From SAR116 cluster bacterium AG-321-K23 (GTDB taxonomy: Bacteria; Pseudomonadota; Alphaproteobacteria; Puniceispirillales; Marisalimonadaceae): a stretch of DNA of 50,913 nucleotides. The notes beneath the pieces were generated by a model. It was not told where the DNA came from, made no database searches, and saw only the letters and a list, made by a program, of their open reading frames with translations. The position numbers and the translations under genes are program-made. Positions 1 to 50,913 of this stretch are shown here, one piece after another; the stretch's first letter is position 1, and each line of letters begins with the position of its first letter. The DNA is taken from positions 1 through 50,913 of the forward strand of contig QBXO01000012.1 of assembly GCA_003284565.1 (NCBI GenBank), given 5' to 3'.

Positions 1-86
1 TTTTTTATATCATAAACAAAAAGACCGAATATGATTAGAAAACAAAATAAAATTAATAGATAAACAGACTTGCTTTTTAAAATCAA
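1..86 (-). CDS. mltG: N-terminal fragment of probable MltG (endolytic murein transglycosylase), cut by window edge
   Basis: An open frame begins with a TTG codon at 86-84 that overlaps the fabF stop codon (TTGA overlap) and runs off the window. The 28 visible codons start MILKSKSVYLLI, continue with a strongly hydrophobic stretch and end in VYDIK, which looks like a short cytoplasmic tail plus a single signal anchor. MltG is an inner-membrane protein that cleaves nascent peptidoglycan, and it commonly follows fabF in Alphaproteobacteria. The name rests on that gene order and the membrane anchor, because no catalytic part is visible. Translational coupling to fabF is likely from the overlap. 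Confidence 0.5.
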   Translation of the reverse strand, partial: MILKSKSVYLLILFCFLIIFGLFVYDIK

Positions 87-1351
87 TCTGAACTACCAAT
101 CAATAAACTTGCATTTGTCCCTCCAAATCCAAAAGAATTTGACAATACATTTTTAATAATTCTTGTTTTTGAATTTATTGGTACTAAATCAAATCCTTTA
201 GATTCATGATCAGGATTTATTAAATTATTTGTTGGTGGGACAGTTTGATTTACTATTGATAAAATTGAGTAAATAGCTTCTATAGCCCCAGCTGCACCTA
301 ATAGATGACCAGTTGCAGATTTTGTAGAGCTTATACTAGTATTCTGTAATTTTTCATTAAGAAGTCTTTCTATCGCCTTTAATTCAATTATATCTCCAAG
401 AGGAGTAGACGTACCATGAGCATTTATATAATCCAGATCTGAACCTTTTATACCTGCATCATTAATTGCTGATAACATTGCTCTAAAACCACCATCACCA
501 TTTTCTGCAGGTGCTGTTATGTGATGTGCGTCACCAGATAATCCATAACCCTTTATTTCAGCATATATTTTTGCACCTCTTGCAACAGCATGTTCTCTTT
601 CTTCTAAAACAACTACTCCAGCTCCTTCACCCATCACAAAGCCGTCTCTATCTTTGTCCCATGGTCTAGAACTAGTTTTAGGTTGGTCATTAAAATTAGT
701 GCTTAATGCTCTAGCGGCAGCGAAACCTGCCATACCTATTCTGCAACAAGCTGCTTCTGCTCCACCTGCAATCATTACATCTGCATCACCATAACGAATA
801 ATTCTTGATGCATCTCCAATAGCATGTGCACCTGTTGAACAAGCTGTTACTACAGAATGATTAGGGCCCTTAAAGCCATATTTAATACTCACTTGTCCAG
901 ATAATAAGTTAATAAGTGCGGATGGTATAAAGAAAGGGCTGACTTTCCTTGGACCTTTTGTATTTAACAATTCTGTTGTATTAGATATGGTTTCAAGGCC
1001 TCCAATACCAGAACCAAGAATAACGCCTGTTCTATTTTTTTGATATTCTTTATCTGGTGTCCAGCCAGAATCTTTTACAGCTTCAGTAGCTGCAATAAGA
1101 CCGTAAGCTATAAATCTGTCAATTCTTTTGTATTCTCTTGGCTCTATCCAATCATCGATGTTCAGGCCACCTTCAGGGTCGTCAATTTTTGTGGGAATTT
1201 GACCTGCTATTTTACTTGGTAAATCTGATACATCAAAATTATTGATTTTGTTTATACCAACAAAACCAGAAATAAGTCTTGTCCAATTAATGTCTACGCC
1301 TAACCCTAAAGGTGTTAAAAGACCTAATCCTGTTATAACAACTCGACGCAT
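83..1351 (-). CDS. fabF: Beta-ketoacyl-ACP synthase II
   Basis: This 422-residue enzyme extends acyl-ACP chains by condensing them with malonyl-ACP in the type II fatty acid synthase of the cytoplasm. It is full length for the family. The nucleophile is Cys171 in VTACSTGAHA, and the other active-site residues are His310 (NAHGTSTPLGD), Lys342 and His347 (SATGHLLGAAG). The glycine-rich end SFGFGGTNASLLI is typical. The gene follows acpP closely and belongs to the fabD-fabG-acpP-fabF run on this strand. FabB is the main alternative, but the length and acpP linkage favour FabF. Confidence 0.96.
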   Translation of the reverse strand: MRRVVITGLGLLTPLGLGVDINWTRLISGFVGINKINNFDVSDLPSKIAGQIPTKIDDPEGGLNIDDWIEPREYKRIDRFIAYGLIAATEAVKDSGWTPDKEYQKNRTGVILGSGIGGLETISNTTELLNTKGPRKVSPFFIPSALINLLSGQVSIKYGFKGPNHSVVTACSTGAHAIGDASRIIRYGDADVMIAGGAEAACCRIGMAGFAAARALSTNFNDQPKTSSRPWDKDRDGFVMGEGAGVVVLEEREHAVARGAKIYAEIKGYGLSGDAHHITAPAENGDGGFRAMLSAINDAGIKGSDLDYINAHGTSTPLGDIIELKAIERLLNEKLQNTSISSTKSATGHLLGAAGAIEAIYSILSIVNQTVPPTNNLINPDHESKGFDLVPINSKTRIIKNVLSNSFGFGGTNASLLIGSSD

Positions 1352-1392
1352 AAAAACTCCTAATTATATCTCGAGCGAATAGTATAGGTATG

Positions 1393-1626
1393 TTAACTAT
1401 TTGATGATATAAAGTCTATTGCATCTTTTACGGTTTGTATTTTTTCAGCTGCATCATCTGGTATTTCACATTCAAATTCTTCCTCAAATGCCATAACTAA
1501 TTCTACAGTATCTAAGCTATCAGCACCTAGATCATCTATAAAACTAGCACTATCTACTACTTTTGATTCTTCTACACCAAGGTGCTCAACTACTATCTTT
1601 GTTACTCTACCAGCTATATCACTCAT
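1393..1626 (-). CDS. acpP: Acyl carrier protein
   Basis: A 77-residue acidic protein that carries growing acyl chains on a phosphopantetheine arm. The attachment residue is Ser37 in the [10 protein letters not shown] motif. An in-frame extension reaches codon 1698, but I place the start at 1626: a clear ribosome binding site (TAAGGGG) lies a few bases upstream, and the product beginning [10 protein letters not shown] has the normal ACP length. It sits between fabG and fabF. A gap of about 100 bases to fabG leaves room for its own promoter, as expected for a very abundant protein. Confidence 0.97.
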
Positions 1627-1725
1627 TAAAATACCCCTTAATTCAATATAAAAAACAAATTTTTGCTCTCGAGTAACATAAATATTTAAACATGCCAAGC
1701 ATATAATTAACTCTTAACAAAAAAA

Positions 1726-2463
1726 CTATATCATACTCATTCCACCATTGATGTGCAAAGTGGTACCAGTTATAAAACTTGCTTCATTACTTGATAGAAA
1801 TACGCAACCACTTGATATATCTTCCACTCTGCCTAACCTATTTACTGGAATATTAACAATTATCCTATTTTTTTGTTCGTCAGTTAGTTTATCTGTCATA
1901 GGTGTAGATATAAATCCTGGAGCGATAAGGTTGCATGTAATTCCTCTAGCTGCTACTTCCAAAGCTATAGATTTTGTTAAACCTACCAAAGCTGATTTTG
2001 AAGCAGAATAATTGGTTTGACCAGGATTTCCAGTATATCCTACTACAGAACTTATAAATATTATTCTTCCAAATTTTCTTTTTAACATTCCTTTGATAAT
2101 TTGCCTTGTCAATCTCATACTTGCAGATAAATTAATATTAATAACATTATCCCAATCCTCATCTTTCATCCTTAAAAAAAGATTGTCTGCTGTAATACCT
2201 GCATTATTTATAAGAATGTCAATTTGACCAAAGCAAGCCTCTGCTTCTTGTGCTAATGTAGCAATGCCTTCTTTAGTACTTAAGTCAGTAACTATTGTTT
2301 TGGTATCATCTCCTAACTCTAATGATAGACTTTCAAGAATATTTTGTCTCGTACCTGAAAGAATAAGCTTAGCACCTTGCTTTTTCATTTTTTTAGCTAT
2401 AGATTTACCAATCCCACCACTAGCTCCAGTCAGTAAAACAACTTTACCATTCAAATCAAACAT
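1726..2463 (-). CDS. fabG: 3-oxoacyl-ACP reductase
   Basis: A 245-residue short-chain dehydrogenase/reductase that reduces 3-oxoacyl-ACP with NADPH in fatty acid elongation. The cofactor loop is GASGGIG at residues 13-19, followed by the NNAG motif near residue 87. The catalytic set is Ser139, Tyr152 and Lys156 (NYSASK). The C-terminal ITGTTLHINGGMSM is characteristic of FabG. The gene lies about 20 bases behind fabD, so the two are probably co-transcribed. Confidence 0.95.
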   Translation of the reverse strand: MFDLNGKVVLLTGASGGIGKSIAKKMKKQGAKLILSGTRQNILESLSLELGDDTKTIVTDLSTKEGIATLAQEAEACFGQIDILINNAGITADNLFLRMKDEDWDNVININLSASMRLTRQIIKGMLKRKFGRIIFISSVVGYTGNPGQTNYSASKSALVGLTKSIALEVAARGITCNLIAPGFISTPMTDKLTDEQKNRIIVNIPVNRLGRVEDISSGCVFLSSNEASFITGTTLHINGGMSMI

Positions 2464-2484
2464 TTCTATTCTCCATTAAAAAAT

Positions 2485-3414
2485 TTAAATCAAATTTTCA
2501 AAATCCTCAGGATTTTCAAAACATTCTGTTGAAACGTTATTCAACATCCTTTTTGCTATACCTGTAAGAACTTTTCCACTTCCTAGTTCAATAATTTTTT
2601 TAATTCCAATATTATTAGCAAACTGCATAGTTTCTCGCCATCTGACAGTACCAGTAACTTGATTAATTAAATTTTTTTTTAATTCGGTGGGATTAGTATG
2701 GTCTGACGCAGAAACATTAGAAATTATTGGAATTTTAGGTACCTTGAAATCTAAATTATTTAATGCTTCTTCCATAATGACTCCTGCAGGTTCCATTAAG
2801 CGACAATGAAAAGGAGCACTGACAGGAAGTAAAACTGCTCTTTTAACACCACTATTTTTAGATAATTCGATCGCTTTTTCTACTGCTTTTATATCCCCAC
2901 TTATCACTACTTGACCATCTGCATTGTCATTACCAACATCACAAACACCAAGTATCTGAACATTTTGAATAATTTCTTTTGTTTTATTAATATTAATACC
3001 AATTAATGCTGCCATAGCTCCTTTACCTACTGGAACTGCTTTTTGCATGGCTTCTCCTCTTAACCTTAATAAAGTAGCGCAATCTTTAAGGGAGAAAACT
3101 TCAGAAACTGTCATGGCTGTATATTCACCTAGAGAGTGTCCACAAGTAAAATCAGCTAATTGGGTGATGTTTTTATTTCTAATTTTGCTTAATACTCTAA
3201 AAGCAGCAACTCCACATGCCATAAGTGCTGGCTGCGCATTAGAGGTTAATGAAACTTCATTATCAGAACCTTCCCAAATAATTTTTGTTAAATTGAAATT
3301 TAGAGCATCATTAACCTCTTCAAAAACTTCTTTTGCTACTTTAAAGTTATCAGCTAATTTCTTACCCATCCCTATTTTTTGTGAACCTTGTCCAGGGAAA
3401 ACAATAAAATTCAT
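2485..3414 (-). CDS. fabD: Malonyl-CoA:ACP transacylase
   Basis: A 309-residue enzyme that loads malonyl groups from CoA onto ACP, supplying the two-carbon unit for FabF. The N-terminal FPGQGSQ motif and the nucleophile Ser94 in GHSLGEY are present, and the partner histidine lies in APFHCRLM near residue 203. The length is normal. It is the first gene of the leftward fatty acid run and is divergent from rpsF across a 180-base gap. Confidence 0.95.
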   Translation of the reverse strand: MNFIVFPGQGSQKIGMGKKLADNFKVAKEVFEEVNDALNFNLTKIIWEGSDNEVSLTSNAQPALMACGVAAFRVLSKIRNKNITQLADFTCGHSLGEYTAMTVSEVFSLKDCATLLRLRGEAMQKAVPVGKGAMAALIGININKTKEIIQNVQILGVCDVGNDNADGQVVISGDIKAVEKAIELSKNSGVKRAVLLPVSAPFHCRLMEPAGVIMEEALNNLDFKVPKIPIISNVSASDHTNPTELKKNLINQVTGTVRWRETMQFANNIGIKKIIELGSGKVLTGIAKRMLNNVSTECFENPEDFENLI

Positions 3415-3594
3415 TTTAATTCCTCATTTATTTTTAAAAAAATATAATTATTTATTGCATAATTTTAATAAACATTTATGTTCCACAAATGAATAAATTA
3501 CTAGCATAAATTATATTAATTTTATGTACTCCTTTCCATCTAATTTAAGTTGGATAATTTGGGTAAGTACTCATAGAGCCACGAGGAGATAAAA
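3415..3594. promoter_or_regulatory. Divergent intergenic region between fabD and rpsF
   Basis: This 180-base, AT-rich gap separates leftward fabD from rightward rpsF, so it should hold promoters for both the fatty acid operon and the ribosomal operon. A good ribosome binding site (CGAGGAGAT) precedes the rpsF start. I looked for an S6/S18-binding leader hairpin of the known rpsF type and could not support one. Individual -10 and -35 boxes cannot be chosen with confidence in such AT-rich sequence. Confidence 0.5.
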
Positions 3595-3981
3595 ATGGCA
3601 TTTTACGAAAGTGTAATAATTGGAAGACAGGACCTTACTCCCAGTCAATTTGAAACATTAATTGACAAGTTCATATCAGTTATTGAGTCTTTCAAAGGAG
3701 AAATTAAAAAAAAAGAACATTGGGGCCTAAGAAATCTTGCTTATAAAATCAATAAGAATAGAAAAGGTCATTATATTCTCTTAAACATTGATACCAACCC
3801 TGAAGCAATTTTTGAATATGAGCGATTAATGAGATTAGATGAGGATATTATAAGATTTTTAACTATAAAAATTAATTCCATCAATGAAAACCCCTCACCT
3901 TTAATGACTAACAAATCTGATAGACCAAAAAATGAAGCTATTCATGATGATAGCAATTTAACTTTAGATACTGAAAAATAG
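3595..3981 (+). CDS. rpsF: 30S ribosomal protein bS6
   Basis: A 128-residue protein of the small subunit platform that binds next to bS18. The opening [14 protein letters not shown] and the [18 protein letters not shown] segment are typical of bS6, followed by the [11 protein letters not shown] motif. The last 25 or so residues are a hydrophilic tail beyond the folded core, which is common and variable in this family. It is the first gene of rpsF-rpsR-rplI and has a strong upstream AGGAG. Confidence 0.95.
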
Positions 3982-3994
3982 TAGGAAGATTAAT

Positions 3995-4249
3995 ATGACA
4001 CAATTAAATATTAAAAGAAAGGCTTTAAGAAAGCCAAATCTAAAAAGAAGAAAATCCTGCCCTTTTGCTGCACCTAACACACCAGAAATTGATTATAAAG
4101 ATTTAAAGGTTTTAACAAGGTATGTATCAGAAAGAGGAAAAATTATACCGTCTAGAATTTCTGCAGTGTCAGCAAAAAAGCAAAGAGAGTTGTCTAAGGC
4201 TATTAAAAGAGCAAGATTTTTAGCCTTAATGCCCTATGTTGTTGGTTAA
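3995..4249 (+). CDS. rpsR: 30S ribosomal protein bS18
   Basis: An 84-residue, very basic protein that forms a heterodimer with bS6 on the small subunit. RRKSCPF, the [19 protein letters not shown] segment and the [16 protein letters not shown]-terminus are diagnostic. It lies 13 bases after rpsF and 14 bases before rplI, so the three ribosomal genes are surely one transcript. Confidence 0.96.
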
Positions 4250-4263
4250 ATATGGAGACTTGA

Positions 4264-4962
4264 ATGAATATAATTTTATTAGAGCGTATCGAAAATTTAG
4301 GTCAAATAGGTGATCTTGTCAAAGTTAAGTCTGGATATGCTAGAAACTTTTTATTACCAAAAGGTAAAGCAGTTTTTGCGTCTAAAGAAAATATACAAAC
4401 CTTTGAAGACAAAAAAGCACAATTAGAAGGTGAAAATATAACAAAAAAAAAAGAAGCACAAGATTTAGCAAACAACCTCAAATTAAAAGAAATTGTTATC
4501 ATTAGAGCTGCTAGTGAATCAGGGCAATTATACGGCTCAGTATCAGCAAAAGATATAGCTAAAGAAGTTACGATTGAAGGTTTATCGATAGATAAATCAC
4601 AAGTTGTATTAAATAAAACACTCAAAACTTTATCTTTTGAAGATGTATCTCTTAGATTACACCCTGAAGTCCACATAAAATTAAAATTAAATATTGCAAG
4701 ATCTTTTGAAGAAGCAAAAGAGCAATCCAAGTCTGGTAAGGCGATTATAACAACAGAGACTACTGGTGGTGATATAAGGTCAGAAAGAGCACAAAAAGAT
4801 GCAAAACGCTTTGAAAAGAAAAGACATGCCAAAGAATTTGAAAAAGTAGATGAAAAACAAACTGAAAGTGAAAAAAATAATATTCCGAAAAATAATAATG
4901 AATCTAAATTATTAAACAAAAAAGAAAAAAAAGTAGAAAAAGAGGATAATAAAGAAAATTAA
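4264..4962 (+). CDS. rplI: 50S ribosomal protein bL9 with long charged tail
   Basis: A 232-residue bL9. The N-terminal domain shows the family signature (MNIILLERIENLGQIGDLV, then GYARNFLLPKGKA), followed by the long connecting helix and the C-terminal rRNA-binding domain ending near residue 150 (HPEVHIKLKLNIA). Beyond this are about 80 residues of low-complexity, lysine/glutamate/asparagine-rich sequence, much longer than the roughly 150-residue E. coli protein. Extended bL9 tails occur in other Alphaproteobacteria, and the role of this one is unknown. Translation of the long opposite-strand frame inside it is not credible. Confidence 0.94.
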   Translation: MNIILLERIENLGQIGDLVKVKSGYARNFLLPKGKAVFASKENIQTFEDKKAQLEGENITKKKEAQDLANNLKLKEIVIIRAASESGQLYGSVSAKDIAKEVTIEGLSIDKSQVVLNKTLKTLSFEDVSLRLHPEVHIKLKLNIARSFEEAKEQSKSGKAIITTETTGGDIRSERAQKDAKRFEKKRHAKEFEKVDEKQTESEKNNIPKNNNESKLLNKKEKKVEKEDNKEN

Positions 4963-5033
4963 GTATTTTATAGGCTTGTTTTTTTTAGATAGATTATTAA
5001 AAATATACCTCCGTTTTATACAGGAGATATTAT

Positions 5034-6527
5034 ATGGATGATAGTTTAATCGAGGACTACATTAATTCTGAAGAAATAATTAAAAATACAAATATAATGC
5101 CTCAAAACCTAGAAGCTGAACAAAGCCTTATAGGATCAATTCTTTTTGATAATAAAGTATTAGAAAACCTTCCTATAAACTTCAATCCAACTTATTTTTT
5201 CGATCCTTTACACTCAAGTATTTTTGAGGCTAGTGTTTCTCTGATAGAGCAAGGTCGTTTAGCAGATCCGCTAACTTTGAAAAATTATCTTAACGATAAT
5301 AAACATAATGTAGATATTGATATTGAAAAATACCTAGTAGACTTAAGAGAAGGGGTATTATCAATAAGTAAAGCAAAGTTTTATGCTGAAGAGATACGTA
5401 ATTGTTACATTAGAAGATCATTGATAATCATAGCCGACGACTTAATTCATAAAGCTAAAAATCCAACTATTGACAAATCTCCTGACCAGGAAATTTCTTC
5501 TACAGAAGAAAAACTATATAATCTTGCTGAAAAAGACCAAATAAATTCGGGACCCGCTGATCTTAATACTATTCTTGTAAATACTACCAAGCTTATAAAT
5601 GAGGCTTATAATAGAAAAGGAAAATTATCTGGAGTTGATACAGGATTTACTGGGATTAATCGTCAATTAGGTGGATTAAATAAATCCGATTTGATAGTTC
5701 TTGCTGGTAGACCTGCAATGGGGAAGACAGCTCTTGCAACGAATATTGGTTTTAACGCAGCAAAGAACAGTAAATTAGAAAAAAATGAACCTATATTAAT
5801 TTTTTCACTTGAAATGTCAGCAGAACAATTAGCTCAAAGAATACTTGCTGAACAAACTGGTATAGATTCCAATAGATTAAGAAATGGTGATATTGATGAT
5901 AATGAATTTTCAAAATTAGTCGTCACTCAAAATAACATACATAATTTGCCTTTTTTCATTGACGATACTCCAGCAATATCTGTTGGGCAAATTGCATCTA
6001 GAGCAAGAAGGTTAAAAAGAACTCATGGATTAGCATTAATTATTATCGACTATATTCAATTAATCAAGGGATCAAAGGCCAGTGAATTCCAAGGAAGAGT
6101 CCAAGAAGTGTCTGATATTACTAGAGGGTTAAAATCATTAGCAAAAGAGTTAAATATTCCTATTTTGGCATTGTCTCAACTAAGTAGAGCAGTAGAGCAA
6201 AGAGAAGACAAGAGACCAATATTAGCTGACTTAAGAGAATCTGGTTCTATCGAACAAGATGCAGATGTCGTGATGTTCGTGTATAGAGAAGAATATTATT
6301 TAGATAAAGGTGAGCCTAGTCAAAGGGAAAACGAAAATCAAGAGAGTTTTAACGAACGATTTATTAAATGGCAAGATAGAAGAAATGCTGCAGAGGGTAA
6401 GGCTGAAATCATTGTTTCTAAACAAAGACATGGACCAACAGGGATAATTCAGGTGCAGTTTGAAGCAAGACTAACAAGATTTATGGATTTAGCAAAAAAT
6501 GAAAATTTACCAGACCAAATTCATTAG
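5034..6527 (+). CDS. dnaB: Replicative DNA helicase DnaB
   Basis: A 497-residue hexameric helicase that unwinds DNA at the replication fork. The N-terminal helical domain begins PQNLEAEQSLIGSILFDN. The RecA-like motor has Walker A GRPAMGKT near residues 225-232, Walker B LIIIDYIQLI, and the QLSRAVEQR and LRESGSIEQDADVV motifs. The C-terminal KQRHGPTGIIQVQF is the usual end. The start is fixed by a strong CAGGAGAT site. No intein is present. It follows rplI, as is common in this gene neighbourhood. Confidence 0.96.
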   Translation: MDDSLIEDYINSEEIIKNTNIMPQNLEAEQSLIGSILFDNKVLENLPINFNPTYFFDPLHSSIFEASVSLIEQGRLADPLTLKNYLNDNKHNVDIDIEKYLVDLREGVLSISKAKFYAEEIRNCYIRRSLIIIADDLIHKAKNPTIDKSPDQEISSTEEKLYNLAEKDQINSGPADLNTILVNTTKLINEAYNRKGKLSGVDTGFTGINRQLGGLNKSDLIVLAGRPAMGKTALATNIGFNAAKNSKLEKNEPILIFSLEMSAEQLAQRILAEQTGIDSNRLRNGDIDDNEFSKLVVTQNNIHNLPFFIDDTPAISVGQIASRARRLKRTHGLALIIIDYIQLIKGSKASEFQGRVQEVSDITRGLKSLAKELNIPILALSQLSRAVEQREDKRPILADLRESGSIEQDADVVMFVYREEYYLDKGEPSQRENENQESFNERFIKWQDRRNAAEGKAEIIVSKQRHGPTGIIQVQFEARLTRFMDLAKNENLPDQIH

Positions 6528-6558
6528 TAAATTATTGTAAATTGTATATTATTATTTT

Positions 6559-7641
6559 ATGAAATCTTGCATAAAAATATCTCTAAGAGATATTAAATCT
6601 AATTGGAAATTAATAAACAAAGTCTCTCATGGAAAGGCAGCAGCCGTCATAAAAGCTAATGCATATGGCTTAGGTATGCTTGAAATAGCTGGAGCTCTAT
6701 TAGAGGCTGGTTGTAATTATCTTTATGTTGCTAATATCGATGAGGCAATACAGCTTAGAAAAAAATATAATTCTAAAAAAATTTCTATTGCAATTTTTGA
6801 AGGATATTTTGAGGGATATCAAAAATTTTATAATGAATATAATCTAATTCCTATAATTAATAGTCTTGATCAGTTGATAAGATTAAATAATTTTGCAGTA
6901 GAGAAAAGGTTTCCAAGGGCTATTCTTAATATTGACACTGGTATGAACAGATTGGGTTTAAATGAAGATGAAAAAAGTTTTTTATTAAAAAATAAAGATT
7001 TATTAAAAAATATTAAATTAGATTTCATAATGTCTCATCTCGCAAATGCACAAGAATATGAAGATAAAAAAAACTTAATACAACTAGATAAAATCAAAAA
7101 TTTTTCTACTAACTTCCCAGATATTAAATTAAGCTTTGCTAACAGTGGTGGAATAAAACTTGGATCAAAATTTTGTCTTGACCAAACCAGGCCTGGGATT
7201 GCTTTATATGGAATAGATAATTTTGGTAAGTGTTTTAACTTAAATTCAAAAAAGTTAAAATTTCCCCTTAAATTGAATGCTCCAATAATTCAAATAAAAA
7301 ATGTAAAATCAGGTGAATCAGTCTCATATGGTGGAATTGATATTTTGAAAAGAAATTCAATATTAGCTACAATTGGAGTAGGTTATGCTGATGGGTGGCT
7401 AAGATTATTAAAAGCTAATAGTGTTTTCTTAATTGAAAATGAAAAGTGTAAAATTGTTGGTAATATAACTATGGATAGTTTTGTACTGGATATTACTAAC
7501 ATAAAAAAACACAATTTAAAAGAAGGAGATCACATTTGTTTATTAGATAATTCTAATATTGAACATATACTTAAAAATAATAACATTATAAGCTACGAAC
7601 TATTAACACTTATGGGTGATCGTTTACATAGAAATTATTAG
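6559..7641 (+). CDS. alr: Alanine racemase
   Basis: A 360-residue PLP enzyme that interconverts L- and D-alanine for peptidoglycan precursors. The PLP lysine is Lys32 in the AAVIKANAYGLG motif, and the second catalytic base is the Tyr near residue 257 in SYGGID. The C-terminal ELLTLMGDRLHRNY is a slight variant of the usual end with its conserved arginine. The upstream Shine-Dalgarno is weak. Position between dnaB and mlaE suggests a single long rightward operon. Confidence 0.93.
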   Translation: MKSCIKISLRDIKSNWKLINKVSHGKAAAVIKANAYGLGMLEIAGALLEAGCNYLYVANIDEAIQLRKKYNSKKISIAIFEGYFEGYQKFYNEYNLIPIINSLDQLIRLNNFAVEKRFPRAILNIDTGMNRLGLNEDEKSFLLKNKDLLKNIKLDFIMSHLANAQEYEDKKNLIQLDKIKNFSTNFPDIKLSFANSGGIKLGSKFCLDQTRPGIALYGIDNFGKCFNLNSKKLKFPLKLNAPIIQIKNVKSGESVSYGGIDILKRNSILATIGVGYADGWLRLLKANSVFLIENEKCKIVGNITMDSFVLDITNIKKHNLKEGDHICLLDNSNIEHILKNNNIISYELLTLMGDRLHRNY

Positions 7642-7672
7642 TTCTTATCATTTTTAAATAAGGTGGTTAACT

Positions 7673-8458
7673 TTGCTTGATTTTTTTTTAGATATTCTCG
7701 GCACTACGGGAAAAAAGTTTATTAATTTTGTCGCAAATATTGGACATTTTTTTATTTTTTTTGGAAGTGCTATCTATTGGGCATTTAAACCACCTTGGTA
7801 TTTTAAAAAGATTTTTCAACAAATTCTAGATATTGGATACTTCTCATTACCTGTGGTAGGTCTAACTACTTTTTTTTCAGGTATGGTTTTAGCCCTACAG
7901 ACTTATAACGGCTTTGCTGACTTCAATTCAGAGTCTACTGTTGCAAGAATTGTTTTAACTTCAATTACTAGGGAATTAGGCCCAGTATTAACAGGTTTGA
8001 TGGTGGCAGGTCGTGTAGGGGCAAAAATGGCTGCAGAAATAGCAACAATGAAAGTTACAGAACAGATAGACGCATTAGAAACATTAGGTACTAGACCTAT
8101 GCAATATTTAATAGCACCTAAAATAATTGCATCGTTAGTTTGTATCCCTTTTTTAGTTTGCATTGGGAATACTATTGGTATTTTAGGAGGTTATGTAATA
8201 GCTATTTACAAACTCAATTTTAATCCAAGTCTATATCTATATGCAACAATGGAATATTTACAGTTAATTGACATTATACAAGGTACTGTAAAGGCTGCTG
8301 TTTTTGGCTTAATAATCTCAATGGTTAGTTGTTATTTCGGATATAATGCGAGTAAAGGAGCTGAAGGAGTTGGGTTTGCAACAACATCATCAGTAGTTAT
8401 TTCATCAGTGATGATTTTAACAAGTACATATATAATAACAGCGTTATTTTTTGGTTAA
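7673..8458 (+). CDS. mlaE: MlaE-type lipid ABC transporter permease
   Basis: A 261-residue inner-membrane permease of the MlaE/TrgD family, which moves phospholipids between membranes to keep the outer membrane asymmetric. It has about five hydrophobic segments and the family signature TSITRELGPVLTGLMVAGRVGAKMAAEIATMKVTEQ split over residues about 100-135, which contacts the ATPase. Translation starts at TTG (7673) behind an AGGTGG site. The next gene, mlaF, follows after 3 bases. No MCE-domain partner (mlaD) is present nearby. Confidence 0.9.
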   Translation: MLDFFLDILGTTGKKFINFVANIGHFFIFFGSAIYWAFKPPWYFKKIFQQILDIGYFSLPVVGLTTFFSGMVLALQTYNGFADFNSESTVARIVLTSITRELGPVLTGLMVAGRVGAKMAAEIATMKVTEQIDALETLGTRPMQYLIAPKIIASLVCIPFLVCIGNTIGILGGYVIAIYKLNFNPSLYLYATMEYLQLIDIIQGTVKAAVFGLIISMVSCYFGYNASKGAEGVGFATTSSVVISSVMILTSTYIITALFFG

Positions 8459-8461
8459 AAT

Positions 8462-9235
8462 ATGGAAAAAATTAAAAAGAAAAAAATTATAATAAAGGTA
8501 AGTGATTTATCAAAAAGCTTTAATAACAATATTGTTCTCAAAAATATAAATTTTCAGTTAATCGAAGGAGAGTCTTTAGCAATTATTGGCGCTTCTGGTT
8601 CAGGAAAATCTGTCCTTTTAAAAAATATAATTGGCATATTACAACCTGATAAAGGATCAATTGTAATCAATGACACGGAAATGGTAAATTTGAGTAGAAA
8701 TTTAAAAGAAAAACTTTTGCTAGATCTTGGAATTACTTTTCAACATGGCGCTTTATTTGATTCTCTTAAAATTTGGGAAAATATAATTTTTAAAACAGCC
8801 AATAAAGAAAAAACAAATAACAAACAAGGTAAACAACTAGCATTTTCAATAATTAAACAACTAGGACTTCAACCTGAAATTTTAGATCTATATCCTTCTG
8901 AAATTTCAGGTGGGATGCAAAAAAGAGTTGCTATTGCAAGAGCAATTTGTGGAAATCCAAAAATTTTATTATTTGATGAACCTACCTCTGGATTAGACCC
9001 TGTAACAGGAAGTTTAATAGATCAGTTAATTAAAACAGCTGTGAAAACAGTTGGTGGAAGCGCTATTACAATTACTCATGATATGGCATCAGTATGCAGA
9101 ATTGCTGACAAAGTTATCTTAATTGATAAGCAAACAATTTCATGGACTGGCACTCCAAAAGAAATGTTTAATTCAGCAAACCAAAAAATACAAGAGTTTA
9201 TCAAACCAATTAATTCTGAAATATTTTTTAAATGA
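8462..9235 (+). CDS. mlaF: MlaF-type lipid ABC transporter ATPase
   Basis: A 257-residue ABC ATPase that powers the MlaE permease. Walker A is GASGSGKS at residues 43-50, the signature SGGMQKRVAIARA lies near 149, Walker B is ILLFDEPTSGLDP, and the switch histidine is in TITHDM. SGGMQ rather than SGGQQ is typical of MlaF. Its stop codon overlaps the radA start (ATGA), so the genes are translationally coupled. The missing mlaD suggests the MCE protein is encoded elsewhere. Confidence 0.92.
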   Translation: MEKIKKKKIIIKVSDLSKSFNNNIVLKNINFQLIEGESLAIIGASGSGKSVLLKNIIGILQPDKGSIVINDTEMVNLSRNLKEKLLLDLGITFQHGALFDSLKIWENIIFKTANKEKTNNKQGKQLAFSIIKQLGLQPEILDLYPSEISGGMQKRVAIARAICGNPKILLFDEPTSGLDPVTGSLIDQLIKTAVKTVGGSAITITHDMASVCRIADKVILIDKQTISWTGTPKEMFNSANQKIQEFIKPINSEIFFK

Positions 9236-10599
9236 TAAAATCAAAAAAACAATTTATTTGTCAATCTTGTGGAAATATTTACTCAAGATGGATAGGCAAA
9301 TGTGAACAATGTAATCAATGGAATACAATAGTTGAAGAAAATAACTCTAAACCCTCTGGTATTTTATCCAAATCAACAGGAAAAATAATAAACTTTGAAA
9401 AGCTGAATGATGTAAATTACGAATATTCAAGAATTAAAACTAATCTTAACGAGCTAGATAGAGTCATTGGAGGTGGATTAGTTCCAGGCTCGGTCACTCT
9501 AATTGGTGGCGACCCTGGTATTGGGAAGTCTACTTTATTATTACAACTCGTAGGCAAACTGTCTGATCAAAAAGAAAAATGTATATATATTTCTGGGGAA
9601 GAGAGTTTATCTCAAATAAAAATGAGAGCCGATCGTTTAGGTGTTAATAATAATGACATAGAATTTGCTTCAATCACAAATGCCTCAGACATTGCGATAA
9701 CAATAAATTCGGAAAAAAAACGGTGTTTACTAGTAATTGACTCTATACAAACTATGTATTTACCACAATTAGACAGTTCACCTGGAACGGTATCACAAGT
9801 AAGAGCTAGTGCGCATGAATTAATACTAGCTGCGAAAAAAACAAATACGATACTAATTTTAATAGGTCATCTTACAAAAGATGGAGCTATAGCTGGGCCA
9901 AAAGTTTTAGAACATATGGTTGACACTGTCTTATACTTTGAGGGCGATAATAATTTTCAATATAGGATTTTAAGAAGCTTTAAAAATAGATTTGGAGCTA
10001 ATAATGAAATCGGTGTATTCGAAATGTTAAGTAATGGTCTAAAAGAAATTGCAAATCCATCTGCAATGTTTTTGTCAGATAGACAAAAAAATATATCAGG
10101 AACTTCAATTTTTGCTGGATTAGAAGGCACAAGACCCATTTTAGTAGAAATTCAGGCATTAGTTACTCACTCTACATTAGCAACACCAAGAAGAGTAATA
10201 GTAGGATGGGACGCATCAAGGCTCGCTATGTTGTGTGCTGTTTTAGAGGCAAGGTGTAAAATTCATCTATCCAATATGGACATATTTTTGAATATTGCAG
10301 GAGGTATAAAATTATCTGAACCAGCTGCGGATTTAGCTGTAGTAGCAGCTATAATTTCTTCTGTTAAAAATATTCCCATATCTTTTTCCAGTGTGTTTTT
10401 TGGTGAAGTTGGTCTTTCAGGAGAAATCAGGAAAGTTAATCAGCCAGAATTAAGAATTAAAGAAGCATCAAAATTAGGTTTCAATAAAATTAATCTTCCT
10501 ACTAAACAAAAAGTTATAATTAATAAAGATATGCGTTATAACAATCTTAGTGTTTTGAGTGACCTAGTAGAATTAATTAATAAAGATAAAAGAGACTGA
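9232..10599 (+). CDS. radA: DNA repair protein RadA
   Basis: A 455-residue RecA-family protein that drives branch migration in recombinational repair. The N-terminal zinc finger uses Cys10, Cys13, Cys24 and Cys27. Walker A is GGDPGIGKST at residues 92-101, the RadA-specific KNRFG motif lies near residue 251, and the C-terminal third is a Lon-protease-like domain (FLNIAGGIKLSEPAADLAVV). The length is normal. It overlaps mlaF by four bases at its start and cvpA by one base at its end. Confidence 0.95.
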   Translation: MIKSKKQFICQSCGNIYSRWIGKCEQCNQWNTIVEENNSKPSGILSKSTGKIINFEKLNDVNYEYSRIKTNLNELDRVIGGGLVPGSVTLIGGDPGIGKSTLLLQLVGKLSDQKEKCIYISGEESLSQIKMRADRLGVNNNDIEFASITNASDIAITINSEKKRCLLVIDSIQTMYLPQLDSSPGTVSQVRASAHELILAAKKTNTILILIGHLTKDGAIAGPKVLEHMVDTVLYFEGDNNFQYRILRSFKNRFGANNEIGVFEMLSNGLKEIANPSAMFLSDRQKNISGTSIFAGLEGTRPILVEIQALVTHSTLATPRRVIVGWDASRLAMLCAVLEARCKIHLSNMDIFLNIAGGIKLSEPAADLAVVAAIISSVKNIPISFSSVFFGEVGLSGEIRKVNQPELRIKEASKLGFNKINLPTKQKVIINKDMRYNNLSVLSDLVELINKDKRD

Positions 10600-11135
10600 T
10601 GGAATTTTTTAATAATCTATATTTTAATATAATTGATATTATAGTTTTTGGGGTAATTCTTACGTCGTGCATAGTAGCTACCTTGAGAGGATTTGTTAAA
10701 GAATTATTTAGTATTATTTCTTGGATTTTGTCTTTGATTGTAGCATTTCATTTCTTTGAAAAATTTAAATTAAAATTGTTAGATCATATATCACAAGAAA
10801 TAATTGTAGATTTTCTTGCTTTTGGTTTTCCATTTTTGGGAACTCTAATTTTATCTAGTATTATCTCAAGTTGGTTATCCCCAAAATTTGATCTAAATGG
10901 AGTTTTAATTTTTGACAAAATTTGTGGGTTTGTTTTCGGCGCCTTAAGAGGTTTTTTACTAATTCTATTATTATATTTAGGATTTTTATATTTAATTGGT
11001 AAAGAAAAAAAATTACCTGATACTCTTCTTGAAGCATATTCATTCAAATACATAAATTTTTCTGCTGAACTTTTAGTAGAGTTTTTCAATCATAAAGAAT
11101 TAAAATTTGACAATGAGAAGGCAAAAGAATTGTAA
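10599..11135 (+). CDS. cvpA: CvpA family membrane protein
   Basis: A 178-residue protein with four predicted membrane segments. The opening IDIIVFGVILTSCIVATLRGFVKELFSI split over residues 12-40 matches the CvpA family, named for colicin V production and implicated in envelope stress tolerance. CvpA genes frequently precede purF, as here (23-base gap). The molecular activity is not established. The start codon shares a base with the radA stop. Confidence 0.88.
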   Translation: MEFFNNLYFNIIDIIVFGVILTSCIVATLRGFVKELFSIISWILSLIVAFHFFEKFKLKLLDHISQEIIVDFLAFGFPFLGTLILSSIISSWLSPKFDLNGVLIFDKICGFVFGALRGFLLILLLYLGFLYLIGKEKKLPDTLLEAYSFKYINFSAELLVEFFNHKELKFDNEKAKEL

Positions 11136-11158
11136 AATAAAGAATTCTGGAATTTATA

Positions 11159-12571
11159 ATGTACTGTAAAATAAATGATAAGTTTAAAGAAGAATGTGGA
11201 GTATTTGGTATATTTGGGACTAAAGAAGCCTCTGTTCTTACGACTTTGGGGCTTCATTCACTTCAACATAGAGGTCAAGAAGGCGCAGGGATTGTAAGTT
11301 TTGATGGAAAAGCTTTTCATTCAGCACGTAAACAAGGTTTAGTAGGAGATAATTTCAACAATAAGGATATTTTGTCCAAACTTCCTGGCAAAACAGCCAT
11401 AGGCCACGTACGATACTCTACAACTGGTGAGTCCAAACCTGAAAATCTTCAACCTTTTTTTGCAAATTTAGCTATTGGCGGCTTTGCATGCGCACATAAC
11501 GGTAATTTAACAAACACTTATTCAATAAAAAAACAATTAGTTGAAAGTGGCTCTATTTTTCAAACTTCATCTGATACTGAAATTATTCTTCAATTAGTTG
11601 CACGATCAAAAAAGAAAAAAATAATTGATAAGCTAATTGACACACTATATCAAATAGAAGGGGCTTATTCACTTGTAATCTTAACAAATAAGAAACTTAT
11701 TGGGGTAAGAGATCCTTTAGGGATTAGACCTTTAGTTCTGGGTGAAAAAAATGGTTCTCCTGTTTTAGCCTCAGAAACCTGTGCTTTGGATATGATTGGA
11801 GCTAAATATGTTCGTGATATAGAAAATGGTGAGATAGTTGTAATAACTGATAGTGGGATAGAGTCTATAAAACCATTTAAAAAAATCCCAGAAAGACCCT
11901 GTATATTTGAAAGAATCTATTTTGCAAGTCCAGATAGTTTAGTTGGTAATAAAACAGTTTATACCTACAGAAAAGCCTTAGGTGAACAATTAGCTATTGA
12001 AAATAATGTAATTGCAGATGTAGTTGTCCCAATACCAGATTCAGGAGTTTCAGCGGCAATCGGATTTTCACAAAAGTCAAAAATACCATTTGAACTTGGT
12101 ATAATTAGAAGTCACTATGTCGGTCGTACTTTTATTGAGCCCTCCCAAACCATTAGACAATTTGGAGTAAAACTTAAACATAGTGTCAATAGATCATGTA
12201 TTGAAAATAAAAAAGTTATTTTAATTGACGACTCTATAGTTAGAGGAACTACAGCAAGCAAAATTGTAAAAATGGTTTATGAAGCAGGGGCAAAGGAAGT
12301 TCATTTAGGGATCTCATGCCCTCCAATTTTACACCCAGATTTTTATGGTATTGACACACCTAACTATAATCAATTGATTGCTTCTAAATCTAGCTTAAAA
12401 GAAATGACAAAATTAGTTGGAGCTAAATCATTATTTTTTCTTTCATTAAATGGTACCTACAAAGCAATGGGGTGTGGAAAAAGAAACTCTAAGACACCTC
12501 AGTTTACTGATCACTGTTTTACAGGGGAATACCCAATAGATGTAACTGAAATTCTAAAACTTAATAGATAA
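11159..12571 (+). CDS. purF: Amidophosphoribosyltransferase
   Basis: A 470-residue enzyme for the first committed step of purine synthesis: glutamine plus PRPP gives 5-phosphoribosylamine. The N-terminal nucleophile after propeptide removal should be Cys13 in EECGVFGIFG. The glutaminase domain continues with LQHRGQEGAG and GHVRYSTTG. The phosphoribosyltransferase domain has the PRPP loop LIDDSIVRGTTASK near residue 355. Several cysteines sit close to positions used for the iron-sulphur cluster of the Bacillus-type enzyme, but not all ligands line up by eye, so cluster binding is unsettled. Confidence 0.95.
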   Translation: MYCKINDKFKEECGVFGIFGTKEASVLTTLGLHSLQHRGQEGAGIVSFDGKAFHSARKQGLVGDNFNNKDILSKLPGKTAIGHVRYSTTGESKPENLQPFFANLAIGGFACAHNGNLTNTYSIKKQLVESGSIFQTSSDTEIILQLVARSKKKKIIDKLIDTLYQIEGAYSLVILTNKKLIGVRDPLGIRPLVLGEKNGSPVLASETCALDMIGAKYVRDIENGEIVVITDSGIESIKPFKKIPERPCIFERIYFASPDSLVGNKTVYTYRKALGEQLAIENNVIADVVVPIPDSGVSAAIGFSQKSKIPFELGIIRSHYVGRTFIEPSQTIRQFGVKLKHSVNRSCIENKKVILIDDSIVRGTTASKIVKMVYEAGAKEVHLGISCPPILHPDFYGIDTPNYNQLIASKSSLKEMTKLVGAKSLFFLSLNGTYKAMGCGKRNSKTPQFTDHCFTGEYPIDVTEILKLNR

Positions 12572-12572
12572 A

Positions 12573-13283
12573 ATGATGCATAATAATAAAAAAATTGCTC
12601 TTATTACAGGAGCAGGAAGTGGAATTGGGGCTCAAACAGCAATTGTACTTGCAAAACATAGTTACCATACAATAATCACTGGAAAATCTTTATCTAGCCT
12701 TGAAAAAACCGAGAAAAGAATTGTTGATAATGGTGGTTCATGTACTTTAGTTAAACTCGATATGAATGATTTTATTGGTATTGACAAATTGGGTTTAGAA
12801 ATATTTAAAAGATGGAAAAAATTAGATATTTTAATTTCAAACGCAGCAATTCTTGGAACTTTAGGTCCTATACATCATCAAAGTCATGATGAATTTATTA
12901 AAGTATTAAACGTCAATTTAATTAGCAACCACAGACTTATTAGATCTGTAGAACCACTTCTAAAGAATAGCACCCAACCACATGCTTCTTTTCTGTCATC
13001 AACAGTAGCAAATGAGGCAAGACCTTTTTGGGGTGCTTATGCTATATCTAAAGCATCACTTCAACACATGGTTAAAATTTGGTCTATGGAAAACCAAAAT
13101 AATAATTTGTCTATTTCAATAATAAACCCAGGAAAAACTAATACAAAAATGAGAAAACAGGCCATGCCTGGTGAGAATTCTGACAATCTTCAAGATCCAA
13201 AAGAAGTTGCAGAGAAAATAAAACACATAATTTTTTCAAATAAAATTTTTAAAGGCGAAGTAATTGATTTGAATAAAGTCTAA
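12573..13283 (+). CDS. YciK-like short-chain dehydrogenase/reductase
   Basis: A 236-residue classical SDR enzyme. The NAD(P) loop is GAGSGIG at residues 13-19, the NAA motif is SNAAILG, and the catalytic Tyr156 and Lys160 lie in AYAISK, preceded by serines in FLSSTVAN. The sequence style resembles YciK-type oxidoreductases of unknown substrate. It starts one base after the purF stop and ends the rightward operon, facing a leftward gene only five bases away. Confidence 0.85.
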   Translation: MMHNNKKIALITGAGSGIGAQTAIVLAKHSYHTIITGKSLSSLEKTEKRIVDNGGSCTLVKLDMNDFIGIDKLGLEIFKRWKKLDILISNAAILGTLGPIHHQSHDEFIKVLNVNLISNHRLIRSVEPLLKNSTQPHASFLSSTVANEARPFWGAYAISKASLQHMVKIWSMENQNNNLSISIINPGKTNTKMRKQAMPGENSDNLQDPKEVAEKIKHIIFSNKIFKGEVIDLNKV

Positions 13284-13288
13284 TTAGA

Positions 13289-13996
13289 TTAATCTTTTAT
13301 TATCACTGGCTCTAAATACGAGAAATAAAAATCAACTTTTTCATCAAATTTTCTGGCAATTTCTTGGGCTTCCTTATCGCTTCTAGCACAAAAGCTCAAG
13401 CTTAACCTATAATTACGAAGTCTATAAAAAAATCTCAAAAGATCTATCTGACTATTTCCTACATACCAAGATTTTAATATCCAACCTATGAAAAACAACC
13501 ATGGTGAAATCATTAAAAGCATAAAATAAAAGATCATAGTAATACAAAAGTAAGTCCACAACCTATTTTGTAACATCCATAATGGTGGGGCTAAACTGGC
13601 TAATATTGAAGGCATAGTGTTAAGTAAAATAGCAACGTTACCTGGTTTTTTGAAAACTTCAAATAAACAATAAAATTCGTCCTTTTTGAAATAATCATTT
13701 AAATTAATATTTTTAAGTTCTGGTATTTTTTCAGTAGTTACATCTTCACATATTACACCTAAAGGTGCATGAACAAAAGTATTAAAAAATACTCCTTCTC
13801 TAAATAAGGTAATAACTTTTTTTTCTTTTATTTCAGATAGTTCTTTAGATAATTCTTCATAGTTCTTGTTAACAATTTCACCATCAAGTGCTATGATTAC
13901 ATCACCCTCTTTAAGCATCATTATAAATGCATTTGATGATGTTCTAATGGATTTAATCTGTAAAAAGGATTTTTCAGTAATAATTTCCTCACTCAT
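13289..13996 (-). CDS. PDZ-like domain plus membrane protein, unknown function
   Basis: Not a recognised named gene. The first 85 or so residues look like a PDZ domain (KEGDVIIALDGEIV, then KVITLFREG). Residues about 110-190 carry two hydrophobic segments around PPLWMLQNRLW, resembling DUF2628-type membrane proteins, and the C-terminus is soluble and charged. I start at the ATG at 13996; a TTG one codon upstream is possible. It is the last of four accessory genes downstream of flhB on the same strand, which hints at, but does not prove, an envelope or motility role. Confidence 0.7.
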   Translation of the reverse strand: MSEEIITEKSFLQIKSIRTSSNAFIMMLKEGDVIIALDGEIVNKNYEELSKELSEIKEKKVITLFREGVFFNTFVHAPLGVICEDVTTEKIPELKNINLNDYFKKDEFYCLFEVFKKPGNVAILLNTMPSILASLAPPLWMLQNRLWTYFCITMIFYFMLLMISPWLFFIGWILKSWYVGNSQIDLLRFFYRLRNYRLSLSFCARSDKEAQEIARKFDEKVDFYFSYLEPVIIKD

Positions 13997-14030
13997 CAAT
14001 CAAACTCACACAGTAAAATAATAATTTAAA

Positions 14031-14744
14031 TTATGGGTATTTAATCCTACTTGTTTTATCAGCTATCTTACTTAATACGTTGTTATTTTGTTTAAGTAGT
14101 TTTGAAATTTGTTGGGCTTGTATTGCTTGATTTGCTACGATTTTTTTATATATAGCTTTATTACTGATTTGTTGAATGGCCTTTGAAATAGATTTGTTAT
14201 TAGATTTATTTAATTTTTCAATATTTGTAGTAAGGCTCTTGTTATTTTCAAAACTTGCTTGAGAGTTTTTATTTAACTCATTTACAAGAGTGTTTGTGAT
14301 TAACTGCAATTCTGCAACTGTATTTTCGTTAGACGTTTGAACTCTTTTCTCTATTTTATTAAGAGTTAGAACTAATTTTTTATTAACCTCAAGTAAATCT
14401 CCTTGTTTTTTTATTGCGGCATCTAGATTTTTAAGTGAAGCGTTTACACCATCTACATTCTCCGCAAAAACAACTAGTGCTTCTCTACTTGTCTCTGTCA
14501 TGTTAGTCAATTTGTCTGAAGATTGCATGAATAAAAATGCGCTAACAACTATCACGACTAAACCTGATATAATAGATGATAAAAATACGATAGTAGTATA
14601 TTTATGAATTTGTTTCACCTTAGCCTCCAATTTTTCGTGCGCTTTTTTAACTTTATTGTATTCTGATGTTACATCAGTTGCTGCATCTGCTGCGTCTAAA
14701 GCTAATTTGATGCTTTCTTGAACAGCTTCCATTTTTGTATCCAT
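14031..14744 (-). CDS. Membrane-anchored coiled-coil protein, unknown function
   Basis: A 237-residue protein with no recognised family. Residues 1-45 are a charged alanine-rich helix, residues about 49-72 form one clear membrane segment (IVFLSSIISGLVVIVVSAFLF within it), and the remaining 165 residues are a long predicted coiled coil rich in Asn, Lys, Gln and Ser. The layout resembles methyl-accepting or tethering proteins but no signalling hairpin is visible. The start has an AGGA site. It lies between small genes downstream of flhB, so co-expression with the flagellum is plausible. Confidence 0.7.
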   Translation of the reverse strand: MDTKMEAVQESIKLALDAADAATDVTSEYNKVKKAHEKLEAKVKQIHKYTTIVFLSSIISGLVVIVVSAFLFMQSSDKLTNMTETSREALVVFAENVDGVNASLKNLDAAIKKQGDLLEVNKKLVLTLNKIEKRVQTSNENTVAELQLITNTLVNELNKNSQASFENNKSLTTNIEKLNKSNNKSISKAIQQISNKAIYKKIVANQAIQAQQISKLLKQNNNVLSKIADKTSRIKYP

Positions 14745-14786
14745 TTTATTTTTCCTGTAGTTTAAAACTAAACAAATATAAAATTC

Positions 14787-14975
14787 TTAATTCTTCTCTT
14801 TTCTATATGCACATTTCATACCAGTTGTACTAAATACTTCTAATGATGGTATATATCTTGAAATAAAACCAAACTTTTTGCATCCCCACGGCCTTTGTTT
14901 TTTGTGAGTAATGAAAAAATAATTGCATCCATGGCAAGTTACTCTTTTATTATCATTTTTAATATTATTTATCAC
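14787..14975 (-). CDS. Small four-cysteine protein, probable metal-binding
   Basis: A 62-residue protein with cysteines at 14, 17, 32 and 55 in the pattern CxxCxYFFITH ... PWGCKKFGF ... PSLEVFSTTGMKC. I recognise this pattern from a widespread family of tiny conserved proteins found in proteobacteria, often labelled loosely as a uracil-DNA glycosylase relative although it is far too short to be one. The four cysteines suggest zinc binding. It lies downstream of flhB among accessory genes. Function unknown. Confidence 0.7.
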   Translation of the reverse strand: MINNIKNDNKRVTCHGCNYFFITHKKQRPWGCKKFGFISRYIPSLEVFSTTGMKCAYRKEKN

Positions 14976-14986
14976 AGGTACAAACT

Positions 14987-15211
14987 TTATTTTTTATTTT
15001 TATTTTTAAATTCAATTAATCCATATATTAATTCTGCAATTTTAAATCTAAAAGCCCCTAAAACTGCTGTAAAACCAAAAAACCAATACATAGCAGCATT
15101 TAAAATATCACCTTCTTCACGCAGAGAACTTGCCTCAAAATGACATAAAAGAGCAGACCAAATAAACATTGCAGTAATAATAATTTGTCCAAATGTTTTT
15201 CTTTTCTTCAC
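14987..15211 (-). CDS. Small two-segment membrane protein, unknown function
   Basis: A 74-residue protein beginning at a GTG codon (15211) behind a GGTGAT site. It has two hydrophobic stretches, about residues 8-24 and 38-66, with a basic start and end. No family recognised. It begins 16 bases after the flhB stop, so it is almost certainly on the same transcript as the flagellar export genes. Confidence 0.6.
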   Translation of the reverse strand: MKKRKTFGQIIITAMFIWSALLCHFEASSLREEGDILNAAMYWFFGFTAVLGAFRFKIAELIYGLIEFKNKNKK

Positions 15212-15226
15212 ATTATCACCATAAGT

Positions 15227-16372
15227 TTATTTGATAGTTTTTCCATATTCGTCAAAGCTCATATTTTCAGGTATTTCAAACTCAGGATAATCAGTTTCCT
15301 CTCCTCTTTCAATTTTAAAGATATAAGCTAATACGGACGCAACAGCTGAATAGAGTTTTTCAGAAATTTCCTTTCCTATTTCTCCCGTAAAATAAAGAGC
15401 CCTAGCAAGTAAAGGACTTTGAAAAACTGTAACTTTATTTTCATCTGCTAATTTTATGATTTTTTCTGCTATCATTCCTCTTCCCATAGCTAAGATTATT
15501 GGAGCACCTTCTGATCCAACTTCATATTTTATTGCAACTGCAAAATGAGTTGGGTTAGTTATTACAGCTGATGCATCTTTGACATTATCAAGTGCAGCAG
15601 ATTGAGTGGCAGCTCTATTGGCAATTTCATTCTGTAATCTTCTAATTTTTTGTTTAACCTCAGGTGATCCATCTGTATCTTTATGCTCATCTTTTACTTC
15701 TTTAATTGTCATTTTTAATTTTTCTACGTGTTGGTATTTCTGCCATATAAAATCAAAAATTGCTATAAAACCTAAAACAATTAAGAGTGCAATTGTGAGT
15801 TGTGGGAAGTTGTAAAGTAGATTTGATAAAGCGGAATATAAATTACGTTCGGATAAATATATTATATCTTTCATATTAAAATATATAACAAAAAATGTAA
15901 TCCCCCCTAATAAGCCAACTTTGAACAAAGATTTGATTAGTTCAAATAAACCTTTAGAAGAAAAAATTCTTTTTAAACCTGATAATAAATTAATCCTGTT
16001 TGATTTAAATTGAAAAGCTTTTGGAGCAAAATTAATACCTCCAACAGCCATTTGTGTAATCAAAATAATTAATATTAGTGGAACACCAACAATTAAAGTT
16101 ATATTTATCACATATTTTATCAATTTATTGATGCCATAGGCAGGTGATATATTAGTTATATAATCAAGATCAAATAAGAAAAATGTTTTCCAAATTGCTA
16201 AAAAATCTCTAGCGAAAAAAGGTATTGAAGATAGAACCATTAAACCCATTATTAATGATGTAAAAACAAACATTTCTTTAGATGATAATACCTGACCATC
16301 CTCAGCCGCTTTATCTAATTTTCTTTGGGATGGTTCTTCGGTTTTATCTTGTGAATTATCTTCTTCAGCCAT
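15227..16372 (-). CDS. flhB: Flagellar export switch protein FlhB
   Basis: A 381-residue component of the flagellar type III export gate that switches substrate class from hook to filament. Four membrane segments fill residues about 30-215, and the cytoplasmic domain carries the self-cleaving NPTH motif (VITNPTHFAVAIKY) near residue 271. The N-terminal DKTEEPSQRKLDKA is diagnostic. The length is slightly above average because of a C-terminal tail. It follows fliR by one base in the order fliO-P-Q-R-flhB. Confidence 0.96.
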   Translation of the reverse strand: MAEEDNSQDKTEEPSQRKLDKAAEDGQVLSSKEMFVFTSLIMGLMVLSSIPFFARDFLAIWKTFFLFDLDYITNISPAYGINKLIKYVINITLIVGVPLILIILITQMAVGGINFAPKAFQFKSNRINLLSGLKRIFSSKGLFELIKSLFKVGLLGGITFFVIYFNMKDIIYLSERNLYSALSNLLYNFPQLTIALLIVLGFIAIFDFIWQKYQHVEKLKMTIKEVKDEHKDTDGSPEVKQKIRRLQNEIANRAATQSAALDNVKDASAVITNPTHFAVAIKYEVGSEGAPIILAMGRGMIAEKIIKLADENKVTVFQSPLLARALYFTGEIGKEISEKLYSAVASVLAYIFKIERGEETDYPEFEIPENMSFDEYGKTIK

Positions 16373-16373
16373 T

Positions 16374-17189
16374 TTATGGACGTCCTTCTTTGTAAGAGTG
16401 AAGAACTTCGTGAATCAAATTGATTGACGCAGCCGTCAAATCAGAAAAAGCACTTGAAATTGGCCCAACCCCCAAATACAAAAAGATAAAAACACTAATC
16501 AAAGCAATTGGGAAACCAAATGAAAAAAGATTTAGTGATGGTGCAGATCTAGTAATTATGCCTATCGAGCACTGTATTAATAATAAACCACCCACAACTG
16601 GTAAACTTATCAAAGCTGCTAGGTAAAACATCTCTCCAGCGGTATTTACAGCAACATTACTTACCTCAGAAAAATCAAGAATTAAACCAATTGGTAAGTA
16701 TACATAACTTTCTATAAGTAATTTTAACAAATACAAATGACCATCTAAAGATAAAAAACAAGATATAAGAAATAATGTTAAAACAGTACTTAAAACAAGT
16801 GTTTGTCCTCCTGATTGAGGATCAATCATACTTGACATTGATAGACCTGCTGTAGATGCTATTTTCTCACCTGCAACTGCTGCTGCTGAAAAAAGTATAT
16901 TTAAAATTAATCCAACTGAAAGTCCAATACCTATTTCAGATAATATAAGTATAAATAAATTAAAACCTTCCATATTTTGAATCTCTGGTACTTTAATGAC
17001 AGGAAATAAAAATGCAGTTAAACTTATGCTTGCAACAATTCTTACCTGTAAAGGTATTCCTCCTAATGAAAAAAATGGTGCACTAATTAAAAATGAAGAA
17101 ATTCGTAAAGATGCCACAAAAAAAATTACCATATATTGGTATATATTAAATAAATTAACTCCTGGTAAAGTAAACTCTATGCCGTTCAT
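16374..17189 (-). CDS. fliR: Flagellar export protein FliR
   Basis: A 271-residue, highly hydrophobic protein of the export gate; it assembles with FliP and FliQ into the channel. About six membrane segments are visible, with the family motifs RISSFLISAPFF near the start and GLSMSSMIDPQSGG in the middle. It is flanked by fliQ and flhB with minimal gaps. Confidence 0.93.
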   Translation of the reverse strand: MNGIEFTLPGVNLFNIYQYMVIFFVASLRISSFLISAPFFSLGGIPLQVRIVASISLTAFLFPVIKVPEIQNMEGFNLFILILSEIGIGLSVGLILNILFSAAAVAGEKIASTAGLSMSSMIDPQSGGQTLVLSTVLTLFLISCFLSLDGHLYLLKLLIESYVYLPIGLILDFSEVSNVAVNTAGEMFYLAALISLPVVGGLLLIQCSIGIITRSAPSLNLFSFGFPIALISVFIFLYLGVGPISSAFSDLTAASINLIHEVLHSYKEGRP

Positions 17190-17207
17190 GATAAATTTCT
17201 TTCGTGT

Positions 17208-17480
17208 TTAATTTTGTCCTACACCAGCAACCTGCTCAAAAATAAAATTAAAGTAATCAACAAGTCCCATCATAAAAAAGTTACCTAATAATCCTATACC
17301 TAACATTACAACTATAACTTTTGGTACAAAACTAAGAGTCATTTCATTAATTGATGTTGCAGCTTGAATAATACCTATCAAGAGACCTATACCCAGAGCT
17401 AAAGCTAAGATAGGACCTGAAACGAGTAAAACCTGATAAAAGGCCATACTCAACATACTAATATTTTCATCAAAGTTCAT
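17208..17480 (-). CDS. fliQ: Flagellar export protein FliQ
   Basis: A 90-residue protein with two membrane hairpin helices, matching the normal FliQ size. The GLLIGIIQAATSINEMTLSF motif (residues about 27-46) and the following VPKVIVV are family hallmarks. It forms part of the FliPQR channel. It lies four bases after fliP. Confidence 0.95.
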   Translation of the reverse strand: MNFDENISMLSMAFYQVLLVSGPILALALGIGLLIGIIQAATSINEMTLSFVPKVIVVMLGIGLLGNFFMMGLVDYFNFIFEQVAGVGQN

Positions 17481-17484
17481 TTTT

Positions 17485-18327
17485 TTATCCTGCTGAAAAG
17501 GTGCTTACTAAAGATCCAACTGTCATGCTCCATCCATCAACTAAAACAAACAATAATAATTTAAATGGAAGTGCAACTAACATTGGAGACAACATCATCA
17601 TTCCAAGTGACATTAAAATGGAGGAAATCACCATATCAATAACTAAGAAAGGTAAAAATAAAAGAAATCCTATTTGGAATGCAGTTTTAAGCTCACTTGT
17701 CATAAAAGCTGGAAGAGCTATTCTAAAAGGAATATCAGAAACTTTGTCAAATTTTTCTAAACCAGCTAATTCAGTGAACATTATTAAGTCTGTTTTTCTA
17801 GTATTTTTAACCATAAACTGTTTCATTTCTGCACTAGCTGTTTCAATAGCCTGTTCTGCAGGTAAGTTTTTTTCCATATACGGTATTGCAGCATTTTCGT
17901 AAACTTTATTAAATGTTGGAGCCATTATAAAAAAAGTTAAAAATAGAGATATTGCTATTAAAACTTGATTAGGGGGAGTTTGTTGGGTACCCAACGCTTG
18001 ACGGAGAATTGACATAACAATAATTATTCTTGTAAAGCTTGTCATTCCAAGCACTAATGATGGTAGAACCGTCAACGCTGTCATTAATAACAAAATTTGT
18101 AATGGAAATGAATATTCAGTTGTATCGCCATTAGTTGATACATTTAATGCAGGAAAACCAGTGGCAATTGGTTCTCCTATGGCTTGAACAGGAAATCCAC
18201 TTATCAAAATTAAAAACATAAAAAAAGATAATTTTTTAAGTAAATTTATAATAATCTTATAAATTTCTTCTTTTGGATTTGAAAAATAAAATCTTTTTAT
18301 GGGTTGTGGGCAGATTGCTCTACGCAT
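17485..18327 (-). CDS. fliP: Flagellar export protein FliP
   Basis: A 280-residue channel subunit of the export gate. A signal-like hydrophobic stretch at about residues 32-50 is followed by the conserved FliP core: LLMTALTVLPSLVLGMTSFTR, RQALGTQQTPPNQVL, and PFLVIDMVISSILMSLGMMM segments. The N-terminus before the signal is about 30 residues longer than usual, so a later Met (near residue 37) could be the true start; the earlier start overlaps fliO by eight bases. Confidence 0.94.
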   Translation of the reverse strand: MRRAICPQPIKRFYFSNPKEEIYKIIINLLKKLSFFMFLILISGFPVQAIGEPIATGFPALNVSTNGDTTEYSFPLQILLLMTALTVLPSLVLGMTSFTRIIIVMSILRQALGTQQTPPNQVLIAISLFLTFFIMAPTFNKVYENAAIPYMEKNLPAEQAIETASAEMKQFMVKNTRKTDLIMFTELAGLEKFDKVSDIPFRIALPAFMTSELKTAFQIGFLLFLPFLVIDMVISSILMSLGMMMLSPMLVALPFKLLLFVLVDGWSMTVGSLVSTFSAG

Positions 18328-18736
18328 TTTTATTACCTTTATTATGAGCTGTAAGTAAGTCTGAGATATTTACGTGTTGCAGAGGTTTGGAAACCTTGGG
18401 TTTCTCTTGTAGAGTAATTTTTTTAGACAATAACTCATCTTTCTCTTTATAATTGGGATTGTTTATTTCAAATTTAGGTTGGTCTATTTGTGCAAGCGAC
18501 CCCCTTCCAGACTTATGTCCTACAAACAAAAATTTTTCTTCGTCTACTTTAATAACATAAGCTAAAAAACCACTGTTAAGAGGCATTTGATTTATTACCT
18601 CAAAACTATTTTCTTTTTTTATGATTTTTTTAAGGTGTCCACTCTTTTTCTTAACAATAAAAGCAACAATACCTAATGCTACTAAAAACGAAATAACAAT
18701 AATAACTGTGGTGAAATCTGGAACTGATTGTGACAT
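18320..18736 (-). CDS. fliO: FliO-like flagellar assembly protein
   Basis: A 138-residue protein with one N-terminal membrane segment (residues about 8-28) followed by a small basic domain with the FliO-like pattern NQMPLNSGFLAYVIKVDEEKFL. FliO helps FliP assemble in the membrane. Similarity between FliO proteins is low, so the call rests on length, topology and position just before fliP. It is the first gene behind a sigma-54-like promoter at 18766-18781. Confidence 0.85.
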   Translation of the reverse strand: MSQSVPDFTTVIIVISFLVALGIVAFIVKKKSGHLKKIIKKENSFEVINQMPLNSGFLAYVIKVDEEKFLFVGHKSGRGSLAQIDQPKFEINNPNYKEKDELLSKKITLQEKPKVSKPLQHVNISDLLTAHNKGNKNA

Positions 18737-18765
18737 TTAGCTTTCCTTAGTTTTTTATGTAAGGA

Positions 18766-18781
18766 AGCAAGAAAGATGCCA
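18766..18781 (-). promoter_or_regulatory. Sigma-54-type promoter for fliO-P-Q-R-flhB
   Basis: On the minus strand the sequence reads TGGCATCTTTCTTGCT, with GG (18779-18780) and GC (18767-18768) separated by ten bases, the canonical -24/-12 spacing. It lies in the 108-base gap between fliN and fliO, about 30 bases upstream of the fliO start. Six other flagellar sites in the window have the same spacing. Confidence 0.8.
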
Positions 18782-18844
18782 TGATTAAATATAACAATTA
18801 AGTCATTGTTTTTTATATATTTTTTTATGTCAATTTTTTGAAAC

Positions 18845-19171
18845 TTATAGTTTTTGTACTCGGTTTTCTGGATTTGTAACTTCTGTAAACCTTATGCCAA
18901 ATCTTTCACCAACCATAACAACTTCTCCTTTAGCTATTTTAACCCCATTTGCTAAAATATCTAAAGGATCACCTGCTAATCTCTCTAACTCTACTACTGA
19001 GCCTTCATTTAATCTCAAGAGATCTCTTATTTTGAGTTCAGTAGAGCCAACTTCAACTGTGAGCTTTACCTCAATATTTTCTAAGACCTTGAGATTGTCT
19101 AGTCCTGTATTGTCTTTAACTGTTTCTTCAACTGTTTCTTCAACTTTTGCTTCAGCTTCATTTTCTGCCAT
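18845..19171 (-). CDS. fliN: Flagellar motor switch protein FliN
   Basis: A 108-residue C-ring protein. A short acidic N-terminus precedes the SpoA domain: LEVGSTELKIRDLLRLNEGSVVEL-type core, then DPLDILANGVKIAKGEVVMV and FGIRFTEV. FliN binds FliM at the base of the rotor and helps set rotation direction. It lies 18 bases after fliM, and the following fliO has its own promoter. Confidence 0.95.
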   Translation of the reverse strand: MAENEAEAKVEETVEETVKDNTGLDNLKVLENIEVKLTVEVGSTELKIRDLLRLNEGSVVELERLAGDPLDILANGVKIAKGEVVMVGERFGIRFTEVTNPENRVQKL

Positions 19172-19189
19172 GAAATTACTCCTAAATAT

Positions 19190-20158
19190 TTATAATCTAT
19201 TTTTTAAACTCACTGCAACTTGACCATTCGTTTCACCAATTTCAGCATTAAATAAAAGTTTATCATTTACAAAAAAATCCACACCATCAACTGGAGGTAA
19301 ATTCATTATATCACCTTCTTTAAATTGAACTAGATTAGATAATGAGACTGAGGGTTCACTTAAAATTGCTGAGACAGGAAGTGGAACGTTCAATACTGAT
19401 TTTTCTAAACGTTCTCTCCAACTAGAATCGTCATTTATTATATCAGATTGGACTCTTGAGCGTAGGAGAGAAGCAATTGGTTTTAAAGTTTGTAAAGGAT
19501 ATATTATATCAAATGATGCTGAATCGACGTTTGGAAGTTGGACTACAAAAGAACATATAATTACTGAATCTGATGACTCAACTAAAGTAGCAAATTGAGG
19601 ATTAATTTCTCTACTTTGATGCTTAATTGTTATTGGCATAAGATCTTTCCATGCAGCCTCAAGACATTGGGAAATTCCATCTGATACTATTTCAATTATT
19701 CTGTCTTCGGTAGCGGTAAACTCTCCCTTTGCAGAAGGAAAATTTGCTAGTTTACCACCATAATAACAATTTGTTAAAACACTAATAAAGGAAGGTTCAA
19801 GTACAAGTAACATCGACCCTCGAAGTTCATCAATTCTACTTGTACTTAAGCTCATAAAGCTATTAAGGCCTGCACTGTATTCATCGTAAGTTTTTACTTC
19901 AGGAGGGAATGGATTTATCTTTGGTTGTAATCTTATCATGGGTAAAAATATACTTCTTACTAATCGAGCAAACCGCTCATTAATCAACCTTAACGCATAA
20001 TAATCACCAAGAAGTTCCAAATTATCAGAACCAAATGTAAAATCTGTTACTTCTACATCATTATTTAATCCAGAGTTTGCAGTTATTTCTCCAGATTGAA
20101 GACCTTCCATTAAGGCTGACACTTCGTCAGAAGATAATTTTCTAGATGTGTTTGACAT
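19190..20158 (-). CDS. fliM: Flagellar motor switch protein FliM
   Basis: A 322-residue C-ring protein that binds CheY-phosphate and FliG. The N-terminal LSSDEVSALMEGLQ is a shortened version of the usual CheY-binding segment. The middle domain has FMSLSTSRIDELRGSMLLVLEPSF, and the C-terminal SpoA domain ends with GEIGETNGQVAVSLKNRL-like sequence (NAEIGETNGQVAVSL). It follows fliL by 18 bases. Confidence 0.94.
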   Translation of the reverse strand: MSNTSRKLSSDEVSALMEGLQSGEITANSGLNNDVEVTDFTFGSDNLELLGDYYALRLINERFARLVRSIFLPMIRLQPKINPFPPEVKTYDEYSAGLNSFMSLSTSRIDELRGSMLLVLEPSFISVLTNCYYGGKLANFPSAKGEFTATEDRIIEIVSDGISQCLEAAWKDLMPITIKHQSREINPQFATLVESSDSVIICSFVVQLPNVDSASFDIIYPLQTLKPIASLLRSRVQSDIINDDSSWRERLEKSVLNVPLPVSAILSEPSVSLSNLVQFKEGDIMNLPPVDGVDFFVNDKLLFNAEIGETNGQVAVSLKNRL

Positions 20159-20176
20159 TAAATTTTAAATCCTAAC

Positions 20177-20776
20177 CTATTGTAAAATAAACGCGGTAAA
20201 ATATACGTCTTCAATTCCTGGAAATTCATTAAAAGATTCTAATTTTTTATTTAGAACAACCATTAACCTTTCAGATAATTTTTTCTTACCATCACTTCCT
20301 GAAATGTCTTCTTCAGTAAAATCACTTATAGTTGATAGTATTTCAGAACGTAACGCTAATTGATGAGAGTCAACAACTTCCATAACTTTTTCATCATATT
20401 GTGTTGAAACACCAACACTTACCTGCAAAAATTTTCTACTTCCTTTTAAATTTGTGGTAAAATCACCTGGAAATTCGAAGTAAGTGGTTTCATAACTATC
20501 AACTTCTGGAATAGCTTTAACATTCTTTTTTATAATGCCGTCTTCACCTTCTTCTTCACCTTCTTTGTTTTCAACTTCTTCGGTTTTTTTCTTTTCAGCT
20601 TCTTTTCCTTCGATTATTTGATTAACTTCAGCTGAAGGATCTGGCTCAGGTTCACCACCAAATAAAAAATAACCAATACCTAATCCAACAGCTATTAGTA
20701 AAAAGCCGCCTACTACAAAAATAATTATTTTTATCAAGTTTCCTTTTTTTGGTTCTTCTTCTACTTCTTCTGCCAT
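20177..20776 (-). CDS. fliL: Flagellar basal body protein FliL
   Basis: A 199-residue membrane protein that surrounds the stator and supports torque. One membrane segment spans residues about 15-39 (IIIFVVGGFLLIAVGLGIGY within it), then comes a Glu/Lys-rich linker of about 45 residues and a periplasmic domain ending in GIEDVYFTAFILQ, which is the FliL C-terminal signature. It is located between fliK and fliM. Confidence 0.92.
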   Translation of the reverse strand: MAEEVEEEPKKGNLIKIIIFVVGGFLLIAVGLGIGYFLFGGEPEPDPSAEVNQIIEGKEAEKKKTEEVENKEGEEEGEDGIIKKNVKAIPEVDSYETTYFEFPGDFTTNLKGSRKFLQVSVGVSTQYDEKVMEVVDSHQLALRSEILSTISDFTEEDISGSDGKKKLSERLMVVLNKKLESFNEFPGIEDVYFTAFILQ

Positions 20777-20801
20777 TTTTTTCTCACTACATAGTTGTTG
20801 A

Positions 20802-22115
20802 TTATGCTATTACGTTAACAATATGTCTAGATGAAACATTTTCATCCAAACTATTTTTGATATCTTTTTGTTCATTTTCAGCTTCGGATGTAATAAAGTT
20901 ATTTTGATCATTATTATTTGAGTTTTTCTTAAAACTATTTTTGGAACCAAAATATTGACTTTCATCTTTAGCTAAAAATTCCAAATCAATTCCTTGATCA
21001 TTAAAAAGTTTTTGAAGATGATTTTCATTTTGAGTTAATGCACTTGTAACAAAAGTGTTTTCTGTAACAATTTTTACATTACCCGTACCATTTTTTAGGC
21101 TTATAGAAACTTTAAGTTTTCCTAAATTTTTAGGTTTGAGATTAAATTCAATTTCTTCTCCACCATTTTCTAATGCATTTTCTATTCTAGAAACAAGTTT
21201 TGAAGTCCAACCTTTTTGGGTTAAATCAAGTGTCTCTAATAAGTTTTCTAAGACTGAATTTAAAGTTACATTTGTTAGTAAAGTCTGATTTTGCTGTGAA
21301 AACTGATTGCCCTTACTGCCAGATTCAATAGGACTTTGCATATTTAAAACTCTATCATTTACTTTTATTTCATTCATCTTATTCTTTATTAATTCGTCAC
21401 CTATTTGATTATTAATGTAACTCAAGTTGTTATTATTTGATAATTTTGGGGCTGTTATTTCTTTATGTTGAATAGAATTAGAATGTGATAATTGATATAA
21501 TTTATTAGGATGATTGTTTTTTTTAATTTTTTTTACAAACATTACTTGCTTATTATCAGAAGATAAGGTTTGTTGATTATCTATTTTTTGTTCAGGCTTA
21601 ATGTCATTAGCATTTAATTTATTAACCTTAGCTTCAGAAGATTTTACTACACCTTTTTTAATAGACTGCTCAATACTTTTAATAATAGGTGTTGAACCTT
21701 TAGGGCTGTTATTTTTTATCTTGTTGTTTAATTCTTTGAAGTTATTATTTGCAGGAAATTTTATAAAAATATTTCGATTATAATTACTTGCTGAGTCTAA
21801 AAAACTAAAAATCTTATCCTTAAAATCAGATTTAATACTTTGATCCGATTGAATTTCACTTTTCATACTCTTGAGATCAACTGCATTCAAGTTATTTATA
21901 TCTAAATTAGTCAGAATATGGGATAAATATTCTATAATTTCTATTTCATCTTTTTTGAAAAAAAATTCAAAATCATCTGAGACATTATTTGATTTTGCTT
22001 CATCACTGTTAAAATTAATCGAAAACAGCGATCCCAATAGAGAAGTTTTGTCTTCACCTTTACCTATAATAGACAATAAGTCAGAATTATTATTTACATC
22101 ATTTGTAATTTTCAT
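20802..22115 (-). CDS. fliK: Flagellar hook-length control protein FliK
   Basis: About 437 residues. The first 280 are low-complexity, Asn/Lys/Ser-rich and probably flexible, as expected of a molecular ruler. The C-terminal substrate-switch domain is recognised by LKPKNLGKLKVSISLKNG near residue 335 and the LFNDQGIDLEFL segment. I prefer the ATG at 22115 (MKITND), which has GGA at suitable distance; an ATG four codons upstream is possible. A near-consensus sigma-54 promoter lies immediately upstream. Confidence 0.87.
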   Translation of the reverse strand: MKITNDVNNNSDLLSIIGKGEDKTSLLGSLFSINFNSDEAKSNNVSDDFEFFFKKDEIEIIEYLSHILTNLDINNLNAVDLKSMKSEIQSDQSIKSDFKDKIFSFLDSASNYNRNIFIKFPANNNFKELNNKIKNNSPKGSTPIIKSIEQSIKKGVVKSSEAKVNKLNANDIKPEQKIDNQQTLSSDNKQVMFVKKIKKNNHPNKLYQLSHSNSIQHKEITAPKLSNNNNLSYINNQIGDELIKNKMNEIKVNDRVLNMQSPIESGSKGNQFSQQNQTLLTNVTLNSVLENLLETLDLTQKGWTSKLVSRIENALENGGEEIEFNLKPKNLGKLKVSISLKNGTGNVKIVTENTFVTSALTQNENHLQKLFNDQGIDLEFLAKDESQYFGSKNSFKKNSNNNDQNNFITSEAENEQKDIKNSLDENVSSRHIVNVIA

Positions 22116-22141
22116 TTTAAATTCCATATTTTGATATTAAG

Positions 22142-22157
22142 TGCAAATACAGTGCCA
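22142..22157 (-). promoter_or_regulatory. Sigma-54-type promoter for fliK-L-M-N
   Basis: On the minus strand the site reads TGGCACTGTATTTGCA, with GG at 22155-22156 and GC at 22143-22144. It matches the sigma-54 consensus TGGCAC-N5-TTGC almost perfectly. It fills the short gap between fliJ and fliK, splitting the long flagellar run into separately initiated parts. Confidence 0.88.
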
Positions 22158-22185
22158 TTCTTAAAATATGTTATTCTAAAATGCT

Positions 22186-22578
22186 TTACTGATAACTTTT
22201 CTTTTCTAATTCACTGATGTAAGAACTTCTATATTCCAAAGCTTTTTCCTCAGCCTTGATTTTCTTTAAATTATTTATAACAATTTTTTTTCTTATAGTT
22301 TCTTTTTCTGTACGCAAATACTTATTTCTGTTTGATGCAATATTTTTTTGACTTTGAAGTGTAGTTAATAATTGGGCATTATTTTTAAAATATCCTGAAT
22401 TAATTATTTTATTAGAAGAATTATTTTTACCACTCTCCATAATAGTATTTATCTGATCAATAAGATTTTCATTTTTAATAATTTCATTTTGTACTAAGTT
22501 AGAATTATTAATTTCTTTTGAAACATCTTTTTTTCTGATGGTGGCAAGTCTCTGAAATCTTTTTATTTTTTTTTTCAA
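22186..22578 (-). CDS. fliJ: FliJ-like flagellar export chaperone
   Basis: A 130-residue protein that is almost entirely predicted coiled coil, basic at the start (KKKIKRFQRLATIRKKDV) and rich in Lys, Glu and Asn. FliJ acts as the stalk of the FliI ATPase and contacts FlhA. Sequence conservation of FliJ is poor, so the call relies on size, coiled coil and location next to fliI (stop and start are adjacent). Confidence 0.82.
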   Translation of the reverse strand: MKKKIKRFQRLATIRKKDVSKEINNSNLVQNEIIKNENLIDQINTIMESGKNNSSNKIINSGYFKNNAQLLTTLQSQKNIASNRNKYLRTEKETIRKKIVINNLKKIKAEEKALEYRSSYISELEKKSYQ

Positions 22579-23907
22579 TTATGTTTCCAATTCATATAAT
22601 TTTAATAATGCTGATTTAGCATTCTCAAAATTTGCTTTTTCAGAATTACTTTGAGTGATAAAATCAATTAATTTTGGCCACAATGCTATTGCATTGTCTA
22701 GATCTTGATCTTGTCCCTGGGTATACCCTCCCATCAAAAGTAAATCCTTATTTTCTATGTAAGAGCTAATATGTTTTCTAAATAATTTTGAAGCGTTTAA
22801 ATGATCATCTGAAATTAGTTCATCCATAACCCTGCTAATTGAATTAGAAACGTCAACTGCAGGATAAATACCCATTTGTGCATTTAGCCTACTCAAAACA
22901 ATATGACCATCAAGTATTGCCCTTGCTGTATCAACAACTGGGTCATTGTTATCATCTCCGTCAGCTAAAATAGTGTAAAATGAAGTAATACTCCCATTTC
23001 CCTGATCACTTGTCCCTGTTCTCTCAATTAAATTAGGTATCATAGAAATTACTGACGGCGGATAACCCTTGCTTGTAGCAACCTCTCCAAGTGACAGACC
23101 AATTTCTCTTTTTGCGTGGGCAATTCTTGTTAAACTATCCATTATCAATAATACATTTTTACCTTGATCTCTAAAATATTCTGCTATCGCGGTAGCTCTA
23201 TTAGCGCCTCTAATTCTCATTAATGGTGATCTATCTGCTGGAACAGCAACTACAGTAATTTTTTGAGAGGATTCATTTTTAAATAATTCATTAACCATTG
23301 TACCAACTTCTCTTGCTCTTTCACCTATTAGAGCAATTACTACTACATCAGCTTCTGTATATTTACTCATCATACCTAACAGGACTGATTTACCAACTCC
23401 TGAACCAGCAATAATTCCAAGTCTTTGACCTTGCCCAACAGTTAATAAAGCATTAATTATTCTTACTCCGACATCTAATGGCTTTTTTATTAAACTTCTT
23501 TTTAAAGGATTCATAACTTTACCCATTAAAGGCCATCTAGTTTTTATTTTTCCTAGAGGTTCTTCATCTAATGGTTTGCCAAAAGCATCAGTTACTCTAC
23601 CCAATAATGTGTTATCAACATATATATATCTTCCATCATCTTTTAATGAAACTTCACACCCAGAAACTATATGCGAAGAATTTTCTAAGACAGCTAGCAT
23701 GTTATGTTTTTCATTAAAACGAATAACTTCAGCAAGAATTTCTTTTCCCATTTTATCTTTTACTACACATAGACTTCCTATAGGGGCTGGAAAAGGGTCA
23801 CAGTAAATAATATTACCATCAAAGTGATTAACTCTTCCTGAACTAAAAATTGATTTTGGTCTTTTTATTTGGGAAATATTTTCTATTAGTTTTGTTTCAA
23901 AATTCAT
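22579..23907 (-). CDS. fliI: Flagellum-specific ATPase FliI
   Basis: A 442-residue hexameric ATPase that energises flagellar protein export. Walker A is GSGVGKS near residue 169, followed by ALIGERAREV, the Walker B segment VLLIMDSLTRIAHAKREIGL and the GYPPSVISMIPNLIERTG motif specific to FliI and type III secretion ATPases. Length and layout are normal. It overlaps fliH by four bases. Confidence 0.96.
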   Translation of the reverse strand: MNFETKLIENISQIKRPKSIFSSGRVNHFDGNIIYCDPFPAPIGSLCVVKDKMGKEILAEVIRFNEKHNMLAVLENSSHIVSGCEVSLKDDGRYIYVDNTLLGRVTDAFGKPLDEEPLGKIKTRWPLMGKVMNPLKRSLIKKPLDVGVRIINALLTVGQGQRLGIIAGSGVGKSVLLGMMSKYTEADVVVIALIGERAREVGTMVNELFKNESSQKITVVAVPADRSPLMRIRGANRATAIAEYFRDQGKNVLLIMDSLTRIAHAKREIGLSLGEVATSKGYPPSVISMIPNLIERTGTSDQGNGSITSFYTILADGDDNNDPVVDTARAILDGHIVLSRLNAQMGIYPAVDVSNSISRVMDELISDDHLNASKLFRKHISSYIENKDLLLMGGYTQGQDQDLDNAIALWPKLIDFITQSNSEKANFENAKSALLKLYELET

Positions 23908-24944
23908 GAATTATTTCCAATTTTTTCTTTGTTGTAAACACTCTTTTCCGAATAACGCATTCCATCACAATTTAAGATTATGTCACCTCTTGAGAGTTCT
24001 TTATTAATAGCAAAAACTTTTTTTTCCTCATTTTTATTGAAATTTTTTATTTTTGAAAGTGCTTCAAAATCTTTATCGTTAACTTCAATTGTAATTTTAT
24101 CTTCATAACAACTAATATTTTTTAGGAATGATTTAATTTTCTTTTCATATTTTTCAGGCATTTTATCTATTTGATAACCTGCAAGCTCGTAAGAAATTTC
24201 AAGAATTTTATTTTGAAAGACTTCATATATAGCTTTCTCACCTAAAGTGGATAATGATGACAGAACATTTTTAAAATTATCATAATCGCTTAGTATTTTA
24301 TCTGAAACATTGTCTGTAGATTTAGGAACTTCTTCTAAACTTTCGGTAACTTTATCTTCATTTTTATTCATTGATTGAGAAACTGCGTCTCTCACTGAAT
24401 CTAAAGCTTGTTGTGTTTCATTATCAGCCTTTATAATTTCATTAGAATTTGTATCAACTATAGTTTCATTTGGCTGTTTTTGATTTTCACCATCAAAATT
24501 TTTAATACTTCCATCATCTCCCAATTTTTCTGATTGGATATCATCTTCAACTTTATTTAAATTTTCCTCGCCAATGCTTTTTATTTCTTTTTCATTATTG
24601 GATTGATCTAGTTCAGCTTGAACATCTATTTCATTATCACCTTCTTTATTTTCGTCTAGTATTACCTCTTCAGTTTTTTGTTCTGCACTAGCAACATCAT
24701 TTTTTTCTTGTACATCCTTATTTTTTTCTGATGTATCATTAATCACTTCATCTTCCTTAACATTTTGTTTAGATTCGAAATCATGGGCAATATCGATTAA
24801 TGATTTTTTCACAAAATTTGAATTATTTGAAATATTTTTATCTTCAAAAATAGATTCAGATTGAGATTTTAAAATAGATTTAATTTCATCGTTACCTAGA
24901 GGGACAATGCTTGAAGTATCATAATTTTCTTGTTCTTGTTTCAT
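23904..24944 (-). CDS. fliH: FliH-like export ATPase regulator with long acidic N-terminus
   Basis: A 346-residue protein in the fliH position. The last 140 or so residues resemble FliH (KAIYEVFQNKILEISYELAG, then KSFLKNISC and a C-terminal GDIILNCDGMRYSEKS segment equivalent to the usual GGCxxES end). The first 200 residues are highly acidic, low complexity and probably disordered, making it longer than the usual 220-250 residues. FliH binds and restrains FliI and links it to the C-ring. Confidence 0.82.
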   Translation of the reverse strand: MKQEQENYDTSSIVPLGNDEIKSILKSQSESIFEDKNISNNSNFVKKSLIDIAHDFESKQNVKEDEVINDTSEKNKDVQEKNDVASAEQKTEEVILDENKEGDNEIDVQAELDQSNNEKEIKSIGEENLNKVEDDIQSEKLGDDGSIKNFDGENQKQPNETIVDTNSNEIIKADNETQQALDSVRDAVSQSMNKNEDKVTESLEEVPKSTDNVSDKILSDYDNFKNVLSSLSTLGEKAIYEVFQNKILEISYELAGYQIDKMPEKYEKKIKSFLKNISCYEDKITIEVNDKDFEALSKIKNFNKNEEKKVFAINKELSRGDIILNCDGMRYSEKSVYNKEKIGNNS

Positions 24945-24970
24945 AATTAAATTAATTATATCAAAGTAAA

Positions 24971-26008
24971 TTATACAAAGTCATCGCCACCACGACCTGC
25001 CAACACGATTGATCCTTCATCAGACATTCTTCTTGCAACTGCAATTATCTGTTTTTGAGCCTCTTGAACTTCTGTCAGCCTAACTGGACCAAGAGCTTCC
25101 ATTTCATCTTGAATGTTTGCTGCAGCACGTTGTGACATACATCCAAATAACTTTGTTTTCAATTCTTCGTCTGCTCCCTTAAGAGCTAATATAATTAAGT
25201 CGTCTTCTACAGCACGAAGAAGTGTTTGAAGAGATTTGTCATCAGACAATAATAATGTTTCAAATACAAACATACTGTCTTGAATATCTTGCATTAACTG
25301 CTTATCATCTTTTAAAATTTCTTTCATTATTTTTGCTTCACCATCTTGACTCAGAAAATTCATAATTTTAGCTGCTGCAGGGACACCACCTACTTTACTT
25401 GCTCTTAAACTTGCATTAGAAGAAAAAACTTTTTGCATTACTCTATCTAACTCTCTTAATGCTTCAGGCTGAACTGTTTCTAATGTTGCTATTCTTCTGA
25501 TTATATCTGATTGACTTTTTTCTGGCATAAAAGTCAAAACATCTGACGCTGTTGAAGGTTCTAAGTAAGAAATTATTAAAGCTATAATTTGTGGATGCTC
25601 ATCAATTATTAAGTCAGCAATTGATCTGGCATCAAGCCAGTCAAGTATTTCAATTGCTTTATTACTGTCTGAAGGAGTAATTTTTCCCAAAACAGTTTGT
25701 GCTTTATCCTCACCTAATGATTTAGTTAAAACGTTTTTTATATATCCACCTCCTGATATACCAAGACTTGTTTGAGCTTTTATAATTGCTAAAAACTCAT
25801 CTAAAACTAAATTGACTGTATCTTGTCCTAAACCTTGAACAGAATACATAGCTGAACCAAGGACTTGAACTTCCTTTGGAGAGAGATTTCCCATTATTTC
25901 TGCAGCTTCGTCTTCACCAATTAACATCATCAAAATTGCACATTTTTGCGTGCCTGTTAAACCTTGGTAAACCTCTTCTGCACTGGGTTTTTTTACTGCT
26001 TCTGCCAT
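24971..26008 (-). CDS. fliG: Flagellar motor switch protein FliG
   Basis: A 345-residue rotor protein. The N-terminal domain shows LTGTQKCAILMMLIGEDEAAEIM, the middle domain has the DEHPQIIALIISYLEP motif, and the C-terminal torque helix contains DLIILALKGADEELKTKLFGCMSQR split around residues 270-295, with the charged residues that contact the stator. It is full length and lies 22 bases after fliF. Confidence 0.96.
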   Translation of the reverse strand: MAEAVKKPSAEEVYQGLTGTQKCAILMMLIGEDEAAEIMGNLSPKEVQVLGSAMYSVQGLGQDTVNLVLDEFLAIIKAQTSLGISGGGYIKNVLTKSLGEDKAQTVLGKITPSDSNKAIEILDWLDARSIADLIIDEHPQIIALIISYLEPSTASDVLTFMPEKSQSDIIRRIATLETVQPEALRELDRVMQKVFSSNASLRASKVGGVPAAAKIMNFLSQDGEAKIMKEILKDDKQLMQDIQDSMFVFETLLLSDDKSLQTLLRAVEDDLIILALKGADEELKTKLFGCMSQRAAANIQDEMEALGPVRLTEVQEAQKQIIAVARRMSDEGSIVLAGRGGDDFV

Positions 26009-26029
26009 TTCATTACCCTACTCTCTACT

Positions 26030-27742
26030 TTATTCTTTTTCCATCATATTTTTAAAGACACTAGAAACCCTACCTGCCTCGTCTCCTACTATCATTCTAA
26101 TTACGGCAACTTTATCATCATATGTATTAGCTGTATCCAACATTTCAGCTGATATGGCGGCCTTCTTAGGTTTTAACTTTGCTTTTATATCTTCTAAGGA
26201 CTCACCTTCTTGAACCTCAATTTTATCATCTACTTCGTCTTCTACATCTGAAGCCATTACACCAGGGCCAGATGTATATCCAACTGGAACAAGGACTCTT
26301 TTTAGTAAAGGATGTAATGCTCCAAATATAACAATTGCCAATATTAAAACTGTTGCTAGCTGTTGAGCAAGTTCCTTTACAGAATCGTTTTCGTACCAGG
26401 GAACTTCATCAGCCTCCAAAATATCTACAAAAGGACTACTAGTTACAGTAACGCTATCTCCTCTTGCTTCATCAAATCCCAAAGCTTCTTGAACAAGAGA
26501 TTTTATCTCTAATAGTTTTTCATCACTAAATTTTTCAAATGTTACAATACCTTCAGGAGTAATTATTTTCTTTTCACGAACAATTACTGCAGCTTTTATC
26601 TTTTTAATTTCACCGTACTGAGCCTTTGTGGTTTCAACTTTTCTGCTAACTTCATAGTTTTTAACAGAAGTTTGACTTCTTTGTTTTAACGTACCATCAG
26701 CTCCTTTATCTTCAGGTACTTGTGTTTTTAAATCGGGAGCTAAAGGAGGAGCATTTGATAAAGCTCCAGGAATACCCCTGGCTTCGGGATTTGCACTCTC
26801 ATCTAATGAACTTTGTTCACTTCTCAGAGCATTACCTTTGGGATCAACAGACTCTTCTGTAATTTCTCTTTGAGTAAAATTCATATCAACATTAATTTCA
26901 GCTTTTAAATTACCCGCTCCAACAATTGGTGTAAGTAATGAGATAATTCTAGATTTATAAATTTCACCTAATCTCATGGTCTGCGACATTTGTTCACTAG
27001 AGATTGATGCTGAAAGATCATTTGATGGTTTAGATAAAAGTTCCCCAAATTGGTCTACCACAGTGATATTTTCTGATGGTAAATTTGGGACCGATGATGA
27101 AACAAGATGAACAATTGACTGTACTTGTTGTCTTCCTAAAGATCTACCGTTAGCTAATTTTACAAATATAGAAGCTGAAGGAAGAGCGATTTCTCTTGCA
27201 AAAACTGTTTTCTCGGGGATAGCTAAATGTACTCTTGCGGAACTTACTCCTGATATATGATTTATTGAACGTGCTAATTCTGATTCCATAGATTGTTTGA
27301 TTTTTATTGCTTCAACAGATCTGCTTGTTCCCATTGGCATATCGCCTAGACTATCATAACCATCAGGAACTGACGATGGCAGACCTTCACCTGCAAGCAA
27401 CATTCTAGATTCATGATAATCTTTAACTGGTACAACAACTTCTCCAGTTGACGGATTAAGTGACGCATTAACACCATTTTGTTTCAATGTTTGAATTACT
27501 ATAGATTTTTCACTTTCTGGAAGTGAAGCAAAAAGTGTTGTCATATCTGACTTTTGCATAGTAAAAAAGACTATTAATCCTACAAAAGCAACAATAACTC
27601 CGAATATCAATGGAATTGATTTTTGTACAGCTGGATCAGATGTCATTTTCCTAACATTTGAAATTGACGTGGAAATTCTACTAATAATATTAGTATTTTG
27701 GTTTACACCTGTTATATCATTTCCTGTTGTTGCTTCTGCCAT
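26030..27742 (-). CDS. fliF: Flagellar MS-ring protein FliF
   Basis: A 570-residue protein forming the membrane ring on which the motor is built. Membrane segments lie at about residues 43-62 and 455-475. Between them are ring-building motifs (LAGEGLPSSVPDGYDSL, ELARSINHISGVSSARVHLAIPE, ASIFVKL) and a proline-rich, variable loop. The C-terminal region that binds FliG ends in AVIRMIVGDEAGRVSSVFKNMM. It follows fliE by 23 bases. Confidence 0.96.
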   Translation of the reverse strand: MAEATTGNDITGVNQNTNIISRISTSISNVRKMTSDPAVQKSIPLIFGVIVAFVGLIVFFTMQKSDMTTLFASLPESEKSIVIQTLKQNGVNASLNPSTGEVVVPVKDYHESRMLLAGEGLPSSVPDGYDSLGDMPMGTSRSVEAIKIKQSMESELARSINHISGVSSARVHLAIPEKTVFAREIALPSASIFVKLANGRSLGRQQVQSIVHLVSSSVPNLPSENITVVDQFGELLSKPSNDLSASISSEQMSQTMRLGEIYKSRIISLLTPIVGAGNLKAEINVDMNFTQREITEESVDPKGNALRSEQSSLDESANPEARGIPGALSNAPPLAPDLKTQVPEDKGADGTLKQRSQTSVKNYEVSRKVETTKAQYGEIKKIKAAVIVREKKIITPEGIVTFEKFSDEKLLEIKSLVQEALGFDEARGDSVTVTSSPFVDILEADEVPWYENDSVKELAQQLATVLILAIVIFGALHPLLKRVLVPVGYTSGPGVMASDVEDEVDDKIEVQEGESLEDIKAKLKPKKAAISAEMLDTANTYDDKVAVIRMIVGDEAGRVSSVFKNMMEKE

Positions 27743-27765
27743 AATTTTTTCCTAACAATTTTAAA

Positions 27766-28077
27766 TTAAACGGGCATGTTCATAATATCTTTATAAGAAC
27801 TCAAAACTTTGTTTCTTACATTTAAAGTCATCTGAAATGCAATATTTGAAATTTGTTGTTGCATAATAACCTTTGTAAGGTCAGTTTCTTTTCCAAGTTC
27901 ATAATCTTTAGTTATTTTTGATGCTTTGTTTTGACTTTCAGCTACAGAATTAATAGCATCATTTATCTTTTTAGAAAATTCATCAGTTTTTTTATTTCCT
28001 GAAAAAACTTCATTTGCTTTTTCTAAAATATTTAGCCTAAGAGTATCTGTGCTTATATTTTGAGCTGAAATTTTCAT
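27766..28077 (-). CDS. fliE: Flagellar hook-basal body protein FliE
   Basis: A 103-residue protein that joins the MS-ring to the rod. The C-terminal half carries the FliE pattern: DLTKVIMQQQISNIAFQMTL and VRNKVLSSYKDIMNMPV. The N-terminal half is variable, as usual. It lies 15 bases downstream of the flbD-like gene and opens the structural part of the operon. Confidence 0.93.
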   Translation of the reverse strand: MKISAQNISTDTLRLNILEKANEVFSGNKKTDEFSKKINDAINSVAESQNKASKITKDYELGKETDLTKVIMQQQISNIAFQMTLNVRNKVLSSYKDIMNMPV

Positions 28078-28092
28078 TATTTATCTTCCTTG

Positions 28093-29289
28093 TTATTTAA
28101 CTTTAGCAAACGCAAGTTGGTCTGCAAATGAATCAACTGATGAATTTTCATTAATCATGGATAATGATTTATCTATCATTATTGAATTATCATCTATTAT
28201 ATTAGCATTAGATAAAACAAGAGCTCTTTGAAGAGTGTTTTCAAGCTCTCTAACATTTCCAGGCCAGTTGTGTGTCAGTAATAATTCTCTTGCTTCACTT
28301 GTAAGATAGGGTACAGGTTTATCTTCTTGGCTATGTTTATCTAAAATTTTAATAGATATAGGTAAAATATCATCTTTTCTTGATGACAAATTACGTGTTT
28401 GTAGTGGAAAAACATTAAGTCTGTAATATAAATCCTCTCTAAATCTAGACTGATTTACTTCATATGCCATATCTCTATTAGATGTTGCCAAAACCCTTAC
28501 ATCTACATCAATGTCTCTTTGACCACCTACTGGCGTAACTTTTCTTTCCTGTAAAACTCTTAATAATTTAGCTTGTAACGATAAAGGCATTTCAGAGATT
28601 TCGTCTAAAAGTAAAGTTCCTTTATCAGCAGCTCTAAAAATACCTTTGTTAGCATTTGACGCACCAGTAAAGGCACCCTTTTCATGACCAAAAAGAATAG
28701 CCTCTAACATATTTTCTGGTATTGCTGCACAATTTACTGCAATGAACGGTTCATCTCTTCTATTAGAATTTTCATGGAGGTAATTTGCTAAAACTTCTTT
28801 ACCTGAACCTGTTGGACCATTTATAAAAACCGTCACATCAGTGATTGCTACTCTTTTAGCTAGTGATAATAATTCAAAAGTTTTTGAGTCACCAGCTGAA
28901 AAAGATATATTTGGACAACAAGAATTAAATATTAATTCTAAAGAATATTGGTCTGTAAAATCTGAAATTTTAATTCTTTTAACTGCTCCACCTAGCTCTT
29001 CTTTAATTTCTATACCATCACATTTACTGTCATCATCTATAATGATTATCTTTGTCAGTTTTGCCTCTCTGGCAATTGAAATTAATTTAGATGAGCCTCC
29101 AATTTCTTTCTCAAAAATATCTGAGCAAACTAGTGTATCTGCTTGATAACCCACAAGATCAATACTAAAAAAATTAGGTTTTGAACTTCCAATACCTGCT
29201 TTTATAACAGTAATGTCTCTTTTTTCTAAAATATCGCAGAGATTATTTGCAATGTTTAAACTATTATTAACAACAATAACTTGGCTCAT
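28093..29289 (-). CDS. flbD: FlbD/FleR-type sigma-54 activator lacking a helix-turn-helix
   Basis: A 398-residue activator. Residues 1-130 form a receiver-like domain that lacks the usual acidic pocket (VIVVNNSLN in place of VxxVDD). The AAA+ domain has Walker A GPTGSGKE at 158-165 and the sigma-54 contact loop GAFTGA at 205-210, then NWPGNVRELENTLQRA. After this only about 35 residues follow, ending AFAKVK, with no Fis-type DNA-binding helix-turn-helix. fliE starts 15 bases later, so there is no room for a displaced one. It resembles Caulobacter FlbD and gammaproteobacterial FleR/FlrC, but is C-terminally short, like Campylobacter and Helicobacter FlgR. Confidence 0.88.
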   Translation of the reverse strand: MSQVIVVNNSLNIANNLCDILEKRDITVIKAGIGSSKPNFFSIDLVGYQADTLVCSDIFEKEIGGSSKLISIAREAKLTKIIIIDDDSKCDGIEIKEELGGAVKRIKISDFTDQYSLELIFNSCCPNISFSAGDSKTFELLSLAKRVAITDVTVFINGPTGSGKEVLANYLHENSNRRDEPFIAVNCAAIPENMLEAILFGHEKGAFTGASNANKGIFRAADKGTLLLDEISEMPLSLQAKLLRVLQERKVTPVGGQRDIDVDVRVLATSNRDMAYEVNQSRFREDLYYRLNVFPLQTRNLSSRKDDILPISIKILDKHSQEDKPVPYLTSEARELLLTHNWPGNVRELENTLQRALVLSNANIIDDNSIMIDKSLSMINENSSVDSFADQLAFAKVK

Positions 29290-29321
29290 AAAAAACTCCT
29301 AAAATTATCAGAAATCTTAGA

Positions 29322-29337
29322 AGCAAGAAGCTTGCCA
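29322..29337 (-). promoter_or_regulatory. Sigma-54-type promoter for flbD-fliEFGHIJ
   Basis: On the minus strand the sequence reads TGGCAAGCTTCTTGCT, with GG at 29335-29336 and GC at 29323-29324, ten bases apart. The predicted start point is about 20 bases upstream of the flbD start codon. Because flbD encodes a sigma-54 activator, this site implies autoregulation or control by the divergent FleQ-like protein. Confidence 0.85.
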
Positions 29338-29431
29338 AACTATAATTTGAAAGAGTTTTTTGGTATCTAATAATTAAAATTAAACTATTTTTTATAAATA
29401 ATATTGATTTATTAGTTTAAATGTCATTATT

Positions 29432-30619
29432 ATGACAAAAGTTATACATCTTTTTCAATTATTTGACGGATTTTACATGAATGTTGTCGATAAATTAACA
29501 AGTCCGTCTGAACAAAATAAATCTACATTAGACAAACTAAGTAAAATGATTGATGGCGAAAGTCCGGCGACAAAGTCAATGAAAAATCTAATTGCCATGG
29601 TTTCTCAAACAGATAGTACTGCATTAATTTTAGGTGAAACAGGTACTGGCAAGGACATTGTTGCTCAAGCTATTCACAAATGTTCTAATAAAAAAGGTCC
29701 CTTCATTACCGTAAATTGTGCCGCAATTCCTTCTGAGTTACTAGAGTCAGAACTTTTTGGACATGAAAAAGGTTCATTTACAGGGGCAGACAAACAAAGA
29801 AAGGGAAGGTTTGAACAATCTAGTGGCGGGTCTCTTTTTCTTGACGAAATTGGGGATATGCCCCTACCTCTTCAAGCCAAACTTTTGAGAGCAATTGAGA
29901 GTAAAACTATACAGAGAGTTGGAGGTGCACAAGACATTAAAATAGATTTGAGATTGATTTGTGCAACACACAGAGATCTTGAAAAAAAAGTTGAAAGTGG
30001 TGAATTCCGTGCAGATTTATTTTTTAGAATAAATGTCTTACCAATCAATGTTCCTTCTTTAGCTGAAAGAAGAACAGATATACCTAGTCTTCAAAAAACA
30101 TTATTAAATAATCTAAAAGCCGATGAAAGACAAAAACCAATTTTTACACCAGATGCTATTACTGCACTCTGCAAACATAATTGGCCAGGCAATGTTCGTG
30201 AGTTAAAAAACGTAATAGAAAGAGCTTGTATAATTTTTCCTGGCAAAGAAATTACAAGCACTAACGTTTACCAAAATTTACTAAGATTAAAAGTCCCAAC
30301 AGTCGCCGAAGAACAAGAAGCACTTTGGGACATGACATCTGATTTAAGCGGAATAGATAACCTTGAAGAAAATAGCTTTACTAGTAGTCCTGAAGATTAC
30401 TTGCCACATGCTAAAAATTATAAAAATTGGTTTTCTTTTTATGATGAAATAGATTTAAGAAGACATCTTCAGGATGTTGAAATTGTTTTAATAGAAGAGG
30501 CACTTGAAAAAACAAATAACAAGGTGGCTCTGGCGGCAGATAAATTAAAATTGCGAAGAACAACCTTAATTGAAAAAATGAAAAAGTATTCAATCAACGT
30601 AAATCAAAGTATTGACTAA
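29432..30619 (+). CDS. fleQ: FleQ-like sigma-54 activator lacking the N-terminal regulatory domain
   Basis: A 395-residue activator. Walker A is GETGTGKD at residues 68-75, and the sigma-54 contact loop is GSFTGA (114-119), a variant of GAFTGA. NWPGNVRELKNVIERA follows. A linker of about 80 residues leads to a C-terminal Fis-type helix-turn-helix (KVALAADKLKLRRTTLIEKM) that closely resembles FleQ/FlrA. Only about 50 residues precede the AAA+ domain, so the usual N-terminal domain of about 130 residues is absent. The start at 29432 has no good ribosome binding site; an ATG at 29477 is possible. It is transcribed away from flbD. Confidence 0.87.
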   Translation: MTKVIHLFQLFDGFYMNVVDKLTSPSEQNKSTLDKLSKMIDGESPATKSMKNLIAMVSQTDSTALILGETGTGKDIVAQAIHKCSNKKGPFITVNCAAIPSELLESELFGHEKGSFTGADKQRKGRFEQSSGGSLFLDEIGDMPLPLQAKLLRAIESKTIQRVGGAQDIKIDLRLICATHRDLEKKVESGEFRADLFFRINVLPINVPSLAERRTDIPSLQKTLLNNLKADERQKPIFTPDAITALCKHNWPGNVRELKNVIERACIIFPGKEITSTNVYQNLLRLKVPTVAEEQEALWDMTSDLSGIDNLEENSFTSSPEDYLPHAKNYKNWFSFYDEIDLRRHLQDVEIVLIEEALEKTNNKVALAADKLKLRRTTLIEKMKKYSINVNQSID

Positions 30620-32607
30620 TTAATTAATCTTAAAAAAACTTCACCATTTGCATTAGCCTGTGCAAGCATGGAAGAAGCAGCTTTAGACATGATTTGAGCT
30701 TTAGTAAGTCTTGCTGTTTCTAAAGCAAAATCAGCATCTTCTATTTTAGATAATCTTGAAGTAGAATTATTTTTAGCATCAAGTAAATAACTTAATCTGT
30801 GATCAATTGCATTTTCACTGGCTCCAAACTTTGCTCTTGTATTGGCAACAGTATTAATTGCGGTATCAATTGTCGTTAAGGCTGATGTTGCGTTCGAAGA
30901 GCTTGATACAGAAATAATAGATCCAGGAGTTGAAGCACTACTAGATGCTTGAGCTTGAAAACCAAGTTCACCAATATCATCGCCAGATATTTTTATAACG
31001 TCACCAGCAGTATGCGTTAATAAAATTTGTCCTTTAAATGTAACTGAATTTCCTACAGATATTGTTGCACCTGTTGCATCGGTATGACCATCAATGAAAA
31101 CTCCTGCAGTTCCTCCATGAGCTATTACAATATCAGCACCGCTTGCACTCACTAATTGAACTTCTCCACTGGAATTAGCTGAGGCAATAATATCCCCTAT
31201 TGATGCATTATTAATTGCAGTAATAGTTTCAGTTTCATTAGTAACACTTCCAAAATTAATTGCATTACCATTAATACTTATATTTGAAGCTGCTGTTGAG
31301 GCTTCAGAAAAATTTAAGTCTAAAGTGACTAAGTTATCTCCCGAGGCAGTTACATTAGTTGATGTCGAAACTGCATTAATTGAAATAGCTTTAGCTGCAG
31401 CTGATGCACCGTCTGATGCTCCAATAGCAACATCATTTATTTTAATATCGTGAGATGCTGTAAGAGCATTAGTTGATACTAAATCAGACCTAATAACTGT
31501 GCTTGAGTCAACTTCATTAAAACCAAATCTTGCTAAATCATCAATATTTCCACTATTGGATGCATATCCGTTTGCTTTTGTCATTGCCTCTATTTTAACA
31601 AAAGTTCCATCAACATTTTCAAGTTTAATAAAACCTAGAAACGTACCTGCAGTAAAGCCAGCGTCAGTTGGGGCATTTCCTCCAATCACTATATCGTTTC
31701 CAGTAGTATTAGATAGTGTTATTGTATTATCAGAATTGAGCGTAGCTGTAACACCTCCGGCTTCTTGATTTATCTCAGTGACTAAGTTTTCTAAACTTGT
31801 TTGAACTGAAATTACATTAGTATTAATTGTAAAAGTATCACTCATGCTTAAAGAACTTTTTGCAGCAGATGTAAGTTTGTTAAAACCTGTTACAGTTGCA
31901 CCATGGTTATTAGAATTAGCATTAATAGCAGTAACCAGTGCTGCTGCGGTATTATTCCCTGAAGTCAGATTGGATGTTAATGTTGCTGCAAGAGCATTTT
32001 GACCATTTATTTTGATATCACTTGCAGCTAAATTACTACTGTAATTAAAGCTTGTTACCCTGCCGCTTGTAAATTCTTTTACTCCAGAAGCTCCAGATAA
32101 TCCAAGAGCAGTACTATTAGACTTAACTAGTTCTATGGAGACTTTGTCATCCTTATTCTCTCCCACTAAAAAAATTACCTTATCAGTAGATCCATCTAAT
32201 AATTTGATAGTATTAAAGTTTATTAATTTTGTGAGAGCGTCTATTTCTGTTAAATAAGAATCTATTTCAACCTGCAATATATTTCTATCTGCTGTAGTTA
32301 ATGTAGTACTTCCACCCTGCACAGCTAGTTCTCTTATTCGAGAGAGTAAATTATTTATTGAACTCAGACCACTATCTGCCGTTTGAGTAAGTAATTTTCC
32401 TTCTCCTCCATTCGAAATTGCTTCATGAAGTGATAAGATTTGAGCATTAAGTCTAGAAATTGGACCAATTGATGATGGGTCATCTGAAGCACTATTAATT
32501 CTTTTACCTGATGATAACCTTTCTGTACTTTGAGTTATTTCCTTTATTTGATTGGCCATATTTCTTTGAATAAATTGAGAAGCAGTCAAATCACCAATGT
32601 TAAGCAT
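30616..32607 (-). CDS. Flagellin 1 (divergent termini)
   Basis: A 663-residue flagellin. The N-terminal D0/D1 region has TERLSSGKRINSASDDPSSI and the RIRELAVQGG motif, and the C-terminal one has RLTKAQIMSKAASSMLAQANAN. Both ends deviate from the usual: GPISRLNAQ replaces the ALSEKL-type stretch, and the protein ends FLRLIN rather than LLxLLxG. The middle (about residues 170-560) is a large surface domain clearly paralogous to that of flagellin 3. It has a sigma-28-like promoter upstream, and its stop codon overlaps the end of the convergent fleQ by four bases. Confidence 0.9.
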   Translation of the reverse strand: MLNIGDLTASQFIQRNMANQIKEITQSTERLSSGKRINSASDDPSSIGPISRLNAQILSLHEAISNGGEGKLLTQTADSGLSSINNLLSRIRELAVQGGSTTLTTADRNILQVEIDSYLTEIDALTKLINFNTIKLLDGSTDKVIFLVGENKDDKVSIELVKSNSTALGLSGASGVKEFTSGRVTSFNYSSNLAASDIKINGQNALAATLTSNLTSGNNTAAALVTAINANSNNHGATVTGFNKLTSAAKSSLSMSDTFTINTNVISVQTSLENLVTEINQEAGGVTATLNSDNTITLSNTTGNDIVIGGNAPTDAGFTAGTFLGFIKLENVDGTFVKIEAMTKANGYASNSGNIDDLARFGFNEVDSSTVIRSDLVSTNALTASHDIKINDVAIGASDGASAAAKAISINAVSTSTNVTASGDNLVTLDLNFSEASTAASNISINGNAINFGSVTNETETITAINNASIGDIIASANSSGEVQLVSASGADIVIAHGGTAGVFIDGHTDATGATISVGNSVTFKGQILLTHTAGDVIKISGDDIGELGFQAQASSSASTPGSIISVSSSSNATSALTTIDTAINTVANTRAKFGASENAIDHRLSYLLDAKNNSTSRLSKIEDADFALETARLTKAQIMSKAASSMLAQANANGEVFLRLIN

Positions 32608-32648
32608 AAATAAATTCCTCCACGAATTTAGTTAAAATTATGACATTA

Positions 32649-32675
32649 GATACGACTGAAAATTAAATTTGTTTA
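32649..32675 (-). promoter_or_regulatory. Sigma-28-like promoter for flagellin 1
   Basis: Read on the minus strand: TAAA (32675-32672), fifteen bases, then GTCGTATC (32656-32649). This fits the flagellar sigma-28 layout TAAA-N15-GCCGATAA. The same GTCGTATC box occurs ahead of flagellin 3, and GTCGTAAT ahead of fliD. Confidence 0.7.
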
Positions 32676-32713
32676 ATTTTTTTTTTGAAATAATAAAATT
32701 TTTACAAATTTTA

Positions 32714-33007
32714 CTATCGGATCATAGAATATGCTTTTAGTCTTTTGTTAAATTTATTGTGATTTTTTGAGAGGTTTTGTAATTTTTTTTCTGTTGCTTT
32801 GATATTTTCTAAATTATTTTCAACTATCTTTCCTATTCTTTTCTTAATATTAACTCTCTTAATTTCACTATTTTTAATTTTTTCTATCAATAACCTTCTT
32901 TGAGAATCAAGATATGAAATATTAGCGAATTCGTTATCGTGAATTAAGTCAGAAATTTTTTTAGATAGATTTTCAAGCATTTCTAAGTCGGAGTTTAGAG
33001 TATCCAT
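32714..33007 (-). CDS. FliT-like small coiled-coil protein
   Basis: About 97 residues, starting at ATG 33007 two bases after the fliS stop; an earlier in-frame start would overlap fliS. The product is helical and charged (LEMLENLSKKISDLIHDN, then SQRRLLIEKI), compatible with the FliT export-chaperone fold that binds FliD. FliT proteins are poorly conserved, so the call leans on position directly behind fliS, its usual partner. Confidence 0.6.
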   Translation of the reverse strand: MDTLNSDLEMLENLSKKISDLIHDNEFANISYLDSQRRLLIEKIKNSEIKRVNIKKRIGKIVENNLENIKATEKKLQNLSKNHNKFNKRLKAYSMIR

Positions 33008-33009
33008 CT

Positions 33010-33447
33010 TTATTTCTCTAAAGATGGTATTTCTTCCCATCCTTCCATAATTTGTTTAACAACATCAATAGCTTTTAAAATTCCATCTTCAATTTTTTGA
33101 CTAAAACCTCTAATTATTTCATAACGGCAATATTCATATAACTGGAAAAGATTATTTGCAATTTCTAGAGCTTTATCAAAATCTAAGCTAGTTTGAAGAC
33201 CATAAATAATGGATAGTGATTTACTAAGATTTTTTGATTTATGACGAGCATTTTTTTCTTCAAAAGCTTTATCGACCAAATACTGATCTTGTTTTCTTTT
33301 TCTTTCATCTTGAATATCTAAGACAATTTTTTGCATTGAATTGACCAATTTTTTCATCAAAGTTCTTACTATTTCATGCGAGGATGTAACAGCATTAGAT
33401 GATTGTTGTGTCTTTTTATATGCATTTATTTGTTCGTTGTTTACCAT
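33010..33447 (-). CDS. fliS: Flagellin chaperone FliS
   Basis: A 145-residue helical protein. FliS caps the C-terminus of newly made flagellin until export. The opening INAYKKTQQSSNA and the segment LSIIYGLQTSLDFDKALEIANNLFQLYEYC (given here as the FliS hallmark around residues 80-110) match the family (SLD...GxxIAxNLxxLYxYM). It is 20 or so residues longer than average at the C-terminus. The neighbouring FliT-like gene is coupled to it. Confidence 0.9.
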   Translation of the reverse strand: MVNNEQINAYKKTQQSSNAVTSSHEIVRTLMKKLVNSMQKIVLDIQDERKRKQDQYLVDKAFEEKNARHKSKNLSKSLSIIYGLQTSLDFDKALEIANNLFQLYEYCRYEIIRGFSQKIEDGILKAIDVVKQIMEGWEEIPSLEK

Positions 33448-33520
33448 AATAAGAGTTCAACTATTTGTTAATAAGTGTCAAAAATTTGATTTTTCATAAT
33501 TTTTATGTTCTATTTTACCC

Positions 33521-33877
33521 ATGATTGTTAATAATTCACAAAACCCATACGCAATAAATGAGATTTATGCTTCTAAACCTCTTAGGAATGAAAGCTCAAG
33601 TTTATCTGCAAACAGCATGCCAATAAATGATAGAATAGTTTCTGAAACTAGTGTTACAAAAAGGCCTTTAAATAACACACCCCCCAATTTTATTAGACAT
33701 GTATATGTTAACAATCAAACTGCTAGTAATGGATCACTAACAGAGAGTTTTATAAGATCGAGAGCTTCATTATCTCCGTCATACTTTTATAATGAAATTG
33801 TAACTCGTTATAATATGATAAGCGCAATTCCCAAAGATCTTACTCACTTAAAAAAATCAGTTGAAAAATACGCATAG
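33521..33877 (+). CDS. Orphan 118-residue protein between fliS and flagellin 2
   Basis: Not recognised. The protein is rich in Ser, Asn, Pro and Thr for its first 75 residues and probably disordered, with a short predicted helical end (FYNEIVTRYNMISAIP, then LTHLKKSVEKYA). No membrane segment or signal peptide. It reads toward flagellin 2, ending just before that gene's sigma-54 promoter. Its place in the flagellin cluster suggests a flagellar role such as a secreted or regulatory factor, but FlaG or FlgM similarity could not be seen. Confidence 0.6.
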   Translation: MIVNNSQNPYAINEIYASKPLRNESSSLSANSMPINDRIVSETSVTKRPLNNTPPNFIRHVYVNNQTASNGSLTESFIRSRASLSPSYFYNEIVTRYNMISAIPKDLTHLKKSVEKYA

Positions 33878-33895
33878 ATAAAATACCTAATTTTT

Positions 33896-33911
33896 TGGCA
33901 TAACAATTGCA
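33896..33911 (+). promoter_or_regulatory. Sigma-54-type promoter for flagellin 2
   Basis: The plus strand reads TGGCATAACAATTGCA, with GG at 33897-33898 and GC at 33909-33910, ten bases apart. It lies about 35 bases upstream of the flagellin 2 start codon. Flagellins 1 and 3 lack this and instead have sigma-28-like sites. Confidence 0.88.
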
Positions 33912-33944
33912 GTGTTTTCCTACGAAAATAATTTGGAGATTGAT

Positions 33945-36173
33945 ATGCCAACAGTAAACTCTAATACTGCAGCACAGTTTGCACTAAATAAAATGACTGC
34001 GACTGAGCGTGATATGACAACGGCAATGGAACGTCTGTCATCTGGTAAGCGCATAAATCACGCAGGTGACGATGCGGCCGGTGCGGCAATAGCTGACAGA
34101 ATGACTGCACAAATAAAAGGTTTAGAACAATCTGTAAGAAACGCAGCTGACGTTATTTCAATGGCTCAAGTTACAGAAGGAGCCTTAGACGAGTCCTCTG
34201 CAATTATTCAAAGAATTAGAGAATTAGCTATACAATCAGCATCAGATGTAATGAATGCAGAAGAAAGATCTTATTTAGATGCAGAAGTTGTTCAAATGTT
34301 AGCAGAATTAGATCGTGTAACGAGGGATACTACTTTTAATGAAATTGCAGTTTTAGATGGTTCTTTTGCAGATAGACGTTTTCAAATTGGAACACATGAG
34401 CGGGAATTTGCTCAATTATCAATATCATCAATGAGATTAGATAGTTTAGGAGCGTACAAGGCTAAATCCCAGGGAACAGAAACAACTGATGATACCGGTG
34501 GCCCAGTTGATAATGATAATTTAGCATTAAATGCATATGCAGTTGCAGACACATCAGAAACCAATTTGGTACAAGCAGAATCATTTACTATTCACGGTAT
34601 TTTGGGAAGTTCATCTGTAACCGCTGCCGAAGGATCAAATGTTAGAGATATAGCAACGTCTGTTAATGCCGTCTTTGACTCTACTGGAGTTACAGCTATA
34701 GCATCAACGCAACTTAAACTTCAGGCTAAAACGTTAAACTCAACCCATAACGGTCAAACAAGCATTTCATTTAGTATTCAAGGCAAAAACACTACAGCAG
34801 TTACAATTGCTGCAAATGTTACTTTAAATAACAGTGAGGGAAGTTCTGTATTGTCTGAACTTCGAGATTCAATTAATAACTACACAACTACTACGGGCGT
34901 ATCAGCGACCTTATCAACAGATAAATCTTCAATTATTATGGTTCAAAATGAAGGATATGACATAAAATTAGGTGATGTAAACTTTGCAGGCGACACTGCC
35001 ACAACTGGACCTAGAAGAACCTTATTAGTAACAAGCCTAGATAATGATGAAGTTGTAGCTGGAGATGCTGTATCATTAGGTGATACAAATATAACACCAA
35101 CCGACGACGATGGAATTTTTAGTGGTGACACAGGTGGCGCAATAACAATTGGAACTAATGGTGGCACAGCTTTCAATACAGCAGGTATAAGAAGTTTGAC
35201 TACCACCCAAGATAATATTGTTGCTAACGTAGCTATGGCTTCAGGGTTTACAGGCAGTGAATCCTTTAATATGGTTGATGCTACTGCGGTTCTTAATTCT
35301 TTTGTAACAGTTACTTCAAGTCATGCTCAGTCAGCTAACTTTGTGATTACTGGAACTGACTTAAACGGTGATGCTTTAACCGAAACAATTACAGCTCATG
35401 CAAGTGGATCATATCCCGAAACAAAAGTTACAACCAATATATTTGCAACTGTTACATCTGTAAAACCTTCTACAAATGACGCTGATGCAAGTGTTAAAGT
35501 TGGGGTATTAAACACCATCGTTAACCAATCATCTCTCGTTACTGTTACAAGTTCTACTGGAGATGAGAGTGATAAAACATTCAAAGTTACTGGCATTGGA
35601 ATGGACGGTGCATCCCTAGTTGAAACAATAACTGGACCAGCAGTAGGTAAAACTGTTACTGGAAGAAGAATTTTTAAACAAATTACTAAAATTGAAGCAT
35701 CAGCTGATACAGCACAAAATATTAAAATTGGAGTAAAAGCTGCAGATTCCGTTATTGTTACTGGACAACTTGAAATGTCTTCTAGCAACAGTTTCACAGT
35801 TGTCGGTGAAGACGGAAAAGGGTTGTTTGAAGCATCCCCTGGCGCAGCGTCTTTAGATAAATTATCTGGTGTTAATGTTAAAACAAGACAGTCATCTATT
35901 GATGCATTAAGAGTATTGGATAGATCTCTTGATAGAATTCATAAAGAAAGAGCAAAACTTGGAGCTCTTATGAGCAGAATGGAAAAAGCTATAGATAATT
36001 TATCAAATGTAGCATTAAATACAAATGCCTCTAGAGGTAGAATTGAAGATGCCGATTTTGCAAAAGAGTCAGCAAGATTGACTAAAGCACAAATTTTACA
36101 ACAATCTGCAATGGCAATGATAGCTCAAGCAGGAAAAGCACAACAAAATGTGCTTCAATTATTACAAAATTAA
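33945..36173 (+). CDS. Flagellin 2 with repeat-bearing surface domain
   Basis: A 742-residue flagellin starting at ATG 33945 behind TTGGAGAT; an in-frame ATG at 33912 has no ribosome site and lies in the promoter. N-terminal D0/D1: MPTVNSNTAAQFALNKMT and MERLSSGKRINHAGDDAAGA. C-terminal D1/D0: RIEDADFAKESARLTKAQI and the normal end NVLQLLQN. The roughly 480-residue middle contains two copies of a TGTDxxGxxxTExI-type repeat at about residues 420-605. Canonical ends suggest it is a main filament subunit. It ends just before a strong bidirectional terminator. Confidence 0.94.
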   Translation: MPTVNSNTAAQFALNKMTATERDMTTAMERLSSGKRINHAGDDAAGAAIADRMTAQIKGLEQSVRNAADVISMAQVTEGALDESSAIIQRIRELAIQSASDVMNAEERSYLDAEVVQMLAELDRVTRDTTFNEIAVLDGSFADRRFQIGTHEREFAQLSISSMRLDSLGAYKAKSQGTETTDDTGGPVDNDNLALNAYAVADTSETNLVQAESFTIHGILGSSSVTAAEGSNVRDIATSVNAVFDSTGVTAIASTQLKLQAKTLNSTHNGQTSISFSIQGKNTTAVTIAANVTLNNSEGSSVLSELRDSINNYTTTTGVSATLSTDKSSIIMVQNEGYDIKLGDVNFAGDTATTGPRRTLLVTSLDNDEVVAGDAVSLGDTNITPTDDDGIFSGDTGGAITIGTNGGTAFNTAGIRSLTTTQDNIVANVAMASGFTGSESFNMVDATAVLNSFVTVTSSHAQSANFVITGTDLNGDALTETITAHASGSYPETKVTTNIFATVTSVKPSTNDADASVKVGVLNTIVNQSSLVTVTSSTGDESDKTFKVTGIGMDGASLVETITGPAVGKTVTGRRIFKQITKIEASADTAQNIKIGVKAADSVIVTGQLEMSSSNSFTVVGEDGKGLFEASPGAASLDKLSGVNVKTRQSSIDALRVLDRSLDRIHKERAKLGALMSRMEKAIDNLSNVALNTNASRGRIEDADFAKESARLTKAQILQQSAMAMIAQAGKAQQNVLQLLQN
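35205..35770 (+). repeat. TGTD-type protein repeats in flagellin 2
   Basis: Two successive units read FVITGTDLNGDALTETITA and FKVTGIGMDGASLVETITGP, each followed by a segment of the type VTGxxxFKxITxI and a short beta-like stretch ending KVGV or KIGV. Equivalent units are found in flagellin 3 and FliD but not in flagellin 1. Confidence 0.8.
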
Positions 36174-36189
36174 ATCCTCCAAAGTAAAA

Positions 36190-36221
36190 TAAAAAAAAGG
36201 CCACCCTCGGGTGGCCTTTTT
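36190..36221. terminator. Strong bidirectional Rho-independent terminator
   Basis: A perfect eight-base-pair stem, GGCCACCC-TC-GGGTGGCC (36199-36216), is preceded by nine A residues and followed by five T residues, so it works in both directions. It separates convergent flagellins 2 and 3, whose stop codons lie 17 and 22 bases away. It is the most GC-rich short segment in the region. Confidence 0.95.
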
Positions 36222-36237
36222 CCTTAATCTCTCCAAA

Positions 36238-39200
36238 TTATCCTTGAAGAAGAGCTAATAAGTTTTGCTTAGATGCATTTGCCTGAGCTAACATTGAAGT
36301 TGCTGCTTGTGACAAAATCTGAGCTTTCGTCAGATTAGATGTCTCCTGAGCAAAATCAGCATCTTGAATTCTTGAATTAGCAGCTTCAGTATTAACTTTT
36401 AAAGTAGTTAAGTTACTGATTGAAGCATCAATTCTATTCTCGACAGCACCAAAAGATGATCTAAATAGAGCAACTTGTTCAATTGCTTTATCAATCAAAG
36501 ATAGTGATGAATTTGCTTCAGCAAGAGTACTTACTGATAAATTTGTACCAGATACTTCTTGAGATGTACTCTGTGTCTGGACACCCATTTTCTGTAAGAT
36601 TGTCTCAGTAGTTCCAAATGTGCCATCATTCTTAACTGCCATAGTTGCATCATTATCTTGTGCGACAGATTCTATTTTAATGACTTCATCTGTGTTGTTA
36701 GACAACGTTAAGTTACCCCTACCTGTGAATTGATCAGCTACCTGAACAATACCGAAGGCTAACTTAGTAGATGTCGGATCAGCACTAGAGGAAATACTTG
36801 CAACTGTTTTAAACACTTTAGTACCAGTTACAGAACCATTTTGTGTAGGACCAGTTATTTCTTCTGTTATTGTTCTACCAAACATGTCAGTACCAGTGAC
36901 AGTTAGTGTAGCATTAGCACCTGTAGCATTATTACCTTCTGTTACAGTAATAAGTACGCCACCTAAATCAGCATTTACTTTAGCTGTTATAAGTGTGGCA
37001 GCCCCTGCACCAATATCTGCCTCAGCCATTAAGTGATCAGTGTCTACAGCTATAGTTTCACCGTTATGGTGACCTATTGAAACGGCAGATCCAGCTGTTG
37101 TAGTTGTAGTAACAGAAGTAACGTTTTTATAAACATTGCTGGAAAGAGCTTTTAAAGTACCACCCTCACCTCTTATTGTTTCTGAAACAGCATTACCAAA
37201 TACATCAGTACCAGTTATTGTGTAAGTTTCATCTGCAGATCCGTGTACACCACCGACCACAAAAACAGCAGTGTCTGTTTTACTGTAAGAAATAGAGCTA
37301 ACAGATTTAAATGTTTTTGTTCCGTTTGCTGTTCCACTTTGACTAGCACCTGCAAAAACATCAGTAATTGTATTACCATCCATATCTGTACCAGTAACTG
37401 TTACTGTTACATCACTTCCATCAGCGGTACCAGTTTCTGTTACACGTATCTGAACTCCATGTGCATGATCATTTGTAGCAGCAGTCAAAAGAGTAGCTGA
37501 TGTAGCACTAACAGCACTAGATGCAACAAATGAATCAGTATCTACAGCAGAATCAGCTCCATCGTGACCTGCATTTATTATAGATACTCTACTATTAAAA
37601 TCAGCAGTACTTGCTAAACTAAGAGTGCCTGGTGTTGTGATAGCCGCTGAAGCTTTTAAGAATGTAGCATTAGCAGCTGTTCCACGGATAACTCCATTAG
37701 ATAGAGAGGTACCATTAACATCTTTGTAAGCTAAAATAAAATCAGTATCACCTTGATGTGTTACTTGTATATCAACTCCAGAGGCACTAGATAATTTAAC
37801 GGCTCCATCAGATAATGCTTCTGCACGAACATCACCAACGTTTGCTGCATTAATCTTAGATACAATACCATGTAAACCAACAACAGTTGATATATCTACT
37901 TCTGCACCGTTGATAAAGAACTCATTTGTTGTACTTGGCATATTTGCAGTATTAAAAGCAACCTGGACTTCATTCTTAGCATTTGCAGTAACACCTGTTT
38001 CACTTGTCTTTGCATTAATAGCAGTAGCAATGGACTCAGCTGTACCACTTACAGATTCACCAATTAATACATCGTTAATTTTAATTTCATTAGCACTTAA
38101 ACGTGTTCCACTAACAGAAGCAGTTTCTATTTTACCTGATACACTTTGCTCATTGAAACCAATGGCATTAACATCACCAATAGTACCTAAACCATCAGTA
38201 TATCCATTAACTTCATTACCAGCTTCGATAGAAACGCCAGATCCGTCAACATTTTTAAGGCTTACAAAACCAGTATAAGTACCATTTGTAAAACCAACAT
38301 CACTTGAACCAGTACCAGCTACAATTATTGAAGAACCAGTAGTGTTTGATAATGTAATGGTATTATCACCATTTAAATCAGCAACAACACCAGAAACAGC
38401 TTGGTTTATGTTATCAACTAAACCTTCATATGAAGTTGCTAATTCAACTGTATTACTGTTAATTGTAAACGTATTAGTCATATTAAAAGTACCTTTAACC
38501 ACGCTTGTTAAAGAGTTGAATGCATCAGCTTCTGCACCATGAACACCAGTGTTCAAATTTATTGCATCAGCTAAAAGTTTAGCTTCATTTGCACCGGAAG
38601 CAGTAAGATCTGAAGCAAAATCTGAGGCAAATGCATTTTTACCATTAATTTTTACATCAGCTGCTGCGATAGTATGATGAGCTGAACTAAAGTTAGTAGT
38701 AGCAACACGCTCACTTGTTAAAAGCTTAACACCTTCAGAACCTTTTAAACCAAGAGATATAGAATCTGATTTTTGTAAATCAACTGCTAATGAATCTTGC
38801 TTATTAATTCCTATTTGAAAATTAACTGTTTTATTAGAACCATCTAAAAGATTTACATTATTAAAATGCGTATTTGCTGAAATATTATCAACTTCTTTTA
38901 TTAAAGCTGAAACTTCAGCTTGTATCATAGTTCTATCACTATTACTAAGAGTGCTATTACCAGCTTGTACAGCAAGTTCTCTTACTCTTTGAAGTATGTT
39001 TTCAACTTCACCAAGGGCACCTTCAGCAGTTTGTGTCATAGAGATAGCGTCATAAGAATTTCTTATTGCCACTCCTAAACTTCTAACTTGTGCTTCCATT
39101 TTACTACTAATAGCAGAACCAGCGGCATCATCTGCAGCTGAATTGATCCTTAAACCAGATGAAAGTCTGGTCATAGCATCATCTAGATCTCTGTTGACTT

Positions 39201-39258
39201 GAAGCATATTTTTTTGCGCTGTTAATGCTCCAATGTTTGTATTTATACTGTTAGACAT
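36238..39258 (-). CDS. Flagellin 3, giant flagellin
   Basis: A 1006-residue flagellin, about twice the usual size. N-terminal D0/D1: SINTNIGALTAQKNML and MTRLSSGLRINSAADDAAGS; C-terminal end: SRIQDADFAQETSNLTKAQI and ASKQNLLALLQG, all canonical. Residues about 170-560 are collinear with the surface domain of flagellin 1 (shared phrases NTITLSNTTG and IKINDV.IG). Residues about 575-845 hold three TGTD-type repeat units not present in flagellin 1. A sigma-28-like promoter lies upstream. Confidence 0.95.
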   Translation of the reverse strand: MSNSINTNIGALTAQKNMLQVNRDLDDAMTRLSSGLRINSAADDAAGSAISSKMEAQVRSLGVAIRNSYDAISMTQTAEGALGEVENILQRVRELAVQAGNSTLSNSDRTMIQAEVSALIKEVDNISANTHFNNVNLLDGSNKTVNFQIGINKQDSLAVDLQKSDSISLGLKGSEGVKLLTSERVATTNFSSAHHTIAAADVKINGKNAFASDFASDLTASGANEAKLLADAINLNTGVHGAEADAFNSLTSVVKGTFNMTNTFTINSNTVELATSYEGLVDNINQAVSGVVADLNGDNTITLSNTTGSSIIVAGTGSSDVGFTNGTYTGFVSLKNVDGSGVSIEAGNEVNGYTDGLGTIGDVNAIGFNEQSVSGKIETASVSGTRLSANEIKINDVLIGESVSGTAESIATAINAKTSETGVTANAKNEVQVAFNTANMPSTTNEFFINGAEVDISTVVGLHGIVSKINAANVGDVRAEALSDGAVKLSSASGVDIQVTHQGDTDFILAYKDVNGTSLSNGVIRGTAANATFLKASAAITTPGTLSLASTADFNSRVSIINAGHDGADSAVDTDSFVASSAVSATSATLLTAATNDHAHGVQIRVTETGTADGSDVTVTVTGTDMDGNTITDVFAGASQSGTANGTKTFKSVSSISYSKTDTAVFVVGGVHGSADETYTITGTDVFGNAVSETIRGEGGTLKALSSNVYKNVTSVTTTTTAGSAVSIGHHNGETIAVDTDHLMAEADIGAGAATLITAKVNADLGGVLITVTEGNNATGANATLTVTGTDMFGRTITEEITGPTQNGSVTGTKVFKTVASISSSADPTSTKLAFGIVQVADQFTGRGNLTLSNNTDEVIKIESVAQDNDATMAVKNDGTFGTTETILQKMGVQTQSTSQEVSGTNLSVSTLAEANSSLSLIDKAIEQVALFRSSFGAVENRIDASISNLTTLKVNTEAANSRIQDADFAQETSNLTKAQILSQAATSMLAQANASKQNLLALLQG
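36720..37540 (-). repeat. TGTD-type protein repeats in flagellin 3
   Basis: Three units read VTVTGTDMDGNTITDVFAG, YTITGTDVFGNAVSETIRG and LTVTGTDMFGRTITEEITGP, each followed by a TFKSV/YKNV/FKTV-S-I strand. The first and third are preceded by a similar segment starting with VDTD. The block looks inserted into a flagellin 1-like surface domain. Confidence 0.82.
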
Positions 39259-39299
39259 TTCGACGACTCCATAAATTGTTAAGTATTTGTCTATGTATT

Positions 39300-39325
39300 G
39301 ATACGACCTATGTTAAAAACCTTTA
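39300..39325 (-). promoter_or_regulatory. Sigma-28-like promoter for flagellin 3
   Basis: On the minus strand TAAA (39325-39322) is followed after 14 bases by GTCGTATC (39307-39300). The -10-like box is identical to that of flagellin 1, and the spacer is one base shorter than canonical. Confidence 0.65.
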
Positions 39326-39379
39326 GAAAATAAAATAATTATTTTCAGCATTAATGAATAATATCTTTTAGTTAGTCTT

Positions 39380-39395
39380 TGGTATGTTACTTGCA
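39380..39395 (+). promoter_or_regulatory. Sigma-54-type promoter for TPR-methyltransferase
   Basis: The plus strand reads TGGTATGTTACTTGCA, with GG at 39381-39382 and GC at 39393-39394. It lies about 33 bases upstream of the start codon at 39427, facing away from flagellin 3. It places this enzyme in the flagellar regulon. Confidence 0.82.
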
Positions 39396-39426
39396 ATTGT
39401 AGAGAGAACAATTAAGGGCATGAGAA

Positions 39427-41517
39427 ATGGACGATCTTAATAATGATAATTTTGAAGATAATTTTGAAAGTGAAATAAAAAAAATTGAAATTTTTATAAA
39501 TAGTAAAAATTATAAAGATGCTTTGAAAAATTGTTTAAATCTTGAAAAAAAATATCCATTTTCAGCTGAATTATTTTTTATGATTGCTCGGGTTTACAAA
39601 GATTTAAGTCAATTTGATTTGGCAGAAACATACTATAATAAGGTTCTTTCAGTAAATCCAGATCATCCAGATACATTGAACAATTTAGGAAATATTTTAA
39701 ATGCAAAAGGACGTGCCGAAGAAGCAATTAATTTATTTCAAAAAGTAATACTTCTTGTACCCACTGCGCCTCAACCCTATTCAAACATTTCACAAAGTTA
39801 TTTAATTTTAGGAGATTATAAAAAAGGAATTAAGTTTTCTCAGAAAGCAATAGAATTAAGTCCCAATTTTACTGATGCGTATTTAAATTTAGCTAAGTCT
39901 CAGATTAAAGGTAATTTGTACAAAAATGCTTTGGATACAGTTTCAAAAGGCTTGGATTTTGACCATAAAAATCAAGAGCTGTTGAAACTTTTTACTGATG
40001 TCTTAATTTCTAGCCCTATTTCGGAATATGATTTTGCTTTAGATAAAAAGATAGAGCTCCTATTTGACAATAACAAATTTGGACAAATATTTCCAATCCT
40101 ACTTTTGAGGATAGAAAATCATCCAGATATTAGTGCGTTATTATCAAAAATTGACAATATTATTCACACAGAAGACATTATAAGAGTTGTTGAAAAGGTA
40201 GTTAAAATTCCATTTTTTGTTGAGATACTATCTTCCGGATTAAATTCAAGCATAAAAATTGAGAAGTTATTAACAGTATTAAGAAAAGGAATTTTATACA
40301 ACAAGAATAATCTTAGTAGTAACAAAAGCGTTATTATGTTTCAAAAATCTTTAACCATTCAGTGTTTTAATAATGAATTTGCATTCCCTCAAACTGACGA
40401 AGAGAATAAAATTATTCAAAAATTAGAAAAAGATTTAAAAACTAAAGCAGATGAAAATCAAGTTATACAAAGCCTAGATTTACTTTGTTTGTCAAGTTAC
40501 AAACAAATAAGTGATTTTCATTGGATAAGAAGTATATTGTATGAGGAAGAAATAGAAGAAGTTTTTAAATTAGTTGTTTCTGAACCTATGCTGGAAAGAA
40601 GTATTACACCCTTACTAAATTCAATTTCAAATATTGAAGATGAAACCTCTAAATTGGTTGAAGCACAATATTCCAATTCACCTTATCCAAGATGGAGCTA
40701 CATCCCTAAAAATGGTGAAGTAACACTTGATTTTTTTGTTAAAACAAAAAATTTGAAGTTAGCAAAAAGTATAGAAAATTTACAAAATCCTCCAGAGATA
40801 TTAATTGCTGGATGTGGTACAGGCGTTCAATCAATTTCAGTTGCTCAACAATTTCCTAGATCAAATGTTTTGGCATTAGATTTAAGTAAAAGCAGTTTAG
40901 CTTTTGCCTTAAGAAAAACAAAAGAATTAGGAATTTCAAATATTAATTATGTTCATGGTGATATTTTAGACCTACATAAAATCAATAAAAAATTTGACGT
41001 GATTCATTGTACTGGCGTACTTCATCACATGAGATCACCAACTCAAGGATTAGAATGTTTAATTGAAACATTAAAAGAAGACGGATTAATGAAGCTGGGA
41101 CTTTATAGCAGTATTGCAAGAACAGAAATTAATAAAGTTCGAAATTTAATTAAAAAAGATAAAATTCCATATACTAATAATAGTATTCATTCTTTCAGAC
41201 AAAAAATGATAAATGATGATCATAATTTAATTAATGAATTTAATACTAGTATTGATTTTTTTTCATTAAGTGGTTTTAGAGATCTATATTTCAATATTCA
41301 GGAAACTCAGTATACTATTCCAGACATTAAAAAAATAATTAATGATTATAATTTAAACTTTTGCGGATTTGAATTTCAACATAATCTCCATGATATTCCT
41401 TTTAAAGAAATGTTTCCGGATACTAATTCAGAACAAATATTAGAAAATTGGGATGTTTTTGAAAAACATAATAAAAATACTTTTTTTAATATGTATCAAT
41501 TCTGGATACAAAAATAA
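39427..41517 (+). CDS. TPR protein with class I methyltransferase domain
   Basis: A 696-residue protein. Residues about 15-190 are TPR repeats (NPDHPDTLNNLGNILNAKG is one). A poorly conserved middle follows, then EAQYSNSPYPRWSYIP and a SAM-dependent methyltransferase with motif I LIAGCGTGVQS near residue 458, an acidic LALDLS strand and HCTGVLHHM. I recognise this TPR-PYPRW-methyltransferase layout from other bacteria; the substrates are not established. Sigma-54-type promotion and position beside flagellin 3 suggest methylation of flagellin or of its glycan. It is convergent with the SGNH-TPR gene. Confidence 0.85.
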   Translation: MDDLNNDNFEDNFESEIKKIEIFINSKNYKDALKNCLNLEKKYPFSAELFFMIARVYKDLSQFDLAETYYNKVLSVNPDHPDTLNNLGNILNAKGRAEEAINLFQKVILLVPTAPQPYSNISQSYLILGDYKKGIKFSQKAIELSPNFTDAYLNLAKSQIKGNLYKNALDTVSKGLDFDHKNQELLKLFTDVLISSPISEYDFALDKKIELLFDNNKFGQIFPILLLRIENHPDISALLSKIDNIIHTEDIIRVVEKVVKIPFFVEILSSGLNSSIKIEKLLTVLRKGILYNKNNLSSNKSVIMFQKSLTIQCFNNEFAFPQTDEENKIIQKLEKDLKTKADENQVIQSLDLLCLSSYKQISDFHWIRSILYEEEIEEVFKLVVSEPMLERSITPLLNSISNIEDETSKLVEAQYSNSPYPRWSYIPKNGEVTLDFFVKTKNLKLAKSIENLQNPPEILIAGCGTGVQSISVAQQFPRSNVLALDLSKSSLAFALRKTKELGISNINYVHGDILDLHKINKKFDVIHCTGVLHHMRSPTQGLECLIETLKEDGLMKLGLYSSIARTEINKVRNLIKKDKIPYTNNSIHSFRQKMINDDHNLINEFNTSIDFFSLSGFRDLYFNIQETQYTIPDIKKIINDYNLNFCGFEFQHNLHDIPFKEMFPDTNSEQILENWDVFEKHNKNTFFNMYQFWIQK

Positions 41518-41531
41518 TAGATTAGTATATA

Positions 41532-41551
41532 TTAAGATTTACAAATCTTAA
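41532..41551. terminator. AT-rich hairpin between convergent TPR genes
   Basis: A perfect inverted repeat, TTAAGATTT-AC-AAATCTTAA, lies in the 50-base gap between convergent genes and is followed by ATTTT on the plus strand. It could be a weak bidirectional terminator. The stem has only one GC pair, so stability is low. Confidence 0.4.
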
Positions 41552-41567
41552 ATTTTCAGATTAAAAA

Positions 41568-43616
41568 TTAAAGTTTTGGTGCAACAAACAAATAAGATTG
41601 CCAAGCCTCTAACATTGCTTCTTGTGTGAGATGGTTTGAATCTAAATGATAAATACCATTAGAAAATCCATCACCTCTATCAGTCAGACTGTGGAGATCT
41701 AAAAATGAATATCTAAATTTATGTGCCTTTTTCATCAATATATGGTTAAAATCTCTAATTAAACTTATTAATTCTTGTAACTTTAAGGTTGAGATTTTAT
41801 CAGTATTAATATTTGGGCAGGGCACACCTTGAATAGTAATATCATGTTCTTTCGTTGCATTTAATTTTTGAATATTATTAAGGTAATTAGTAATAGTGTC
41901 ATTGATTAATTTAAACTTATTTTTTTGTTGATTTTTTTTTATATGATCAAGAATTCCAGTATCAATTCTACAATCAATTTCGCCTATAGATAAAAGAATG
42001 TCACTTTTTTTAGGTAGTGATTGTAAAATATTTTTAAATCTAAACTGATATTTATTTAAATTAGAATTTCCTAAATGGAATTGTTTACATCCCATAATAA
42101 GGCTAGCCTTACATAAAAATATTCCTTTAGAATTTTTGATTTTTAAGCCATGACTTACAAGTGAGTGACTTTCGCCAACTACGTGGAGAGTTTTTTCATC
42201 AACATTATTTTGGGTTATTTCATTTTCATTATTTTTTAGCAAATAAGAAAGGTAGATATGGTAAACTTTTTCATTTTTAAAAATTTTGTTATTTAAATTC
42301 TGAATTAGAATTGATAATAATAAATATTTATTACAATTGACTATATCCCCTTCTAAATAACTTAAAATAGCTAAAATAACTTGCGATCTTAATCCATAAT
42401 TATTTTTATCCAGATTTTCTAATTGTTTAGAATAAAATTTTAAGTCATTCTCTTTATTTAGGAAATGAAGCAAAGTTAACAAATTCCATAAAATTTTAGG
42501 ATTATTTGAATTTAAACTAATTGCTTTTTTATAACTTACTTCTGCCTCTTCGAGAAGACTTAAGTTTTGGTAAGTGTTAGCTAAATTCATGTATGCTTCA
42601 CTATAATTTGGTTTTAAATTAATCGCCCTTTTAAAATTTTCTTGTGCTTTCGTATGATTTTTCTTTTCTTGACAAATAACGCCTAGATTACAATATGCTT
42701 CAGCATAATCATCTTTTATTTTTATTGCCTCTATATAATTATTCTCAGCTTCATCATAATTTTCAAGTTTTTGATTACTAATTCCTAAGTTGTAAAAAGC
42801 TTCAGCATAATTTGGTTCTAATAAGGTTGCTTTTAAATAACTTTCTTTTGCTTCTGAAATTTTATCAAGTTTAACTAGAGCGTTGCCAAGATTATTGTAT
42901 ATAGCGGCTTGTTTTGCATTTAGTTTTAAAGATTGTTTATATAAAGAAACTGCTTCGTCTAATTTTCCAAGTTCTTGACAAACGGTTCCTAAATTACATA
43001 TTGCTTGGTAATAATCAGGTTTAATATTTATGGATTTTCTATAATTAGTTTCAGCCTCTTTTGATTTTCCATTTTTTTGCTGAACAATTCCAAGATTACA
43101 CAAAACAGCATAATCGTTAGGCTTTAATGTTAAAGCTTGTAAAAAGTTTGTTTCAGCGTCATTAAATTTATTAAGTAGATGTTGTACGTTACCTAAAATG
43201 ATAAAAAGTTGTGGATTGTCCGACTTAAAAAATATAGCTTTTTTGAAAGTTAAGGCAGCATCCTCCAATCTACCAAGTTCTTGCTGTAAAGCACCCAGAT
43301 TTATATAAGATTGAATATGAGAGGGATCTGTATAAATGGCCATTGAATAGCTATTTATAGCATCATCAAATTTTCCTAACTTATGTTGAATAACACCTAA
43401 ATTATATTTTGCTTCAGCATCCTTTGGTGCGAAAAAAACAGATTTTTTACCAGCTTCAAGAGCTTCTGACAATCTACCGTTTTGTAACAAAATTGCAGCT
43501 AAAATTTTCCAGATAAGTTGATTTGACGGACTGGTTTTTGCAATAACTAAGGCAATTTTCTCTGCCTGCGTATATCTACCATTTTTATAATGGTCTATGA
43601 GTGTATTTAGTTCCAT
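41568..43616 (-). CDS. TPR protein with SGNH-hydrolase-like C-terminal domain
   Basis: A 682-residue protein. Residues 1 to about 385 contain roughly eleven 34-residue TPR units (for example NLGIVQQKNGKSKEAETNYR). The C-terminal 205 residues look like an SGNH/GDSL hydrolase: block I VGESHSLVS near residue 480, a block III-like LSIGEIDCR near 546, and the terminal DSNHLTQEA near 660 that would give the Asp-His pair. Such enzymes remove or transfer acyl groups, often on glycans. It is last in the leftward run from fliD. Substrate unknown; I infer action on the flagellar glycan. Confidence 0.78.
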   Translation of the reverse strand: MELNTLIDHYKNGRYTQAEKIALVIAKTSPSNQLIWKILAAILLQNGRLSEALEAGKKSVFFAPKDAEAKYNLGVIQHKLGKFDDAINSYSMAIYTDPSHIQSYINLGALQQELGRLEDAALTFKKAIFFKSDNPQLFIILGNVQHLLNKFNDAETNFLQALTLKPNDYAVLCNLGIVQQKNGKSKEAETNYRKSINIKPDYYQAICNLGTVCQELGKLDEAVSLYKQSLKLNAKQAAIYNNLGNALVKLDKISEAKESYLKATLLEPNYAEAFYNLGISNQKLENYDEAENNYIEAIKIKDDYAEAYCNLGVICQEKKNHTKAQENFKRAINLKPNYSEAYMNLANTYQNLSLLEEAEVSYKKAISLNSNNPKILWNLLTLLHFLNKENDLKFYSKQLENLDKNNYGLRSQVILAILSYLEGDIVNCNKYLLLSILIQNLNNKIFKNEKVYHIYLSYLLKNNENEITQNNVDEKTLHVVGESHSLVSHGLKIKNSKGIFLCKASLIMGCKQFHLGNSNLNKYQFRFKNILQSLPKKSDILLSIGEIDCRIDTGILDHIKKNQQKNKFKLINDTITNYLNNIQKLNATKEHDITIQGVPCPNINTDKISTLKLQELISLIRDFNHILMKKAHKFRYSFLDLHSLTDRGDGFSNGIYHLDSNHLTQEAMLEAWQSYLFVAPKL

Positions 43617-43648
43617 ATTTTATAAATTAACTTATTTTGACCACACAA

Positions 43649-45382
43649 CTAAAAATCCGGTTGTAAATCAAATGAAATTATAATTCGTTCTGAGTCTGTC
43701 GAAAATGGAATAGTTCTATGATATAATGACGATGGGAAAAAAATTATATCTCCAAGTTTTGGGTTGTGGATTATTTTGGAGGATTGAGTAGTATAGCAGT
43801 TTGGTCCAGATAGATTAAATTCTATGGCTCCCTCATTGTTTTCTAACGGTGGAACAACCTTTAGGTAAATGACTCCACTTAACCAACCAAGAGGATGAAT
43901 ATGTGAAGTTTGGTAACCTTGTTCTTTAAGTGTAACATACCATCCTTTTATGTTTTTTTTCTTGGGCCATTTATCAATTAAAGTACAAGAATGATTTTTA
44001 AATTTTTCATAATAATTGTTAATTTCCCTGATTAAAATTGATTTTAAGTAATCTAAATTAGGTTTAGGGTTTTTAAACAAATCACCATTAGATTGAAATC
44101 CTTTTTTTAGAGGACGAGAAGGATTTTCCCATATTGAAGGAATATAGTTTAATTCATTTATAATTTTAGAAGTATAATCATTTATATCTTTACAATAATT
44201 AGTAAGATTTGAATAATATATGAAGTTCAGCGGATCTGGACAAAATTTGTTTGCAGTTGGCTTTTTTTCCTTTTCTTCAATAAAAGATGCAAATGCAGCG
44301 ATATTCAAATTAAATTCATCAATTTGGGAATTTTTCTGAATTCTATTATAAATTTCTTCAGTTTGTCCCATCAAATATAAACATTCAAGAGCTTTAGCTC
44401 GCGTTTCTTCTGTGTTATAAAGGTCAAAATTTGCTAATGCTTCTTTATAATTTTTTTTATTAAATAAGCGTGTCCCTTTATTAATAATGATAGATGAAAT
44501 ATTGGGGTCTATTGAAAGCATTTTCTTATAACATATCTCACTCTCCTCAAACTTTTTAAGAGCTTGAAATGAACGACCTAATTCTGAAAAGGCTTCACCA
44601 TATTCAGAATCTAACGATATTGCTTTTTGAAGTGATTTCATTCCTTCTTTATATTTTCCAAGATCATTTTGGATTAAGCCTATATTATAATGAGAAACAG
44701 CTAAATTTGGTTCTATTTCCAATGCCTTTTTATAGCTTAACTCAGCATCCTCAATTCTTTTAAAATCTTTAAGTAAAGATCCAAGATTACTATGTGCCAC
44801 TGAAAAATCTGGCTTAAATTTAATAGCCTTTCTATAGTTAACTTCAGCTTCGTATGATCTATTAAGGTCAGCGTACAATACAGCTAAATTATAATATGCT
44901 TCTGCATATTCTTCTTTTAATTCAAGAGATTTTTTATAGTGAAACTCTGCATCATCAAAATTTTCAATTTCTTGATAAAGATTTCCTAAATTACATAAAC
45001 TTTCATGATCATTTGGATTACATTGAAGTGCTTTTTTGAATGAGATTTCTGATTTTAGATAATCTTTTAATTCAAGATATGCAGCTCCAAGAACCTTCCA
45101 AGCTAAATTATAATTTTGAAATCTTTCTGTAATAGCTATAGCTAAATGAACTGTCTTTTCATATTCCCCATTTTCATAACTAACCATCATTTCCTTGATT
45201 TCAAATTCTGATGGTAAAATGACCTCTGTTGTTTTATCGACTAAATTTTCAAGAGTTTTTCTTATTCTTACATTTTGGGGATATTTTAGTAGTATATTTT
45301 TTAGAATTATTTTAGCACTATCAATCTCACCTTTTTTAATTAATTTTTGTGCTTTATCAAAATTTAATCCAAGTACCGACAT
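43649..45382 (-). CDS. TPR protein with 2-oxoglutarate/Fe(II) oxygenase-like domain
   Basis: A 577-residue protein. A short N-terminal repeat (KAQKLIKKGEIDSAKIILKN) is followed by about eight TPR units to residue 330. The last 200 residues resemble the putative 2OG-Fe(II) oxygenase family with the pattern SHIHPLGWLSGVIYLKV near residue 494 (iron-binding His), PKLGDIIFFPSSLYHRTIPF near 550 (second His) and ERIIISFDL (Arg for 2-oxoglutarate). Hydroxylation of a protein or glycan is the likely chemistry. It has its own sigma-54-like promoter at 45426-45441. Confidence 0.8.
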   Translation of the reverse strand: MSVLGLNFDKAQKLIKKGEIDSAKIILKNILLKYPQNVRIRKTLENLVDKTTEVILPSEFEIKEMMVSYENGEYEKTVHLAIAITERFQNYNLAWKVLGAAYLELKDYLKSEISFKKALQCNPNDHESLCNLGNLYQEIENFDDAEFHYKKSLELKEEYAEAYYNLAVLYADLNRSYEAEVNYRKAIKFKPDFSVAHSNLGSLLKDFKRIEDAELSYKKALEIEPNLAVSHYNIGLIQNDLGKYKEGMKSLQKAISLDSEYGEAFSELGRSFQALKKFEESEICYKKMLSIDPNISSIIINKGTRLFNKKNYKEALANFDLYNTEETRAKALECLYLMGQTEEIYNRIQKNSQIDEFNLNIAAFASFIEEKEKKPTANKFCPDPLNFIYYSNLTNYCKDINDYTSKIINELNYIPSIWENPSRPLKKGFQSNGDLFKNPKPNLDYLKSILIREINNYYEKFKNHSCTLIDKWPKKKNIKGWYVTLKEQGYQTSHIHPLGWLSGVIYLKVVPPLENNEGAIEFNLSGPNCYTTQSSKIIHNPKLGDIIFFPSSLYHRTIPFSTDSERIIISFDLQPDF

Positions 45383-45425
45383 ACTTTATCCAATATGTTT
45401 CATATAATTTAATTAATTATAAAAG

Positions 45426-45441
45426 TGCAAAAGTGATGCCA
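45426..45441 (-). promoter_or_regulatory. Sigma-54-type promoter for TPR-oxygenase and TPR-SGNH genes
   Basis: On the minus strand the site reads TGGCATCACTTTTGCA, with GG at 45439-45440 and GC at 45427-45428. It lies about 45 bases upstream of the TPR-oxygenase start, in the gap behind the GT41 gene, giving the last two genes an independent flagellar-type promoter. Confidence 0.83.
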
Positions 45442-45446
45442 AAATT

Positions 45447-47612
45447 TTAGCGTGTTAAGCTCTTGAGTAAATTTTCAAACTTTTTTGTGTAAGCTTTAGA
45501 GTCGCATAAATTAGATTTAATTAATTTACTTCTCAAGCCGTCAGTTAGTTTGTTCATTTTGATTTTATTTACACTGTAATGAACTGCTTTTTCTATATAT
45601 TCTTTCCTTGAGTTCACAATAAACTCATTAAAATCTAAATTTTTTAGTATGGAATAACCTACCCTACTTCTGTGACTATCACCATTAAGACATAATACTG
45701 GAACATTCATCCATAAAGCCTCAAATGTTGTAGTTGTTCCATTATATGGGAATGTATCAAGAGCTAAATCAATTGAATTATATGTCTCAAGGTGTTGTTT
45801 TCTTGAATTACTCCAACTCATTAATACAATTTTATCAGACGAAACTCCGTATTTAGCAAATTTTTCTAAATAGATCTTTCTTGTAAAATTAGAACGTAAT
45901 TGTTTGTTTTTTAGGATAATTTTTGAATTATCAATTCTTTTTAAAATCTCAGACCAACATTCTATTACTTCGTCACTCATTTTTGACAAATTATTAAAAC
46001 TACCAAATGTGAAAGAGTTATCTTCAAAAATAGTATTCTTGTTAATTTCTGCATCCTCTTCTGAACTAAAACAAATAAATGAGTTCTCTAATCTTAATAA
46101 TTTTTCAGTATATAAATGATCGTCAACGCCTTCAGGATCTGTAAAATTGTCAACAATTCTATAATCTATTTTGTTCAAACCAGTAGTATTGGGGTAACCT
46201 AACCATGTTATTTGAATTGGAGATGGTTTCATCGCAAAAACTGGTAATCTATTTCCATCAGTATGTCCAGAAAGATCAACCAAAATTTCTATATCATTTT
46301 GTTTTATCAAATTATAAAGTTGAGTATTACTTGCTGAGCCTACATTAAACCACTTGTCAACAGATGATTTAATTCTTTTTGTTACATGATCATTATGAAA
46401 TGATGCATTGAAACAAGTTATAACAAATTCATCTTTATTATAATTCTTTAATAAAGGTTCTAAAAAATAAGTTACAGAATGTTGATGTAAATCTGCAGAT
46501 ACAAAGCCGACATTTATTTTTTGATTTTTAGACTTATTCTCAATTAATTTTTCAGAATATCCTTCTCCAAATGACTTCTCCAAAAAAGTTCCGAATTTTT
46601 TATGTATTTCAAAAACATTTTCTTTGGAGTTGTTTGATGAATAATTACTCATCAAAAGAAGATTCGAAATTGCTGTATTTTTATTAGGGTTAATTTTTAG
46701 AGCTTTATTGATATAATATTCCGCTTCGGTAAATTCTCCAATATCACTTAATAAGGACGCATAATTTAAAATTGCTTCAACAGAATTTTGGTCAATATTT
46801 AACGCTTTTTTGAGACATATTAGTGAGTTTTCGTAATCTCCAGTTTTAAGATACAATATACCATGATTAATAAATGCTGGTAAATAAGTAGGATCAATTT
46901 CAATTGCTCTAAAAAAACACCTATGCGCTTCTTGTAAATTTTTTGCCTGTTGAAAACTATATCCCATATTTGTAAAAATTACTGCGTTGTTTGGAGATAT
47001 TCTTAATCCATTTTTAAAACATTCAATTGCTTCTTCATAAGCGCCTAGAGAGGCATAAGAGCAACCTAAATTTCCATAGGCATTGTATGAATTTGGTTCA
47101 ATTTTTAATATATCTTTATAAACTTGGATTGAATCATCAATATAACCAACATCGGACAATGCTGCTCCTTTATTTAATCTAGCTTCAATGGAGTTTGGAT
47201 TTAATTTAAGGGCTAAGTCAAAATATTTTTGAGCATTTTTATAGTCATTTTTTTCCTTGTAAAGACACCCCATCGTTACCAAAAGCTTTTCGTTTTTATT
47301 AAATTTTTGAAGTAAATCCGAAGCTTTATTAAAAGCCTCTTGAATCAAGTTTTGTTGATATAAGAAAATAACCTCATTAACTGCCTGTGTCTCATAAGGA
47401 TCATAATTATTTATTTTTTTATCATCTTTTTTTGGGAATGAACTTGATTTAGGTTCATCACTGTAAACATTTAAATTCTCTAGAAAATTTTTAATTCGCG
47501 GGTTGTTTGGATAAACCCTCAGAACTTTTTCTAAAATATTCTGTGCTTCTTGCACATCACCCTGTTTTAATACTTTTTTTGCTTTTAAAAGACTAATATC
47601 AATAGCTGTCAT
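45447..47612 (-). CDS. TPR O-GlcNAc-transferase-like glycosyltransferase (GT41, SPINDLY-like)
   Basis: A 721-residue protein. Residues 1-50 hold a degenerate repeat also seen at the start of the TPR-oxygenase, residues about 75-325 hold seven or so TPR units, and residues 366-715 form a GT41 catalytic domain: VGFVSADLHQHSVTYFLEP (catalytic-type His near 378), LVDLSGHTDGNRL, QITWLGYPNTTGL, and DTFPYNGTTTTFEALWM for nucleotide binding. GT41 enzymes add a sugar (GlcNAc or fucose in known cases) to Ser/Thr. Caulobacter FlmG, a TPR glycosyltransferase for flagellin, is the best functional parallel. It lies 18 bases downstream of the methyltransferase. Confidence 0.9.
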   Translation of the reverse strand: MTAIDISLLKAKKVLKQGDVQEAQNILEKVLRVYPNNPRIKNFLENLNVYSDEPKSSSFPKKDDKKINNYDPYETQAVNEVIFLYQQNLIQEAFNKASDLLQKFNKNEKLLVTMGCLYKEKNDYKNAQKYFDLALKLNPNSIEARLNKGAALSDVGYIDDSIQVYKDILKIEPNSYNAYGNLGCSYASLGAYEEAIECFKNGLRISPNNAVIFTNMGYSFQQAKNLQEAHRCFFRAIEIDPTYLPAFINHGILYLKTGDYENSLICLKKALNIDQNSVEAILNYASLLSDIGEFTEAEYYINKALKINPNKNTAISNLLLMSNYSSNNSKENVFEIHKKFGTFLEKSFGEGYSEKLIENKSKNQKINVGFVSADLHQHSVTYFLEPLLKNYNKDEFVITCFNASFHNDHVTKRIKSSVDKWFNVGSASNTQLYNLIKQNDIEILVDLSGHTDGNRLPVFAMKPSPIQITWLGYPNTTGLNKIDYRIVDNFTDPEGVDDHLYTEKLLRLENSFICFSSEEDAEINKNTIFEDNSFTFGSFNNLSKMSDEVIECWSEILKRIDNSKIILKNKQLRSNFTRKIYLEKFAKYGVSSDKIVLMSWSNSRKQHLETYNSIDLALDTFPYNGTTTTFEALWMNVPVLCLNGDSHRSRVGYSILKNLDFNEFIVNSRKEYIEKAVHYSVNKIKMNKLTDGLRSKLIKSNLCDSKAYTKKFENLLKSLTR

Positions 47613-47630
47613 TAAAATTTCTCATTTTTA

Positions 47631-48140
47631 TTATTTTTTAGCTATAATATTTAAGCTTATGGGAAAACCATAAGGCTGATAACTACTTGTATCGTCAAAT
47701 AAACCAAAGTTTTTGACTTTTTTGAGGTCAGAAAAACCAACTTTTGTTAAAAATATACTCATAAAATCAACATTCCATCCAAAATAATGGAAATCATATT
47801 GATCAATCTGACCACCATAAATTATTCTCATTATGTGGAACTTTATATCTCTAGAATAATAAGGACTTAACATTGTATGACAAAGAACATCTAAATCCGG
47901 AACTGATATATAAAAATTACCATTTTTCTTCAATACTCTATAAACCCCTGCAAGAGTGTGTTCTATATCTTTTTGTCTTACATGTTCTAAGACGTGACTT
48001 GCATAAATTTCTTCAATACTCTCATTTTCAAACTGAGACAAATTACTTAAATCTCCAATAAGGTTATTTTTTGTTTTTTGTTGCGTATTTAATATTGTCC
48101 ACCCATCTTTTTCTTGTTCACCACCAATATGTAATTTCAT
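47631..48140 (-). CDS. Small SAM-dependent methyltransferase
   Basis: A 169-residue protein of the predicted class I methyltransferase type often found in sugar and surface polysaccharide clusters. The pattern starts KLHIGGEQEKDGWTILN, then IEEIYASHVLEHVRQKDIEH and LKKNGNFYISVPDLDVL. The first glycine motif is LHIGG rather than the usual LNIGCG. It starts behind GGAGAAAAACT and follows fliD by 18 bases, so it is co-transcribed with the cap gene. Likely substrate is a nucleotide sugar or attached glycan. Confidence 0.83.
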   Translation of the reverse strand: MKLHIGGEQEKDGWTILNTQQKTKNNLIGDLSNLSQFENESIEEIYASHVLEHVRQKDIEHTLAGVYRVLKKNGNFYISVPDLDVLCHTMLSPYYSRDIKFHIMRIIYGGQIDQYDFHYFGWNVDFMSIFLTKVGFSDLKKVKNFGLFDDTSSYQPYGFPISLNIIAKK

Positions 48141-48158
48141 AGTTTTTCTCCAGTTTTT

Positions 48159-50789
48159 TTAGTCGTCTTTGTTCATGGCTTCAAAGAGGTTTGTTAGATA
48201 TTCACCTGTTGATTTAAGACTTGTTACGGCTTGTTCCATGCTTGTAAACTGTTTGACATATCTGTCTCTTAAGGATGCCATTTGGTCGTTTAAATCAATC
48301 AATAAAGCTGATTGGTCAGTGACTTCTTGGTTAATAGTTGTTTCTCGAGTAGATAATTGTCCACTAGAGCTATCAAGAGTATCGGTTAAAAATGTAGTTA
48401 GTTTTTCAATAAGGCTTTGACCATAGAACACGGTAGCGTCTGCACCCAAACCTGAATATTTTACTTTTAAACCAGCTGCATTACCTGATGATATTGTAAA
48501 TGTTTTATTTGTTACATCGGCTGACATAGTTACACTATCTAATGTAGCAGAACCATTAACGCCCGTCGTTGTTATGCCAGCTCCTGTGAAACCCATAGTA
48601 ATAGACCCTGCGGTATTAGCTGAAGGGGTTATAGATGAAATTGTCTGAAACGTTTTAGATCCGAGAACTGTAGCATTAGCTGCAGGTCCTGTTATTACTT
48701 CTGTTTGGGCATTACCAGACAAGTCAGTTCCAACAACTGTGAATGACTTGCCACTTTCGTCACCACCAGCACTTACTATTGATGGACGTTTTCCTGTAAG
48801 ATCAACAAACGCTGATTTTGTACCAATGTTTACGACTGATGCTGCAGCATTTGATGCAATTTGTGTAATATCCTTAAAAATTTTTGTACCAACAACACTA
48901 CTCCCAGCTGTAGGACCAGTTATAGTTTCAGTTTGAGATGTCCCATTAATATCTGTTCCTGTAATAGTAAATGTAATAGATGATAAATTATTTGAACTGG
49001 AAATAGTTACAAAAGAATTTAAATCTGTAGCTGATCTAGGATTTGTTGCAGTTGTTTGAGCGCCATCAAGTGTAAAATTACCTGAGCTACCAAGTGTTTC
49101 ATTATCAACTAATCCATCAGCATCTGTTGTAGTAACTGAAGCTCCATTTAAAGTTAAAGCAGTACTTGCAGTTCCTGATTGTGAGGCGCCAATATTATCA
49201 GCATCAGTTGTTCCTTCAAATTTTAAGAATCCATCTAAATTACTTCCTATTGCGTTAACTACGATTGATGAGGATGATCCTATTGATCCGGAGGTAATAG
49301 AATAACTTCCATTGGAATGAGTAACAACAACAGACTTTCCAGCAGCAGTTAATGTACTATCTGCATTAATCGCCGTTTGAATAGCTGTTGCGAGTGCAGC
49401 TTCAGATGTATAGTGAGCAGCTGGCACACTTACTGAACCCGATTGCGTACCATCAACTGTTACCTGGATAGTATTATTTGAGGCAGTAACCTCTGGGGAA
49501 GTATCACTACTTACTAGTCCTGTAAAAGCACCAGATACATATGCTGTCATTGCAAACGCGTAAGAACCAGCAACAGGTTTAGAAATGCTACCTCCACTTA
49601 CTGAAAGCAGACTGGATGATGATGAATACATTGAATTAAAGATCGCATCTAAGGAAGTAGGGTTGTTTTTCAGTTCATTTTCTAATACGGTTGTGTTTAG
49701 GCTCAATAAACCGTCTTTTTCAGTTCTGACCCCTAAATTTGAGAGATATACACCATTTGCACCAAATCCTGACAATTGAGAAGAAGTAAGTGATTTTAAC
49801 TGATTTTTAATATTCTTAACTACAGGATCATCAGATAAATCACCCGCATCTTCAGTTGAGGACCCTCTGAAAGTTTTTTCATTCAAAAGTGTTCTTGCAT
49901 CATTAACTGCTGTTACAAAAGCTTGTAAATTTGTAGTTGCTGCACTTGTATCTACTGAACCTGTTAGATTAACTGGCGTATCAGTTCCACTTATAGTCGT
50001 TGATGCTAGTAAATTTACATTATAACCGGTAAAAAGATCAGAAATAGTATTTGAAGATCTAGTTAATGATATTCCATCAACTGTAAAAGAAGCGTCCGAT
50101 CCAGCAAGTTTCTGTTTTGTGCCATTCGTTGTTGTATTATCTATGGTTGATAATCCAGATCCAGACGGGCTTTCTGTAGCAGTAATTCTTAATGCATTTG
50201 CTTTTCCGTCTTGTGATTTTAATACAAGTGTAAATGTACCATCACCTGCACCTAACACACTGGCTGTAACTCCATAATCTAATGCATTTATTTTATCTTT
50301 TAATGACTCAAGGGTGTCTGTTTCAAGAACTGTGAGTGATTTAGATGAAACTGTAGCACTAGTAACGAAACTTCCAGAAGACCAGTCTCCTCTTTCAAGA
50401 AGTAAACTACCAGCACCAACAAGCGATGTATTAGAAGTATAATCTTCAAACGCTAAAGTTTGACCTTTCGCTAATGATGAAACACTAATACTTGAGTTTA
50501 TAGCTACTGCTGTAGATGGATCAGAAATTGTTGCACTTACCGCTGAACTAGTTGAACTTACTTTTAATGAGGTATTTCCAGTTAGCGTATTCAAAGAGGT
50601 AGAAAGTTTAGATAATGCACTTTTTATTTCACCAATCGCAGAAATAGCAGTATTTCTTGCATTAATTTTAGATTGTATTTGATTTTCTTGGGGAACTTGC
50701 TCTGCTTCAACAAGACTATCAACGATTTGAGTAATATTTAACCCACTACCACCTTGATTGATTGCGCTTAAATAATCTACACTCGTCAT
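48159..50789 (-). CDS. fliD: Flagellar filament cap protein FliD with enlarged surface domain
   Basis: An 876-residue cap protein that folds flagellin at the filament tip, nearly twice the usual 450-650 residues. The N-terminal GGSGLNITQIVDSLVEAEQ and the C-terminal coiled coil (RETTINQEVTDQSALLIDLN, ending SLKSTGEYLTNLFEAMN) are diagnostic. FliD middle-domain motifs lie in between. Residues about 590-735 carry two TGTD-type repeat units shared with flagellins 2 and 3. Overlapping sigma-54 and sigma-28-like promoters lie upstream. It leads an operon of modification genes. Confidence 0.93.
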   Translation of the reverse strand: MTSVDYLSAINQGGSGLNITQIVDSLVEAEQVPQENQIQSKINARNTAISAIGEIKSALSKLSTSLNTLTGNTSLKVSSTSSAVSATISDPSTAVAINSSISVSSLAKGQTLAFEDYTSNTSLVGAGSLLLERGDWSSGSFVTSATVSSKSLTVLETDTLESLKDKINALDYGVTASVLGAGDGTFTLVLKSQDGKANALRITATESPSGSGLSTIDNTTTNGTKQKLAGSDASFTVDGISLTRSSNTISDLFTGYNVNLLASTTISGTDTPVNLTGSVDTSAATTNLQAFVTAVNDARTLLNEKTFRGSSTEDAGDLSDDPVVKNIKNQLKSLTSSQLSGFGANGVYLSNLGVRTEKDGLLSLNTTVLENELKNNPTSLDAIFNSMYSSSSSLLSVSGGSISKPVAGSYAFAMTAYVSGAFTGLVSSDTSPEVTASNNTIQVTVDGTQSGSVSVPAAHYTSEAALATAIQTAINADSTLTAAGKSVVVTHSNGSYSITSGSIGSSSSIVVNAIGSNLDGFLKFEGTTDADNIGASQSGTASTALTLNGASVTTTDADGLVDNETLGSSGNFTLDGAQTTATNPRSATDLNSFVTISSSNNLSSITFTITGTDINGTSQTETITGPTAGSSVVGTKIFKDITQIASNAAASVVNIGTKSAFVDLTGKRPSIVSAGGDESGKSFTVVGTDLSGNAQTEVITGPAANATVLGSKTFQTISSITPSANTAGSITMGFTGAGITTTGVNGSATLDSVTMSADVTNKTFTISSGNAAGLKVKYSGLGADATVFYGQSLIEKLTTFLTDTLDSSSGQLSTRETTINQEVTDQSALLIDLNDQMASLRDRYVKQFTSMEQAVTSLKSTGEYLTNLFEAMNKDD
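48590..49020 (-). repeat. TGTD-type protein repeats in FliD
   Basis: Two units read FTITGTDINGTSQTETITGP and FTVVGTDLSGNAQTEVITGP, each followed by a VxGxKxFxxI-x-I strand (VVGTKIFKDITQI, VLGSKTFQTISSI). The match to the flagellin 2 and 3 units is plain by eye, including the ITGP turn. Confidence 0.83.
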
Positions 50790-50819
50790 TTATATACCTA
50801 ATTAGTTTTGATAAAATTG

Positions 50820-50846
50820 ATTACGACATTTTAAATGCAATTTTTA
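50820..50846 (-). promoter_or_regulatory. Sigma-28-like promoter for fliD
   Basis: On the minus strand TAAA (50846-50843), fifteen bases, then GTCGTAAT (50827-50820). The TAAA element lies inside the sigma-54 site at 50836-50851, so the two promoters overlap. The -10-like box differs from those of flagellins 1 and 3 only in its last two bases. Confidence 0.6.
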
Positions 50847-50851
50847 TGCCT
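50836..50851 (-). promoter_or_regulatory. Sigma-54-type promoter for fliD operon
   Basis: On the minus strand the site reads AGGCATAAAAATTGCA, with GG at 50849-50850 and GC at 50837-50838, ten bases apart. It lies about 48 bases upstream of the fliD start and would drive fliD, the small methyltransferase and the GT41 gene. Confidence 0.8.
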
Positions 50852-50913
50852 TTAAGTATAAAAATATCTACGGTTTTGTAGAATAATTTATAATTCAAAT
50901 GACATTTTTTGAA

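Follow-up and report, generated by a model that had tools for sequence, protein, structure and literature searches.

A slot between fliD and flagellin in a SAR116-cluster bacterium as a probable flagellar protein modification island of TPR-fused enzymes

The region between fliD and a flagellin gene in SAR116 cluster bacterium AG-321-K23 is best read as a flagellar protein modification island, in which separable, TPR-docked cytoplasmic enzymes would each modify flagellin and/or FliD directly and largely independently of one another; a probability of roughly two in three was assigned to this reading. The DNA analysed was a stretch of 50,913 nucleotides (hereafter, the window), for which a first-pass annotation had proposed a flagellar modification island. 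That proposal was supported by the position between fliD and flagellin, by TPR enzymes recurring there, by sigma-54-type sites, and by the protein-modifying relatives of three of the four enzyme heads. The reading draws on observed gene content, slot turnover, promoter-like sites, active-site residues and predicted folds.

The window's own genome is a 1.8-Mb assembly (69% complete), and its closest named relatives are marine alphaproteobacteria of the SAR116 cluster. The minus-strand row opens with fliD (filament cap, 876 aa, 48159..50789; PF07195 at 112 bits, PF02465 at 53 bits), followed by a small methyltransferase-like protein (169 aa, 47631..48140), a TPR-GT41 glycosyltransferase (721 aa, 45447..47612), a TPR-2OG putative protein hydroxylase (577 aa, 43649..45382) and a TPR-SGNH-fold protein (682 aa, 41568..43616; 10 TPRs by script HMM), with gaps of 18, 18, 64 and 32 bases, respectively. 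A TPR-methyltransferase on the plus strand (696 aa, 39427..41517) opposes the row, and its start lies 168 bases from the divergent flagellin FlaA (1006 aa, 36238..39258, minus strand; PF00669/PF00700), the other border of the slot. All six ORFs of the first-pass annotation were found where it had placed them, and its head-to-tail row led by fliD, with the TPR-methyltransferase opposed, was correct for the minus strand. Beyond FlaA lie FlaB (753 aa, 33912..36173, plus strand), a third flagellin (663 aa, 30616..32607, minus strand) and a sigma-54-dependent (AAA+) regulator (29432..30619, plus strand); the slot between the last two is empty here. The remainder of the window is a flagellar cluster (fli genes, two AAA+ regulators, the three flagellins and a FliS-like gene). 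Labels of genes outside the Pfam scan, including that of the sigma-54-dependent regulator, were taken from reading of the translations. In Pfam, TPRs were well above cut-off in all four large enzymes, as were FliD_N and FliD_C. Judged by eye, no signal peptide was evident at the N-termini, which fits cytoplasmic action ahead of export. The set is more than a chance assembly, since genes of these kinds turn up in the slot repeatedly across the genus.

FliD_N was present in 26 of 40 genomes of the genus. The fliD neighbourhoods were read, and their ORFs were typed by script. Twenty-four fliD loci exceeded the script's score, of which 17 were bounded by flagellin and 7 stopped at a contig end; the tally leaves aside G030 (fliD adjoins flagellin, the slot being empty) and G004 (fliD cut). 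TPR proteins were present in all 12 occupied slots among the 17, in nine different head combinations, and five slots were empty (L075, L076, L077, L079, L088). The window slot holds the full set; GT41 stands alone in L066 and L067, SGNH is the sole enzyme in L060 and L068, L087 has the methyltransferase alone, and L084 has a methyltransferase and two 2OG enzymes. The slot is hypervariable. TPR enzymes were also found between the third flagellin and the sigma-54 regulator in L070, L092 and L125. The nearest relative (G002, locus L059; 82% identity in the SGNH head and 92% in the methyltransferase head) carries the window's row without the 2OG gene and without that gene's sigma-54-type site: there the SGNH gene follows GT41 by 14 bases, whereas in the window the 2OG gene, with its own site, lies between the two. 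The two loci therefore show directly that a single cassette has been gained or lost. The different enzyme sets at this spot in relatives suggest that flagellar decoration is particular to each species.

Sigma-54-type (-24/-12) promoter-like sites, judged by the established consensus, were located upstream of fliD (AGGCAT-N5-TTGCA, 50836..50851, minus strand, 46 bases before the ATG), the TPR-2OG gene (TGGCATCACTTTTGCA, 45426..45441, minus strand, 43 bases before the ATG) and the TPR-methyltransferase gene (TGGTATGTTACTTGCA, 39380..39395, plus strand, 31 bases before the ATG). A scan of the window with TGGCACG-N4-TTGCW (at most 2 mismatches) returned 8 matches, the latter two sites among them, vs. 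3.2 expected; 3 of 100 shuffles reached 8. Across the loci, a strict motif that fits fliD and FlaB (GGCAY-N5-TTGCW) was present upstream of 23/24 fliD genes, 11/44 slot TPR genes, 3/33 other TPR genes and 8/383 other ORFs (slot TPR vs. other ORFs, p=1.7e-7, with sister genomes not independent). A relaxed motif (GGYAY-N5-TTGCW), widened after the slot genes had been seen, preceded 19/44 slot and 6/33 other TPR genes (p=3.7e-15 for slot TPR vs. other ORFs, sisters again not independent), and 13 of the 18 slot genes whose upstream gap is 100 bases or more. Identical upstream sequences and L065 were removed for the 44-gene count; with these kept, sites preceded 20/46 slot TPR genes, i.e., 0/15 with upstream gaps below 40 and 20/31 with gaps of 40 or more. 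The motif was found before 11 of the 35 flagellins read and was absent from most, so FlaA probably uses a sigma factor other than sigma-54. The rpoN gene was detected in 29/40 genomes, the window's own included, and the AAA+ regulator at 29432..30619 is a possible activator of these sites. A scan for sigma-70 promoters and terminators gave nothing above shuffles.

The GT41 catalytic domain (PF13844) scored 174.8 bits vs. a cut-off of 25, and the closest solved chain was SPINDLY (1.3e-68), followed by TtOGT and OGT. All seven SPY active-site residues compared (H495, S496, N661, K665, H728, Y744, T748) are identical in the window enzyme (H378, S379, N540, K544, H607, Y623, T627). The available text of PMC9715652 ties SPY Y744 to the choice of donor, and the equivalent Tyr is kept in the window. 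SPY-type GT41 sequences formed one clade (100/100). Among genomes with this clade, gmd was above cut-off in 12/13, vs. 6/24 without it (p=1.1e-4, sisters not independent; mean completeness 73 vs. 75%), and gmd, an fcl-like gene (below its cut-off) and degT lie across fliD in three related loci. The gmd association bears indirectly on the donor, and gmd also serves other polysaccharides. The window GT41 is a bacterial SPINDLY-type enzyme for which a likely substrate can be named and a GDP-6-deoxyhexose is the predicted donor. Pseudaminic acid, the donor on the FlmG model, was considered for the GT41 and judged less likely: the NeuB family occurs in 31/40 genus genomes (the window's own included), its listed places are on contigs other than those of the fliD slots, and gmd fits the GT41 clade better. 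PseF-like genes (below the model cut-off) were observed in or near slots L091 and L125, and pseudaminic acid is possible for other heads.

The head of the TPR-methyltransferase matched Methyltransf_12 at 64.6 bits (cut-off 30). Protein-lysine methyltransferases were its best, third and fourth solved matches (8hkr, E 2.1e-16 over 226 residues; 5doo, 1.5e-9; 5dnk, 2.3e-7), other methyltransferases being mostly weaker. The entries 5dnk and 5doo are named protein lysine methyltransferase 1 and 2; we take them to be Rickettsia enzymes, and 8hkr to be M. tuberculosis Rv2067c. Motif I (GCGTG) was invariant in 15/15 such heads. For what had been called a small methyltransferase, the ORF is present, but it passed a single generic Pfam model (33.8 bits vs. 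a cut-off of 21.2) and its SAM-binding motif I is degenerate, reading IGGE vs. GCG in the distant relative L146, with the acidic residue replaced. It was therefore not counted as a proven enzyme and is possibly inactive or a partner protein.

The 2OG head (PF13759, 73.7 bits vs. a cut-off of 27) was modelled with a pLDDT of 87 as a double-stranded beta-helix. The folds of highest Z were the uncharacterised 3bvc and 2rg4, then P. putida P4H (solved also with EF-Tu), OGFOD1 and PHD2, the last three being protein hydroxylases; the antibiotic enzyme HygX was near the top of the Foldseek list. HxH, H and R196 were invariant in 9/9 heads. The predicted iron triad thus reads HxH...H in place of the usual HxD/E...H, which is probably a trait of the family, since the solved relative 2rg4 also reads HIH. 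From its modelled fold, the head is a putative protein hydroxylase. The middle regions of the flagellins have few prolines (2-7), and a residue other than proline may therefore be the target.

For the fourth head, no Pfam family reached significance (GDSL, E=0.036), but AlphaFold modelled it with an SGNH/GDSL fold at a mean pLDDT of 91.5. The best fold match was a sialate O-acetylesterase and the nearest folds were esterases, many of which act on sugars; the target of this head may therefore be an attached sugar and not the protein itself. In an alignment of 49 sequences (the window plus 48 of 78 usable head stretches), S38 and H217 were invariant and D214 was conserved in at least 90%; in the window protein these are S483, H662 and D659. 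The block III Asn (GxND) is replaced: the window protein and each of the 49 rows read GEID, an invariance that is partly by construction, as the retrieval patterns contained the Ser motif and GEIDCR (one of two patterns). The head was accordingly classed as having an SGNH-like fold, not as a canonical member, and is by its model a probable esterase/acyltransferase.

A docking arm shared by the window's enzymes was not supported. A single pair of their TPR arrays aligned over at least 250 aa, at 26.8% identity vs. a background median of 28.5%, and the best TPR match had the same head class in 54/78 cases (ca. 30% expected if random); arrays at background identity that mostly follow head class give no sign of one common arm. 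In G001 and G022, two genomes nearly alike at this place, the arrays of tandem TPR-GT41/TPR-unclassified pairs were 49-54% identical over 460-529 aa, the pattern that would be expected had an arm been copied onto a new head. By analogy with FlmG, it is plausible that each array docks on flagellin or FliD.

From these features, we infer substrates, chemistry, docking and promoter activity as follows. Sigma-54 would switch on the slot genes together with fliD. Each TPR array would bind newly made flagellin and/or FliD before export, as inferred from FlmG. The SPINDLY-type GT41 would then use a GDP-sugar to modify Ser/Thr with an O-linked 6-deoxyhexose-type sugar; the methyltransferase would methylate side chains, probably of Lys; the 2OG enzyme would hydroxylate a residue; and the SGNH head would trim or add acyl groups. 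FlaA and FlaB are the probable substrates; Ser and Thr make up 24.3% of the middle region of FlaA. Heads would be gained or lost one at a time between close relatives, in some cases together with a sigma-54 site of their own, which would give each lineage its own surface chemistry.

The first-pass annotation had instead imagined successive steps in which a sugar is added and then methylated, hydroxylated and (de)acylated. In this alternative, which we regard as unlikely, GT41 glycosylates flagellin, and methyltransferases, 2OG and SGNH enzymes decorate the glycan, much as in Enterobacteriaceae, whose islands hold sugar methyltransferases and GT41-methyltransferase fusions (PMC4875605, available text). 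The sialate O-acetylesterase match of the SGNH head and the gmd, fcl-like (below cut-off) and degT genes across fliD in the three related loci are in keeping with it. However, genomes in which GT41 went undetected carry the methyltransferase (5 genomes), 2OG (3) and SGNH (1); G014 is 99% complete, its two genes not being placed at the flagellum, and the others are 52-83% complete. SGNH and methyltransferase heads also occur as sole slot enzymes, protein modifiers are the closest relatives of the methyltransferase and 2OG heads, and the nearest solved relatives of the former are named protein-lysine methyltransferases. A fixed order on one glycan is thus improbable, given heads that stand by themselves or in genomes with no detected GT41 (most of which are incomplete); the sugar could still be supplied by another, unrecognised glycosyltransferase.

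A second alternative, with odds somewhat poorer again, holds that the substrate is the cap protein FliD and not flagellin, the row being led by, and probably co-transcribed with, fliD. The co-directional genes follow fliD with gaps of 18-64 bases, the middle region of FliD is 32% Ser/Thr, and a slot GT41 accompanied a long FliD in 9/9 cases vs. 6/11 (p=0.04; table made by hand, one FliD partial). Against this, TPR enzymes lie beside flagellins away from fliD (L070, L092, L094, L125), and FlmG acts on flagellins in the available text of PMC7591256. The Ser/Thr-rich module is common to FliD and FlaB, so both may be targets, as in the preferred reading of direct modification of flagellin and/or FliD.

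The same heads were also tallied elsewhere in the genus by genome-wide searches and reading of loci, with strong matches only. Within 10 kb of fliD or flagellin were 11/19 TPR-methyltransferases, 5/6 SGNH heads, 5/7 TPR-fused 2OG heads (a 221-aa 2OG ORF of G019 having been removed) and 17/39 GT41 genes, fragments included. The tally leaves aside G037, and the GT41 search G061-G063. TPR-methyltransferase matches weaker than 1e-60, non-TPR 2OG matches of ca. 200-240 aa and SGNH matches weaker than 1e-15 (six at ca. 1e-4 to 1e-3) were excluded from the head counts. Eight genes carrying one of the four heads are located at a site (S3) by DUF1800/DUF1501 or RNaseG. For 17 GT41 or methyltransferase rows and one 2OG row at contig ends, the setting was unassignable (13/39 among GT41 rows); two GT41 genes so tallied adjoin the flagellar sigma-54 regulator. 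Counts of TPR proteins with other heads are biased, as these were seen through the particular loci read. A TPR-GT41 of another family (L065) had no flagellar neighbour within the 19 kb read. The unclassified TPR heads of L080, L098 and L063 had no Pfam match; the labels GT9-like and second 2OG-like were given on the basis of motifs.

Outside the genus, the best 80 of 96 matches to the SGNH head fell in 79 loci from named genomes, and most were fused to TPRs. Among these loci, flagellin or FliD accompanied 7/14 SAR116 loci (many on short contigs), 5/41 others and 0/24 in Prochlorococcus, where other TPR-enzyme heads lay near 13/24. Prochlorococcus is not known to bear flagella. One zetaproteobacterial locus reads FliS-FliD-flagellin-GT41-SGNH-sulfotransferase; the remaining flagellar ones were from Gallionella (with FliD), a betaproteobacterium, Desulfurivibrio and Porticoccaceae (with a short flagellin-like ORF). 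The TPR-methyltransferase head was present in 100/385 alphaproteobacteria at 1e-25 (the window's own included). Flagellin or FliD was seen at 4/40 such loci of other Alphaproteobacteria, several being at contig ends; the 40 are the 42 strongest, minus two of G384, from 72 non-own matches at 1e-40 or stronger. A flagellum-only kit was ruled out by the Prochlorococcus clusters, the other loci and the DUF1800/DUF1501 site; the heads are a general kit attached repeatedly, not exclusively, to flagella. It is nonetheless improbable, the more so than either alternative above, that these enzymes act on cell-surface polysaccharide or other surface proteins and that the flagellar locus is a mere insertion hot spot, as the clusters in Prochlorococcus and by DUF1800/DUF1501 and the many outside loci read without flagellin might suggest, because fliD-type sigma-54 sites precede slot TPR genes, every occupied slot has TPR proteins, and relatives of the GT41, methyltransferase and 2OG heads act on proteins.

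A broader proposal is offered tentatively, at somewhat less than even odds. The flagella of SAR116 would bear a combinatorial, lineage-specific modification code, in which a slot of the sigma-54 flagellar regulon is loaded by exchange of stand-alone TPR-docked enzymes. Each enzyme would suffice by itself to modify flagellin and FliD, so that every gene gained or lost would set close relatives apart by one chemistry; in marine bacteria without flagella, the kit would act on other proteins. The enzymes of such a code would be a SPINDLY-type fucosyl-like transferase, a lysine methyltransferase, a hydroxylase, a deacylase and probably others.

Flagellin modification is known mostly as glycosylation and, separately, as lysine methylation. 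Flagellin modification islands and TPR flagellin transferases are thus known already; the interest here lies in the mix of enzyme heads, the turnover of single cassettes and the promoter link. Here, heads of four kinds built on a common TPR layout occupy one slot, gain and loss can be seen by comparing sister species, and promoter sites of the fliD type are present. Two questions are made testable: whether TPR arms serve as address tags, directing several kinds of protein-modifying enzyme to a single substrate, and whether ocean bacteria thereby change the surface seen by phages and grazers. The remark of the first-pass annotation that no such system had been described holds in part: Enterobacteriaceae are known to have flagellin glycosylation islands with GT41-methyltransferase fusions (PMC4875605, available text), and our literature search returned no set combining TPR-2OG and TPR-SGNH heads, nothing joining flagellin, tetratricopeptide, 2OG and methyltransferase, and nothing joining flagellin glycosylation, tetratricopeptide, methyltransferase and marine.

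In the available text of PMC4875605, FliB is a flagellin lysine methylase, and the enterobacterial island holds GT41 (COG3914, SPINDLY-type), methyltransferases, FkbM, DegT and sugar genes in combinations that vary by strain. The SAR116 slot resembles it as a variable insert in a flagellin locus with a glycosyltransferase and modifying enzymes, but lies between fliD and flagellin and not between fliC and fliA, and most of its enzymes are TPR fusions; in the main text of that paper, as available, tetratricopeptide, TPR, hydroxylase, oxygenase, SGNH and GDSL each have 0 occurrences. SPINDLY, a plant GT41 protein O-fucosyltransferase (PMC9715652, available text), shares with the window enzyme the TPR plus GT41 plan and the 7/7 active-site residues compared; the window enzyme differs in being bacterial and in a flagellar context. 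Unlike the known protein-lysine methyltransferases (8hkr, 5dnk, 5doo), the window methyltransferase is TPR-fused and at a flagellar locus. FlmG of Caulobacter crescentus is a TPR flagellin O-glycosyltransferase that needs pseudaminic acid and is brought to flagellin by its TPR arm (PMC7591256, available text). Compared by architecture, the window GT41 is likewise alphaproteobacterial, cytoplasmic and flagellum-linked, with N-terminal TPRs and a C-terminal glycosyltransferase. It differs from FlmG in its SPINDLY-type head, which goes with gmd (a GDP-sugar), and the window differs further in that TPR arms also bear several non-glycosyltransferase heads and the slot between fliD and flagellin is hypervariable.

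The cap protein FliD (48159-50789, minus strand) and two flagellins of the window, FlaB (33912-36173, plus strand) and FlaA (36238-39258, minus strand), were found to have in common a Ser/Thr-rich module with TGTDxxG repeats. FlaB matched FliD at 41% over 153 aa (E 2e-19). On the strength of this common module, cap and filament may present one and the same target surface. Within positions 33896-33945, a sigma-54-type site lies directly 5' of the GTG at 33912 that was called as the FlaB start; FlaB is probably translated from the ATG at 33945 instead.

Some related loci of the genus carry further genes near fliD. In L066, L067 and L085, gmd, an fcl-like gene (its match is under the model cut-off) and DegT are located between fliD and the neighboring ClC channel gene, and TPR-GT41 genes adjoin this group. 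Giant TPR proteins of 1455-1564 aa with two GT41 units occupy the interval between fliD and flagellin at L085:2787-7481 and L091:6449-10816. An ORF of 2469-2471 aa with segments resembling FliD (L076:10916-18331 and L083:8132-15541) adjoins a 426-aa gene that we take to be FlgL-like; this ORF perhaps encodes a giant hook-associated protein.

A second recurrent neighborhood of TPR enzymes was observed at the DUF1800/DUF1501 genes (L095, L106, L072, L073, L100 and L123); some of these loci also contain HisD-Maf-RNaseG. In a motif scan of the genus loci, a relaxed sigma-54-type site (GGYAY-N5-TTGCW, widened after the genes between fliD and flagellin had been seen) preceded 3 of the 9 TPR genes there.

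Outside the genus, TPR-SGNH genes of Prochlorococcus (L182, L184, L186, L187, L189) are grouped with further TPR-enzyme heads, e.g. 2OG and methyltransferase. Among 40 TPR-methyltransferase loci read in other Alphaproteobacteria, flagellin or FliD stood beside the head in four (L214, L215, L226, L229), which belong to other families. In a zetaproteobacterial locus (L155:2029-16653), the genes behind FliS-FliD-flagellin encode TPR-GT41, TPR-SGNH and TPR-sulfotransferase proteins as well as a GT41 protein of 1385 aa; this is an island of the same kind as that in the window, in another class.
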